A stretch of 64,000 nucleotides of DNA from positions 157,163,424-157,227,423 of the forward strand of contig CP092886.1 in assembly GCA_030710605.1 (NCBI GenBank). Direction: 5' to 3'. Positions within the stretch are counted from its first letter, which is position 1, and the number at the start of each line of letters is the position of its first letter. The notes under the pieces were generated by a model that did not search any database, was not told where the DNA came from, and saw only the letters and a program-made list of their open reading frames with translations. Of this stretch, positions 1 to 64,000 are shown one piece after another. This DNA is from Cordylochernes scorpioides. Taxonomy: Eukaryota > Arthropoda > Arachnida > Pseudoscorpiones > Chernetidae. Both the position numbers and the translations under genes were made by a program.

Positions 1-340
1 AGCTGTGTCACCAACTCTGCCCTGATTGGTCGGTGGGTACTTGGACTGTCGGCCGGCGGCCGGGCGAATCCATTCTCTCACGGGGTGGGGCAGACCCAAG
101 GTCATCAGGAGCAGCAAACCTAAGCCTATCTCCGTCTCAATGGTGGCGCTGCTTGCGAGTTAAAGCTACAAATCTGCAAATAACTCTAAGGATATTAAAG
201 ATATTCAAGATATTATTTTTCGTAAACCTTTCCGGGGATATGCCTAATAATATCCCAAATTTTCACGGCGATTGGATGTATGGTTTTTGAATCCATAGAG
301 GACACACACACAGACAGACATTCAATTATATATATATAGA
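1..340 (+). repeat. tRNA-derived SINE (left end cut by window)
   Basis: The first ~60 bases resemble a tRNA-like Pol III head: GGACTGTCGGCCGGCGGCC is followed by GGGCGAATCC, which is close to a B box that has lost two T's. A non-tRNA body follows to about 290. The tail is GGACACACACACAGACAGAC and then an AT dinucleotide run, the microsatellite-type 3' end usual for SINEs and their partner LINEs. No coding capacity is evident. Family not identified; a decayed LINE 3' end is the alternative. Confidence 0.5.
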
Positions 341-344
341 TATC

Positions 345-2530
345 ATAAATGTTACAGAGTCTATAATACAATGTCATATATAGTACCGCCTATGTACAAT
401 GCCATGTATATACTACAGCCTATATACAATGCATACATACTACTGCATATACATACTTCCATACACATTATTTCCTAAAAGAATGTTATATATAGTACAA
501 CCTATATACAATATCCTTCATATTATACACCTATATACTAAACACAATGCCATATATACTAAATCCTATAAAAACACAATTTATACAACAGCTTGAACCC
601 AATGCCATACACACTACATCCTATGCATAATGGCATGCATCGTGCTAGCTTATACACAAGGTAATGTATATTTTCGCATATACACGATATCGTAAATGCT
701 ACAGTCTATGCACAATGTCTGGAATTTTTCGTATAATACACAATGCCATGAATATTGCAGTCTATAGACAATTCCATGTATTTTGCAGTCTATTTACACA
801 GCCATAGTTGAAAGAACCTATACACATTGCCAGGAACACTCATGAGCAAAACTCAAAGAAGTGGAATATGTCGCTGCTGTTTGGTTTTCCAAGAAGACAG
901 TGGCATTTTTGTTCACATTTGGTTATCTCGTGTGTCTTCAAAAAAGGTCAATGTGTTTAAAATATCTTTTAGAGTTATGCCTTAACCTGATATACATGCT
1001 AAAAGGTACAACTTTCTCAAGTTCTGTCCATCAGTATATTTTGAAGCTCAAACAAAATGCCATACATACTACAGCCTACACACTATTCTATACATACTAT
1101 TGCCTATACACACCATCCATAGATTTTACAACTTATAAAATAATGCCATATACACTAAAGCCTATACACAATCCGATACATTATACAGCTTATATACATT
1201 GTCAGGCATACTATACTAAATTCACACTGCTACACAATGCATAATATAGCCTAGGACAATCCCGTAAATACTACAGCGTATTCCTGGTGCCGTACACGCT
1301 AAAGCCTATACATATTGTTATACATACTAAAGTCTATAAACAATGTCATTTATAATAGAGCCTATGCACAAATCTCGTAAATATGACCGTCTCCTCATAA
1401 TGTCAAACAAGCGGTAGTCTCTTGACAATACCTTGCATATTACAGCCTGTACACAATACCCTGCATACGAGAGCCTATGCACAATGTTTCATATTACAGC
1501 CTATACACAATGCCTTTCATATTACATCATAAAAAAATGCCTTGCACTTATATTATAGCCTATGCACAATGCTCTAAATATATCCTATTGGGCAAAGGCT
1601 GCAGGATGAATGGCATCCTGCAGCCTATGCCCAACTCTATACATCTTTTATCTCATACTAAAGTTGCATGCATTCTTTCGCCTACACACAAAGGATTCCA
1701 GGCTATTGCCTCTACATAATGACATATACTCAAAGCCATACATAATACACACTATATAGAATCCGGTACATGCGTGTATATGACTGTAAATACTAAATCC
1801 TATAAAACAATGTCATGAATTCTGGAGTGTATGCACCAGGCCATAAATAGTGCATTTTGTGCAAAATGCCATAAATCATACAGATTATTCATTGTCTTTC
1901 GTATAGAAATGTTATACATACTATAAAATCTATAAACATTGCAAGAATTCTGAAGTCTAAACACATCTAGATATATCCTAAAGACTTACACATTGCTATA
2001 TTACAACAGTCACTAGAAAATAAATGCCACGCATACTAAAACCTAAACACCATGTCACGCATCTTATGCAACCTACACAAAATACCATATAGTTTGCAAT
2101 CTCTATATATAATATCATATATATTAGAGCCTGTACACAATATGCCATACGTATTACAACTTATATCCAGTTGTACACATTCTGCAACCTAAACACAATA
2201 CTATATATAGTGAGACCTATACACTACGGCGTACATAATAAGGCTACACCCAATGTCATACGTTCTACAGCATGAACACAATGCCATATATACTACAGCC
2301 GATATATAATGTCACATGTTCTACAGACTATACACATTGTCATATATACTTCAGTCTATACACGATACCATGCAATATACAGCCTATACATAATGATATG
2401 CATTTTGCAGCCTTATACAATGTTATACATACTGCAGCTTATATACAATGTTTTAAATATCACAGTCTATTCACAATTCCATAATTGCTAAAGCCGCTAC
2501 ACGATGTGCTTTGCAATAAACACTGCAGCT
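345..2530. repeat. Degenerate 28-bp tandem array
   Basis: A minisatellite-like array with a period of about 28 bp. A typical unit reads roughly ACAATGCCATACATACTACA followed by GCCTATAC. Between 2280 and 2480 successive units measure 27-29 bp. Units are strongly diverged, so it is old. Short reading frames crossing it are by-products of the repeat. It is interrupted by a MITE at 837-1036. Confidence 0.85.
837..1036 (+). mobile_element. MITE family copy 1 (Tc1/mariner-like ends)
   Basis: About 200 bp with imperfect terminal inverted repeats (CACTCATGAGCAAAACTCAA on the left; AAGTTCTGTCCATCAGTATA on the right). It shares its interior with copies at 8606, 16002 and 39832, including TTGTTCACATTTGGTTATCT and ATATACATGCTAAAAGG. 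It has no coding capacity and lies inside the 28-bp array, so it is younger than that array. Confidence 0.7.
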
Positions 2531-2924
2531 CCGTAAATAATTCCACACATACAGACAACCATAATACGAAAATACTAGTCCATTTAATACTAGTTTGAAA
2601 AATTACATTTCCATATATATTATTCATCCATCTATCCATCCTATATTTTAAAGGATTTATTATTCTCTTTCGATTCGGGGAATTCGCTCTATAAAGAGAA
2701 AAATAAATAAAATAAATGAACACTAACGTACTATTTAAGAGAGCAAATCTTGACAAATACAACAGTTCCAAATTTCTTTCGAAATATTTCGTATAGTGTC
2801 CGAACACTTCCACAAATGAGTTTTATTCTAATTTATCAATTAACTACTAAAACAGCCGAAGATATTCAGCTAATTCTGGAATAAATTGCCTTTAAAACTA
2901 TACAGATGGAATGACAAAATAAAA
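2531..2924. other. AT-rich spacer, nothing recognised
   Basis: No convincing reading frame, splice-flanked exon or known repeat was seen. It separates the 28-bp array from the left inverted arm. Confidence 0.5.
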
Positions 2925-3139
2925 ACATTCCTTTATATACCAAATATGTAACTTTCTAAAAATGAACTTCCTTTATTTAATGTAGAGTTTCTAAGGTCAA
3001 TACGTTTGTTCTAATCATACACTTCACCTTGATTGGCTAATGAAATAAATGCTAGCTATCTGATTGATTAAGCACAGTGAGAGAGAACAACCAATTAGAG
3101 AGCTCGAAATAAACTTGAATACCTGAATATATAAATTGA

Positions 3140-3372
3140 ATGTAATTCTACTGTCCTAAAAGATTATGTCCATAGTTTGCTTATATACTATTTTAAGATT
3201 CCATCCTTCAGTGTAGCATATAAAAGCAGAATGATTCAATACAGCATTAGAGCTCTAAAGAAGCGGTCTGGTAGATTAAAAATTGACGAAATCGCTGGGA
3301 GAGTTCACCACTGATGAGCCAAGCCCTCCCAATATATTATTTAATCGCAGTAAGGACAGTAGAAGTTTGATT
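3140..3372 (+). repeat. Diverged dispersed copy of the 371-bp repeat
   Basis: Matches the tandem array at 40738-42214 from TGTAATTCTACTGTCCTA through CGCAGTAAGGACAGTAGAAG. The hammerhead-like core is partly kept: AAGCGGTC, CGAAA and CACCACTGATGAGCCAAG are present. There is a mismatch in helix I (TGGTAGA) and one in helix II (TTGAC). Confidence 0.75.
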
Positions 3373-3594
3373 TTATTTTTTTTTTTGTGAAAAGAGAAAT
3401 ATTCGCGTCTTAATGTTTTCATTTGTTATATATAAATTAAAGCTTATATATTTTATTGTAGATAATTAATACATTATTTATGCTCAACAATATGTTGGGG
3501 AAACCTTAAGGCAATAGCATTCCAACTTTTATAAGAAATGAAACCATTTTCGTTCGATTTTTAAAGTAATAAAACAGCTTTACTATCAACTAAA

Positions 3595-3800
3595 GCATTA
3601 CTATCCTTACTGCGATTAAAATATATGTAGGTATTGGCCAATCAGTGGTGAGCCTTCCTCTCTCTCTCTCTCTCTAGCGGATTTGATATATCTGCCAAAA
3701 CAAATAGGTCAATTTAATAGTAGAGAAGTTTGGCGGATCAAATTGGCGAAACCGCTGAAAGGGGTTAACCACTGATGAGCCAAGTCCTCTCAATATTTTA
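3595..3800. repeat. Two partial, opposed copies of the 371-bp repeat
   Basis: 3595-3705 carries a reverse-orientation piece (CCTTACTGCGATTAAAATAT, AATCAGTGGTGAGCC) with a CT dinucleotide run. 3712-3800 carries a forward piece with ATTGGCGAAACCGCTG and CCACTGATGAGCCAAG but has lost four bases at the predicted cleavage-site strand. It ends near a C-run. Both are old fragments. Confidence 0.6.
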
Positions 3801-4835
3801 CCACACCCCCCCGGAGTAAGGAAATTACCGGAAGTTGTTTCACATTTATAAAAGTTAGATCTAAAATGGTCTAATTCTTTTATTAAAAAAATGTAGTGAG
3901 TGCTCAGTTGCTAATATGTTCTACAAATTATCCATAGACATAAAAATATCACCCTGAAAGATATATATATATATACCATCAAAATATAAACCCATTGAAT
4001 ATCTTTTTGTCATATTCTCGCTTCAATTACTCAGCATTCTATATGTAGATTGCATTGTATACTTTAAACTGATCATATACAGGGTGTGGTAGATGTTTGA
4101 GATTGAATTTCGCTTTCTCTCCCACAGCAAAATGAAATAAACACTGGAGAGGTAGAGCATATATTTCGAAGTTCTGTATGAGTGACCAGATACACAATGG
4201 AAGACATCATTCAAAGACACCTGTCAGACACAGTAACTTTCTCCACACGCTATTGACACCAAATTCAAAGAGTGATGGGATTTGTCTTAGGATATTGTTT
4301 CATTGCCTCTACAAAAGAGGTTTCGTAAAAGTAAAAATTTTGTTGGGTAGGTGATATTTGAAGTCTCACTTACCAGTGAGCTTTTGGTGATTGTATCCAT
4401 TAGGTTAACATTCGTGGGCAATATATTGGAATTCGATGTTAATGAGAATTCAGACCTTTTATTCTTTGGTTGTATGATATATCCCTGGGACTTTCACAAA
4501 GAACATACTTCCATCCGATAAAAGAGTATTTCAGAGCTTTATAAGAGCGTTCAAATTCTGAATGTGAACAACGCATTGACTACGGCATCATGAATAAATG
4601 TGGATACACGGCCTCAGATATTGGTACGCATCATATATGGTACACAGATTATTTATTTCGTAGATAATAAATATCGCTTCTTGGGGATAAATTTATGAAA
4701 TTGAAAATAAAATTAAGTATTTGGATAATTTTAATATACAAAAAAGGCAGCATATCCATAATATATAGGAATTAAAAGAGAGAGAGAGTATGATCAATTA
4801 TTACAGCTATGCAACACTCCCGACGAATTTATATG
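3801..4835. other. AT-rich region, nothing assigned
   Basis: It contains short AT dinucleotide runs and no reading frame or exon I can support. It lies between the repeat fragments and the Tc1 transposase relic and may include the decayed flank of that transposon. Confidence 0.4.
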
Positions 4836-5380
4836 CTAATTAAACAGGCTTTGGAGGAAGTGTATATTTAAAATATCAAGCCCACGCCTCCTAAATAGCA
4901 TATAGATGGTTCGAAGATGATTCCGGGGGGGCTGACGAGCTGCAATACGCCTACCTAAGACACCCCAGGAATGTCTTATGGAATTAAGATTCGGAGATGT
5001 GTCTGTGGCCAATCCACTCACTCAATATCTTCACTAAATAAGAAATGATAGACTATCAATTCCCTATGCGAAAAGGAATTATCATATATAAAGATGAACT
5101 GGCGACCAAACACACTCTTGAAATATTTAGCATAGTGCCCTCAAATTCTGTTTCTGTATCTTTGAGCAGTCAATGGGCTTACATCAAACACGTGGAAAAG
5201 GGCAGGCTTATTCGAATAAAGTCAGCCCAGACCATTATAATCCATCTCTTAAAATGACCCCTTTCTCCGGTGTTAATAGGACGGAAACGAGTCTCAGGTT
5301 CTCTCCATATAAAGACTTATCGAGAACCAGTGTCTAGGCAGAATCTTGACTCGTCACTGAAGGGGGATGATGGGTCCAGT
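4836..5380 (-). pseudogene. Tc1-like transposase relic
   Basis: Read on the minus strand in several frames, the segment gives pieces in Tc1/IS630 transposase order. They are a DESRFCL-like block with a C-terminal TGSR near 5350, a WREPETRF/RPIN block, a MVWAD-like block, an FIYDN-like block near 5080 and SPNLNSIRHSWGVLGRRIA with RQPP near 4960. Stops and frameshifts separate almost every block. The N-terminal helix-turn-helix part was not found. Family knowledge: these blocks carry the DDE catalytic residues of Tc1 transposases. It cannot encode an active enzyme. It sits between the long inverted arms of the 2925-6369 segment. Confidence 0.65.
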
Positions 5381-6084
5381 AATCCTTAATCTAAAACAGA
5401 TGTTTACGGAACAAATTCCAGCATATCTCTTGTGAGAATGGGCGAGAGAGATACATAGAACTAGTTATCTTGCATAAAGATCATTATTTTGAAGCGTTCG
5501 ATAAAATGTTTGTTTTGAAACTGCTTTACTATAGACACATGAGATTTCTCAGCAACACATTTCTTAATTCTTTGATCTCAATAATAATCTATTGTTGTAA
5601 TAAAATGATATATATCCAATTTTTCGCCCCCAATAGTTATTCTTCTCATGACAACTTTCACTCTAAAGTTGCACTACTTACTCTCATATAAATATTACAC
5701 CTTAAATCACTTCATTGGATGCGGTATAAAACTACAATCCTCTAGTTCGATTATAATTTGACCAGTCCACTTAGTTAATCTATATCACTTCATCTTGAAC
5801 AATTTGTTCTACACTATATATCTTCAAACCACCTCTCTCGTGAGAAAATTACTATTTTCTCCCTGCACATACAAGCTTACTCAAATCAATATAAACTTAG
5901 TGTCATCATCTAATGCTTTATCACTACAATGTTTCTTTCTACAACATCATACTTTATTTTAAAACAATCAAAGACTCAATACAATGTTCTGTGTCAGTTG
6001 TTTCACGTATTGTGATGTTGTGTTGTCTGTAATGTGGTTTGTTGTGCTGTCAGTTGTTCAGTGTGAAATGATGTGTGTTGAACT
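5381..6084. other. AT-rich interval, then GT-rich repeat-like stretch
   Basis: No gene was seen. From about 5985 the plus strand turns G+T-rich (GTCAGTTGTTCAGTGTGAAAT), resembling units of the 40-bp array further right. This may be a detached piece of that array. Confidence 0.35.
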
Positions 6085-6496
6085 GAAGGATGGAATCTTA
6101 AAATAGTATATAAGCAAACTATGGACATAATCTTTTAGGACAGTAGAATTACATTCAATTTATATATTCAGGTATTCAAGTTTATTTCGAGCTCTCTAAT
6201 TGGTTGTTCTCTCTCACTGTGCTTAATCAATCAGATAGCTAGCATTGATTTCATTAGCCAATCAAGGTGAAGTGTACGATTAGAACAAACGTATTGACCT
6301 TAGAAACTCTACATTAAATAAAGGAGGTTCATTTTTAGAAAGTTACATATTTGGTATATAAAGGAATGTGGTCTGAATTTTTGTGTAGTTGGCGTGGGGT
6401 GAGGTGGGTGAGGCGAAGTGGTATTTGGAATTCCTATTTATGCCTAACGTGGTTTGTTATTTGGTGTGTAGAATGGTAAGAGGTCTGTTGGTGAGT

Positions 6497-6596
6497 NNNN
6501 NNNNNNNNNNNNNNNNNNNNNNNNNNNNNNNNNNNNNNNNNNNNNNNNNNNNNNNNNNNNNNNNNNNNNNNNNNNNNNNNNNNNNNNNNNNNNNNN
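6497..6596. other. Assembly gap (100 N)
   Basis: Exactly 100 N, the conventional placeholder for a scaffold gap of unknown size. It falls at the edge of the 40-bp array, where assembly would be expected to fail. Confidence 0.99.
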
Positions 6597-8605
6597 TTCC
6601 TTTAGGTTGTGGGATGCGCAATTTTTATATCACCTGCTGTGCTGAAGTTTTATATTGTGATATGTGATCTTGTGTGTAATATGAAGAGCTGTGTGATATG
6701 GCGCTTTGTTTGGTGAGTTGACACCACACCAATGTGGTAATTGTGATGTAGCTTGAATGGGATGTGGATTAGTTGTACGATCAATTATTTAGTGCTGTGA
6801 AATATACGAGTTCGGTTCGGTGTGATGTGACGTATAGTTTTGTTTCATTCCGTCAATTGAGAGGTAAATTTCTTAGTGTAGCGTGATGTCTAGTGAAAGA
6901 AATTTGTTGTGGTGAGTTAGTTTATGTATTGTATGATGTGGTTGTCCTGTTGTGTTTGGTGGTTATTTATGGGTAGTGAGAAGGTGAATGTGTGTGTGGG
7001 GGTAATGACTCCGGTAACCAGTCGTTTGGTGAAGGGGGAGTGGTGCTTACTCCGGTAGCCCCGGTTGTTTGGTGTAGTGTGCAACCACCTAGGCCGAAGG
7101 TTTGGTGCAGTGAGTGAGGAGTTGATTCCCGTGGCCTCAGATGGATATGAGACATTTGACACCTAGGTCGAGTTCTTTAGCGTAGAGTATCAGTTTTATA
7201 TTCCTGTGGGCAGTTGTTTGGTGTAGTGAAAAATATAGACTTCTGCCGGTTTGTTGCAGCGTGTGGGGTTTTGACTTCGGTTCACATTTGTTAGGAGTCG
7301 TATGTAATGTGATGTGCGCACTTGTTTGGTGCGTAAACTTCTGTAGCCAAGTGTTTGGTGTAGTTTTTAAGAAGATGAATACTGTCATTAATTGTTTGGT
7401 AAAGTGTGTGGGGTGTTCACTTCTGTGGCCAATTGTTAGTGTTGGGTGTGAGGCGTTCACTCCTGTTGCCAGTCGTTTGATATAGAGTGTGAGAGGTTGA
7501 CTCCTGCTGATAGTTGTTCTGTGTAGTGCGATATGTTAACTCCTGTAGCTTCTTATTGCCATTTGTTTGGTCTATTGGGAGGTGTTGACTCCTGTATAAT
7601 TCTGTTGTCATTTGTTTAATGTAGTGTGCCAAATGGTTATTTCCGTTTCCAGTGGATTATTATAGTATTTGAGGTGGTAACTTTTACCTCCAAATGTTTG
7701 GTGTAGTATTTGGGATTGACTCCAGCACCCCATATTTTAGTATAGTGTGTGATATGTTGACTCCTATGGCTATTAGTTGGGTTTATTGTGTGAGGAGTGG
7801 GCTCCTTGCGCCTATGGTTGTTGTTTCAGCTATTCTATCCTTTGGTCAGTCGTCTGAGGTAGTGTGTGAGATGTAGACGTCTGTAGCCATTTTTTATTGT
7901 ATTATGAGGTGTTCAATACTGTAGCTTACTGCTTTAATCTGTTGGGTGGTAAGTGATGTGCTGACCTTTTGCTTTGTTACATTGTATAGTGTGTGAGGTG
8001 TATGATGTAGTTTGTGAGCTATTGACTATATGACCAGTCGTTCCGTGTGTTGACTTGTTAGCCTTCGGCAATCATTTGTTAGGTCTAGTTCTGAGGTTAT
8101 GGCGCTTATCCCGTTATTTGGTGAAATGTATTGTGATGTATTTATTCCTGTAGTCAACAGATTCATGTAGAATGTGGTTTTGACTCCTATATTCTCTTGT
8201 TGTCATTTGTTTGGTGTAGTGCATGAGGTGTTGATTCTTTTCGCAAGTCTTTCGGTGTATAAGCTATGAGGCGTTGACTTCATTGTCTATGTTATTTATT
8301 TGGTATAGTGTGTGAGGTGAAGACTCCTAGATCTACTTGTTAGTGTAATGTTTGAAGTGTTGACTTTTGCATTCAAATGTAAGACATAGTGGGTGGACTT
8401 TAATTCTAGACCCAATTCTTTGGTGTACCATGTAATGTGTTGGCTCCTCTGGCTATTTAATTGGTGCTATGTGTGAGGTCTTGACTCTTGTGGCTAGTCA
8501 TTTGGTGTAATATGTGAGATGTTGACTTCTATTGATTTTCGTTAGTGTAATGTTCGAGGCGTTTAAACCCGAGGCCAGTTTATTGGGTGTTAATTCCTGT
8601 AGCTT

Positions 8606-8821
8606 CACTCATGGACAAAACTTAAGGAAGTGGTAAGCTGTTAATGTCGTGGGTCGTCTGTTTTTGTTTTTTTAAGGAGACGGAGGCAATTTTGTTTACA
8701 CTTTGTTATCTTGTGTGCCTTCAAAAAAAAGTCACTGTGTATAAAATGTATTTGAGTTAATGTCTCAATCCCGATATATATGCTGAAAAGAACAACTTAC
8801 TTAAGCTTTTTCCATTAGTAT
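8606..8821 (+). mobile_element. MITE family copy 2
   Basis: About 216 bp starting CACTCATGGACAAAACTTAA and ending AAGCTTTTTCCATTAGTATA. Its interior matches the copies at 837 and 16002 (AAGGAGAC, ATCCCGATATATATGCTG). It is non-coding and inserted within the 40-bp array. Confidence 0.75.
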
Positions 8822-11800
8822 AGTTTTTTGGTATAGAGTGTAATGTTGACTTTTGCCGTTAATTGTTAGGGGTAGTTTGTGAGGTATGGTCATTTATATG
8901 TTTTACTCTGTAATGTGTTGACTTCTGTGGCCAGATATTTGGGGTAATGTATGAGATGTCCACTTCTGCGGCCAGTCATTAGGTCTAGTTTGTGAGGTTT
9001 TGACCTTTGTGGACAGACGTGTGGAGTAATCTGTGATGTGCTATCTACCGCGGCTAATCGCTTGGTGTGTATATTTCTGTAGCGAATTGTTTGGCGTAGT
9101 GTGTAAGGCGTTGAATCCTGCCCTCAATAATTAAGCGTAGTTTGTAGGGTTGCATTTGCCGCTAATTATGCAGGGTTGTGTGCAAGATGTTGACTCTCTT
9201 TTCCATTTTTATCGTTCAATTTTAGGTGTGTGGTGTTGGGTCCATAGGCCAGATATTTAGTGAAGTCTGTAATGTATTCACTATTTAAGACAGTTATTTG
9301 GTGTAGCTAGAAGTGTTGACTTCTTTGTTTTATGTTTTAATTTCTTAAAGTAGTTTTGAGGTGTTGACTCAACTGTAGCAAGTTATTTGGTGTTGTTTGT
9401 AATGTGTTTATAACTCTGACAAAATGTTTAATATAGAGGAAAGTTTGTCACACCTGTATCCTTTTGTTGAAATTTGTTTGGTATGGTAAAATTTTGACTC
9501 CTTTGTCAAGTGTTTCACTGCAGGGTATGAAATGTTGAAATATTTAGGCTTTCCTGAAGTTATTTATTTTGTGTAGAACGTAAGGTGTTGTCTCATATGG
9601 ATAGTTAATTTTCAGAGTGTTTAAGGCGATGAAACTTGCTACAAATTGTTAGGTGTAGTGCGTGTTAATGATTTCTTTCGCCAATGGTTTGGTATAAAAT
9701 GAGCATTTGAATCTGTGGAGCATTTTTTGGGGTGGTGTGTGAGTTGTCCATTCCTGTGGAAAGTCGCATGATATAGTATGTTATATGCTCATTCCTGTGG
9801 ATAGTGGCCTGGTGTAGATTGTAAGGTGTTGCTACTCTATACAGTCTTTTTGTGTATTATCTACTGTGGCCTACTGATTATTATAGTTGTTTCACGTTTG
9901 ATGTGTGTGTGTACAGTGTGTATTGCTAGCGTTTTGGTTTAGACTGTGAGGTATTGTGTCCTGTTCACAGTTATTTGTTGCAGTGTGTGACAAGTTGACA
10001 GTCCTTTGCTGTGTAGTGTGCGAAGTATTGACTCTTGTAACCAATCTTTTAGGGTACCGTGTGGTGGGAATCCTTTGTCTCCGGTTGTCATTTGATTGGG
10101 GGTAGGTGTGAGGTTTTGAATCCTGTGGAGAGTCGCTAGGTATAGTGTTTTAGGTTTTAACATCAGTGGCTAAATTGTTGTGTGTGAGTTGTTCATTTGT
10201 TTGGTGTGTTGACTCTTGTGGTCAATTGTTTTGGAGTAGTTTGTGGTGCTGACTTCTACTGAAATTGTTAGTTGCTGTGTATTGGATATAAACTTCTTTG
10301 GGCAGTTGTTTGGTGTAGTGATTGAGATTTTGACTTCTTAAAACAGTAGTTTTATGTCTTTCGTGAGACTCTGATTAATGTAAACAGTTGTGTTTGTTGT
10401 GGTGATATTGTAGTAATTGTTAAGTAGAGAGTTAGTATCGATTCTTTCATAGCCTGTTTGTCATTTAGTTGGTGTAGTGTGTGAGGTGTTGAATCCCATG
10501 GCTAATTTCTAGATTTACTAGGTGAGAGGTGTTTTCTTATCAGGCCAGCTTTATGTTGCAGTGTGTGAGGCATTGAATTCTGTGGACGGTTGTTTAGTGT
10601 ATTGTTTGAAGTACTGACTATTGTGGCTAGTCATTTACTGAGTTTTTTCCTGTGGCAGGTGCTCGATGTAGTGCATGGTGTTTATTTATGCCGCCAATTG
10701 TTGAGTGTAGTGTGTGAGCTGTTGACATTTGCAGCCAATTTATTAGCATAATGTGTGGAGGTGTTGACTCCTGTGGCCAATTGCTTGGTGTGGGTTTGTG
10801 GGGCTTCCTCTCTATAGAAATTTGTTTGGAGTTTTGACTCCTTGGAACAGTTGTTTGGTGTTTTTAATAATTTGGCCTGTTGTTAATTGTATTTTGAGAT
10901 ATTAACTCATGTTTCCTGTTTTTTGGAGTAGTTTGATGTTCGACTCTTTTAGTCTACTGCCTTCACCTGTTTGGTTTATTGTTAAAGGCTTTGACTTATG
11001 TAGCTTACTGCTGTCATTTGTTTGGAGCAATTTGTAAGGTGTGGACTCCTGTACCCGACTCCTGTACCCATTCATTTGGTGTAGTGTATGAGAAATGTTG
11101 ACTCCTCGTCCAGTTTTTTATTTTGCTGTCGAGATCTTAACTGCTGTTACTTGTCGCTATGTGTAGTGTGACATGCTGAAACCTGTAGCCTTCTGTTGTC
11201 ATTTTTAGTGTAGTTTGTGAGGTTGCAACTCCTGTGATAAGTGATTGTGTTTAGTTTATCAGTTGTTGATTTCTTAATACCATTTTTTGTGCAATGTGTT
11301 CATTTCATTGTCCAGTTGTTCAGTGGTTATGTTGTGAGGAGTTGATTCCTTCAGCCAATTGTTCGTTGCAGTGTGTTGAAATAACTCCTACCCTAATTGT
11401 TAGGTGTAGTGTTTGAGCTGTTGTCGTCTATTGCCATTCACCTGCTGTATAGTGTATAGTGTTGATTCAAGTTGGTTTAGAGTGGGGTGTTGAATCCTTT
11501 AGACTGATATTGTTAAATATTTAGTGTAGTGTGTAAGGAATTGCCTCCTGTGAACCGTCGAATGGTATTCTGCATGAGGTAGAGAGAGTGACTTCTATGG
11601 CCAGGGGTTTTGTGTAGTATGCAATGTGTTGCGTCATTTTGATAGGTTTATTTTGTAGTTTGAGGTGTTTACTCCCTAGACTTCTGTCGTCAAATGTTGT
11701 TTTGAGGTGTCGACCCCTGTAGCCAGTCGTTCGGTGAAGTGTGTGATGTGTTTTCTCCTGTGGACAGATGTTTATATTCAGTTAGAGATATTAACATACT

Positions 11801-12169
11801 CAGGCTCTCCTGATCTTATTAGTTTAATGTAATGTGTGAGGCTTAGCCTCCTGTGGATTATCGTTTGTTGTATTATGCGTGTAGTATATGGTGTTGACAA
11901 CTGCTGTCAATTGTTAGAAATATATTTATGGAGTGTTACTCTATCCGCCAATTGAATTTAGTTGTAAGTTATCAACTCTGTAGCCAGTCATTTTATGTAG
12001 AGTATGAGGTTTTGACTCCTGTGGAGAGTCGTTTGGTGTAGTTTGTGAGATGTTGACACCTGTGGCCAGTTTGTTTAATTTTATTTGAGTTATTTTGAAC
12101 TTTTAAATCTCCATATGTTATTTTTGGCGTAATTTTCGAGATTTAGTTTCCTATGTCTGGGTTTCTTAA

Positions 12170-12430
12170 AAATCATTATTGTTATAATTAGCGACTGCGC
12201 GCTTTCACTGCAGGTATATCACATATCTACACAGTTAGAAAGCAGTTCAACACATGCGGTTACCAATGTTCCAGAGCCCCGTTTGGTTACCTGAACGCAC
12301 TGGCGTGGTTGGACTTCGAAATAATCGGGGGCATTAAGGCAATATTTCCAACATGTCCAATGCAGGATTCTATCCCGGGTTGTGGCTGACGAAAATCATC
12401 GGTTAATACCACTTGTCCTTTAACTCCCTC
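12170..12430. other. Unrelated insertion inside the 40-bp array
   Basis: A block of about 260 bp with balanced base composition, unlike the flanking G+T-rich units, for example around GCGACTGCGCGCTTTCACTG. It reads through no long frame and matched no element I recognise. The edges are approximate because neighbouring units are decayed. Confidence 0.5.
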
Positions 12431-15400
12431 CTTTGGCTAGTTGTTTGGTTTAGTGTTTGAAGTGTTGACTTCTGCCGCTAATTTTAGGTAGTGTGTAGTG
12501 TGGATTCAAGCCGACAATTGTATCGTGTAAAGTGTAAGGTGCTGACACCTGTGGTAATTTTTTGGTGTAGTGTATAGGATGTGTGTGTGTTGACTCCCGT
12601 GAACAGTCGTTTAATATAGGCTAATTCTTTGGCTAATCTTCTTGTGTGTTGACTCCTGTGGCCTGTAATTTATTGTAGTGTATGATGTGTGTGTGTGTGT
12701 GTTTATTCCTGGCGTCAATTGCTTGTTGTAATGTATGAGGTGTTGATTCCTTAGGTCAGTTATTCAGTTGAATGCGTAAAGAAATTTCTTCTGTGCAAAT
12801 TCGTTTGGTGTAATGGGTGAGATGTTTACTCCTGTTGTCATTCGAATGGCGTGTTGACTTCTTCAGCCATTTGTTTGGAGTATTGTATGTTGTTAACTCC
12901 CCTTACGCCAATTATTGGGTGTATCGCGTGATTTGTTCACTCCTTACTCCAATTGTTTGATGTTGTGTCTGTGAGATATTTTACTCTTGTGTCCAGTCAT
13001 TTTGTTTAGTGTGTTGTGTGATCTCTGTTGAATATTTTTGTGTATGTAATATATGGCGTTGATTCCTGTATTCATTGGTTAATGAAGTGTGTGATTTGTT
13101 GTCTCCTATGGTCAGTTGTTTCGTATTGTGTGGGGTATAAACACTTGTACCCTTCTGTTGTAATTTTTGGTGTAGTGTGAAGTATTAACTTCTATTAGCT
13201 TTCTGTTGTTATTTATTAGGTGTTGTGTTTAAGATTTGACTCCTGAGGCCCATAATTTTGTGTAAGGTGTGATTTGTTGACTCTTGTTTCAAACCTTTTT
13301 GTGTAGTTGAGATTATTTTAGTATCTGGTTGTCATTTGTTTGATGATATAGGTGTGAGGTTTGTATCCAGTGTGGAAATTCACTTGATGTAGTGTAATAA
13401 GTGTTGACACTAATGACTAGATGATGGTTTTCTGCAAAATGTTGACTCCTTTGGATAATTGCTTGAAGTAATGTGTGGTGTAGATTCCTACCGCGAATTG
13501 TTTGTTAGCTGTTTTTATGAGTTATCCACTTCTTTGTTCAGTCGTTTGATGTAATGTGTGAAGTCTTGTGGACAGTCGTTTGGTGTCTTTTATGAGATGT
13601 TGATTATTGTAGCCAGTCGTTTTATGTGTTGACTTGTAAAAATTGTTAGGTATTTAGGGTGTTGAACCCTATATAGCCTCCTGTAAAGTATTGGGTGAAG
13701 TTTTCAACTAGCAACAATCGCGCCTCGGAAGATCCTCATGTATAGCCTCCTGTAAGGTTTTAACTCCAGTGAACAATCATTTGGTGTAGGTAACCGGGAG
13801 TTGACTCCTATGACCAATTGCTTTATGTAATATTCAGTGTTTTTATTTAGGTGGCCAGTTGTTTAGTGTAATGTGAGAGATGTACATTCCTACAGACAAT
13901 TAGTCTGTGTCTATATTTCAATGACAATCCTACCGCCAATTATTAGTGTGTGAGCTGTTGTCATCTATTGTCATTACTTGCTGTACGGTGTAAAGTGCTG
14001 ATTCAAGTAGCATGTCTTCTGGTTTAGAGTGATGTGTTGAAACTTTTGGCCTCATATTTTTGAATATTTGATGTTGTTTGTGAGGAATTGACTTCCGTGG
14101 ACCGTCGAATGTTATAATGTTTGAAGTGCTGACCATTATGGCCAGATGTTTTTATAGTATGCAATGTGTGTTGTGCCACTTTGCAAGTATTTCTTTTTTT
14201 TTTCAGTTTGAGATGTTGATTCAATTTTCTTCTTCTGTCAAACATTGAGTGTTGTTTAGAGGCGTTGACTCTTGTGGCTAATTGTTTGTTGTGTGATGTG
14301 TTTTCTCCTGTGATTCAGTTGTTTAATCTGTTCTAGATATTGACTTAATTAGGCTTCTTGGTCTTTTTAGTTTGATTCAATGTGTGAGGCGGTGAGAGGT
14401 GTTGTAATGTGGATGGCCGTTTGTTGTATTAATTGAGGTGTTGATGCCTATTACTAATTGTTTGGTGTAGTGTTTGAGGTGTTGACACCTGCCGCCAATT
14501 GTTAGGTATATTGAGTGAGTGTTAACTTTTGCGCCGATTGAATATTGTTGTGAGCGAGTTATTCACTATGTGACGAGTCATTTGGTGTAGAGTGTGAGGT
14601 TTTGATTCATGTGGGGAGTCGTTTAGTGTAGTTTGTGAGATGTTGACACCTGTGGTCAGTTGTTTAGTGTATTGTGATTTATTGTCTCCTTCTTCCAATA
14701 TATTGATGTTGCATCTTATTGTTCGCTCCAGTGACAAGTCTTTTAGTGTGAAGACTCCCGTGGCAGTTGTTAGGTGGAGTCAAATGTGTTACCTCCTTTA
14801 GATTTCTAATGTCATTGGTTTTATGTAGTATGTGAGATTTTTGGCCATTTATGATTAGATGTTTGGTGTAGTATTTGAACTGTTCGCATCCAGGTCATTA
14901 TTTTGGTGTTTTGAATTCAGTGGTCAGCTGTTTGATATTGGTTATGTTGTTGATTCCCATAAACTCCTATTGTAATTTGTTTAATTTATTTTGTTAGATG
15001 TTGATTCTTGAAGCCATTTTGGTGTAGTGTATAAGATGTTGACTCCTGTGACTACTCTATTGGTGTTTTGACTCCTGTGGCCAGTAATATATTGTAGTGT
15101 ATGATGTTTGTTCCTGACGCTAATTGTTTGTTGTAGCGTGTAAGATATTCATTCAATTGTCCAGAGTTTTAGGGAAATTTTAAAGCGTTGTCTCCTGTAG
15201 ATAGTCGTTCGTGTAGTTTGTGAGTTATTAATGTATATGGTCAGTCTTTGGCATGTTGACTCCTATAGCAAGTTGTTTCGTGAAGTGTTTGGCTGTTGTC
15301 TCCTGTTGCCGAACATTTAGTGCAATGTTTGAGGCTTTGCCTTTGTGACCAATTGTTTGGTTTTATTTATGGTGTTGGCTACTTAGCTTTTTATTTTGTC

Positions 15401-15660
15401 ATTTGGTGTGAAATGAGATGGGTGGACATTTGTTGCCAGTTGTCTGGTGTAATGTGAAAGTTGACTCCTGTAGCTACTTGTTATTATTTGGTTGGTGTAG
15501 TGTTTGGGTGTTAAATTCTATGGCTATTTGTTAGGTGTAGTATGTGAGGAGTTGACTTCTATAATCAGTCGTTTGGTATAGTTTCAAAGATTTTGACTTC
15601 TGTGACTGGTTGCTTGTGTGTGATGTTGATTCCTCATTTTGTGTGGTGTGTAATATTTTA

Positions 15661-16001
15661 AGTTTCTTTGTGATTTAATGAAGCTTTATGCTTATTGGAT
15701 CCATTTGAAAATATAACCTAAATTTGGATTTACATATGTTTATGGCACCTAGACCCCTTGATTCAAAATCAACTCCCTCTCTCTCATTCCAGCAATCTTA
15801 ATATAATATAAATTGCTCTCTCTTCGCTCTCTAAAAATTGCCCATCTCACTCCCTGGTTATTTTACACAAACCCCTAAGCATTTTCAATTTCCAAATAGA
15901 ATACAGGGACCTGTCATTGGGATGGTTCTCCATAATAAATATCCTGGCTAGTGCATATGTCTCTGTTTGGATTTAAAAATAAACTATATCTCCGTTGATA
16001 T
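15661..16001. other. Inter-array spacer
   Basis: AT-rich sequence with a CT-rich patch (about 15770-15860). No gene or repeat was recognised. It separates the 40-bp array from a MITE. Confidence 0.4.
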
Positions 16002-16219
16002 ATCCTCAAGGACAAAATTTGAGGAAGTGGAAAGTCTTTGATATCGCCGCTCGTCTCTATTATTATTTTTTTTTTAAGGAGACAAGGCAATTTTGTTCAA
16101 ACTTGGTATCTCATGTGTTTCAATAAAGGCCACTTAATCAAATATCTTTCAGAGTCATTGTCTGAATCCCGATATACATGCTAAAAGGAATAACTTCCTT
16201 AAGTTTTGTCCATGAGTAT
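16002..16219 (+). mobile_element. MITE family copy 3
   Basis: About 218 bp. The left end TCCTCAAGGACAAAATTTGA and right end TTAAGTTTTGTCCATGAGTA are inverted repeats of each other. The interior is shared with the other copies (AAGGAGACAAGGCAATTTTG, CCCGATATACATGCTAAAAG). No reading frame. Confidence 0.75.
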
Positions 16220-16944
16220 TTAATAAAGAAGTTTACATTAGCCTTAAATCTAAATCGAATTATATAGCAAAATTTAGAACCTAATATCATTTAAAATGAA
16301 ATGTACATTTGAGGTAAATATTTAAAAATATATATTTGCATTTTTTTAATTCGAAGGAAGATAAGAAAAAAAAGAAGAGAATATTGAGAAGAGAGCAAAT
16401 ATATATATATATGTGGTCTCTTCTCTCTAAATATATTATTCTAAGATATATTTCATATATATATATGAAATATATCTTGGAATAAATTATCTGTCCCAGC
16501 AGTAATGTTCAACATTAAACCTATATGGCGGCACATTAGTAACTAGAACCCCCTATAGGATTTTCCGAGTTGAGCTTTTGGATGTAGATTGAAAATATCG
16601 CATTAGTCCACAGAAAATAAGGCTCAAATATGAAAATATCGAGTTTCTTCTATTTTCTTAAGAAATTTACAAGTTGATTAAATTAAATCAAATCCATTTT
16701 TTGGCCATGTTGAAAACAATATCGGCGTAATAATATTATTCAAATCAATGAATATGTTTGTATTAAGATAGAATAGAAACGACATTAGAAGTACAGGACA
16801 TAATTCAAAATATAATATTTTTCAAATGAATTGTTAATATTATTTTGAAAAAAATTAAATAATAAAAATCATATATTTTTGACGTTTAAATTAAATACCA
16901 CTTATAATATATAATGTGTGTAAAATATATGTTTCATCATTATT
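16220..16944. other. AT-rich spacer with two short palindromes
   Basis: It includes a hairpin-forming pair GAGAAGAGAGC ... TCTCTTCTCTC (16386-16427). It also has a near-perfect palindrome at about 16434-16493, where TTCTAAGATATATTTCATAT faces its complement. No gene was seen. Confidence 0.5.
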
Positions 16945-19900
16945 TGTCCATATTGGTACAGGTGAACAAGACGGCAGCCCTTAATACTCGTCCTCCATAT
17001 TGTTAGCGGTAAACAAACAAGATGGCAGCCCTTAATACTCGTCCTCCATATTGGAAGCGGTAAACAAACAAGGTGGCACCCTTAATACTCGTCCTCCATA
17101 TCGGTAGCGGTAGACAAATAAGATGGCAACCCTTAATACTCGTCCTCCATATTGGTAGCAGTAAACAAACAAGATGGCAGCTCTTAATACTCGTCCTCCA
17201 TCTTGGCAGCGGTAAACAATATGACAGTCTTTAGTATTCGTTCTCCTCATTGGTAGCGGTAAACAAACAAGATGACAGCCCTTAATACTCGTCCTCCATC
17301 TTGGCAGCGGTAAAAAATATGGCAGCCTTTAGTATTCATTCTCCCCATTGGTAGCGGTAAAAAAACAAGATGGCAGCCCTTAATACTCGTCCTCCATATT
17401 GGTGGCGGTAAAAAAACAAAATGGCAGCCCTTAATACTAGTCCTCCATTTTGGTAGCGGTAAACAAACAAGATGGCTGCCCTTAATTCTCGTCCTCCATC
17501 TTGGCAGCGGTAAATAATATGGCAGTCTTTAGTATTCGTTCTCCCCATTGGTAGCGGTAAACAAACAAGAAGGCAGCCTTCAATACTCGTCCTCCATATT
17601 GGTGGCGGTAAATAAACAAGATGGCAGCCCTTAATACTCGTCCTCCATCTTGGCAGCGGTAAACAATATGGCAGTCTTTAGTATTCGTTCTCCCCATTGG
17701 TAGCGGTAAACAAACAAGAAGGCAGCCTTCAATACTCGTCCTCCATATTGGTAGCGGTAAACAAACAAGATGGCTGCCCTCAATACTCGTCCGCCATATT
17801 GGTGGCGGTAAAAAAACAAAATGGCAGCCCTTAATACTCGTCCTCCATTTTGGTAGCGGTAAACAAACAAGATGGCTGCCATTAATACTCGTCCTCCATC
17901 TTGGCAGCGGTAAATAATATGGCAGTCTTTAGTATTCGTTCTCCCCATTGGTAGCGGTAAACAAACAAGATGGCAGCCCTTAATACTCGTCCTCCATCTT
18001 GGCAGCGGTAAACAATATGGCAGTCTTTAGTATTCGTTCTCACCATTGGTAGCGGTAAACAAACAAGATGGCAGCCTTCAATACTCGTCCTCCATATTGG
18101 TAGCGGTAAACAAACAAGATGGCTGCCCTCAATACTCGTCCGCCATCTTGGCAGCGGTAAACAATATGGCAGTCTTTAGTATTCGTTCTCCCCATTGGTA
18201 GCGGTAAACAAACAAAATGGCAGTCCTCAATACTCGTCCTCCATATTGATAGCGGTAAACAAACAAGATGGCAGCCTTCAACACTCTTCCTCCAAATTGA
18301 TAGCGGTAAACAAACAAGATGGCAACCCTCAATAGGCGTCCGCCAACAATAAGGCAGTCTTTAGTATTCGTTCTCCCATTGGTAGCGGTAAACAAACAAG
18401 ATGGCTGCCCTTATACCTCGTCCGCCATCTTGGCACCGTTAAATAATATAAGACTTTAGTATTCGTTTTCCCCATTGGTAGCAGTAAACAAACAAAATAG
18501 CAGCTCTTAGTACTCATCATCCTTATTGGTAGCGGTAAAAAAGATGGCGCCTCAAGTACTCTTCTCCATATTATCAGCGCTAAACAAACTAGATGGCAGC
18601 CTTTAATACTCCTCCGCCAGCTTTGAACTGGTAAGCAATAAGGCAGCCTTCAGTATTCGTTCTCCCCATTGGTAGCGGTAGCACACAAGATGCCACCCTT
18701 AAACCTCGTCCTCCATCTTGGCAGCGTTTATTAATATAGCAGTCTTTAGGATTATTTCTCTGTATTGGTGGCGGTAAACAAACAAGATGGCAGCCCTTAA
18801 TACTCGTCCTCTATATTATTAGCGGTAAACAAACAAGATGCCAGCCTTTAATACTCGTCTTCCATATCGGTAGCGGTAAACAAATAAGATGGCAGCCCTC
18901 AATACTCGTCCGCCATCTTGGCAGCGGTAAACAATATGGCAGTTTTAGTATTCGTACTCCCCATTGATAGCGGTAAACAAACAAGATGGCTGCCCTAAAC
19001 ACTCGTCCTCCCTATTGGTAGCGGTAAACAAACAAGATGGCAGCCTTCAATACTCGTCCTCCAATTGGTAGCGGTAAACAAACAAGATGGCAACCCTCAA
19101 TAAGCGTCCGCCATCTTGGCAGCGGTAAACAATATGGCAATCTTTAGTATTCTTTCTCCTTATTGGTAGCGGTAAACAAACAAAATGGCAGCCCTTAATA
19201 CTCTACGCCATCTTGGCACCGGTAAATAATATGGCAGTCTTTAGTATTCGTTCTCCCTATTGGTAGCGGTAAACAAACAAAATGGCAGCCCTTAATACTC
19301 TACGCCTTCTTGGCACCGGTGAATAAAATGGCAGACTTTAGTATTCGTTTTCCCTATTGGTAGGGGTAAACAAACAAAATGGCAGCCCTTAATACTCGTC
19401 GGCCATCTTGGCAGCGGTAAACAATATGGCATTCTTTAGTATTCGTTCTCCCTATTGGTAGCGGTTAACAAACAAAATGGCAGCCCTTAAAACTCGTCTT
19501 CCATATTGGTAGCGGTAAACAAACAAGATGGCAACCCTCAATAAGCGTCCGCCATCTTGGCAGCGGTAAACAATATGGCAATCTTTAGTATTCGTTCTCC
19601 CTATTGGTAGCGGTAAACAAACAAAATGGCAGCCCTTAATACTCTACGCCATATTGGCACCGGTAAATAATATGGCAGACTTTAGTATTCGTTTTCCCTA
19701 TTGGTAGGGGTAAACAAACAAAATGGAAGCCCTTAATACTCGTCGTCCATCTTGGCAGCGGTAAACAATATGGCATTCTTTAGTATTCGTTCTCCCTATT
19801 GGTAGCGGTTAACAATCAAAATGGCAGCCCTTAAAACTCGTCCGCCATCTTGGCAGCGGTAAATAATATGTCATTCTTTAGTATTCGTTCTCCCATTAGT

Positions 19901-22900
19901 AGCGGTAAACAAACAAGATGGCAGCACTTAATACTCGTCCGCCATCTTGGCATCGGTAAATAATATGGCAGTCTTTAGTATTCGTTCTCCCTTATGGTAG
20001 CGGTAAACTAACAAGATGGCTGCCCTTAATACTCGTCCGCCATCTTGGCACCGGTAAATAATATTGCAGACTTTAGTATTCGTTTTCCCTATTGGTAGCG
20101 GTAAACAAACAAAATGGAAGCCCTTGGTACTCATCATCCTTATTGGTAGCGGTAAACAAGATGGCACCTTTTAGTACAATTCTCCATATTATCAGCGGCA
20201 AAAAAAAAAACAATATGGCAGCCCTTAATACTCGTCCGCCATCTTTTAACTGGTAAGCAATATGGCAGCCTTTAGTATTCGTTCTCCCCATTGGTAACGG
20301 TAAAACAAACAATATGGCAGCCCTTAATACTCGTCCTCTATATTTTCAGCGGTAAACAAACAAGATTGCACCCCTTAAACCTCGTCCTTGAAGTTGGCAG
20401 CGTTAAATAATACTCGTATGGCAGTCATTAGGATTATTTCTCTGTTTTGGTAGCGGTAAACAAACAAGATGGCAGCCCTAATAATCGTCCTCTATATTAT
20501 CAGCTGTAAACAAACAAGATGGCAGCCCTTAATACTCGTCTTCCATATTGGTAGCGGTAAAAATAAGATGGCAACCCTCAATACTCGTCCGCCATCTTGG
20601 CAGCGGTAAACAATATGGCAGTCTTTAGTATTCGTTCTCTCCATTGGTAGCGGTAAACAAACAAGATGGCTTCCCTTAATACTCGTCCTCCATATTGGTG
20701 GCGGTAAACAAACAAGATGGCTGACCTTAATACTCGTCCTCCATATTGGAAACGGTAAACAAACAAGATGGCAGCCTTCAATACTCGTCCTCCATATTGG
20801 TAGCGTAACCAAACAAGATGGCAACGCTCAATAGGCGTCCGCCATCTTGGCAGCGGTAAACAATATGGCAGTCTTCAGTATTCGTTCTCCCTATTGGTAG
20901 CGGTAAACAAACAAAATGGCAGCCCTTAATACTCGTCCGCCATCTTGGCACCGGTAAATAATATGGCAGACTTTAGTATTCGTTTTCCCTATTGGTAGCG
21001 GTAAACAAACAAAATGGCAGCCCTTAATACTCGTCCGTCATCTTGGCACCGGTAAATAATATTGCAGACTTTAGTATTCGTTTTCCTTATTGGTAGCGCT
21101 AAACAAAGAAAATGGCAGCCCTTATACTCGTCCGCCATCTTGGCAGCGGTAAACAATATGGCAGTCTTTAGTACTCGTTCTCCCTATTGGTAGCGGTAAA
21201 CAAACAAAATGGCAGCCCTTAAAACTCGTCCGCCATCTTGGCACCGGTAAATAATATTACAGACTTTAGTATTTATTTTCCCTTATTGTAGCGGTAAACA
21301 AACAAAATGGCAGTCCTTAGTACTCATCATTCTTATTGGTAGCGGTAAACAAGATGGCGCCTTTTAGTACTATTCTCCATATTATCAGAGGTAAAAAACA
21401 AGATGGCAGCCCTTAATACTCCTCCGCCATCTTGTGACTGGTAAGTAATATGGCAATCTTTAGTATTCGTTCTCCCTAATGGTATCGGTTAACATGATGG
21501 CGGCTCTTAGAACTCTTCCTCCCTATTATCAGCGGTAAACAAACAAGATGGCAGCCCTCAATACTCGTCCTCCATATTGGTAGCGGTAAACAAACAAGAT
21601 GGCAGCCCTTAATACTCGTCATTCATATTGGTAGCGGTAAACAAATAAGATGGCAACCCTCAATACTCGTCCGACATCTTGGCAGCGATAAACAAACAAG
21701 ATGGCTGACCTTAATACTCATCCTCCATATTGGTATCGGTAAACAAACAAGATGGCAACCCTCAAATAGGCGTCCGCCATCTTGGCAGCGGTAAATAATA
21801 TGGCAGTCTTCAGTATTCGTTCTCCCCATTGGTAGCGGTAAACAAACAAGATGGCTTCCCTTAATACTCGTCCTCCATATTGGTGGCGGTAAACAAACAA
21901 GATGGCTGACCTTAATACTCATCCTCCATATTGGTAGCGGTAAACAAACAAGATGGCTGCCCTCAATAGGCGTCCGCCATCTTGGCATCGGTAAACAATA
22001 TGGCAGTCTTTAGTATTCGTTCTCCCTATTGGTAGCGGTAAACAAACAAAATGGCAGCCCTTATACTCGTCCGCCATCTTGGCAGCGGTAAAAAATATGG
22101 CAGTCTTTAGTATTCGTTTTCCCTATTGGTAGCGGTAAACAAACAAAATGGCAGCCCTTAAAACTCGTCCGCCATCTTGGCACCGGTAAATAATATTGCA
22201 GACCTTAGTATTCCTTTTCCCTTATGGTAGCGGTAAACAAACAAAATGGCAGCCCTTAAAATTCGTCCCTTATCTTGGCACCGGTAAATAATATTGCAGA
22301 CTTTAATATTCGTTTTCCCTATTGGTAGAGCTAAACAAAGAAAATGGCAGCCCTTATACTCGTCCGCCATCTTGGCTGCGGTAAACAATATGGCAGTCTT
22401 TAGTACTCGTTCTCCCTATTGGTAGCGGTAAACAAACAAAATGGCAGCCCTTAAAACTCGTCCGCCATCTTGGGACCGGTAAATAATATTACAGACTTTA
22501 GTATTTATTTTCCCTTATGGTAGCGGTAAACAAACAAAATGGCAGCCCTTAGTACTCCTCCGCCATCTTGTAACTGGTAAGTAATATGGCAGTCTTTAGT
22601 ATTCGTTCTCCCTAATGGTATCGGTAAACATGATGGCGGCTCTTAGAACTCTTTCTCCCTATTATCAGCGGTAAACAAACAAGATGGCAGCCCTCAATAC
22701 TCGTCCTCCATATTGGTAGCGGTAAACAAACAAAATGGCAGCCCTTAATACTCGTCCGCCATCTTGGCAGCGGTAAACAAAATGGCAGTCTTTAGTATTC
22801 GTTCTCCCTATTGGTAGCGGTAAACAAACAAAATGGCAGCCCTTAAAACTCGTCCGCCATCTTGGCACCGGTAAATAATATTGCAGACTTTAGTATTCGT

Positions 22901-25600
22901 TTTCCCTATTGGTAACGCTTAACAAAGAAAATGGCAGCCCTTATACTCGTCCGCCATATTGGTGGCGGTAAACAAACAAGATGGCTGACCTTAATACTCA
23001 TCCTCCATATTGGTAGCGGTAAACAAACAAGATGGCAACCCTCAATAGGCGTCCGCCATCTTGGCAGCGGTAAAAAATATGGCAGTCTTTAGTATTCGTT
23101 CTCCCTATTGGTAGCGGTAAACAAACAAAATGGCAGTCCCTTAATTTGGCAGCGGTAAACAAAATGGCAGTCTTTAGTATTCGTTCTGCCTATTGGTAGC
23201 GGTAAACAAACAAAATGGCAGCCCTTATACTCGTCCGCCATCTTGGCAGCGGTAAACAATATGGCAGTCTTTAGTATTCGTTCTCCCTATTGGTAGCGGT
23301 AAACAAACAAAATGGCAGCCCTTAAAACTCGTCCGCCATCTTGGCACCGGTAAATAATATTGCAGACTTTAGTATTCATTTTCCCTTATGGTAGCGGTAA
23401 GCAAAAAAAATGGCAGCCCTTAGTACTCATCATTCTTATTGGTAGCGGTAAACAAGATGGCGCCTTTTAGTACTATTCTCCATATTATCAGCGGTAAAAA
23501 ACAAGATGGCAGCACTTAATACTCGTCTGCCATCGTGTAACTGGTAAGTAATATGGCAGCCTTTAGTATTCGTTCTCCCTAATGGTAGCGGTAAACAAGA
23601 TGGCGACTCTTAGAACTCTTCCTCCCTATTATCAGCGGTAAACAAACAAGATGGCAGCCCTCAACACTCGTCCTCCATATTGGTAGCGGTAAACAAACAA
23701 GATGGCAGCTCTCAATGGGCGTCCGCCATCTTGGCAACGGTAAACAATATGGCATTCTTTAGTATTCGTTCTCCCATTGGTATCGGTAAACAAACAAAAT
23801 GGCAGCCCTTATACTCGTCCGCCATCTTGGTAGCGGTAAACAAGATGGTGCCTCATTGTACTCTTCCTTCATATAATCAGCGGTAAACAAACAAAATGGG
23901 AGCCCTTAATACTCGTCCGCCATCTTGGCACCGGTAAATTATATGGAAGACTTTAGTTTTCGTTTTTCATATTGGTAGCGGTAAACAAACAGAATGGGAG
24001 CCCTCATCATCCTTATTGGTAGCGGTAAACAAGATGGCGCCTTTTAGTACTTTTCTCCATATTATCAGCGATAAACAAACAAGATGGCTGCCCTTAATAC
24101 TCGTCCTCTATATTGGTGGCGGTAAACAAACAAGATGGCAGCCCTTAATACTCGTCCGCCATCTTGGCACCGGTAATTAATATGGCAGCCTTTAGTATTC
24201 GTTCTCCCTAATGTTAGCGGCAAACAAGATGGCGGCTCTTAGAACTCTTCCTCCATATTATCAGCGGTAAACAAACAAGATGGAGCCCTCAATACTCGTC
24301 CTCTATATTGGTAGCGGTAAACAAACAAGATGGCAGCCTTCAATACTCGTCCTCCATATTGGTAGCGGTAAACAAACAAGATGGCTGCCCTCAATAGGCG
24401 TCCGCCATCTTGGCATCGGTAAACAATATGGCAGTCTTTAGTATTCGTTCTTCTATTGGTAGCGGTAAACAAACAAAATGGCAGCCCTTAATACTCGTCC
24501 GCCATCTTGGCACCGGTAAATTATATGGCAGGCTTTAGTATTCGTTTTCCCTATTGGTAGCGGTAAACAAACAAAATGGCAGCCCTTAGTACTCATCATC
24601 CTTATTTGTATCGGTAAACAAGACGGCGCCTCTTGGTACTCTTTTCCATATTATCAGCGGTAAACAAAAAGATGGCAGCCCATATTGCTCGTCCGCCATC
24701 TTGGCACCGGTAAGCAATATGGCAGTCTTTAGGATTCGTTCTCCTTCTTGGTAGCGGTAAACAACAAGGTGGCAGCCTTTAGTACTCATCATCCTTTTTG
24801 GTAGCGGTAAACAAGATGGCAGCTCTTAGAACTCTTCCTCCTTATTATCAGCGGTAAACAAACAAAATGGCAGCCCTTAATACTCGTCCTCCATATTGGT
24901 AGCCGTAAACAAACAAGATGGCTGCCCTTAATACTCGTCCGCCATCTTGGCACCGGTAAACAATATGGGAGCCTTTAGTATTCGTTCTCCCTATTGGTAG
25001 CGGTAAACAAACAATATGGTATCCCTCAGTACTCATCATCCTTAATGGTAGCGTTAAAAAGATGGCAGCCTTTAGTTATCCTTCTCCATATTGGGGACGA
25101 TAAACAAACAAGATTGCAGCCCTTAATACTCGTCCGCCATCTTGGCAGTGGTAAACAAGATTAAAACCTTTTGTTCTCTTCCTCTATATTGGTAGCGGTA
25201 AACAAGATGGCAGCCCTTAGTACTCGTCATCTATATAAGCAGCGGTAAAGAAATAAAATGGCAGTCCTTAGTACTCGTCCTCTATATTGTTAGCGGTACA
25301 CAAGATGGTAGACCTTTGTACTCGTTTCTCATATTGGTAGCAGTAAACAAGATAGTACCCCATAGTACTTGTCCACCATCTTGGCAAAGATAAACAAGAT
25401 GATAGCCATTAGTACTCGTCCTCCATATTGCGGTAGTGGCAAATAACTTGGCAGCTCTTAGTATTAGTCGTCCATATTATTAGTTGTAAGGAAAATGGAA
25501 GCCCTTAATATTCGTAATTCCTATTGGTAGAGGTGATGGCAGCCATTAGTGCTCGTCCTCCATATTGACAGCTGTAAACAAGATGGCAGTCCTTAGCATT
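16945..25600. repeat. 51-bp satellite with higher-order structure (~8.6 kb)
   Basis: The basic unit is 51 bp and contains AAGATGGCAGCCCTTAATAC, TCGTCCTCCATATTGG and TAGCGGTAAACAAAC. A second class begins AATATGGCAGTCTTTAGTAT. A shortened 47-bp class has CCGCCATCTTGGCAGCGG and lacks one AAAC. Classes alternate in trimers of 149 bp (51+51+47) and longer sets near 17.3-18.2 kb. There are roughly 170 units, much better conserved than the two arrays to the left and more decayed at the right edge. Because 51 is divisible by three, the minus strand shows repeating open frames with a 17-residue period. I regard these as non-coding. Confidence 0.9.
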
Positions 25601-27841
25601 CGGTTCTCATATAGGTTACAGCCGGCACGATAGCCCCTCTATATAACTGTCTATGGGAACTATGGGATAAAACTATGGGAACATTTTGGAAATAACTTAC
25701 TTATCTCGATTTTTGAAAAGGAAAAAATCACCTAGATCTATTCTCTAGCAATGTACCAACAACTTAGAATTTTAATTCAAAAATTATTCTTTACTTCTTT
25801 CTCTCTCTTATATCTCTCGATCTATACAACATATCAGAATTAACGGTGACTCAATTAACTATATTTTTCTCCCTCAAATGACTCCTGGTACTTGTAAAGA
25901 AAAATCCAGCCAGAGTTACAGAAAGTGACCAAATAGAGTACTAGTACCTTCTTAGTGCTCTTTGAATACATATCTCTATGAAAGAGTAGAAATATAATTT
26001 AATTACAGTGAAGGCAGTCACAACAACTACCCAATCTGATTTTAATGGCCTCTTTAACATATGCCTATATTAAATAAGTTATAAAAATACTTATATAAAA
26101 AATTCACATTAAGATATATTTAAACATACACCTTTTATGTGTTTATAATATTTTTATTTAAAAGAGACGGATTAAAATTAAAATATATTTCTGATATTAA
26201 AAATAATTTATAATTCAGAGAAAATGTTAAATGGTATTGAAAAAAGCTATGTTTTTTATTATTATTTTTACAGAATATTTTTGTGATATAAGTATAATTT
26301 TTAAAAAATTAATTCTTGTCTTTATATATTGTTTTCGTTGATTGAAATTTCAAAGTAAATCAAGATGGCTGCCCCCATACATTGTCCTCCATATTGGATT
26401 TTAAGCGAGTACTACACTCATATGCCTTTTTTTTTTAGTTTTTAATTTAAACAAAAATGATTTGAAACACCAATATAATTAGCAAAAATGATAGTAATAA
26501 ATTTTAATTCTTGCTAATGTCCATTCTATGCATTCTCTAGACTGGAATACTAATGGTTCTGTAAAACAAAACAAAAAAAAAATATATATATATTTTAAAA
26601 TATTCACCATGCTTATGGCTTGGGTGTATGGGGAATATATCCATCCTCTCCTAATCCATATAATTTTCCTTCTAGCATATTCACCCTGACTAGCAGAAAG
26701 AGTAAATTAAAATTTGGATAAAATATTTTAAAATATTTATATATTTGCCATATTATGCGGTTAATTCTTAAAATATTTTAATTTATTTTTAAAAAATATT
26801 TCGAATATTCATAGATTTAAATTTCATCTCAAGTTTTGAGAGATCGTTTGACATATTTGGGAAAATAAAGATGGCGACAATACCTCCCCCCCCCCCCCCT
26901 TCCCCCCATAGCCTCCATGTTGGACCCATAGAGCGCACTTACCTTTCTGGGTTTGACATCATATGAATTAAACAACCTTAAAATTAACTCCAATTGAAAT
27001 TATAAATTATTTTTACCACATTAGCTCTTTTTTTTTACAATAACTTCACACACATATAAAACACACTTCACATATAAAACACACTACCCACACTGGCAAT
27101 ATATATTATATAAGAAATATAAATGGCCGTTGAATAATATTAAATATTATTTTACTAAAAAAGAATAGATCTACACACGAGAAATAAAAAATAATAATAA
27201 TAAATTTTTGACAACTTATCAAGATATTTAAATTAATTTAAATTTTTAATTAAATATTTTAAATGATAAAGTTATGCTATAAGCGATATAAAACAATAAA
27301 TAATAAAAATAAAACAATAGGTTAAAATATATGGAAATGAAGGAAGCCATCAAACCAAAAGTTTGGAACCATGCACACTGAGCACGCTCAGTAAGTTTGC
27401 TAAGCCGGCTTGTTGACAGAAGATGGCCGACCTAATTAGTTACCGACCTGATCGAAAAGACGGTTCATTCCATTTATAGCACAGTAAACAAATTGCGCAA
27501 GGACATTTTACTGAATAGTTTATTAACTCACGATCTCAAAAGTGCATTTTAAAAAATAAAAAGACATTTATAATTTTTCTCGAATTATATATACTTATCA
27601 TTAAATCACGCATTTATTAAACATAAAATGGTTTAAAATAATTAGAAATATTTCCTAACAATAGCATTTATTAAGATACACACTTAATATAATTTTACCG
27701 AATTGATTCCAAAAGATGAAAATAAAATATTTAAACGATAAAATAGGGTTAAATAGAGAGGTGCGAGATCTTACAATGGCCTCTAAAAGGTCAACTATTA
27801 AACTAGATTGAAACAGTGCAGTGATGGATGTAACGACTCAC
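25601..27841. other. AT-rich interval with stray satellite fragments
   Basis: No gene was seen. An isolated satellite-like unit stands at 26361-26398 (CAAGATGGCTGCC ... CCTCCATATTGG). Another diverged one with a C-run lies at about 26868-26935. The rest is AT-rich, with a GC-rich palindromic patch at about 27375-27435 (TGAGCACGCTCAG, AAGATGGCCGAC). Confidence 0.5.
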
Positions 27842-27882
27842 CTAAAGTAGGAAGCCGAAGGTTGACGACCAAACGGCTGCAT
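27842..27882 (-). CDS. Putative first coding exon of a minus-strand gene
   Basis: On the minus strand an ATG in the context CGCCAAGATGC opens 13 codons (MQPFGRQPSASYF). They end in AG before a consensus donor, GTGAGTCG, leaving phase 2. The exon is compact and GC-rich against an AT-rich background, with a CpG-rich upstream patch carrying an E-box, which fits a promoter-proximal exon. Downstream exons would lie at lower coordinates, where I found none, so the product is unknown. The alternative is chance occurrence of ATG and donor in a GC-rich island. Confidence 0.4.
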
Positions 27883-27950
27883 CTTGGCGACAACTGCGTC
27901 ACCGGTGCTCACGTGACGCCACCTAGCCCGCCTCTGCCGGCTTTTTCTTG
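27883..27950 (-). promoter_or_regulatory. CpG-rich patch with palindromic E-box
   Basis: Directly upstream of the putative start codon on the minus strand. It contains GTCACGTGAGC, whose TCACGTGA core is a palindromic E-box, as bound by USF/MITF-type bHLH factors. It also has several CpGs in an otherwise AT-rich region. A GCCAAGATG sequence overlaps the start codon and resembles a YY1 site. The promoter role is inferred from position and composition only. Confidence 0.35.
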
Positions 27951-29460
27951 TTGCATTTCATCTTCTCAGATTCAACCTGTTTATTCTCCACACCTTTTGT
28001 ATTAAAATTATTACTACCTTATTTGAATATTTTTTATTTATTTTCAATTAAATATTCCCAATTTTTATCACTGATTTCTTTTCAATTAAAATTTTCATTA
28101 AAATTATTTAAAATTTCGACGACTATAATAAAAATGATTAAATTATATTAATTATTATCATAAAGACGATTTCTAATTGAAAATGTATTATTCATCCGCA
28201 ATTAGCGTAATGCACATTCTCATCATCATCTTGCTTTTTTTGCCCTTTTTCTACAATGGTTTTGAAACCCTGATGATGATTTTATTTTAGGTTTTGGTTA
28301 TTTTTTTTCGAAATAAATCGTTTTTAATGGAAAAATAAGGTTTAAAATTTTAAGAATATTAAAATATATATTCTAAAAATATTATTATGCGTCTAAAAAG
28401 ATATTAATATACAATTTTTAAAATAAATATCTTAAAATAATATTAACTGCTATATATTACAAATAATGCATATAATATATTTATTTTTCAATATCTTAAT
28501 TATATATAATTTATATATATATATATGCAATCAAATTCTAATTTTATATCGAAATATATATACCTATATATATATAAACAAAAATGAGATGTGCACCTAT
28601 ACCATTATGCTATATATTTTTTGTTAATTATAAAATTATGATTTATGATATAATCGGTCTTTGTAACCGTTGAAAGATAAAAATAAATGTTCGAATTGAA
28701 GAAAATGTAAAAAAAGAAATAAATAAATACTTTACAATACTTTCTATTATTTTTCTTCCAATATAATTTAAAATATTCGTGTGTTGTGTATATATATAAA
28801 TACTTAATAAATAATTTTCTCTCTCACTAAAACTATTGTGGATAGAAAAATGTTATATGAACAGAAAGTAAAATTTGGATTATAGATTAAAAAATCGCAA
28901 AGTAAACAAGAACAATTCCAAATAAGTAGATTTACATGTGACGTTTTGGTAACAGCGTTGTTTCCATCTTCAGACTAAAGAACTGAAAGAGAAAATTATC
29001 ACAGAATTTCTTGAATAGTTGGTACTGGTATCTCCGTCAAGTAAACAAGTAAATAGTTAGAAATTTTTCTTGTTTTATTTTTTCAATAAAACGACTGGCT
29101 CAGCAACGTACACTAAATATACTTTTGTTTGAATGAAAAGGCGATCTGTTGAATATATTTATATAAGAAGCGTGAACCTGGATCTGTTGGGGAAAAACGA
29201 TTTTCTCTTCGTAATATATTCTCGATGTATTGCCATCTCTTTATCAATGTTTAAATAAAACTTCGAAAATCCCTCTAAAAAATTATTTTGAGAAAAAAAT
29301 GTTTTTTTTTTCACAGATCTAGGTATGCCTTTTTAAAAAATATAAAAATGCTTTTATTTATTATTTTATATAGAGAATAACAAATTAAATCTTTCAAAGA
29401 AAGGAGAAAAATAAAACGTATGTGAGACTGCCACACCAAAGCAACAACTAAATCCTAAAT
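27951..29460. other. AT-rich intergenic DNA
   Basis: Strongly AT-rich, with no supportable gene. Around 28932-28985 a phrase (GACGTTTTGGTAACAGCG ... TTCCATCTTCAGAC) resembles sequence seen near the ends of Penelope-like elements, but no coding part accompanies it. Confidence 0.45.
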
Positions 29461-29566
29461 AGTCACGCGCATGCGCACGTTGTTGCGTGGACCGATCAGC
29501 GTCAAAGATGCATCGCGCGCCATCTTCATGACATCAATCTCCTCCTCGGAGTGATCTCTTGCTTGT
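29461..29566. promoter_or_regulatory. GC-rich patch with NRF1-like and YY1-like motifs
   Basis: It contains CACGCGCATGCGCACG, a full match to the NRF1 palindrome, and CGCGCGCCATCTTCATG, a YY1-type site. It adjoins the 3' end of the copia-like relic. It could be that element's LTR or 3' region with promoter motifs, or a host promoter remnant. Motif matches only. Confidence 0.3.
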
Positions 29567-30278
29567 TCAAGGCGCACTTCGGCACTTGGGAATCTCGGAA
29601 AAATTTCTCCCCATTGACTTAGTTGGTAGGTCTGCTATGTTTATTCTACTTGGAGCATAACACATTTCAGTCGAGTGGACATTTCCATAGCTACTCAAAG
29701 TCATAGGATGAGACCGGGCCAAAGGAGGTGTCATATGAACTTTCCTGAACTTTGGTGTCCTTAATACGTTCCACTTAGTGTGTTTGTCCTCTTTTATTGG
29801 CCTGACATAATTTTGATCCAATGAAGACACAGAATATTTTCGGTTTCTCATTGAGTTCCATAGCTGTGATGCTCAACTGATGGAAATAGCTCTCAACCAT
29901 TGTTCTTCCATAATAAACTGTACTCTTTAAATACACAGTCCCAAGATTACATTTATTAACTCGGTTGTCTACATTCTGCTTCCTCTGACTACTCTCTTCC
30001 ATCCAATTTGGATTTTCTTACTTGTGACCGAATGTGTACATACACTTTACAGCAAATAGTTTTTAGATGTTCAATGCTAGATTTTTCGCAGTCCATAGGT
30101 CATATGACGTATTTTTGTTATCCTGGCTTTTAGATACGCTATTCTTCACATTGACCGAGGTGTATGTCAATTCTGCCCAGCAAGCTTTTGGCAGACCACT
30201 TCCACATATCGTGCTCCTGACCAGATCCAAAAGAGTCCAATTAATCCTTTCTGCCAAACTATTTTGTTGGAGTGTATA
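29567..30278 (-). pseudogene. Ty1/copia-like pol relic, downstream part
   Basis: Minus-strand frames give an integrase block LAERINWTLLDLVRS with SGLPKACWAE and KNTSYDLW (30063-30270), typical of copia integrases. Further on comes an RNase H-end-like NIADLPTKSMGRN (29590-29620). The reverse-transcriptase core is missing and frames shift repeatedly. The integrase frame is cut at 30278 by a mariner and resumes at 33957, where VHEHTITYT is the expected preceding block. Copia pol normally exceeds 1000 residues, so this is a small decayed remainder. Confidence 0.65.
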
Positions 30279-30879
30279 CAAGGGCCACTCCAAAGGTTTT
30301 TGCAATCGCTTATTTTTATTAAAGCTGCAATTTTCAATGTATACCAGTCACTATCAACTGTCTTTCAATATTTTAACTTCAGAATATGAATGAAACCACT
30401 TTTTATATATTAAAAAAAAAAACAAGCGACCATTGACCATTTGATTTCTAACCTTTCGGCCTCTGCGAACTTTCTTAGGAGGAGGTAATTTTCTTATTTT
30501 TTTCTTATCTCCACTCAATCATATTACGGTATCAAGCTTGTAAAGTTAACAACCATCATGATTGGGCGAAGTAGAATGTGTTTGCCTTTGTCATGAAGAC
30601 TGGTAGCACTACTCAGTGGCAGGCCGACTTAGCTCCAAAAGAAATGGCCGCCTCTGACATGAGGAACAGACGCCAAGTGAAGTCGCTCCTAACATGGAGT
30701 ACAAACGCTGCTCATCCTCTATCCCTGGATTAGGAGCCCTTACAGGGTACTATCAGCCGGGCCATCTGAGCCCAGGTTTTTTTAGTGAGCTTGTTACTGC
30801 TCCCCCTCCTCCTTTTTCATCCCGGCTTGGGACCGACAAAGGCGGAGTTGAAGGTGATTTTGAAGAGCACCAATGAGTA

Positions 30880-31403
30880 GATTGCCGTTTTGTTTCTGGA
30901 TCAAAATTGTAAATCCAAGTTTCGTCACCTGTTATAATATTAAAAACAACCTTTGAATTGCCTTCATCAAATTTTTTCAACATGAAATTACACTATTTAG
31001 CGAGACCAAGTTTTTAGTCTTCAGTCAAGCTGTAAGGTACCCATTTACTAACAAGCTTTCTGTATTTTAAATTATCATTAATGATGGTGTTGATTGCTGC
31101 CGATTTAATGGACACACTTTTCTCTAACTGTTGATACGTAATTCTTCGCTATTCTCTAAGTAAGAATCTTACCAGCTCATTTTTTTCTTGGGTCACTCCT
31201 GTTGGTGGTCGACCTGAAAGTGGTTCATCTTCAAGGTTGGTTTTTCCAAATTTAAATTCATTAAACCAATTTAAAACTGTTCTAATAGAAGGAGCTTTAT
31301 CTCCTAAAGCTTTCATCAATCTTTCATGAGATTCTTTAGAAGTTAAGTTACTTTTATAATCATAAAATATCATGTCGCGTAAACTTTCTCTAGTCAACTC
31401 CAT
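30880..31403 (-). pseudogene. Mariner transposase, N-terminal half, decayed
   Basis: Starting at an ATG at 31403, the minus strand encodes the mariner helix-turn-helix domain (SIRTVLNWFNEFKFGK, then DEPLSGRPPTG). A frameshifted second DNA-binding part with SKWVPYSLTED follows. The first catalytic block is at about 30930 (FNIITGDETWIYNFDPETKRQ). After this the similarity stops and 30290-30870 is unrelated or replaced, so the second and third catalytic Asp blocks are absent. At least one stop near 31150 separates the parts. Clearly dead. Confidence 0.8.
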
Positions 31404-31552
31404 TGTGTCTGATGCAATGTTTACAAATTACCGCTGCCGCTGTAAACAAAGTCACGCCCTCTATGAGTCATTGTTGCTTCTATTTTATGAAAATGCTTAT
31501 GTTGGGTAAAAACATGCATGTAGATTTTAATGGCATAATTTTTTTTTATATA

Positions 31553-33908
31553 CAGTAGAACTTGGATAATTCGAACTTCTTTAATTCGAAAACCTCTTTA
31601 ATTCGAATATTTATCTTGGTCCCTAGAATTTCCTATATAAATAATGTTAAAAAATCGTGGATAATTCGAATTATGTCTTGGATAATTCGAACTTTTACGA
31701 GTTAAAATAAGGACCTGATGCCGGTTCAAGGCGTGAAATTTTGCGAAATGACGTTGTAATATTGTAACAACGAATTTGTTATTTTATTATTATTAATTAT
31801 TTTCTTAACAGAGTTATCAATTTTTATGTTTATATTTTGCTACTCTGTAAACTTCCCTCATTGCTTATCTTTTATTTTATCAATTATAGTTTGTCCTTGC
31901 CTTAAATAAATTGCTGTGTCACGCCGAAGTTTGTCTTCCCTAATTTTCCACGTGGCAATATCTTGCCGCAAGAGAAGTACTATATATAATAAATTTATTT
32001 TTATTGGATTTTTGAGACTCCTTATTTATCAAGAAAGCTAAAAGGAGCGAATATGTCAGCGCTTCGAACATACAAAACTTTGACGTTGGCTGAAAAAATA
32101 GCGGCGATTAAAGAAGTAGAGATGGGGATGAAAAAAAAATCCGATATTGCTAAGGACTTTGGGATTCCTCGAAACACGTTGTCGACGTACTTAAAAAATA
32201 AAGAAAAAATTCTCAGGAGTGAAAGTGAGTGTGATAAAGGCCGAAAAAGGTTAAGGGAGCCGGGAAATCCTGATTTGGACAAATGTGTTTTAAAATGGTT
32301 CAAGCAAGCAAGAGATAAGAAGATTCCCGTGAGTGGTCACCTTATAAGAAGCAAAGCTGAACAATTTGCTACTGAAATGGGGACAACCGATTTTAAGGCG
32401 AGTTCTGGGTGGCTAGATGGCTTCAAAGAACGCAACAAAATTTCGTTCAAAACCATTTGTGGAGAAAGTGGGGCCGTTAATCTACAAGTAGCCGAACAAT
32501 GGAAAAATAATTTACGGGAATTGATCCAGGATAAAGACGCTAGAGACGTCTTCAATGTTGATGAAACGGGTCTTTTTTTTTAAATGCACCCCTGACAAAA
32601 CGCTAGCTTTTAAGCATGAAAAATGTCACGGGGGAAAACTATGCAAAGAGAGAGTCACTCTCCTGGTTGGTGCAAATATGGATGGATCTGAAAAGCTTCC
32701 TCTATTGATGATAGGCAAGGCAGCCAATCCACGTTGTTTCAAGAACGTCAAAACGAAGCCAGTGGACTATGCAAACAGCGCAAGAGCTTGGATGACTAGT
32801 TATCTTTTTGAGAAGTGGCTGTTGAACTCGGACAAAAAGTTCACAAAAGAAAAACGAAAAGTTATTTTATTTATCGATAACTGTACTGCACACAACTCAA
32901 TCCCTCCAATGGAAAATGTGGAAGTATTTTTTTTTCCTGCGACTTCGGTTATCCAGCCCATGGACAAGGGAGTCATCAAAAATCTTAAGCATTTTTACAG
33001 ACGGTTTCTAGTTGAGAACATATTGACAGGAGATTCCGAAGCCCTTAAAATCAAACTAGACGTTCTTCAAGCCTCTCGATTGTGTAAGAAAGCTTGGGAC
33101 CAAGTAACGTCCGAAACGATCAAACACTGTTTTAAAAAAGCAGGTTTCGTAAAAAAGGAGGAGGATGAAGAAAATGCAGATGTTATTATAGCGGAAACGA
33201 TGCCTTCAGTTGACGGCTGGGAGGACGTCATTTCTAATCCTACCATCTCGTATGACGATTTTTTAAACGTGGATGACGATGTTGCAGTATGTGGTGAGAT
33301 AACCGACGCAGATATCATCGCTGAAGTGCTCAACCACAACATTGAAAAACAAGACGGCGACGAGGCATCGGGTGATGAAGACGAGTCATCAGTTGCCGGG
33401 GAAATGAACATTCCAAGTGCGGCCGAAGCAACGAACTATATCATGCAACTTAGACGCTTTTTTGAAAGTAAAAATGACGTAAGTCCCTCTATTTTCCACT
33501 CGTTGAATATGTTAGAATCCTTTGTCCTTACTGAAAGACTTAATTCTAGAAAACAGGCTAAGATTTCTGACTTCTTTGGCAAAAATTAAATTTCAGAGTT
33601 CCAACAAAGCAGAATAATCTGTACATTTTTTAACCAGCAATCTGCCTTTTTTTTGTACATTAATACATCAGTTTTGAAATTTTTAAATATGTATATAGTA
33701 TATACATACAATTATTGCACATAATCTAAATATACGGTAAAAATGTAAATTTACAGCAACTAATGTTATTCTTAATAAAGGAATTGATCGAAATTGTGAG
33801 ATTTTTATTGTTTTAAGCCTTTTTATTCAAAACATCTTTAATTCGAATTTTTGGATAATTCGAATTTTTTTATGGTCCCTTGGGGTTCGAATTATCCAAG
33901 TTCGACTG
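31553..33908 (+). mobile_element. pogo/Tigger transposon, nearly intact
   Basis: 2356 bp bounded by inverted repeats. The left end is CAGTAGAACTTGGATAATTC. The right end, read in reverse, is CAGTCGAACTTGGATAATTC. TA stands on both sides (31551-31552 and 33909-33910). Repeated TTTAATTCGAA motifs lie inside both ends. One transposase gene (32053-33589) fills the interior. It is inserted between the transposase and the terminal repeat of an older mariner. Confidence 0.9.
32053..33589 (+). pseudogene. Tigger transposase with a single frameshift
   Basis: Domains in order are an N-terminal CENP-B/pogo helix-turn-helix (TLAEKIAAIKEVEMG, DIAKDFGIPRNTLSTYL), a second CENP-B-type HTH (ASSGWLDGFKERNKIS) and a DDE domain. 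The DDE blocks are NVDETGLF (32553), ILFIDNCTAHNS (about 32870) and SVIQPMDKGVI (about 32950). Spacing between the second and third Asp is slightly short because two residues seem missing before SVIQP. The acidic C-terminal region ends at 33589. The frame breaks only once, in a run of nine T's after NVDETGL (32572-32581), and eight T's would restore it. Length, about 510 residues, is normal for the family. The ATG at 32053 opens the conserved N-terminus. Either a recent disablement or a homopolymer error. Confidence 0.9.
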
Positions 33909-33956
33909 TATTTTAAATTTTAATATTGATTGCAAACACTTTTGGAGTGACCCTTG

Positions 33957-34020
33957 TACGTTATGGTGTGTTCATGAACAATTCCAAATCTCTTGAAGAA
34001 AAGGTTACATTATTTTGAAA
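33957..34020 (-). pseudogene. Copia-like integrase, continuation past the mariner
   Basis: Minus-strand reading of this short piece up to the gap gives LQEIWNCS-like and VHEHTITYT blocks. They correspond to the stretch just before LAERINWTLL in copia integrases, encoded at 30270 on the other side of the insertion. Joining the two sides at one TA puts them in register. Confidence 0.6.
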
Positions 34021-34120
34021 NNNNNNNNNNNNNNNNNNNNNNNNNNNNNNNNNNNNNNNNNNNNNNNNNNNNNNNNNNNNNNNNNNNNNNNNNNNNNNNN
34101 NNNNNNNNNNNNNNNNNNNN
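34021..34120. other. Assembly gap (100 N)
   Basis: Exactly 100 N. It separates the upstream end of the copia-like relic from the start of the BEL/Pao relic, so the junction between them is unknown. Confidence 0.99.
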
Positions 34121-34139
34121 TGGAAGACGAAACTGCGTG

Positions 34140-35130
34140 TGTGTAAAGAATAATGAGAAAATGGATAGTAATAGAAATAAAGGTAGAAATGTTACGTAAT
34201 CCTTCTATAAGAGGAGCTAATGTAGCCGGGAATGTTTGTAACACCAACACTAATGAGACAGCAATAGACAGCATACTGCCAAAATTGGAACTTACAAAAT
34301 ACGATAGGTTGTACATTGAATGGTTGAACTGGTGGCCGAATTTTGAGATTTTCATAATCATTCTAATTTATCAGAAGTAGACAAATTTCAATACTTAGTT
34401 CAATTCATGGACCCAAACACTAGAACAGAAAGATTGGTGACACTAGTTACCAGCTGACAGCGGCAAATTATCCAAAGGTGATTACTGCTTTGACCATTTC
34501 GGCGACACGGTGATCCTAACAGAGGTCTATTAACGCTCAGATTTTAGGCCTGTGTGGTTTTCAACAGCGCTCGAGAATTATCCATGTCTTTAGAATGTAT
34601 TTAAGTTCAGTTGGAGTCTCACCTCCAATCTTTGGAATCATTGGATATAAACCCACAGCAAAATTAGGACTTCCTCTACCCTTTGATAGAGCCAGCCTGC
34701 CTGAAGAGCTTTTACAGATATGGAGCAGGAATGCTGTGTCTGGATATAATGTGGATAACCTGGACTTACTTCAAATTAATAATATTTATAATATTACAAT
34801 ATAAATTACAATTGCCTTCAAATTCCTAAGGATGGAAGTGAAGGGTACTCTCAGAGCGTCTTTCCTTTGTAAAGGCGGCGTTAAGCGAACCCTCTCGGCC
34901 TAACAAGGGGAAACAGGACTAAGCCTGGAAATGTGAAATGCATCTTGTGCAAAGAATTCCATTGTATATAACATTTTCCTACTTGGATATCACTGCCCAT
35001 AAGAAAAAGAATGGAAGAACTGAAGATTCACAAGGCATGTTTTCTATGCCTGCGAGAGGGGCATGTGGGATATCGCTGCAAAAGAAACACCAAATGTAGG
35101 GCTGGGTAATTTCGGGGAAGCTGGGTGAAG
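34140..35130 (+). pseudogene. BEL/Pao gag relic
   Basis: Plus-strand frames give the BEL/Pao gag domain in order. LPKLELTKYD and YIEWLNWWPNFEIF lie near 34280-34350, DKFQYLVQFMDPNTR near 34385, AANYPKVITAL near 34465, and LPEELLQIWSRNA at about 34700. A CX2CX4HX4C zinc knuckle (CFLCLREGHVGYRC) is at about 35040-35085. Stops and frameshifts interrupt each block. It is followed directly by pol remains. Confidence 0.8.
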
Positions 35131-38100
35131 ATGATATAACGGGTCCTACTAAAGTGTTCATCTCTATTCATTGCAACGAGACCACCGATGAGATATGGAG
35201 GTATTTATAGGAGATTGAAGAGGTGCCGTCAAAAATAATTCAAAAAGAGTTCTCCCAAACTATCAAAATAAAGTCCTACGCATGGCTGATGGACGCTATG
35301 AGGTGCCCCTTCCGTTTGATTCTTAAGTGAAACCACAGGACTATTTCGGAACGTTTTAAAATTCTTGTATTCAGCGGCAGGTCTCCCTAGAAAAAGGTCT
35401 ATCTAAAGAAATTGAGCTCATGAATATGAAAGGATGGGACACATGACATATCTTAATGATCTTACGTCAATTAACCAAGACAGCTGTTGTCCCTAGCCCC
35501 ATCATGCCGTAGTAGGTAGCCAAAAGACTAAAAAGAAACGAGTAGTGTTTGACGCCACATCGATAACTTCAAATGGATTATCCTTCAATGACAGAGTCTA
35601 GACCGGTCCAAAGTTGCAGAAGGATATATTCAACATCCTCTTGAACTGGAGATAGAAAAAGGTTGTTTTCACGGCAAACATCGATATGTTACTACTAATC
35701 ATGGTTCGGCCAGATGATTCAGATAAACAGAGAGAAGTTTGGCGAGATCAGCCTGAGGACAGCTTGAAAATATGTATGCTCAATAACATGACAAGTGGCA
35801 TTGCCTTTGCTCCATTTAAGTGGTAGAAACCCGACAGACACAATTAGTGCAGGATGAAGGACACAAGTTTCCTAGAGTGCCCAGGATTCTCATTAAATTC
35901 ACTTATGTGGACGATGTTATTACTGGTACAGATAATTTGTAAAAAGCATTGAACTTCAAAAATTATCTCAATAATCTTCTAGAGTGCGGCGGTTCCACAC
36001 TAAAGTCGAATTCTTTGGAGATTCTGTGCCAACATTCCGGAGGAATCCCAAGTTAAAATGGTCAAGTTTGAACACTCGACGGTAGTTAAAACTTTTGAAA
36101 TCTGGCGGATTCCCCGCCATGATTGTTTTATGTATGATATGCGACATCCAGCAATGACAAATATGACTACCAATAGAGAAATTTTGTCGTTTGTGGCAAA
36201 AATCTAAGAACCTCTGCAATTTTTCTCTTTCCTTATTACAGGCAAGATACTGATTCAGAAGCTGTGGATCACTGGAATAAACAGGGAAGAAAACGTCAAA
36301 TAGCCGGTGAAAAGAGAGTGTAGACGATTCAGGGACGAATTGACTGGCTTGAGAACCCTACGTATCCCGCGGTGGTTGTGTCCCAGTAGAAGTACACAAA
36401 GAATAGAGCTCACGGTTTCAGTGATGCGTCGGCAGATGCATATGCAGCAGTTATCAACATTTTAAATATCCAACACGGATGGGGTTGAAGTAACTCTATT
36501 GTCATTGAAGAGAAGACTAGCACCGATAAGGAGGATGTCTACCCCCGACTAGGGCCGTCGTATTTATAACCCGACTGGTGTGTTAGATAAATTCTAATGG
36601 TTGAAGTGGAAAATATTTGTTGCTGAGCACATTTAATCATAGTGTTGAACTGGCTGAAAACTCTCACCAGAAATATTCTCACTTTCGTAAGAAATAAGAA
36701 ATAGGATGGCGGAAATCAAGGAGTTCAGACCGACACCATAGTGGAGAACGTTGCTATGGAGCGGCAATCCTGCAGACATTGCTTCTCGAGGAATACTTGG
36801 GTCTGAACTGAAAATCTCATCTCTGTAGTGGAATGAACCCAAATGGTTATCTCAGGATGAAGCAGAATAGCCAAGAATACCTCGACCATATAGCATCAAA
36901 AATCAGAACGAGGTAGTTGCAACTCACGCTCTAAGTAAAATTACGCTTCTAGTCCAACTTGGTGAACGATTTTCATCACTCACCAAGTATTTAAGAACAG
37001 TGGTTTGGGTTTTGTGCTTTCATTATAGTTGTCCAATGCCACAGAAAGAAACAATAACCACCTGGCTCTCTATGAGTTAAGCAAGTCCCAGAACCTGATC
37101 ATTCGAGCAACACAACTCCATTATTTCCCCGAAGAAAGAAATAACTTATTAAAACTGGGCATCGGGAGAAACAGAGGTAAAATCCAAACGTTATCTCCAT
37201 TTCTTAATCTTTCAGGAATTATTAAAGCAGGTGTCAGACTCAAATGGGATCTCACTCTATCGTATGAGAAAAAAATCACAGCCGTATTGACATCTAAAGG
37301 AAGATTCACCCAATTGATTATTCAAGATGCACATTCAAAACCCTTACACTAAAGTCTCAATTTGATACGTTCAGTATTGGCAAGAAAATATATTGTATAA
37401 TAATTTCCAAAAATAAATTTAAAATGCGCATACAAACTGTACAACCTGCTGTCGCTGCTACCATAGTACTCATCAAAACCAATTAATTAGCGACCTGCCG
37501 AAGAAGCGACTGACTCCCTGGAAACTTTTCACAGGGACCAGTTACCGCGAGCATCTCCAAGGGTCGGGGAGGTAAAGTGGAGAAACCTTACATCTGGCTC
37601 TTCGTGTGGTTCGTGACTAAAGTAATACATATGGAGCTGGTCACGGATGCTTCAACCTCCACTTTCATAGCAAGTTTCAAACGGTTTGTTGCACGCCGAG
37701 TACTTTTTTTTTGTACCTATACAGTGATCTCGGAACTAATTTTTCGGAGCCTTCAGGGAATTTCGATAAAGTATTTATCTTGCTCTAGATCAACTGGAAG
37801 ATCTAATTTCTATCTTGGCAAATGCTGGTATCGAATGGAAGTTTATTTCTCTAGGAGCACCTCATTTCGGTAGCTTGTGAGAAGCAGGAGTCAAAGGGCT
37901 CAAGTACCATCTGCGGCGCATCGTAGGAACACCTCACTAACCTATGAAAGATTACTGTGATTATGATATTACAGATTGAACCATGCTTCAATTCGCGGCC
38001 GTTGTATCCTCTGACCGAGGACCAAATGACCAGCAAACCTTATCTCCGGGATGTTTCTTAATGACTACTTCCCCTCTTGTATTTCGGAAGAAAGTTTTTA

Positions 38101-38450
38101 ACAGAAAAGGATCATCTCCTTTCAAGATGGCAACTAGTCCAGAGATTGGTGCAGTACCTGTGTAGATAGTCTAGTGAGTACAATAACGGAATAAGTGGAA
38201 TGACATCGCACCAAATTTATGGAAGAACGCTATGTGGTTAGTTAAGGAGGACAGATCGCCTCCGGCCGAGTGGTTGGTGGGCCGAGTGGAGACTCATCCT
38301 GGAAAGGACGGACTCGTACGGGTCGACTCCGTCCAGACTGCCGGTGGAGAGATCCGGAGTTCTCTTGTCAATTTGGCGCTCCTCCCGGTGGCCCCACTGG
38401 ATCTTGATGGGTTCCATCAACTCGGGGAGGATGTTTATACTTGGAAATAA
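35131..38450 (+). pseudogene. BEL/Pao pol relic (RT, RNase H, integrase)
   Basis: Reverse-transcriptase pieces include RVVFDAT (about 35543) and FTYVDDVITGTDNL (about 35898), which keeps the YVDD catalytic box. Linker and RNase H pieces run to about 36800. Integrase pieces follow at 36920-37900, and the C-terminal tail near 38232-38450 reads cleanly (LVKEDRSPPAEWLVGRVE, KDGLVRVDSVQTAGGEIR), as usual for BEL/Pao integrases. Many stops and frameshifts show long decay. LTRs were not identified. Order and strand agree with the gag part upstream. Confidence 0.8.
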
Positions 38451-39204
38451 TATCTCTCTTTGTACGTGTGGATTTCAAATATAATATGAGATTGTGGGCT
38501 AAAAAATACTTACATTTTCTATTATGATATAATGTGATATTCAAATGTCTTTTTAAATATCAATATTGTTGGCGTTAGGCGTAGTTTGTTGACCACGACA
38601 ATTAAATATTAGATTTGCTAGTTTTTGTCATACCTTCTAAAAATCAAAAAGTCCTCATCTTTACAGGGGCAGCTTCGGCTTCATAACATCTTTTGAGAGT
38701 AGCCATGAAATCGGTCTAATTTGCCAAAAGGTTGTTTGTTATTGTGAAGTAGCAGAGCCAGGATGCAACATAAATTTTTAAAAGGGGAGGTACCTCTTTA
38801 GGCACATTAATACCATCTTCCTCTTTGTGGCCTTTACTATTAAAAGCCCTGACCTTTATCCAGCTCAAACACCTTTTGGTTTATACTATCGATTTCATAA
38901 CTCCTCGTAGAGTATGTTATGAAAACGAAGCGTCCCTGTACTGACGAGGACCATAGCCCGAAACCATGGTATATAGGTTGGCTTTTTTTTTGTCTGAAAT
39001 TTTCAAAACATGGTATAGTTGAACATTCTTTATCAACACCATTATGTTTTGTATTGGTCTGATAAACAAAATGCATTATTGTTTTGACGCATCTTTAAAT
39101 GGAGAGGTGCCATTTTGGCTCATGAATGCCATCCTCCAGCAACATTAGGATATCGATGGCTATGTTTTGACTTTCCAGATGACATCTTTTATGAGTATTC
39201 TCAC
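38451..39204. other. AT-rich interval, possible but weak terminal exon
   Basis: No clear element. On the minus strand an acceptor TTTCAG (38994-38999) opens 51 codons to a stop at 38840 in the phase left by the exon at 39205-39279. It could end that gene, but the frame begins with a poly-A stretch, has no nearby AATAAA and looks unremarkable. Confidence 0.2.
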
Positions 39205-39279
39205 CTTGCGAAGAGCAGGAACAGATCGTCATCAATGTCGTCGTAGTCCGGTTCCGGTCCGGCCACTGGTTCAGGGTCG
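39205..39279 (-). CDS. Unrecognised minus-strand gene, exon 7
   Basis: 75 bp between acceptor CACATCTAG and donor GTGAGAATAC, starting and ending in phase 2. It encodes a very acidic segment, DPEPVAGPEPDYDDIDDDLF, then LLFA. The first base completes an Arg codon with the CG that ends exon 6. It is separated from exon 6 by 3.2 kb containing a MITE and the 371-bp tandem repeat. The next exon was not found with confidence, so the C-terminus is open. Confidence 0.6.
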
Positions 39280-39831
39280 CTAGATGTGACCTTGTTTAGG
39301 CCACGTTAGATAGAAATATTGACGAGGCCGAAGAAATCTCCTGTTCATGCAAATGTACATTCCACATAGGTCTGGCTTCGATTGAAAACGACGATTTAAC
39401 GTTAATTGTTCATTTAATAATTAAAATATTTGCAAAATATCCTTTTCATATAAACCGTGAAAATTATTTCAGCTGCATTATTAGAAATGTTTTTTTTTTT
39501 TTTGCTCTCATGCCATGTTTTTTTCTCCTTACCATAAATATTTTATTAAATTTTGATATTTATTAACAAAAAAAAAGTTTATAATTCCATATCAAAAAAG
39601 GAAATGTGTGTGTTTATTTGCTCTCTATATACATTATCCTGACTATTTACAGACTATTGTTAATTTGTACAGGTCTGTTTGTGCTGCACACAAGATACAC
39701 AGGGATAAATTCAAGGAAATAAGCACACGACAGAAAAGACCTGTTAAAATACTTTATTCAAGTAAATATTATTGATGCACATGTTATTTCTATTTTGTAC
39801 ACACAACACCTATCCATTTATAAAATATATA
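39280..39831. other. Intronic AT-rich DNA
   Basis: It contains T-runs and A-runs and nothing recognisable as coding or repeated. It forms part of the inferred intron between exons 7 and 6. Confidence 0.4.
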
Positions 39832-40057
39832 TACACTCATAGACAAAACTTAATAAGTTGTAACTTTTAGCATGTATATCGGGATTCAGATAATAACCCT
39901 GAAAGAAATTTGATATACAGTTAACTTTATTGAAGGCACACTAGATAACCAAGTGTGAACAAAATTGCTTCTGTCTCTTTAAAAAAATATAAAATAAAAC
40001 AGACGACCGCGGCGACCACAAAGAATTCCCATTTCTTTAGTTTTATCTATGAGTGTA
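39832..40057 (-). mobile_element. MITE family copy 4, opposite orientation
   Basis: 226 bp with the clearest ends of the family. TACACTCATAGACAAAACTT on the left faces TTTTATCTATGAGTGTA on the right, and both ends begin with TA. The interior is the reverse complement of copies 1-3 (TTAGCATGTATATCGGGATT; TAACCAAGTGTGAACAAAAT). Non-coding, within an intron. Confidence 0.8.
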
Positions 40058-40737
40058 CAATGTTTGAAAGATACACAATACAATTAAATACTTATAAATC
40101 ATTTGTGTCACAAATAAAGAATATCATCTTCACCATCTGCACTTTGCTCACAATACCGATTCACATTTTATAGACTAGGCTATTTGATACAAAACATTAT
40201 AAGCCTACTATAAAAGTGTTCAGAGGAGGGCATTTTATGATCAATTGTGTAACAGTAGGGTATTCCATATATGTATAATATAGTCTTAAAGCGTCTGTTG
40301 GTTTTTAAATCCATCTATTCAATATCCGTCGTCCATTCATTTCAATGTGAATAATTATTCCAATAGGAAATGATGAGAAATACTAATAGTTTTATTATAT
40401 ATGGAATTGATATGTATTATAATTCATCTCTCCCTATACATACATTTTGACTACTGAAAAAAAAGTAAATATTTGTATATGAAATGTTTTAGATAAATAT
40501 ATTTGAATGTTCTTGCATACAAAAATGTATATGTAGGCTTTTTTTCTTTCGAGTTCAATCTCACACTAGGGGAGATATATGAAGGGTTAAATAAGAATAT
40601 AGTTCTGACGAATTATAAAAAACTTTCTCTAAACTCTCTGCCCCTCGGATTAAATAAAAAAACAACTTTAAATATAAACACATATTTCCTTAATTTTCAA
40701 TGATTGAGTTGGAAGGCGATTTTAACTGCAGCAAATT
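40058..40737. other. Intronic AT-rich DNA
   Basis: No gene or known repeat was recognised. It leads into the first unit of the 371-bp tandem array. Confidence 0.4.
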
Positions 40738-40918
40738 GCCTAACTGCCCTTGTCTTTATAGTTTGCGGAAGAGCATTGCTCGATGCAAATATTTAAATGT
40801 AATTCTACTGTCCTATAAGCTTATGTCCATAGTTTACTTGAAAACCATTTCTAAGATTCCATCCTTCAGTGTAGCATATAAAAGCAGAATGATCCAATAC
40901 AGTATTAGAGCTCTGAGA

Positions 40919-40977
40919 AGCGGTCTGGTGGATTAAATTGGCGAAACCGCTGGGAGGGTTCACCACTGATGAGCCAA
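40919..40977 (+). ncRNA. Hammerhead-like core with reversed strand order, unit 1
   Basis: In order the plus strand has AGCGGTC (helix III strand plus UC cleavage site, 40919-40925), TGGTGGA (helix I), TTGGC (helix II, 40938-40942), GAAA (40943-40946), CCGCT (helix III), TTCACCA (helix I, 40959-40965), CTGATGA (40966-40972) and GCCAA (helix II, 40973-40977). Helix III has 6 pairs, helix I 7 with one G-U, and helix II 5, including the conserved G10.1-C11.1. All invariant core residues are present. In known hammerheads the strand with GAAA follows the CUGAUGA strand or precedes the cleavage strand in one cyclic order. Here the order is the opposite one, so a single unit must fold as a pseudoknot. 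Within a multimer, canonical type III pairing is possible using the GAAA strand of the next unit. Activity is untested. Confidence 0.55.
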
Positions 40978-41289
40978 GCCCTCCCAATATATTTTTCATC
41001 GCAGTAAGGACAGTAGAAGTTTGTATTATTATAAAAGAAACATTCGCTCTTTTAAATCCTTTTATTTTATATGTATAGATGGCGCGTTATTGCTTTGTAT
41101 TAATTTATGCCTAACTGCCCTTGTCTTTATAGTTTGCGGAAGAGCATTGCTCGATGCAAATATTTAAATGTAATTCTACTGTCCTATAAGCTTATGTCCA
41201 TAGTTTACTTGAAAACCATTTCTAAGATTCCATCCTTCAGTGTAGCATATAAAAGCAGAATGATCCAATACAGTATTAGAGCTCTGAGA

Positions 41290-41348
41290 AGCGGTCTGGT
41301 GGATTAAATTGGCGAAACCGCTGGGAGGGTTCACCACTGATGAGCCAA
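41290..41348 (+). ncRNA. Hammerhead-like core, unit 2
   Basis: Identical to the unit 1 core, 371 bp downstream: cleavage-site strand AGCGGTC at 41290, GAAA at 41314 and CTGATGA at 41337. Confidence 0.55.
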
Positions 41349-41661
41349 GCCCTCCCAATATATTTTTTCATCGCAGTAAGGACAGTAGAAGTTTGTATTA
41401 TTATAAAAGAAACATTCGCGCTTTTAAATCCTTTTATTTTATATGTATAGATGGCGCGTTATTGCTTTGTATTAATTTATGCCTAACTGCCCTTGTCTTT
41501 ATAGTTTGCGGAAGAGCATTGCTCGATGCAAATATTTAAATGTAATTCTACTGTCCTATAAGCTTATGTCCATAGTTTACTTGAAAACCATTTCTAAGAT
41601 TCCATCCTTCAGTGTAGCATATAAAAGCAGAATGATCCAATACAGTATTAGAGCTCTGAGA

Positions 41662-41720
41662 AGCGGTCTGGTGGATTAAATTGGCGAAACCGCTGGGAGG
41701 GTTCACCACTGATGAGCCAA
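41662..41720 (+). ncRNA. Hammerhead-like core, unit 3
   Basis: Identical core, 372 bp after unit 2: AGCGGTC at 41662, GAAA at 41686 and CTGATGA at 41709. Confidence 0.55.
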
Positions 41721-42032
41721 GCCCTCCCAATATATTTTTCATCGCAGTAAGGACAGTAGAAGTTTGTATTATTATAAAAGAAACATTCGCGCTTTTAAAT
41801 CCTTTTATTTTATATGTATAGATGGCGCGTTATTGCTTTGTATTAATTTATGCCTAACTGCCCTTGTCTTTATAGTTTGCGGAAGAGCATTGCTCGATGC
41901 AAATATTTAAATGTAATTCTACTGTCCTATAAGCTTATGTCCATAGTTTACTTGAAAACCATTTCTAAGATTCCATCCTTCAGTGTAGCATATAAAAGCA
42001 GAATGATCCAATACAGTATTAGAGCTCTGAGA

Positions 42033-42091
42033 AGCGGTCTGGTGGATTAAATTGGCGAAACCGCTGGGAGGGTTCACCACTGATGAGCCAA
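42033..42091 (+). ncRNA. Hammerhead-like core, unit 4
   Basis: Identical core, 371 bp after unit 3: AGCGGTC at 42033, GAAA at 42057 and CTGATGA at 42080. Confidence 0.55.
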
Positions 42092-42523
42092 GCCCTCCCA
42101 ATATATTTTTTCATCGCAGTAAGGACAGTAGAAGTTTGTATTATTATAAAAGAAACATTCGCGCTTTTAAATCCTTTTATTTTATATGTATAGATGGCGC
42201 GTTATTGCTTTGTATAAAAAAGGTTATTGGGAATTATTACATTTGTAGATTTTATGTTGTTAATAATCAAATGTATATCAAAATCTCAAATATGTGTTTG
42301 TGTTGTGTGTGAATAATAATTATAAACAAATCAAACTTCATACTAATCCATATATTTTTCAAGCGTCGGGCAACAACAAATAGTTTTAAATAATTCTCTC
42401 TTTCTTCTGTTGCTTTACTTTTTAACCTTTGATCGAAATGACAATGGATACAAATATATTCAGAATTGTATAAAATAAAGAGAAAATCCGTGTCTGTATC
42501 AAAGCTACAAAACCAGAACCTAC

Positions 42524-42610
42524 CGCTTCCTCTTTCCAGATTTGAATTTCCAGCTGGAACATGGGCTGGAGGAATCTGCCTTCTCCTCAGGTTCGCAGGA
42601 AGCACTTCTA
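42524..42610 (-). CDS. Unrecognised minus-strand gene, exon 6
   Basis: 87 bp between acceptor GTGATTATAG and donor GTAGGTTC, phase 2 at both ends. It encodes RSASCEPEEKADSSSPCSSW, then KFKSGKRKR: an acidic/serine part followed by a basic cluster that could act as a nuclear localisation signal. The first base completes a Ser codon with the AG ending exon 5. Confidence 0.65.
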
Positions 42611-42766
42611 CTATAATCACATAACACACTGAAATAAAACATTCGTTCCAAAGTATCTGCTGCAACTAAATTATATTTACAAGAAATCATTTGTACCATT
42701 GGTAATGTTAAGGTATATAGGATCATTGATGTTTAATTTTTCCGTGCTATACATATGCCAATATAT

Positions 42767-42787
42767 GGCTTCTCGGCCTTTTGGCTA
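42767..42787 (+). pseudogene. U2 snRNA 5'-end fragment
   Basis: GGCTTCTCGGCCTTTTGGCT is the highly conserved start of U2 snRNA (normally ATCGCTTCTCGGCCTTTTGG...). The match stops after about 21 bases and the branch-site pairing region and Sm site are absent. This is a truncated pseudogene or chance-size fragment, not a functional gene. Confidence 0.5.
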
Positions 42788-42984
42788 TATATACATAAAA
42801 CCAAAGTGAATAAATAAATAGATATACTACTATATTTATTGGCTTTATGTGCGATCAGATACAAAGCCTGACATTGAAAATGAAACACCAAGAAAGTGTT
42901 GAAACGCAGACTACAATAAATTATATTTATCTTAGGTATTCTGGAGAGTATGGTGACCAGAAAGCATCTGTACGCCTTAAATAG

Positions 42985-43720
42985 CATGTTGGCTGTTGCG
43001 AACAGAGTTATACTGAGGGTTCAGGGCTTTGAGCATCGTCTGACGGTAAGGGGGTGTCTTCGACCGCAACACATTGCCCACGTATCATTGGCCATCATAA
43101 TGCCCTGAATGCTATCCGGAGATGTCCTGCTATGGTACCATAATGTTGTGTTTTCGTACGGTAAGCGCTACCCGGAGAATGCTGGATTTCACATATCACG
43201 ATACTCGTACGCGGCGGCTATAGTTAGAAAAAAAGAATAATAAATCATTGTAGAATGATGTGTGCCATTCCATCTCTCACATCTTTCTAGTCCGGCACCT
43301 TAACGAAAATCATAAATCCAAGTCACTCTCAACCAATCGACAAAAATGATTCTGGTCGGGATAGGAGCATCAAAGGTATCCTGCACAATTGCGGGAGCCG
43401 TCACACCGCGTGTCGGGAGATGCGCTAATCTTTAACTCGCCACATTTCCATGTTCCAACCATCTGTGTCACACCGTGAGGCATGTCAGCTACGTGTTGAT
43501 GTATGGACCAACCGACTCTTCTCAGCCCGATCACCATGCCCCTTCAAAATCGTCTGTCTGCTGGCTATAGCCCCATTGTTGGTGGAATGACAATCTCGTC
43601 TTTTCCACGTGTCCTCTCAGATCAGAAACTAATTTCTGCGATGATACCCCTGACGACAATTAAGGCACGTCTATAACCCTTCCTTCTTGTTCTTTTGCTT
43701 ATATTATACTCAAGCGTGAG
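42985..43720. other. GC-richer decayed segment, unassigned
   Basis: Base composition is clearly less AT-rich than the surroundings, with many CpGs. Minus-strand frames run for short distances between stops without a family I can name. Likely an old transposon coding region inside the intron. Confidence 0.4.
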
Positions 43721-44208
43721 AGCTGCGCATTTTACACCATTAGAATAACTTGAAAAAGACTGTCTACCCTGAAATTTGTATCAATTCCGAGCCACTGCTT
43801 AGTGTTGCCTTTTCAATGCCAGGTAGTGTATATAATTATGTTAACTAAAATTTCAAAATGTAGGAATATTAGAAATATATTTTTCTCTCCATTGTCTACT
43901 CAATGTACGCAATTAGACTCAAAAGGTGTCATAGATCCTAAAAGATCTCTTTGACAAAGGCTGAATTTTGAAAAAATTCTGAGATGCTAGATGTACTCAG
44001 GAACACGGCTGCTAATATGCTTCCATAAATATTTTTAACCCGGAAGAAAAACAGTATAATGCAAAATAATATTTCATATAATATTGAATAACAGAGAAGG
44101 TGTAAAAAATGTTATTTTTGAACATTTATTATATTAAATACGTATATGTTTAGTTTCTCTATGAAGACTATCACTGTTCAGTCTTCTGTTACCAAATTCA
44201 GGTCTTAC

Positions 44209-44316
44209 CTGAGAGATGAATAGGCACTCCTTTTCTTCTTCATCAATGGCTCCTCACCCATCCGGGCCATTTTCTGAGGCACTGGTTCCGAGTGGGTTTC
44301 ATCGTCCAAACAAAAT
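44209..44316 (-). CDS. Unrecognised minus-strand gene, exon 5
   Basis: 108 bp between acceptor TTTGCCTCTCTAG and donor GTAAGACC, phase 2 at both ends. It encodes FCLDDETHSEPVPQKMARMG, then EEPLMKKKRSAYSSL, with a basic MKKKR cluster. The exon 4/5 junction creates KSVRF, a match to the RVxF docking motif of protein phosphatase 1. The codons show no stop and contrast with AT-rich flanks. Confidence 0.65.
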
Positions 44317-44911
44317 CTAGAGAGGCAAATAAAAAGTAACCATAGCAATTTTTTTAAAATGGTTTAATTTTTAAAAATATATTAATATCACGACAAAAAT
44401 GTGGTACAATTATAAGTAGGTATGAACATGTTATGAATAAAAAGTATGAATAGAACCCTCAGTTGATAAGCGATACATTTCTTCTATTTATTTAGCCTTA
44501 AAATAAGGTGAGGTTTAAAGGAAAATATTTGCTTGATTGATCGCCTGGTTTTATTGCTGAATATACGAATCTCATCGTTTATCAACGAAAAGATTTTATT
44601 CTAAGCCTATTTTAGTGATTTGATATATCATGAATACTATTTATAGTTATGTTAACGATGAGAACATCCGTTTTGATAGATACCTTAATATAATGCTCTA
44701 AAAGACGCAATGGATTTGTATGTATTTATTGGATTGATAAATCACTATTCTCGTACAAATTATCTACGGTGCTTTTCGGAAATCTATTACTTCATGAAGA
44801 CAAGCTTGATTTCTATAATATAGTATCATTATAATTACGATATTTGAACAGACACTACCTTTTCTTGAAGCCGAAAAGATTTAACGCGGCAGATTATATA
44901 TACACATATGT
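44317..44911. other. Intronic AT-rich DNA
   Basis: Nothing recognisable; part of the intron between exons 5 and 4. Confidence 0.4.
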
Positions 44912-45138
44912 ATATTTAATTAAAAAGGCATATATTGAATCAAAAAAATAATGTATTTTACCAATATTTCAGCTGGCTGAACGCCAACCTTTATCAAGGT
45001 GTTATAACATTTTTAAAGTGTGTCAACAACAACTTTAAAAATGTTATAACACCTTGACAAAGGTTGGCGTTCAGCCAGCTGAAATATTGGTAAAATACAT
45101 TATTTTTTGATCCAATATATGCCTTTTTAATTAAATAT
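44912..45138. repeat. Foldback element, 107-bp arms
   Basis: The left arm 44912-45018 and right arm 45033-45138 are near-perfect reverse complements. Both include AGCTGGCTGAACGCCAACCT or its complement and AAGGTGTTATAACATTTTTA. They are separated by a 14-base spacer. A transcript of either strand would form a long hairpin. It may be a foldback MITE or two inverted copies of a Penelope-like end. No target duplication is certain. Confidence 0.85.
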
Positions 45139-45241
45139 TTATCTATGGATTGCTCTATTTTGAAAACATATGTATATATTATAATAACAATTGGTATATT
45201 TGTCATAAACGTGTTAAATTTATTATAATTATTAAAATGTT

Positions 45242-45391
45242 AATTTCTACAAAATTAGTGAACTGAATATTGAAAATATTTGGGAAGGCTTGGATCATCA
45301 GTGATGAACTCGTGCTGGGAATGTTTGCCATTTCTGAACTAAGCCTTTCTCAACTATTTATCACATTCAGTTCACTAACTTTAGAAATTCA
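45242..45391. mobile_element. Short inverted-repeat element with 371-family core
   Basis: The ends AATTTCTACAAAATTAGTGA and TCACTAACTTTAGAAATT are imperfect inverted repeats about 26 bp long, giving a 150-bp element. Its interior, in reverse, carries TTCATCACTGATGATCCAAG and TGGCAAAC. These match the hammerhead-like part of the 371-bp family in diverged form. Confidence 0.55.
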
Positions 45392-45570
45392 TTCTTTTAT
45401 ATTATAATGTTTTTTTAAATTTCGAATTATTTTATCCCCAGCCTGCTTAATATTCCCATCCTACTTCATCGTTCATTCTACAATATCTCAAAAGGTTTCT
45501 TAAGAAAATCTCGAATTAATAAGAAATTTCTGGAAAGCGTTTATTCTTATGACCTGTCTACAAGACTTAC

Positions 45571-45672
45571 CTCACGGATTTGCGACTTCTCCATTTTTTC
45601 CTGGATTTGTCATCATAGAGTATGTCATCTCGTGAGAGATTGGTCCAGACCCCAGTGTCAATTTCAGCATTG
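45571..45672 (-). CDS. Unrecognised minus-strand gene, exon 4
   Basis: 102 bp between acceptor TTGTTTCTTTCTAG and donor GTAAGTCTTG, phase 2 at both ends. It encodes NAEIDTGVWTNLSRDDILYD, then DKSRKKWRSRKSV. An acidic part with one Trp is followed by a basic cluster that leads into the KSVRF motif. The first base completes an Asp codon with the GA that ends exon 3. Confidence 0.7.
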
Positions 45673-46318
45673 CTAGAAAGAAACAATTACATTCTTTTTT
45701 GTTTAATATATTCCATCTGAATATTACACATGCATTCAGAATATAATAGGTTTATGACAAAAGTATTTATATGTATAAGACTTCTTTGTTCAAATGTATT
45801 TATATTTATATTAAATCTGATATGATAATGATGGGTCAATGATAAATAAATCTATGAGAAACAATGGATAGTGTTGTTGAAATATTTCTCCTGCGGTGAC
45901 ACGATGAAAGACTTCGTCCTCAAATTTCCTTTGGTTTTTTTATGATGTTTTATAGCAGCCTGTTAGGCCTAGACTAATAATCCTGAGTGATTCTCATAAC
46001 TATCTCGACTAAACAGGGATCGAATTCATAGAACTACAGCCATCAACAGATGATCTCTGTTAATAATTTTTGCCCAATTCAGAACTAAATATATTTTGTA
46101 TCAAATTTCCATGAAAATAAAAATTTATGTCTTAGAAAGAAAATTATTGAAAACCAACTTAGTATTGATTCCAAAAATCAAATCCAGTTATTATAAATTC
46201 AATGACAATATTCATTCTCTACGCATTTCAACAAGCAATCAATATATTTGAAGAATTTATAATTTTTTTAATGCGTCTTATTAATAATGTAACATAAATT
46301 TGTTTCAATAAAAATGAA
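45673..46318. other. Intronic AT-rich DNA
   Basis: No supportable feature; part of the long intron between exons 4 and 3. Confidence 0.4.
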
Positions 46319-46450
46319 TATAAAGAGATAAAAACCTTTCGCAATATAATTTTTTTATTTATCAAAACCGCTTTTATTATCAAACTCGCTCATTTCAACG
46401 GGCTATTTGAATTTAAGAATGAACAAGTGAGATATACGTATTATGGTTAA

Positions 46451-46729
46451 TTATACATGATGTAGGATATGAAAGAATTTCTCTGGAATATTCTCTATTC
46501 TCCTGTTGATACTGTTCTGATCCATTGATATGAGGAATTCGAAGATCAATCTTACTGACTTGGTGAATATTACTGCAATGGCATGTAGATTGAATTTATG
46601 ACCGGTATTGGTAACATGCTGATATATGAGTGATCTTGGATCCTTGACTTTGTAATTGTATATATATGAATGATCTTGGATCCTTGGCTTTTTAATTGTA
46701 TATATATGAAATAAATCTCGATAATTCAA
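46451..46729 (-). pseudogene. Penelope-like GIY-YIG endonuclease tail
   Basis: The minus strand encodes LIYQHVTNTGHKFNL, then FEFLISMDQNSINRRIENIP. This matches the pattern around the C-terminal half of the Penelope GIY-YIG domain: His in NTGH, then Glu-x-x-x-I and NSIN-R. The GIY and YIG strands and the reverse transcriptase are not seen. An upstream duplicated DPRS(L) phrase suggests local rearrangement. Fragment only. Confidence 0.5.
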
Positions 46730-46739
46730 AATGTGTCAA

Positions 46740-47280
46740 AACAGAAAATATTGGGACATCTGGCTTCCCCTTCACAAGAGCCAAGACGACGTGCGTGATA
46801 GACAAGGAAGTACTACTGCCTATGGGGGGACTGTGGGATCAAACAAAGAGGTCAGCTGAGGAAGAAACAAGCGGGGGAGAACAGACAGTCTGGTGAGAGC
46901 AGTTCGACAGGAAGGATCCTGAAGAAAGCGAGGTCGGAGAAGGTCTGGCGGATAGCAGCTTTTGATCAGAAAGCGGAAGTTGCCCTGAACCTGACCAGGC
47001 CGGGATGGTGGCTGGTGTGTACGGGGCTTATTCTGTGGAAGTGGACATCAGATCGAGTGTGTCGGTCGTTAGCGGTCTGCAAATCGGTGTTGCCCAGGAT
47101 GGACGTGTACAGTGAGAAGTGGGACGCTTCGCAAGAGTGACAATACGGCTTAATGGATTCTTCTGAGGACGAAAGTTAAAGGCAAGTGTCACATATTGCT
47201 TTCCTTCCTGCCTTCCTTTAAAACGCGCGTGCGATTTTTGTACATCCTGGCTAGACAAAGGTACGCAAAAAGGCTTATCA
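46740..47280. other. GC-richer unassigned segment
   Basis: Unlike its AT-rich surroundings. The minus strand has an acceptor-like TTTCGTCCTCAG near 47160 followed by about 64 open codons (YCHSCEASHFSLYTSILGN, VRFRATS), without a donor. No family recognised. Probably a transposon remnant. Confidence 0.3.
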
Positions 47281-47445
47281 TCATATCACTTAATCATAAC
47301 AGTATCACAACAAAATTATATATATATATCGCCTCTCCCTGTGTTTACTCTTAGATTTGATTTTTCCCGTTGACGAATGCGAGCTCGAAAGATCGCGGTT
47401 TTAATAATAAACAAACTTATTGCGAAAGGTTTTGGTCTCTTTATA

Positions 47446-48376
47446 ATATTATTCGCATTTTAAATATTAAATAAAAATAATGTCGAATTTTATGGGTGAG
47501 AGCTTTGATAAAGTTAAAGTCTTCATTTAGAAACAACCCACCCGACTTTAGCGATTCCAGAAGAGTTAATGAATAAAGGCTCCTTGTCGAACTCAAGGAG
47601 AATCTGTTCAAATATATCCCAGGAACCAGAATCTTCATCGAGGGGACTAGGTAACACCACAAAATTAAATTCGTCACTTAGACATAACTCATAAAAAACT
47701 TGAATGATAAGAAATAGGAAATTGTATGGGACGACTCATTTAAAATTGTTTTTAACCCTTTAAGCGTTTTGTCCTAGCCACACTCGGTTTCATGTGCTTG
47801 CAATTTTGGGCTACCTAGAACTGCTTTTAAGCAATGCGCGGTTTAAATAAAGAGCCACCCCGAATTATCCTCACGCGAGCGATATAAAATAACATGATTT
47901 CATTCGTTGACAGTTATCGATGCCCGTTTTTGTAAAATAATGTTAAAATATTAATTTTGATTTTTTTAAAGGGAGAGAACGAGCTATAATTTTTCTCTAT
48001 TCAGACATTGTTTTGTTTCAATTATATAACAAAAAATGAAAAAATATATATATATTTGATTTCCTCAACTATACTGTTTCCTTTTTTCCATGAAATTTTA
48101 CACAAAAAACTTTATATAATGCGTGTTTCTATCATATGTGACCCCATTTTTTTATAGATATTAATAATATAAACATATGCCTTATTTTCAGTGAAATGAC
48201 TAGTAATATATTTTCTGGATTTTACTATTCATCAACTTAAGTAGCTTAATAACATATTTCATAAACATGCAGCTCAAAATTATCTTAGCCAAATTTGGAG
48301 GCCCAAATTTTCCGATTTCGGTAAAGGTGATGACGCTTAAAGGGTCAAATTTAAACCATGTTTAGAATATAATTTA
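47446..48376. other. Intronic AT-rich DNA
   Basis: No gene seen. It includes T-rich and TA-rich runs. Confidence 0.4.
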
Positions 48377-48378
48377 TA

Positions 48379-49690
48379 CAAGGTGGGATCAATAAATAAG
48401 GTGAATTATAATTTATTTTAAAAATAAGAACGATATTAAAAATTAGGACTTGATTTATTCAAAATAATCACCTTGGCTTTCTATACATCGTCTCCATCGT
48501 TCTGGCAACTTGTAAATACCCTCTTTATAGGCACTCTTAGGAAGCGTGTGAAAAATATCTTGCACCACTTTCTGGACATCTTCATCCGAGTCAAATCGCT
48601 TTCCCTTTAACTCCTTCTTTAGTAGTCCAAAAAGGAAATAGTCAGAGGGGGCTAGGTCTGGACTATATGCAGGATGTTCTAAAACTTCAAAACCTAGTTT
48701 AATGATTGTAGATACAGTTTTACATGATATATGCGGCCTTGCATTATCATGAAGGAAGAGTACACCTTTACTAAGCTTCCCTCTTCTTTTGTTTCTTATA
48801 CCGGGCTTTAGCTTATTTACAAGAATGTCACAATAAAGGTCGCTGTTCATACGTTGCCTTGAGGATAAAAATCAAGACAGATTGGTCCATCAACATCCCA
48901 AAAAATTGTTAACAAAACTTTACCGGCCGAACGTTGAGACTTGATTTTTTTTTTTTGGTCTTGGAGAGTCGCCTCGTTTCCATTCCATAGATGCACGTTT
49001 TGTCGAAGGATCATAATGATAACACCAACTCTCATCTCCAGTTACAATTTGGTCAAGGAAATGATCACCTTCCTCTTCATACCGCTTTAACAGAGCCTTT
49101 GAAACCCGAATATGGTTAAGTTTTTGGTCCAAATTAAGGAAATGTGGAATCCATCTGCAGCATATTTTTCTAAATTGCAAATGTTCTTTAATAATGGTGT
49201 GCACAGTTCCATAGCTTATATTCAAATTGTCGGCTATGGTAAAAATGGATATTTTTCTATCCTCCAAAATTAAGTTTTCAACCGCATTTATCGTGCTTGG
49301 CGTCGCTGTAACACTTGGTCGTCCAGGTCGCTCAATATCGGTACATGTATTTTGTCCATTTTTGAACTCGTTAACCCATTTTAAATGTTTTTTTGAGATA
49401 AACAAGACTCACCATAGATATATTTCATTCTTTGGCATATTTGAGATGTTTGAATACCTTCTGCCTTCAAGAAACGAATAACTGCAGGTTGTTTAAGCGT
49501 GGTGCAATCCTTCAAGGGAGCTTCCATTTTAGTTTATTTATAAGTCTCGCACCGCGCGTTGGAAAAAAGAACAGAACACCTTAAATAGTTTCTCGGTGTT
49601 ATATTTTAATATTCTGTGGTTTAAATTATTTTTTGCTTTTTTAATTTTTAAGAAATAAGATAATTCACCTTATTAATTGATCCCCCCTTG
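48379..49690 (-). mobile_element. Complete-length mariner transposon
   Basis: 1312 bp, the standard mariner size. The ends are ~32-bp inverted repeats: CAAGGTGGGATCAATAAATA at one end, CAAGGGGGGATCAATTAATA on the other strand, both continuing into AGGTGAATTAT. TA lies on each side (48377-48378 and 49691-49692). It carries one transposase gene on the minus strand and sits in the intron between exons 4 and 3 of the host gene. Confidence 0.93.
48455..49527 (-). pseudogene. Mariner transposase with two frameshifts
   Basis: From an ATG at 49527 (MEAPLKDC) the first ~45 codons lead to a frameshift in an A-run near 49400. The next frame (49405-48920) holds the helix-turn-helix linker (DIERPGRPSV), NISYGTVHTIIKEHL, and the first catalytic block IVTGDESWCYHYDPSTK (about 49010). 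A second shift lies in the T/A-run near 48945. The last frame (48850-48455) holds FLHDNARPH and YSPDLAPSDYFLF, with 34 residues between the second and third catalytic Asp, i.e. DD34D. All catalytic residues survive. Only the two homopolymer shifts disable it. Confidence 0.9.
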
Positions 49691-49691
49691 T

Positions 49692-50908
49692 ATTTATAAA
49701 CACTTCACGAATATAACTTTAGAAAAAACTATTGCCTATTATATAACTCTCTTCAATTATATCTCACAATTTAAAATTTATAACATCCATAAATAAACAA
49801 AAATATGAGCATAGGCTCTTTCTCATTTCACTTGCTCATGATCTGTCCTTGACCAAATCGATAAATAATAAGGATGATGTTAGAGAGATACCTTGGAATA
49901 TATTTTAATGTATTGAAAAAATCGTATATATAACTTCTTATCCATCTCGTTGACGTAATAGCACTCATACCCTTTCTCTTAAAATGATGCCTGGGTAACC
50001 GCTATGGAGAGATGCAAAAGATCCTTGGTAGCATCAAGCCCCGGATGGACTATTCTCCTAAATGTTCGCGTGAGCACAGAGTCCTCCTCATCAGGTCAAT
50101 TTAGGTTCACCAAATTACCACAAGTCCTGCACTCTGCCCAAAGTCTAACTCTATTTCTTCCCCGCCCTGATTATACGACCATGCCGAATTATGTTTGTGC
50201 CTCTATATACCTGTCTCTTCACTGTTCCTTTATTCATAATTATATAAATTATCTTGATCTCATTACAATATGGTATGAAAACTTTATATAACATATATAT
50301 ATAAAGCATAAGACGCATTTACTGTCAAGACTAGACGCCATCAATTGACTTTCGCCGCAAACTAGCGGCCTCGGGTCGATGACAAATATATATATTGAAA
50401 ATATAAAAAATTGTATTTACTTTTACAAAATAAATTATTGTTGTTAGTACAATATATTAAAATAAGTTTTCTCTAGGAGAGCTAGAACAGAATTTAAATA
50501 TATCCAGGGAAGAAAAATCGATAAGTTAGAGAACAGTCGGCAACTGAAGGCTGCGATCGAGAGGCGGGTGCTGCAGGATTGTGGTGACCTCTCACTTCGG
50601 CCTGGCATGGTGGAAATGGCGATGGCAGCCTTGGTTTAGAGTAGTTGGGTCTATAGAGGTGTTTTAGGGGTTTCCTCTTCATTACTCTCTAGTGTTGTTT
50701 TTATATGGTGTTTGCGCCCTGCTGCTGATTACTTTATCATTAGGGTAGAGGACTATTGTGTAGAAGATTTGTGAGAAGATTAGTAGGAGAGAGAGAAAGA
50801 GATTTCAGAATGACAATTCACGCATTCCAATTTTAACTTAAACTTTCATGCTTGGAATGAGGAAGACATTTGGGTGTGTTAGAGTGTTATACTCAAGTTG
50901 GGACTCAC
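49692..50908. other. Intronic DNA with two GC-richer patches
   Basis: Patches at 49985-50180 and 50500-50690 are less AT-rich and have short open frames on both strands. The plus strand at 50505-50638 reads SRQLKAAIERRVLQDCGD to a stop. The minus strand at 50596-50690 has exon-like borders but the wrong phase for this gene. Neither is assigned. Confidence 0.35.
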
Positions 50909-50986
50909 TCCAGGGGCGAGTCGGGCCGCGACTCAGAGCTGCTGATGGAAAATGTGTCCCAGGTGTCAAAGGATTTCCTTCTTGGC
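50909..50986 (-). CDS. Unrecognised minus-strand gene, exon 3
   Basis: 78 bp between acceptor TTTTGTTTTCCCTCAG and donor GTGAGTCCC, both strong, phase 2 at both ends. It encodes PRRKSFDTWDTFSISSSESR, then PDSPL. The pattern D-x-W-x-x-F ... P-D-S-P-L repeats that of exon 2, which suggests exon duplication. The first base completes a Gly codon with the GG that ends exon 2. Confidence 0.7.
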
Positions 50987-51446
50987 CTGAGGGAAAACAA
51001 AAGTCGGGTTTGACCTTTGGATACCTTTTTAGAATTACATTAAAAACGGTATTTTCTCATCAACCTTAATCAGCTTAATCACACATTTTTGGCATAAAAA
51101 TTACTTTAACATAAATTCCACTTTAAAATCTCTCTAGGTTTAAAAGTATATTCTGTGGAATTTATATATTATGTTGATACAGCCAATCAATAAAAGAATG
51201 TTATAGGCAAATTAAAATAACCATTCGGTTTAATACGCTATAGAGATTTATGAAATATTAAACTTCCATGCAGTTTATATAAAATCAAACAATAAATTAA
51301 GAGATTTTTATTATAAAATGTTTTCAATGGCATTCGCGTAATTTTTTATCATTTTAAAATTTATGTGGAGAATAACTCAATTGCATTTTGAGGTTTAGAG
51401 TTGATATTTATTTGCGTTCTTCATGATGTTACATGCGCCCACTCAC

Positions 51447-51551
51447 CCCAGGGGAGAATCGGGGGGCGAGTGGGTGTCGCGGAAGTCGTTCCAAATGTCA
51501 CTGGAGTCATCTTCACTCGTGTAAATGTCGCCGAAATGAAGATTAACTCGT
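51447..51551 (-). CDS. Unrecognised minus-strand gene, exon 2
   Basis: 105 bp between acceptor TGTTCTCCTAG and donor GTGAGTGGG, phase 2 at both ends. It encodes RVNLHFGDIYTSEDDSSDIW, then NDFRDTHSPPDSPL. It is acidic and Ser/Pro-rich, with D-I-W-N-D-F and P-P-D-S-P-L segments mirrored in exon 3. S-P dipeptides are possible proline-directed kinase sites (inference). Confidence 0.7.
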
Positions 51552-52104
51552 CTAGGAGAACACAGCATTAATCTGATACCTATAAACAAATGTTTTTCTT
51601 GGAGATATAAATAGAAAAAAAATATGTTCTATTATGCATTCTGTGTTCTAATTTGCCATTCATTTGTTCATTTGATTGAGTATTAAAAAAAATTCCCACA
51701 ACAATCGTGGCGACAAAGAGAGGGAAACAGCGAGGATAGATATTCTATTTAGATTTCAATAGCTAATATATATAAAACCTTTTGATATGAATTCCAGTAA
51801 AGGCGGAGGAGCCAGTCTCTTCCGAGATTCTTAATATAAAGCCGGGGCAAAATCAGAGGACTTTAACACATTTTGATGGGACTATTCGATCTGACGGAGT
51901 CTACATGCTAATCAAGGCAGTGATCGATGTCAGCAGTGACCATATGACCGGCTGGCCCTCTCTCTCCCTATCCTTAGTAACTCTATATATATATTTATTT
52001 AACCTTATATGATATTCTATGAACGATAAATAATAACGCAGTTTCAATCTCGATCTCTCTCAGTCGTGTGGCTATTGGGCAGGCGGGCTCCGCGTTCTTA
52101 GTAT
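51552..52104. other. Intronic AT-rich DNA
   Basis: Nothing recognisable apart from short CT-rich stretches; part of the intron between exons 2 and 1. Confidence 0.4.
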
Positions 52105-52690
52105 ATGGAGATTGAGAAAATTGAGATCAGCAACCAATTTTCAGTATTGACTGATAGCCAAGAAAGTATACAACATGATGTTTCTCTTCCCATTGAAATA
52201 TCTGCAACGAGTGTTGAGTTATTGACGAATGTAAAGTTGCACGAAGAAATAAATTCTAGAAAATTCGCAATCAACAAACGGCGGACTTGCAAATTCATTG
52301 CAGGAAAACTGGAATTGGTCTGATATCGGGCATAATGACTTGGCCAACTTCGAACAAAGGAAGCATTCGCCTCCTTCGCAGAGAATTCTCCTGCCTGTAC
52401 CTGGTCCATCTCGTCAAACCGACACTACGCGTGACAGAACTGCGTTGCGATAGCCATCGCGTCCTATAAACAACATCGAGCAAATAAAGGTCTCGAGGCG
52501 AATTCTCGAACAGTGCCGGAAGGAATCTGAAGTTGGGATCTTTGAAAAGGTGCTCTATTTGGAATAATCCTCGGGGTTCTCTCTTGTTTTGAATACATCA
52601 AGGCCCTAGAAAACAAACTGGACAAGAGCTGCTTGGAAAAACTTCTGTGCGGGCTTTAGATGACCTAGAGCGCTCTTAGATGGTATAAAC
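52105..52690 (+). pseudogene. Decayed coding sequence, family unknown
   Basis: The plus strand reads 72 codons from ATG at 52105 (MEIEKIEISNQFSVLTDSQE) and continues in another frame (NWSDIGHNDLANFE, LLPVPGPSRQTDTT) and then KVSRRILEQCRKESE. It is less AT-rich than its surroundings and broken by stops. The style is that of a retroelement gag or ORF1, but I cannot name the family. Confidence 0.35.
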
Positions 52691-53649
52691 AGTCATCGCG
52701 AATATGGACTGTTAATCAACGGAGCCCTCTTTAATTCCGTGAGGATCCTATGATTGCATGGAAGAGATCTCTTCATCGTTGGGAGAACTTCTTCGATGGA
52801 ACATAATTGTATTCATTTAACTATCTTTATTCTATATTTGATATTTTTATTTTACTCTTTATAAAATTGTCAAGCCAGCACAATAACTTATAATATTGGT
52901 TATTTTTCTTATCTCTCTCTACCATTGACTTGTGTAGTCAATAAAACGTTTTCAAATCAAATCTCTCTCTTTCGCTCTCCCCTTTGACTTCACTTCGTAT
53001 AGTTTTAATCTACTCCCAAGATTGTTCACCCCCACATCTCTCAATTAACTAAATACTTATATTTTATTATCGAATTTTACCAACATATATTTGACTATTA
53101 ATTCATCATTATTTTTTTCACAATTATTTCACTATTAATTCACCAACAGGAAGCGTTTCCTTAAAACAACATGATGATAATATGCTCATGTTAATTTGAT
53201 ATTGAAAACAAGTAATCGGTATAATTTCGCAATTTTTAACTTGATAGAGAAGAAGTAAAAAATTCGATTGTTAGAATTAGTTAATTAATTTATGTGATTA
53301 CGCACATTTTGTAATTACCGCCAATCAATTGATCCCAATTTTACTCTATCTGTTAACCTAACTTTTTTGTTGACTTTATAATTCTCTCAGGTTTGTTTAT
53401 AGCTTTTGTAACTAGTGTTAAATTTTAAAGAGGTAGTATATATATATATATATATATTGTGTATGAAAATGAATTTTTTACAATCCATTTGATATTTTTG
53501 ATTTGTTATATGGTAATTGATGAAATTGGTTTTTCAAATGAAAACAAATAAAAACAAACTTAATAGATGTAGACATGTATAATGTTTCATTAAAACCAAA
53601 TCTTAAAGTGTCAATAAAAACATCGATGAAAGTTAAGAAAATTTCTCAC
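52691..53649. other. Intronic AT-rich DNA
   Basis: No gene. A TA dinucleotide run lies at about 53435-53457. Confidence 0.5.
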
Positions 53650-53747
53650 CTGCTTTTTGTGAGATAAAAGGGGATGGAGACCGGGTCTGACCGCTTCATG
53701 TCGTTGAGTGTGGCAGCAGATTTGACGTCCAAGCCGGCATCAGCCAT
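53650..53747 (-). CDS. Unrecognised minus-strand gene, first coding exon
   Basis: The minus strand has an in-frame TAA, then the first ATG (53747) in the context GGGATATGG. It opens 32 codons (MADAGLDVKSAATLNDMKRS, DPVSIPFYLTKS) and ends in AG before donor GTGAGAAA, phase 2. Joined with exons at 51447, 50909, 45571, 44209, 42524 and 39205, the frame stays open for about 217 codons. All junctions are phase 2 and all internal exons are multiples of three, which is very unlikely by chance. The product has alternating acidic/Ser-Pro and basic segments, no transmembrane stretch or signal peptide, and a KSVRF motif. It is likely a soluble, perhaps nuclear regulatory protein (inference). No family recognised. 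Confidence 0.65.
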
Positions 53748-54041
53748 ATCCCTGGAGCCGGCGCAAACCGTTCGTTACCATGGCCTCCTTGCTTTCCCTA
53801 TTCACTTTACTTTCTCTACATGGGTATCTATAACCAACTAGAATAGGATTCTCATGGGTATTATACAGGTTCTTTTTAACCTCGTTTTGGTAGGCCGCAT
53901 ACTCAGTTAAATAATTCTAGTTTCAAAATCATTGCGCGTCATAATAGCAGCCTATTTGCCTTTTCACTTACAAGTGCCCAAGCTTACTCGTACCTACTGG
54001 CTGAGTTGGACTTGTGCCAATGAAGCAACTACAATACATAC
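53748..54041. other. 5' flank of the host gene
   Basis: The stretch next to the first coding exon is GC-richer for about 30 bases (CTGGAGCCGGCGCAAACCG), then AT-rich. No TATA box or other core promoter motif could be identified with confidence. It would hold the 5' UTR and possibly the promoter. Confidence 0.3.
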
Positions 54042-54542
54042 TGTTAAGAATGGTTGGGGAAATCGGCTCTAGATGGCGTGCGCCACGGGATGCGCTGCAG
54101 AGTACTCCACAGAGTGCGCCCACGTGACTGTTTTAGACTATATAAAGGAAGGTAGATCGGAGTAGGAGGGAGGAGAAGGTATTAGAGGAGAGGCGAGGAG
54201 AAGGTATTAGAGGAGAAGGTATTAGAACGGAGTAAGGTGTGTGGCTGAAGGTGGATCAAAGTAAGAGACAGAGAAGATAAAGATCAAGTCGAAGAATATA
54301 AAGTTAAAGAAGATAAGGTTAAAGAAGATAAAGTTAAAGAAGATAAAGTCAAATAAAATAAGTTAAACAAGATAAATTCAAAGAAGATAAAGTCAAAGAA
54401 GTATTATGTAATGTACATATGTGTGTGTAAATGAAGCATATTAAGATTTGCAAATTAGAAAATAAAAAGATCAATATTATTAGAAGGGCTGATAGTGATT
54501 TTTCTCTAGGATTTTAATGACTGGTAGTCATTCTTATAAACA
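54042..54542 (+). mobile_element. Solo LTR (gypsy-type)
   Basis: About 501 bp beginning TGTTAAGAATGG and ending CATTCTTATAAACA, so the termini are inverted TG...CA repeats. It contains an E-box (CCCACGTGAC), a TATA box (GACTATATAAAGG, about 54138), a GA-rich repeat (54165-54235), a 15-bp-type repeat of AAAGTTAAAGAAGATA (about 54297-54400) and a polyadenylation signal in GAAAATAAAAAG (about 54470). There is no internal region on either side, and no unambiguous 5-bp target duplication. Confidence 0.7.
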
Positions 54543-54781
54543 ACACAAAAGACTTAGCACTTACTATATCTTTATTGAAACAGTGCAGCAACTACATTCT
54601 GTGGAAGAAGGGGGATGAAACGATGATGATTGAATTTATACTTAAAGGAAGAGAGACAAAAAGCAGTATATAGAGAAATAAATTTTCCAGTCATTATTTA
54701 GGTAATGTGTAGTTTTTTAAAATGATATCTTGCTTGGCTATATTGTTTTTATCAACTGGGCTTTAAATTTCTTAGCATGTT
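54543..54781. other. AT-rich spacer
   Basis: Lies between the solo LTR and the truncated downstream end of the gypsy gag-protease fragment; no feature recognised. Confidence 0.4.
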
Positions 54782-56266
54782 CTACGAAATTTGTATAGGT
54801 GAGTTTTTCTTACAGTTTTGTAATCTAAGAAATTTTGTACTATATAGATAAGTAGTTAAGTTTTTCTTTTGACAATTTTTTGTTCTCAAGGGAGCTAAGT
54901 GACTGTCCAAGTACTCAGCCCAAGTAGGCTTTCTAAAACTATTAACAGACCCAGCGCTACACTCACAGCTTCTGTTAAACTCAGTAGGTGGCAACTTTAC
55001 AGCCTCGTTTTCAATGCGCTTCACTGATTTCTCCTCGAAGGAGCTTGAAACCATCGGTCTATGCACACTGGCAACGTAGCTAAGGTCTACATAATCTCGG
55101 TCTTCTGGTTTCAAGGAAATCATGTTGCAACGCTCCCGTATGGCAGGTAACGGGATATTGAATCTCCTTATATCATTGATTCCCAGAATCCCGTCGTAGG
55201 CCTTATCTCCGAGTGACATTAGCCAAAACCTTATCTCTCCCAGCTCAATGCCGTTTTCGTTACCAACTCTACAGGTTTTAACACGTGTAAGTGTCTGCTC
55301 TTGGCCTGTCACTGACACTATACGTAAAGTTTTAAGTGCATCGTCCCAATTCTCCTTCAAGACCTTGCACTTTTCAGAATCAATAATACTGACTTGGCTT
55401 CCTGTATCGTATAACAGGTGCCACATATTGCCGTTAATATTCACCTTAACTATTGGCAGATTTCTAAACTGATTTCCTCCATATGAACGTATGTTCACTA
55501 TCTCAGCATTGTCAAGAGTATTGCGGTTGAAAAACATAGAAGACTGTCTTGAGAAATCACTAGGCTTATGTCCTAAGCTACACTCAGGTGGACTCAGCCT
55601 GATTTCGCCCAACAATTTAGTCAGTTTTTCTACCTCACCCCTAAGATCTTCAATACACTGCTCATTTTCGTGCTTCATCCTGTTTACACTGGCACTAAGC
55701 ATCTTCATCTCACTCTTAATGCTATTTATTTCTTCAACCCCTTCTACTGAACATACCCCTTTCATAAAGCTGCAACGGTGTTCTACACTATCCTCCGTGG
55801 CCATGACACTGACTGCTTTGTCTATTGATTTAGCCTCGCTGCGAACAATAGCCTCTCTATACTTATCGAGCACATTTTCGAGGAAAATTTCGAACACTAG
55901 GCTATCGTCAAAACTGTACTCTACTTTATCTCTAATGGCCAGGAATCTTTCTTTAAAAACCATAGGGCTTTCCCCAACTCTCTGCTTAAGACCTTCTATT
56001 AATTTAAGGCATTCCCTAATATCACGCGCTTTCTTAGGGTACAATATGTTCAGTTTACTAGCAATACTTTTGAAACTGCTATCGTTACGGATACCCATCT
56101 CCTCTAAGCTCAACCTAACTTCAGGGGATAAAGCCTCGAACATGAGCAATGCTTTGACCTCAGGATCCCATTTGCCTACTCGAACTTTAAGCTCGACTTC
56201 CCGAATGAAAGATTCGAGATCAATCCCATTAAACACTGACAAGTTGAGCACAGAATTCGCGAACAT
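54782..56266 (-). CDS. Gypsy-type Gag-protease polyprotein (fragment)
   Basis: The ATG at 56266 (MFANSVLNLS) is preferred over one ten codons upstream because it starts at the gag-like sequence. The frame runs about 494 codons without interruption. The gag region shows the retrotransposon gag pattern (FIREVELKVRVGKWDPEVKA, ECLKLIEGLKQ, FKERFLAIRDK). A helical coiled-coil-like part follows (residues ~185-235). No CCHC zinc knuckle is evident. An aspartyl protease follows, with active site LLYDTGSQVSIID and flap/helix YDGILGIND. Reverse transcriptase and integrase are absent: the sequence simply runs out of element near 54850. The 5' LTR lies upstream at 56381-56830. An open frame in a truncated element suggests recent origin. 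Confidence 0.8.
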   Translation of the reverse strand: MFANSVLNLSVFNGIDLESFIREVELKVRVGKWDPEVKALLMFEALSPEVRLSLEEMGIRNDSSFKSIASKLNILYPKKARDIRECLKLIEGLKQRVGESPMVFKERFLAIRDKVEYSFDDSLVFEIFLENVLDKYREAIVRSEAKSIDKAVSVMATEDSVEHRCSFMKGVCSVEGVEEINSIKSEMKMLSASVNRMKHENEQCIEDLRGEVEKLTKLLGEIRLSPPECSLGHKPSDFSRQSSMFFNRNTLDNAEIVNIRSYGGNQFRNLPIVKVNINGNMWHLLYDTGSQVSIIDSEKCKVLKENWDDALKTLRIVSVTGQEQTLTRVKTCRVGNENGIELGEIRFWLMSLGDKAYDGILGINDIRRFNIPLPAIRERCNMISLKPEDRDYVDLSYVASVHRPMVSSSFEEKSVKRIENEAVKLPPTEFNRSCECSAGSVNSFRKPTWAEYLDSHLAPLRTKNCQKKNLTTYLYSTKFLRLQNCKKNSPIQIS

Positions 56267-56380
56267 GATGGAGTACAAAAAATAGTAATAAACCACTCAA
56301 TCAAAGAAAAAAAAAAACCGCACGTACAATTACAGGAATTTACACGTGCAAAACACCAGTAATCCTGGCAGGCTCGCCAA

Positions 56381-56830
56381 TGACAAAAGTTACTATTTAC
56401 GGGTTAACACACAAATACAATATACTAGGGCCTACAGTAAGAGTAACTTAAGCACAGAAAAATCGTGGACTCAAAAGTACAACACCTCTTCAAAATGACA
56501 AAAGTTACTATTTACGGGTTAACACACAAATACAATATACTAGGGCCTACAGTAAGAGTAACTTAAACACAGAAAAAATCGTGGACTCAAAAGTACAACA
56601 CACAAAAAAAGTAAATAATAAACCACAATTCGTTAAATAAAATTAAAAAACAGTACTTAGCTTTATTGCTGCTTAGGTAGGGATCGGACCGGGGTTACAC
56701 AGGTATGCGCCGAGATTGCCAGACAGGGATATAGCACGCAGAGAACACTTTAAGCGTCCCCACACGATATTCCACCACACTGGCGTCGACTCATACCATA
56801 GCCCACTTTATATACAAACATGGCCACATT
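56381..56830 (-). mobile_element. 5' LTR of the gypsy fragment, with internal duplication
   Basis: On the minus strand a TATA box (TATATAAAGT, 56805-56814) lies upstream of the LTR end TTTTGTCA (56381). TTGGCGAGCCTGCCAGGATT follows, whose TGG start suits a tRNA primer-binding site. The last ~105 bp of the LTR are present twice, at 56381-56485 and 56496-56601 (period 115), with only a few differences. The upstream limit of the LTR is uncertain and no downstream LTR copy was found. Confidence 0.6.
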
Positions 56831-58004
56831 CGTCCAATGAGAATGCGGGAGAGATTTGTTCACAAACAAACGAAAACATAAATTCTTTCCACTAAAACCT
56901 GAGATAAGATATGATAAGATTGCAAATATTTGTCAATATAATTTGACAATATGTTGATGAGGAGTTTGACTCCTGATTCGTATGGCAGTGCCATATCTAG
57001 CCGATGTTGTCTTTCCGATACTTTTTTTTATAACCCCTGATGGTGAATTTTTTTTTATGGTTTTAGGTTTTGGTTAAAATCACTATGTCGAGCGGATAAA
57101 TTTAAATTTTTTGTTTTAATCCCATTCACGAGTTTTTCCAATGACAATTTATATTTTTTAAAAGGCGAATTGTCTAGTTCATTGAAGCGATTGAACTGTA
57201 GAGGCAAGTAATTTTGTCATTTTTAGAAAGTTTCCAATGAGATTTTTATTAATTTCTTGATGTCACAGGTATTGCTTGATTGTGAGTAAGAACTATTTGT
57301 TGATCCGAGTTTGTTAAGTTGTTTGTACTTGTGGGCATTGTGGTTGGCGTGTAGTCACGGTGACAAGAAAAGGTAGAGGACTCACCAATTCTCCGTTTCT
57401 TCACGGAGTCCTTGAAGGTAGATCGATTTCTAAATGAGCTAGGATGTTTTAACCGCTACTTTATATATATTATATAAAGAAATAGATATTTTCTGTTTAA
57501 ATTTAGATCATCTTGAGGATTATGGTATGGAGTTATTTGCTGGTTCTTTTTGGTACTAAATGATATTGGTGAATAAGTCGTGGTTAAAATCTTGAAATGT
57601 AAAATAATGAAAATAATTTTGATATGAGATTGTTTTAATTGAGCGCGCTTTAGGATTATATAATAAACATAATTTGATAAAAAGTACCGCCTGGCTTAAG
57701 GCGAATAGAACAAGGAAAACAAAAGATTATTTACATAATGTACAAAGATTTGAGCCGACCGACGGGGAACAACAACAATCAGTTTATATAGTGGAAGCGT
57801 GACCTGTGGCGGTCGATTTAGCAGTATTTGTATCTATGAAATATATTTTTAAATAAAACAATATCTTAACATTTTAAATAATACTTTTATATAACATTTC
57901 TTTAAATAAAATATTTTAATATAACATATATACTCTGTTTTTCTAAGGCTTCTAAAATGATTTTTTTCAGTTCCCTTTATTCAAATTTTTGTTTAATCTC
58001 AGTT
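56831..58004. other. AT-rich interval with a possible micro-exon
   Basis: Mostly AT-rich. On the minus strand 57386-57438 is bounded by acceptor ACATCCTAG and donor GTGAGTCC and encodes SFRNRSTFKDSVKKRRI in its only open frame. It begins in phase 2 and ends in phase 1, and has no partner I can identify. Listed as possible only. Confidence 0.25.
57976..57981 (-). terminator. Polyadenylation signal AATAAA
   Basis: AATAAA on the minus strand, 24 bases past the stop codon of the putative terminal exon at 58005-58367. The position suits cleavage and polyadenylation of that transcript. Confidence 0.35.
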
Positions 58005-58367
58005 TTATAACAGAATCAATGGGTTCAGTGAGCCGATTCCGCTTGTTGGGATAGTCATTTTCTCATTCAAAAATTTCACTCCTTGATTCAAACCAGTTAT
58101 GGTGTCAGGGGTTTGAACATTGGCTGGTACGCTTCTCGTTTCATATTCGTTCGATATATTTAATTTCGTTATTTGCTTTTTGGTATCACATTTCGTCCCT
58201 TTTCGGGCCATGTCAGTTATCTTTACTTTCTCAGGCGCAGAGGTAGGTTTTGTGACATTAGAATTTGCTCGAAACAGGGCTGTGATCAGTGGCTTGGTTC
58301 GGACGATGGTGCTAGGGAACCGTGGGCATATGGGAGCAAGAGCAGCCCTAGAAGCGATTAACGTAGG
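58005..58367 (-). CDS. Putative terminal exon of a minus-strand gene
   Basis: After a polypyrimidine-rich acceptor (CCATCCCCTTCAG) the minus strand is open in phase 0 for 120 codons to TAA at 58005. It is followed by AATAAA. It encodes a Thr/Ala-rich then Lys/Asn-rich segment (PTLIASRAALAPICPRFPST, KPTSAPEKVKITDM, NEKMTIPTSGIGS) with no recognised domain. Codon composition is richer in GC than the flanks. An internal ATG at 58211 would give only 68 codons. Upstream exons are not visible: a gypsy element occupies 58456-63034, and the rest would lie beyond the window. The alternative is a chance open frame in a transposon remnant. Confidence 0.4.
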   Translation of the reverse strand, partial: PTLIASRAALAPICPRFPSTIVRTKPLITALFRANSNVTKPTSAPEKVKITDMARKGTKCDTKKQITKLNISNEYETRSVPANVQTPDTITGLNQGVKFLNEKMTIPTSGIGSLNPLILL

Positions 58368-58455
58368 CTGAAGGGGATGGCCTGTAACACCTAGTGATGT
58401 GATCTCTTGGTCTTTCCCAAGTAGGCAAATACGGCGATTACCCAGAAATTATTTG

Positions 58456-58661
58456 TGTTGCCTTGTTGTGGTGCCTCTGTGTGGGTTGCTCAATACCAGG
58501 CAACTACATTCTCTTAGAATTTATTAGTACACTAACTTCTACAATACGGACTGACTGACTGCTAACAACTTGTAGCGCTATTTATACATTCAGTCAGAAT
58601 CGAGTATGCAAAGAGGATATTTGCATTTCTGCAAATATCCCAAGTATGCAAATACACAACA
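58456..58661 (-). repeat. 3' LTR of the gypsy element
   Basis: 198 bp shared with the other LTR (58464-58661) plus eight extra bases (TGTTGCCT, 58456-58463) between it and the target duplication. It contains TATTTATA and the TTGCATTTCTGCAAATATCC palindrome. Confidence 0.85.
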
Positions 58662-58806
58662 CCCTCCCCTCCTAATAATATTGGAGACGGTCTGGTGGTC
58701 TCCTGGATCTCTGGGGTCTGGGGCTCCGGCTTGGGATTTTTTCTCCAGAAGCAGCAGCCATAGGCTCCTGGTGTTCTCCAACTGATGTCAACTCCTGCCT
58801 GGTTGA

Positions 58807-59301
58807 CTACGGCTCCAATTCATTTGTGGTGAACTCTTCTTCCGGAATCTCCAGGCCACCGTGAGAGGGTTCTCTCTCGCAATGCGATTCTCTTCGCAGC
58901 CCTTGTCCGGATGTACTCGGCAGCACTAAGCTTGGCTCTTTCTCTACAGTAGCCTCTGGACTTTCTTTGACAGGTCGCAGCTGATTGATGTGCCTCTTTA
59001 GGGATAGGCCTTCATACCCTATTAGGTAATGGCGGCAACTAAGGAGTTTTAGGATGGTTCCAATTTTCCACTTTGGTCCGGCTGCATAATTTCTGAAATA
59101 AATATCGGAACCAATTTTAAAATGCTCCTGTTTTCTCAGAGCATCAGGAAACCCCTCTCCCTTCATGTCCATTTTAGGCATTAAATTAGAAAATCTAGAC
59201 TTTAGACGTCTCTTCATCAATAATTCAGCTGGAGATTCCTTTAGGACTGACTGTGGAAATGCTCTATGGGCAAACAAAAATCTTTGTAGGTTTGTTTCCA
59301 A
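58807..59301 (-). pseudogene. Gypsy integrase C-terminal part
   Basis: A frame separated from the rest of integrase by a shift near 59310-59330. It starts with LQRFLFAHRAFPQSVLKESP and AELLMKRRL, the usual end of the integrase catalytic region. A chromatin/DNA-binding tail follows (GSDIYFRNYAAGPKWKIGTI, YEGLSLKRHINQLRPV). An acidic Ser/Pro-rich extension ends at the stop at 58807. Confidence 0.85.
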
Positions 59302-59322
59302 GTCATCCTTTTCGTTGTTCTT

Positions 59323-60873
59323 TTATAACGATGTTTTGAATTCGCGCACATACCGCTCAGCTAACCCATTAGTACTTGGATTATATGGACTGGTCTTTGT
59401 GTGCCGAATTCCATTTATTCTGGTGAATTCCTCCATTTCTCTCGAGACAAACTGTCTTCCATTGTCTGTCACTAAGAATTCCGGCAGTCCAAATTTGGCA
59501 AACACTTGCCTTAGATAATCCACAATGGTTTTACTGGTTATATCCCTGAGGATAAATATCTCCAACCATTTGGTATAAGCATCCACTATGACCAGAAACA
59601 TTCTACCCATAAAAGGGCCTGCCAAATCCGCATGTAGGCGATGCCATGGTTTCTCTGGCCAAGTCCATTCTGTAATCATGGAAGGAGGCATGTCTGCAGA
59701 TTCTTGACAGATGGTGCACTGCCGAGCCATATCTTCTATGCTCCTATCTATTCCTGGCCACCAAATATACCTCCTTGCTATTATCTTCATTTTCACCATT
59801 CCAAAATGCATCTCATGTAGATCTATGAGAATTTGAGATCTTAATTTTGGAGGAATCACTATCCGCTCTTTCCACTGAAGGCATCCAAAGTCCACACTTA
59901 ATTCATTCCTAACCTTGTAGTAAGGAGACAAAGGATTTTCTTTCGTGAATTTTGGTGATTGCCAAGTGTCCTCCCGGACATTTCTCAGAACAATTGCAAG
60001 AGTCTTGTCTCTTTTAGTCTCGAATGCCACATCCTGGAATGAAAAGGGAACCTCATTCATTTTTCTTAAGAGCAATATCTGATCATCATCATAAGAAATC
60101 CCCTCATTTGCTTTTAACGGTAAACGTGATAACGCATCGGCATTTCCATGGTCCTCCGTCTTTCTAAACTCCACCGAGTAATGGAAAGCGCCCAGCTTTA
60201 ATGACCATCTCTTTATCCTAGACGCCGCACATAACGGAATTGGTTTGTGTGGTGAAAACAGGTGCATGAGTGGTCTGTTATCAGTCACCAACACAAGCGA
60301 GCGTCCCAAAAGGTATTGCCTGAACTTTTCACATCCGTAGACAATGCTCAAAGCCTCCTTCTCTAACTGGGAATAATGTTTCTCCGCCTCAGTTAGAGTT
60401 CGTGACGCAAAAGCTATTGGACTTTCCTGCTTCTTGTATCTGTGACTAAGTACCACGCCAAGTCCATAGCTCGAAGCATCGCAAGCCAAAACAAGTTCCT
60501 TATCTGGGTCGTAATGTGCCAACACTGAATCATCGGTCAATAATGATTTACATTTATTAAACAAAACCCGATGTTCATTCGTCCATTTCCAAGGGCAATT
60601 TTTCTTCAGCAGTCTGTAAAACGGGGATAAAATAGACGATGTATCCTTGATAAATCTGGCATAATACATTAGCATACCTATAAAAGAACGTAACTGGCCA
60701 ATGTTCTTAGGCTCAGGAGCATTAGACACCGCTTGTATTTTATTCAACATTGGATGCAATCCGTTCTTATCGATACGAAAGCCTAAATATTCCACTGAAT
60801 CCACAGCGAATTTGCATTTTGCCTTATTTAATTTTAGGCCTTTCTCTTCCAATATTTTGAATACTAACTCCAA
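59323..60873 (-). pseudogene. Gypsy RT end, RNase H and integrase
   Basis: 516 codons. The RT thumb/connection ([30 protein letters not shown]) is followed by RNase H with its acidic residues in [22 protein letters not shown] and LVTDNRPL. Integrase has an HHCC zinc finger (LHEMHFG ... CTICQ). Its catalytic D,D,E residues lie in [16 protein letters not shown] and [13 protein letters not shown]. All catalytic residues of these two domains are present. It joins the upstream RT frame through a one-base shift near 60880. Confidence 0.9.
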
Positions 60874-61379
60874 TTTGGACTTGTGTCCCTTGCATCTTTA
60901 CCAGATACTAATATATTATCTATATAACAAGCTACTCCTGGTATATCGGCAAATACATTGTCCATCAACCTCTGGAATTTATTTGGTGCCACAGCCACAC
61001 CATAAGGAAGTCTCCGATAAGCAAATAACCCCTTGGTAGTATTTATATTTACTACTCTTTTTGCTTCATCTGTCAGTTCTACTTGCAGATAAGCCATTGA
61101 GAGGTCCAGAGTTGAGAAAATCGTGCTACCCGATAACCTTGAAAATATTTCATCTATAGTAGGCAATGGATATTTATCTAATATTATTGCCTTGTTTGCG
61201 GTACTTCTGAAATCTCCACAAATCCTAATACTGCCGTCCTTTTTTACAACTGGCACAATTGGCGCTGCCCAACTAGCGTGAACAATAGGTTCCAAAATTC
61301 CTCTTTCAACCATACACTCCAGTTCATCCTCCACTTTCTTTTTCAAAGAATAGGGCAAACTCCGAGCTTTGCAAAACAC
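60864..61379 (-). pseudogene. Gypsy reverse transcriptase, with YIDN active site
   Basis: It covers the RT fingers and palm: LEPIVHASWAAPIVPVVKKD, RICGDFRSTANKA, FSTLDLSMAYLQVEL and LPYGVAVAPNKFQRLMD. The catalytic box reads [12 protein letters not shown] instead of Y-x-DD, because the codon for the second Asp is AAT. This substitution should abolish polymerisation. The frame is separated from protease by a missing base near 61392 and from the RNase H frame by a shift near 60880. Confidence 0.9.
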
Positions 61380-61384
61380 TGGCG

Positions 61385-62329
61385 CTACCTCCTTATGTCC
61401 AATTTGACATCTTTTAAGCAGCCCAGTTCATCTTTAAACAGATTTGCATAACTTTTAATTAATGAGACAATGCAAGATTCCGAAATTTTATTTACATTTA
61501 ATAATTTACTGTAATTTATATTCAAAAATTTCAGCCATTCCCTTCCTAGTAAAATTTCTGGGATACTTTCATCCACCACTATCAATCTAAGTGACATATT
61601 GGCTTCCTTAACAAAAACCTTTCTTTCTCCTACAACCTTTATAGGATTATTGCGAAAGGATATCAGATTTATTGCTGTTGGAATCAATGGTTTCGCCCTC
61701 CATAACTTCTCAAAAATGCTTTTCGGCATCAAAGTTACAGGGCTTCCAGTATCCACAATGCCATTCAATATCTTGCCGTCCACTGTAAGGGCAATCTCAA
61801 CTTCAGTTCCACCCCTAAGGGAAAAGATATTCTGCTGTTGCACACAGCCACTTTTCTGTGTATTTCCTCTGGCCTTGCATACTCTACTTAAATGACCAAT
61901 TCTTTTGCATTTAGAGCAAGTTTTAAACTTATGCGGACATGCTGGCGCTAGGTGCGAATTTTTCATGCCGCACCGGTAGCAAGTCCTTTCTTTGGTCGCA
62001 GTCGTGAAATTTTCCTTCGTAGGAGAGCACTTCGAATTTCTGCTCCTCTCAATATGTGAGGTTACTCTCGCTACTTCTCTTTCATGCAGCTCTTTGGCAT
62101 CTTTCTCTGCCAACTCGTATGAGACTGCCAGGGCAAATACCCTTTCCAATTTCACTTCATCATCCTCTTGCAAGAGCCTCTTTTGAAGGGATTCTGATGT
62201 TGAGCCCGCTACAAATCTATCTCGTAGCATCACTTCAAGCATCTCCCCAAAAGCACAGTTAGAGGCCAGGTGCTTCAACTCTCTCAGATATTCGGAAACA
62301 GTTTCGTTTTCCCTCTGTGTTCGTTTCAA
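61385..62329 (-). pseudogene. Gypsy gag (distal part) and protease
   Basis: 314 codons. A gag segment (EYLRELKHLASNCAFGEMLE, LRDRFVAGSTSESLQKRLLQ) is followed by two zinc knuckles (CYRCGMKNSHLAPACP, CSKCKRIGHLSRVC). An aspartyl protease follows, with active site GIVDTGSPVTLMP and ILLGREWLKFL. The frame ends in KLDIRR where a lost base breaks the link to the RT segment. Confidence 0.9.
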
Positions 62330-62390
62330 GAAAAAGCACCTTTGAGGTATTTTCTTCTTAGGCTCTAAATGTTGCCTATTTTTTTTACGA

Positions 62391-62615
62391 TTAGTTCATA
62401 CGTCTGTGCCTCCATCTTTTCAGGAAAGAATAGGTCGTTACCCAGTTTAAGTATCCCGAGTCCAATAGAGACAGCAAAATCACAACTTTCTTGTGTTCAC
62501 TAGTTTCATTTGCAGTGCACGCAGCATTGAATCTTTGTATAAAGATTTCAAAATCGTCTTCCTTTGGATCGTAGACTCTGAAAGGCACAGTTTGACTAAT
62601 CGCCATTTTTTTCAA
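62391..62615 (-). pseudogene. Gypsy gag, N-terminal part
   Basis: Starts at ATG 62615 (MKKMAISQTVPFRVYDPKED) and continues with DFEIFIQRFNAACTANE and VVILLSLLDSGYL, a typical gypsy gag start. The frame breaks near 62395 and gag resumes at 62329. The T-run at about 62379-62386 lies between the two frames. Confidence 0.85.
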
Positions 62616-62840
62616 GCCACTAAGGCAGTTAATTTGAATACCCCAAGATATGTCAGTCGATCGATGTCCGTTTTTTTTTTATTCTTTTCTTCAGGCCTCT
62701 TAAGTGTTCTTCAGCTGTGCACTTCAAGCAACCTCGTAATTTGCCAGAGCTTCCCCAGTTCTCTCAGCGATTCTCGTAGTCGATCCTGTAGAGTCCTGTA
62801 GTCGCTCCCGTAGTTCCTCCAGTGATCCTCGTCGCCAACT

Positions 62841-63034
62841 TGTTGTGGTGCCTCTGTGTGGGTTGCTCAATACCAGGCAACTACATTCTCTTAGAATTTA
62901 TTAGTACGCAAACTGCTACACTACGGACTGACTGCTAACAACTTGTAGCGCTATTTATACATTCAGTCAGAATCGAGTATGCAAAGAGGATATTTGCATT
63001 TCTGCAAATATCCCAAGTATGCAAATACACAACA
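62841..63034 (-). repeat. 5' LTR of the gypsy element
   Basis: 194 bp from TGTTGTGG to ACACAACA. It differs from the 3' LTR by a few substitutions and a missing GACT in a short repeat near ACGGACTGACTGC, indicating a moderate age. Confidence 0.9.
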
Positions 63035-63039
63035 ATTTG

Positions 63040-64000
63040 AAAAGGAAAAAATATAATTCAGGTAAAAATTAAAAGAAATTCTTTACTTGAATTCTATTTT
63101 TCCATTTTAAAATGTTATTATATTAATGATTTATGAATTATATCTCCCTACTACTATATTACTACTGATGATATTGAGGTATATTTTTGGCTTATATAAT
63201 ATTAAATAATATTGTAGGGTTAAATAATTCCAATTGCCACACCTAGATGGCGCTGTGTTAAACTTTGTGTGTTATAAAAGTTACATTTTTTAAATGTAAA
63301 TATTTAATTTTTCGTTCTTAAATTATTTTATATTTCTTTTTTTGCTAGAATACCATTTGACTAAAATTGTATGCCTAAATAAGTCGAAAGACTTTTTGAA
63401 ATAAAAACAAGTTTAGTGGCTAACCGTGTTTGTGGTGATTAATGATCCTACAATATCATCATCTACAACTTTGCGTTATTTAACACTGAAAATTTTAGCA
63501 ATTTTTTTAACGGTACTTTTTCTTTATAAAATAAAAAAATTTCACACACCTTATATTTAAATGATGAAAACTGAAAATGTGAGATACGCTAAAATTTTCA
63601 TAATTATCAATATTGTATAGATAAACTTTCACTTGAAAAAATCCCGGCCAAAACCGGGTAGTTCTATTTGATGATGAAGAAGCTTTGCTTTGTGTATATA
63701 GTCTCTCTATTCTTTGAAGCCATCGTAAACCCTTTTAATTTATAGAGAAAAATAATGGACAATTTAAGAGAATTATAAAATACTTTGCCTGTAGATTTGG
63801 ATTTTAATTTTAGTAATCTCTGTTTGGAATTGAGGTTGTGCTCTCTAGTCTGGCACGATGACTGAAGAGTTTAGAATAAAATATACACGTAAATAGTATT
63901 TTTTTTTATCTTTATATTATGTTTCATACTATAGATTTTTTTTGGCATGCCGGCCGCTTACTACGTCACAAATGGCTGCGCCTATTTCCTTCTTTTAATT
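63040..64000. other. AT-rich DNA to window end
   Basis: No gene, repeat or exon could be supported. Small GC-richer patches stand at about 63238-63258 (CTAGATGGCGCTGTG) and 63945-63990. Confidence 0.45.

What the first reader, a model, noticed from the sequence alone, without database searches (positions are those of the whole stretch)
40738..42214. Hammerhead ribozyme core in reversed strand order inside a 371-bp tandem repeat
Each of four units has all invariant hammerhead residues: CTGATGA, GAAA, a UC cleavage site, and the G10.1-C11.1 pair. Its three helices are fully complementary: AGCGGT/ACCGCT, TGGTGGA/TTCACCA with one G-U, and GCCAA/TTGGC. But the linear order is cleavage strand, GAAA strand, CUGAUGA strand. 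Types I, II and III all use the other cyclic order. A single unit would need a pseudoknot, with linkers TTAAA and GGGAGGG. A multimer could make a canonical type III fold using the next unit's GAAA strand. The GGGAGGG linker can also pair with CCCTCCC just downstream, a possible switch. I know of no described natural hammerhead with this order.
Basis: partly seen in the sequence, partly recalled or inferred. Interest (0 to 1): 0.92.

Follow-up and report, generated by a model that had tools for sequence, protein, structure and literature searches.

The report
Permuted hammerhead ribozyme in animal retroelement
A self-cleaving RNA whose three parts come in an unusual, knotted order, known mostly from RNA of unidentified organisms, appears here as the ribozyme of a small repeated mobile element that has spread to thousands of places in a large animal-type genome.

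Summary
In detail: four 371/372-bp units each carry a complete hammerhead core in the order cleavage strand, GAAA strand, CUGAUGA strand. The order is not undescribed: it is the 'type-SGC' non-circular permutation, shown to self-cleave by Eckert et al. 2023. The setting is new: Eckert et al. [quoted passage not shown] A diverged subfamily keeps the core (62/67) while its flanks are about 65% identical. Many insertions are head-to-head tandem arrays with target-site duplications. One outer end is near unit position 335, the other near 367, in 21 of 22 inverted arrays, with the equivalent in 18 of 21 of the second subfamily: the 'tail' signature of Penelope-like elements. I conclude that it is a type-SGC retrozyme whose RNA, perhaps circular, is inserted by a Penelope-like reverse transcriptase. 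Cleavage and circular RNA are inferred, not shown.

The parts
40737..42217 (+). Direct tandem array of four retrozyme units (371, 372, 371 bp and a last one). Left end at unit position 1, right end at unit position about 367.
40919..40985 (+). Type-SGC hammerhead, unit 1. S block 40919-40932 (stem III 5' 40919-40924, C17 40925, stem I 5' 40926-40932); linker TTAAA 40933-40937; G block 40938-40951 (stem II 40938-40942, GAAA 40943-40946, stem III 3' 40946-40951); bridge GGGAGGG 40952-40958; C block 40959-40977 (stem I 3' 40959-40965, CTGATGA 40966-40972, stem II 40973-40977); bridge CCCTCCC 40979-40985. Predicted cleavage 40925/40926.
41290..41356 (+). Type-SGC hammerhead, unit 2; predicted cleavage after 41296
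41662..41728 (+). Type-SGC hammerhead, unit 3; predicted cleavage after 41668
42033..42099 (+). Type-SGC hammerhead, unit 4; predicted cleavage after 42039
40877..40884 (+). TATAAAAG, a possible TATA box about 40 nt upstream of the ribozyme (same place in each unit). Kept in the second subfamily (9/10 over unit 139-148) although its surroundings are not.
   Evidence: promoter function inferred
40803..40814 (+). TTCTACTGTCCT, left arm of a 12-bp inverted repeat around the ribozyme; lies in a block (unit 61-100) kept 37/40 between subfamilies
41007..41018 (+). AGGACAGTAGAA, right arm of that inverted repeat (still pairs in the second subfamily through a G-U)
41071..41103 (+). 'Tail' segment of unit 1 (unit positions 335-367), between the two positions at which insertions of this family end; contains AGATGGCGCGTTATTGC, 16/20 kept over unit 341-360
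3136..3377 (+). Degenerate relative of the unit (unit 57-294, 91%), with a decayed SGC ribozyme at about 3249-3338
3599..3658 (-). Degenerate fragment (unit 217-279, 81%)
3728..3799 (+). Degenerate fragment (unit 187-257, 86%) holding most of a ribozyme
6082..6158 (-). Degenerate fragment (unit 57-134, 88%)
45273..45309 (-). Short fragment of the ribozyme 3' part (unit 222-259, 89%)

Best explanation
The 371-bp unit is a non-autonomous, non-LTR retroelement (a retrozyme) of a large animal-type genome. Its self-processing ribozyme is a type-SGC, non-circularly permuted, pseudoknotted hammerhead. Proposed cycle: (1) tandem units are transcribed, probably from the conserved TATA element just upstream of the ribozyme (inferred). 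(2) Each ribozyme folds within its own unit as two neighbouring hairpins, stem III and the GGGAGGG/CCCTCCC bridge, whose loops pair as stems I and II, and cuts after C17 (inferred from the published type). (3) The 371-nt monomer is closed into a circle by a host ligase (inferred). (4) A Penelope-like reverse transcriptase/endonuclease opens an AT-rich target, and the two DNA ends prime on the same RNA at two sites about 32 nt apart, copying along the template for one or more turns. This leaves head-to-head tandem arms, one ending near position 335 and the other near 367, between target-site duplications of roughly 9-14 bp (the insertion anatomy is shown; the enzyme is inferred from its known signature).
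For: Ribozyme: every hammerhead core residue plus the fourth helix of type-SGC, in all four units, with published proof that this order cleaves. The nested MFE fold is exactly the two hairpins (z -2.9 for 79 nt, -2.0 for 89 nt). Exact intact ribozyme 10,069 times, control 0. Core residues intact in 140 of 161 full-length ribozymes sampled. Subfamily B keeps 62/67 of the ribozyme against 101/157 and 71/108 in its flanks, changes C17 to A17 (still allowed), and swaps stem II U-A for C-G. Element: direct and head-to-head tandem arrays; repeats of 11 bp or more at the insert ends in 19 of 33 non-duplicate loci (17 of 22 inverted, 2 of 11 direct) against 7 of 1369 mispaired flanks; in B 12 of 36 against 2 of 1260. 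One end ~335 and one ~367 in 21 of 22 inverted arrays, and the equivalent in 18 of 21 of B. Penelope-like elements are described with inverted pLTRs, 8-10-bp duplications and a 31-bp tail on one pLTR, two internal RT start sites, and cutting of both strands at AT-rich DNA; end repeats here are 86% A+T (18 repeats). GIY-YIG and RT domains are present. Monomer template: of 223 variants in 28 arrays, 55 are in all units, 147 in one and 21 in some; 33 are shared across inverted arms in 14 loci.
Against: No cleavage, transcript or circle was or could be tested. Covariation is thin: one clear compensatory event; the numbers of pairs with double changes (2) and of pair types (18) do not exceed shuffles (445 and 493 of 500 shuffles reach them). 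B's stem I has an A-C mismatch at its fifth pair in 30 of 31 distinct copies, 16 of 29 mismatch inside stem II, and 9 of 30 have G-A in the bridge, so many B copies may be weak or dead. B was collected with a query overlapping the ribozyme, which favours its conservation, and only 40 of 2848 first-look candidates were scored. Three loci (L251, L253, L277) hold 17 of the 21 variants present in some units only, which does not fit a single monomer template there. The only PLE tested in vitro inserted unprocessed RNA and did not need its hammerhead, and no RNA-seq reads ended at its cleavage site; its RT start sites did not differ between strands. The circular monomer fold is not unusually stable (z -0.64). 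The window's own array is direct, with no target-site duplication. No PLE sharing the retrozyme's tail was found (only EN-centred loci could be examined).
Confidence: 0.8

Rival explanations
1. Canonical type III (or type I) hammerhead acting only in multimers: strands from neighbouring units assemble the ordinary non-pseudoknotted junction, and GGGAGGG/CCCTCCC is an unrelated or switching hairpin.
For: Units are in tandem, so an S-C-G order exists across units. Dimeric action is reported for amphibian type I retrozymes (abstract).
Against: It needs loops of several hundred nt. It leaves unexplained a 7-bp GC-rich helix abutting stems I and II with 0- and 1-nt gaps, as in type-SGC. Subfamily B, in the loci fetched mostly arms of less than one unit, keeps the same local S-G-C block.
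Confidence: 0.1
2. The ribozyme is real, but the inserted template is an unprocessed linear multimer. Cleavage plays no part in transposition and no circle forms.
For: For the Anolis PLE, hammerhead mutants inserted normally and RT starts internally in longer RNA. In three loci (L251, L253, L277) 17 variants are shared by some units only.
Against: Over 28 arrays, 202 of 223 variants are in all units (55) or in one unit (147), and 33 are shared across both arms in 14 loci, which fits repeated copying of one monomer. Conservation of the ribozyme block between subfamilies suggests use.
Confidence: 0.33
3. The unit is only the pseudo-LTR of an autonomous Penelope-like element, not an independent retrozyme.
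For: Same end anatomy as PLEs. PLEs are reported with hammerheads, and a putative TATA box is described in an Adineta pLTR.
Against: Within the arrays fetched, units directly abut, leaving no room for an ORF; no ORF of 110 aa or more covers the window's array. Flanks of the other loci were not searched for ORFs. The canonical-order hammerhead seen in this genome is a different, minimal type I-like one.
Confidence: 0.12
4. A dead satellite with a chance or relic hammerhead resemblance.
For: No functional data; a number of copies are decayed.
Against: 0 hits in random sequence, 10,069 exact intact copies, and conservation concentrated in the ribozyme.
Confidence: 0.05

Closest known systems
Type-SGC hammerhead ribozymes (HRIMA-1 and type-SGC variants; Eckert et al. 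2023, PMC10085705)
   Same: Order S-G-C, all core nucleotides, short linker between stems I and II (5 nt here, typically 3 there), bridge helix between the other sides of stems I and II, and no gap between stem III and the bridge, as in a few published examples.
   Different: The paper says that almost all its motifs are exclusive to metatranscriptomes and that none was found in a genome of a known organism apart from one GCS candidate. This one is encoded in chromosomal DNA in very high copy number, inside a mobile element. Sequence could not be compared: figures and supplements were not readable.
Metazoan non-LTR retrozymes (Cervera and de la Pena 2020, PMC7229834)
   Same: Tandem units of about 170-400 bp, one hammerhead per unit, GC below 50% (36% here), many copies, target-site duplications longer than 4 bp.
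   Different: Described animal retrozymes carry type I hammerheads; this one carries type SGC. PLE mobilisation was only proposed there; here the insert ends carry its signature.
Penelope-like elements (PMC11167929, PMC3846280)
   Same: Head-to-head inverted termini, short target-site duplications, tail of about 30-40 bp between two RT start sites, AT-rich targets.
   Different: The unit has no ORF of 110 aa or more; PLE hammerheads are described as minimal type I variants.
Pseudoknot-containing hammerhead resembling pistol (Zhan et al. 2024, PMC11300833)
   Same: A hammerhead with a pseudoknot.
   Different: Its pseudoknot helix takes the place of helix II (I read the abstract and sections 4 and 7); it is not described there as a block permutation.

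Membership tests
Type-SGC hammerhead ribozyme | Blocks in order S, G, C | tested here: met
   all four units
Type-SGC hammerhead ribozyme | Core residues CUGANGA, GAAA, U16.1-A15.1, H17 not G | tested here: met
   intact in 140 of 161 sampled copies
Type-SGC hammerhead ribozyme | Stems I, II, III plus a fourth helix joining the other sides of stems I and II | tested here: met
   (7, 5, 6 and 7 bp); definition
Type-SGC hammerhead ribozyme | Covariation in the stems | tested here: inconclusive
   one clear compensatory pair (stem II, one event); 92.1% of cells paired against 34-57% when slid, but double-change pairs and pair types not above shuffles
Type-SGC hammerhead ribozyme | Mg2+-dependent cleavage at the predicted bond | not testable with these tools
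   needs in vitro transcription
Rfam hammerhead families | Match to an Rfam hammerhead model | tested here: not met
   five canonical-order motifs of the same genome match RF02275 below its gathering score
Metazoan non-LTR retrozyme | Short tandem units with a hammerhead, many copies, low GC, no large ORF | tested here: met
Metazoan non-LTR retrozyme | Type I hammerhead | tested here: not met
   order is SGC. Hence 'new variant', not plain membership
Metazoan non-LTR retrozyme | Target-site duplications longer than 4 bp | tested here: met
   for the family; not met by the window's own array
Metazoan non-LTR retrozyme | Linear and circular RNAs of unit length | not testable with these tools
   no RNA data; indirect support
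Insertion by Penelope-like machinery | Inverted head-to-head termini with a tail of about 30-40 bp on one of them | tested here: met
   21 of 22 and 18 of 21 inverted arrays
Insertion by Penelope-like machinery | A PLE-type RT and GIY-YIG protein in the same genome | tested here: met
   GIY-YIG widespread; L331 has an RT reading frame upstream of its GIY-YIG hit on the same strand; no full-length single ORF was examined
Insertion by Penelope-like machinery | Shared tail sequence between the PLE and its passenger | tested here: inconclusive

The most novel reading that the evidence does not exclude
A non-circularly permuted, pseudoknotted hammerhead is the working ribozyme of an animal retrozyme with more than 10,000 intact ribozyme copies in one genome. 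The insertion footprints show how such passengers move: both cut strands of one target prime on the same RNA circle, one at each of the two start sites about 32 nt apart, and copy round it to give head-to-head tandem arms. One genome would then run two hammerhead topologies: canonical type I-like motifs and type SGC in the passenger.
Probability: 0.45. Interest if true: 0.85.

Novelty: new variant of a known kind. Interest (0 to 1): 0.72.

Why it matters
Non-circular hammerhead permutations were reported in 2023, almost all from environmental RNA (the type-CSG ones from environmental DNA) of unknown organisms, and what they do there is not known. A host genome that holds thousands of exact copies, as the ribozyme of a mobile element, gives them a genome, a plausible role and a supply of natural variants. 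The insertion footprints also bear on two further questions: which enzyme moves animal retrozymes (proposed but not shown) and what the two reverse-transcription start sites of Penelope-like elements are for (they appear to be used one per target end).

Tried and rejected
Rfam: no hammerhead hit in the array; only weak SNORD74 matches on the other strand, taken as chance. Relatives outside the genome: GTCTGGTG..CACCACTGATGAG in viral contigs gave 3 stretches; the one I read is phage sequence without a GAAA block, the other two went through the descriptor only, with no hit. The single SGC hit there (L068) shares its G and C strands with a GSC ribozyme and was taken as chance.

A snRNA-type promoter was considered because the A unit has ATGCAAAT and TATAAAAG. 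The octamer is not kept in subfamily B, and the U6 comparison (RF00026) did not complete; only the TATA element is retained as a lead. Short Pol III transcripts ending at the T run after the ribozyme remain possible and untested. Enrichment of 5' ends at the cleavage site was expected if cut linear RNA were copied to its end: 1 of 44 inner ends lies within 3 nt, so that was rejected. A second, unrelated SGC family was sought by pattern (480 matches, control 1; about 100 listed, mostly length variants of the same family). The organism was not identified: the hemocyanin and spidroin searches did not complete. A U2-like stretch noticed at 42768 has no Rfam support.

Rows dropped: four hits under 41 nt; 18 of 179 ribozyme hits not full length; L242-L249 and L287 as duplicates of other loci; five segmental-duplicate loci and the first count. 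An earlier count (repeated as the second count) had left out eight loci, among them L251, L253 and L277, and so looked cleaner: 55 all, 112 one, 4 some of 171. I report the fairer one: 55, 147, 21 of 223 in 28 loci. With nothing left out, one search gives 56, 170 and 27 in 33 loci. L268 and L276 have very similar flanks in opposite orientation and may be one event counted twice. One long end repeat (L264) is a simple AT run. My notebook (entry 4) says 21 of 33 for end repeats of 11 bp or more; the call gives 19 of 33. Because of the recount I lowered the novel case from 0.5 to 0.45 and raised the linear-template rival from 0.30 to 0.33.

Full report
What is there. The window holds four tandem units of 371/372 bp at 40737-42217. 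Each unit has on the + strand a 67-nt block: AGCGGT-C-TGGTGGA-TTAAA-TTGGC-GAA-ACCGCT-GGGAGGG-TTCACCA-CTGATGA-GCCAA-G-CCCTCCC. This contains every hammerhead core residue, with helices III (6 bp), I (7 bp, one G-U) and II (5 bp), in the order cleavage strand, GAAA strand, CUGAUGA strand. A descriptor that accepts all six block orders finds only these four in the window and none in 10 Mb of Markov sequence at either stem setting. As a positive control it gives 308 type II hits in 241 loci fetched with related patterns.

What type it is. Types I, II and III are the three circular orders. Eckert et al. 2023 (PMC10085705; I read sections 7, 13, 14, 15, 17, the first part of 18, and passages) described the non-circular order S-G-C: 583 predicted RNAs, in vitro cleavage of five candidates expected to be active (one lacking cleavage-site bases did not cleave), and a required fourth helix joining the far sides of stems I and II. 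GGGAGGG/CCCTCCC sits exactly there: it directly follows stem III, directly precedes the 3' strand of stem I, and its other strand lies one nucleotide after stem II. So it is best read as part of the fold, not as a switch. The nested minimum-energy fold is two adjacent hairpins (stem III and the bridge) with the strands of stems I and II in their loops; pairing of the two loops gives the pseudoknotted core (inferred).

How widespread. The window lies in a genome of 2.62 Gb in 24 contigs, whose species is not given. The exact 67-mer occurs 5122 + 4947 = 10,069 times, the backward pattern never. A second subfamily (B) is about 73-77% identical to the unit over its long matches; its exact ribozyme consensus occurs 19 times. 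I take B to be older, from its divergence and few exact copies; only the best 40 of 2848 first-look candidates were scored. Between the unit and the B consensus the ribozyme keeps 62 of 67 positions, against 101 of 157 upstream and 71 of 108 downstream. Other conserved blocks are unit 61-100 (37/40), a TATAAAAG box, unit 261-280 (18/20, one arm of a 12-bp inverted repeat) and unit 341-360 (16/20). B was fetched with a query that overlaps the ribozyme, so part of that contrast may be selection by the query; the block 61-100 lies outside it. In 54 distinct ribozymes 92.1% of pair cells are standard pairs, against 34-57% when partners are slid, but only one pair shows a real compensatory change (stem II U-A to C-G, 21 sequences, one event), and the counts of double-change pairs and pair types do not exceed shuffles. 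B has an A-C mismatch in stem I in 30 of 31 distinct copies and others in stem II (16 of 29) or the bridge, which counts against activity of many B copies.

How it inserts. I fetched 37 array loci. Of 33 non-duplicate arrays, the window's included, 22 are head-to-head: a minus arm then a plus arm, 3' ends outward; 11 are direct. Among the 22, 21 have one outer end at unit position 320-344 and the other at 363-371; the exception (L259) has one end elsewhere. In B, in coordinates of its own consensus and with class limits 325-355 and 360-386, it is 18 of 21; one array is long at both ends and two have an end outside both classes. Direct repeats of 11 bp or more at the insert ends are found in 19 of 33 loci (17 of 22 inverted, 2 of 11 direct), against 7 of 1369 when left and right flanks of different loci are paired, and in B in 12 of 36 against 2 of 1260. 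These lengths include a few element bases; true duplications are roughly 9-14 bp, and the end repeats are 86% A+T. The window's own array is of the direct kind and shows no duplication.

Which machinery. This is the published signature of Penelope-like elements. In Adineta (PMC3846280, passages only) inserts have inverted pLTRs, 8-10-bp duplications and a 31-bp tail on one of them. In Anolis (PMC11167929, abstract, section 3 and passages) the enzyme cuts and extends both strands and starts reverse transcription at two adjacent internal sites, whose interval is the tail; in vitro the start sites did not differ between strands, whereas here each inverted array nearly always uses one of each. The genome is rich in GIY-YIG domains (146 matches among 150 scored). 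Of five reading frames scanned, three have GIY-YIG and two a reverse transcriptase domain, one of these below Pfam's cut-off. A pattern of canonical C-to-G order has 453 matches; about 86 of the some 100 listed are one 24-26-nt motif, the rest belong to the SGC family. All five of that motif that I fetched match Rfam Hammerhead_HH9 below its gathering score. That these belong to Penelope-like elements is my inference. For animal retrozymes such mobilisation had been proposed on circumstantial grounds (PMC7229834, abstract, sections 13, 14, 17 and passages).

What was the template. In 28 arrays with at least two units, after leaving out five segmental duplicates, 223 variants fall into all units (55), a single unit (147) or some units (21); 33 of those present in all units are shared by both inverted arms, in 14 loci. 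Repeated copying of one monomer explains most of this, and a circle is the simplest such template, since copying starts inside the cleavage-to-cleavage monomer and runs through its ends. Seventeen of the 21 partly shared variants lie in three loci (L251, L253, L277) that a single monomer does not explain. Only 1 of 44 inner 5' ends lies near the cleavage site. Against a circle: the Anolis enzyme used unprocessed RNA in vitro and did not need its hammerhead, and the monomer circle is not unusually stable (z -0.64).

Novelty. In the open-licence library, searches for type-SGC, non-circular permutations, retrozymes and Penelope-like tails (capped listings, few papers opened) showed no report of a type-SGC hammerhead in an animal genome or in a retrozyme; subscription papers and preprints were not searched. 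Eckert et al. state that none of their RNAs was found in a genome of a known organism except one type-GCS candidate. Their sequences, in figures and supplements, could not be read here, so similarity in sequence to HRIMA-1 is untested. I rate this a new variant of a known kind: a known but recent ribozyme permutation in a known class of element, a combination I did not find in print.

What is shown and what is not. Shown by sequence: the block order, the four helices, copy number, insertion anatomy, subfamily conservation, and presence of GIY-YIG and RT domains. Inferred: transcription, cleavage, circularisation, the identity of the mobilising enzyme, and the animal nature of the host (from genome size and from pogo-like, mariner-like and Gypsy-like transposons in the window).

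Noticed in passing
L342 (own genome C3:61419780-61420560): A 64-bp tandem repeat, 12 copies, made of the ribozyme region alone, with the stem III 5' strand replaced; a possible ribozyme-derived satellite.
   Followed up: partly
L004-L123, IMG/VR contigs: Many type II (GSC order) hammerheads in viral contigs, often several per contig on one strand with varied stem I and III sequences; 291 of the 308 GSC hits, the other 17 in five prokaryote loci.
   Followed up: partly
window 40737-42217 and own genome C24:157127163-157128643: The whole array recurs 76,998 bp away with the same pattern of unit differences, probably a segmental duplication.
   Followed up: partly
unit positions 1-6: Several 5' ends of arms and arrays fall at unit 1-6, just past the RT start sites, as if copying stopped after whole turns; partly a cut-point effect of the query. 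Unexplained.
   Followed up: partly
L251, L253, L277: Arrays in which variants are shared by some units but not all (17 of 21 such variants), unlike the other arrays; mixed templates or later rearrangement.
   Followed up: no
window array: Units 1 and 3 share a T run one base shorter than that of units 2 and 4, after the ribozyme: a two-unit rhythm.
   Followed up: no
window 16947-25430: 8.5-kb minisatellite with a 51-bp unit and higher-order periods of 98, 149 and 195.
   Followed up: no
window 702-2459: Several short arrays of a 28-bp repeat.
   Followed up: no
window 31993-33589 +: Pogo/Tigger-like transposase (CENP-B_N, HTH_Tnp_Tc5 in the first frame) in two overlapping reading frames.
   Followed up: no
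window 58807-62395 -: Gypsy-type retrotransposon in pieces (RT, RNase H, integrase, protease).
   Followed up: no
window 48455-49408 -: Mariner-like transposase fragments (DDE_3 below cut-off in one; the name is from recall).
   Followed up: no
window 42768-42790 +: About 20 nt like the U2 snRNA 5' end (resemblance recalled); no Rfam match.
   Followed up: partly
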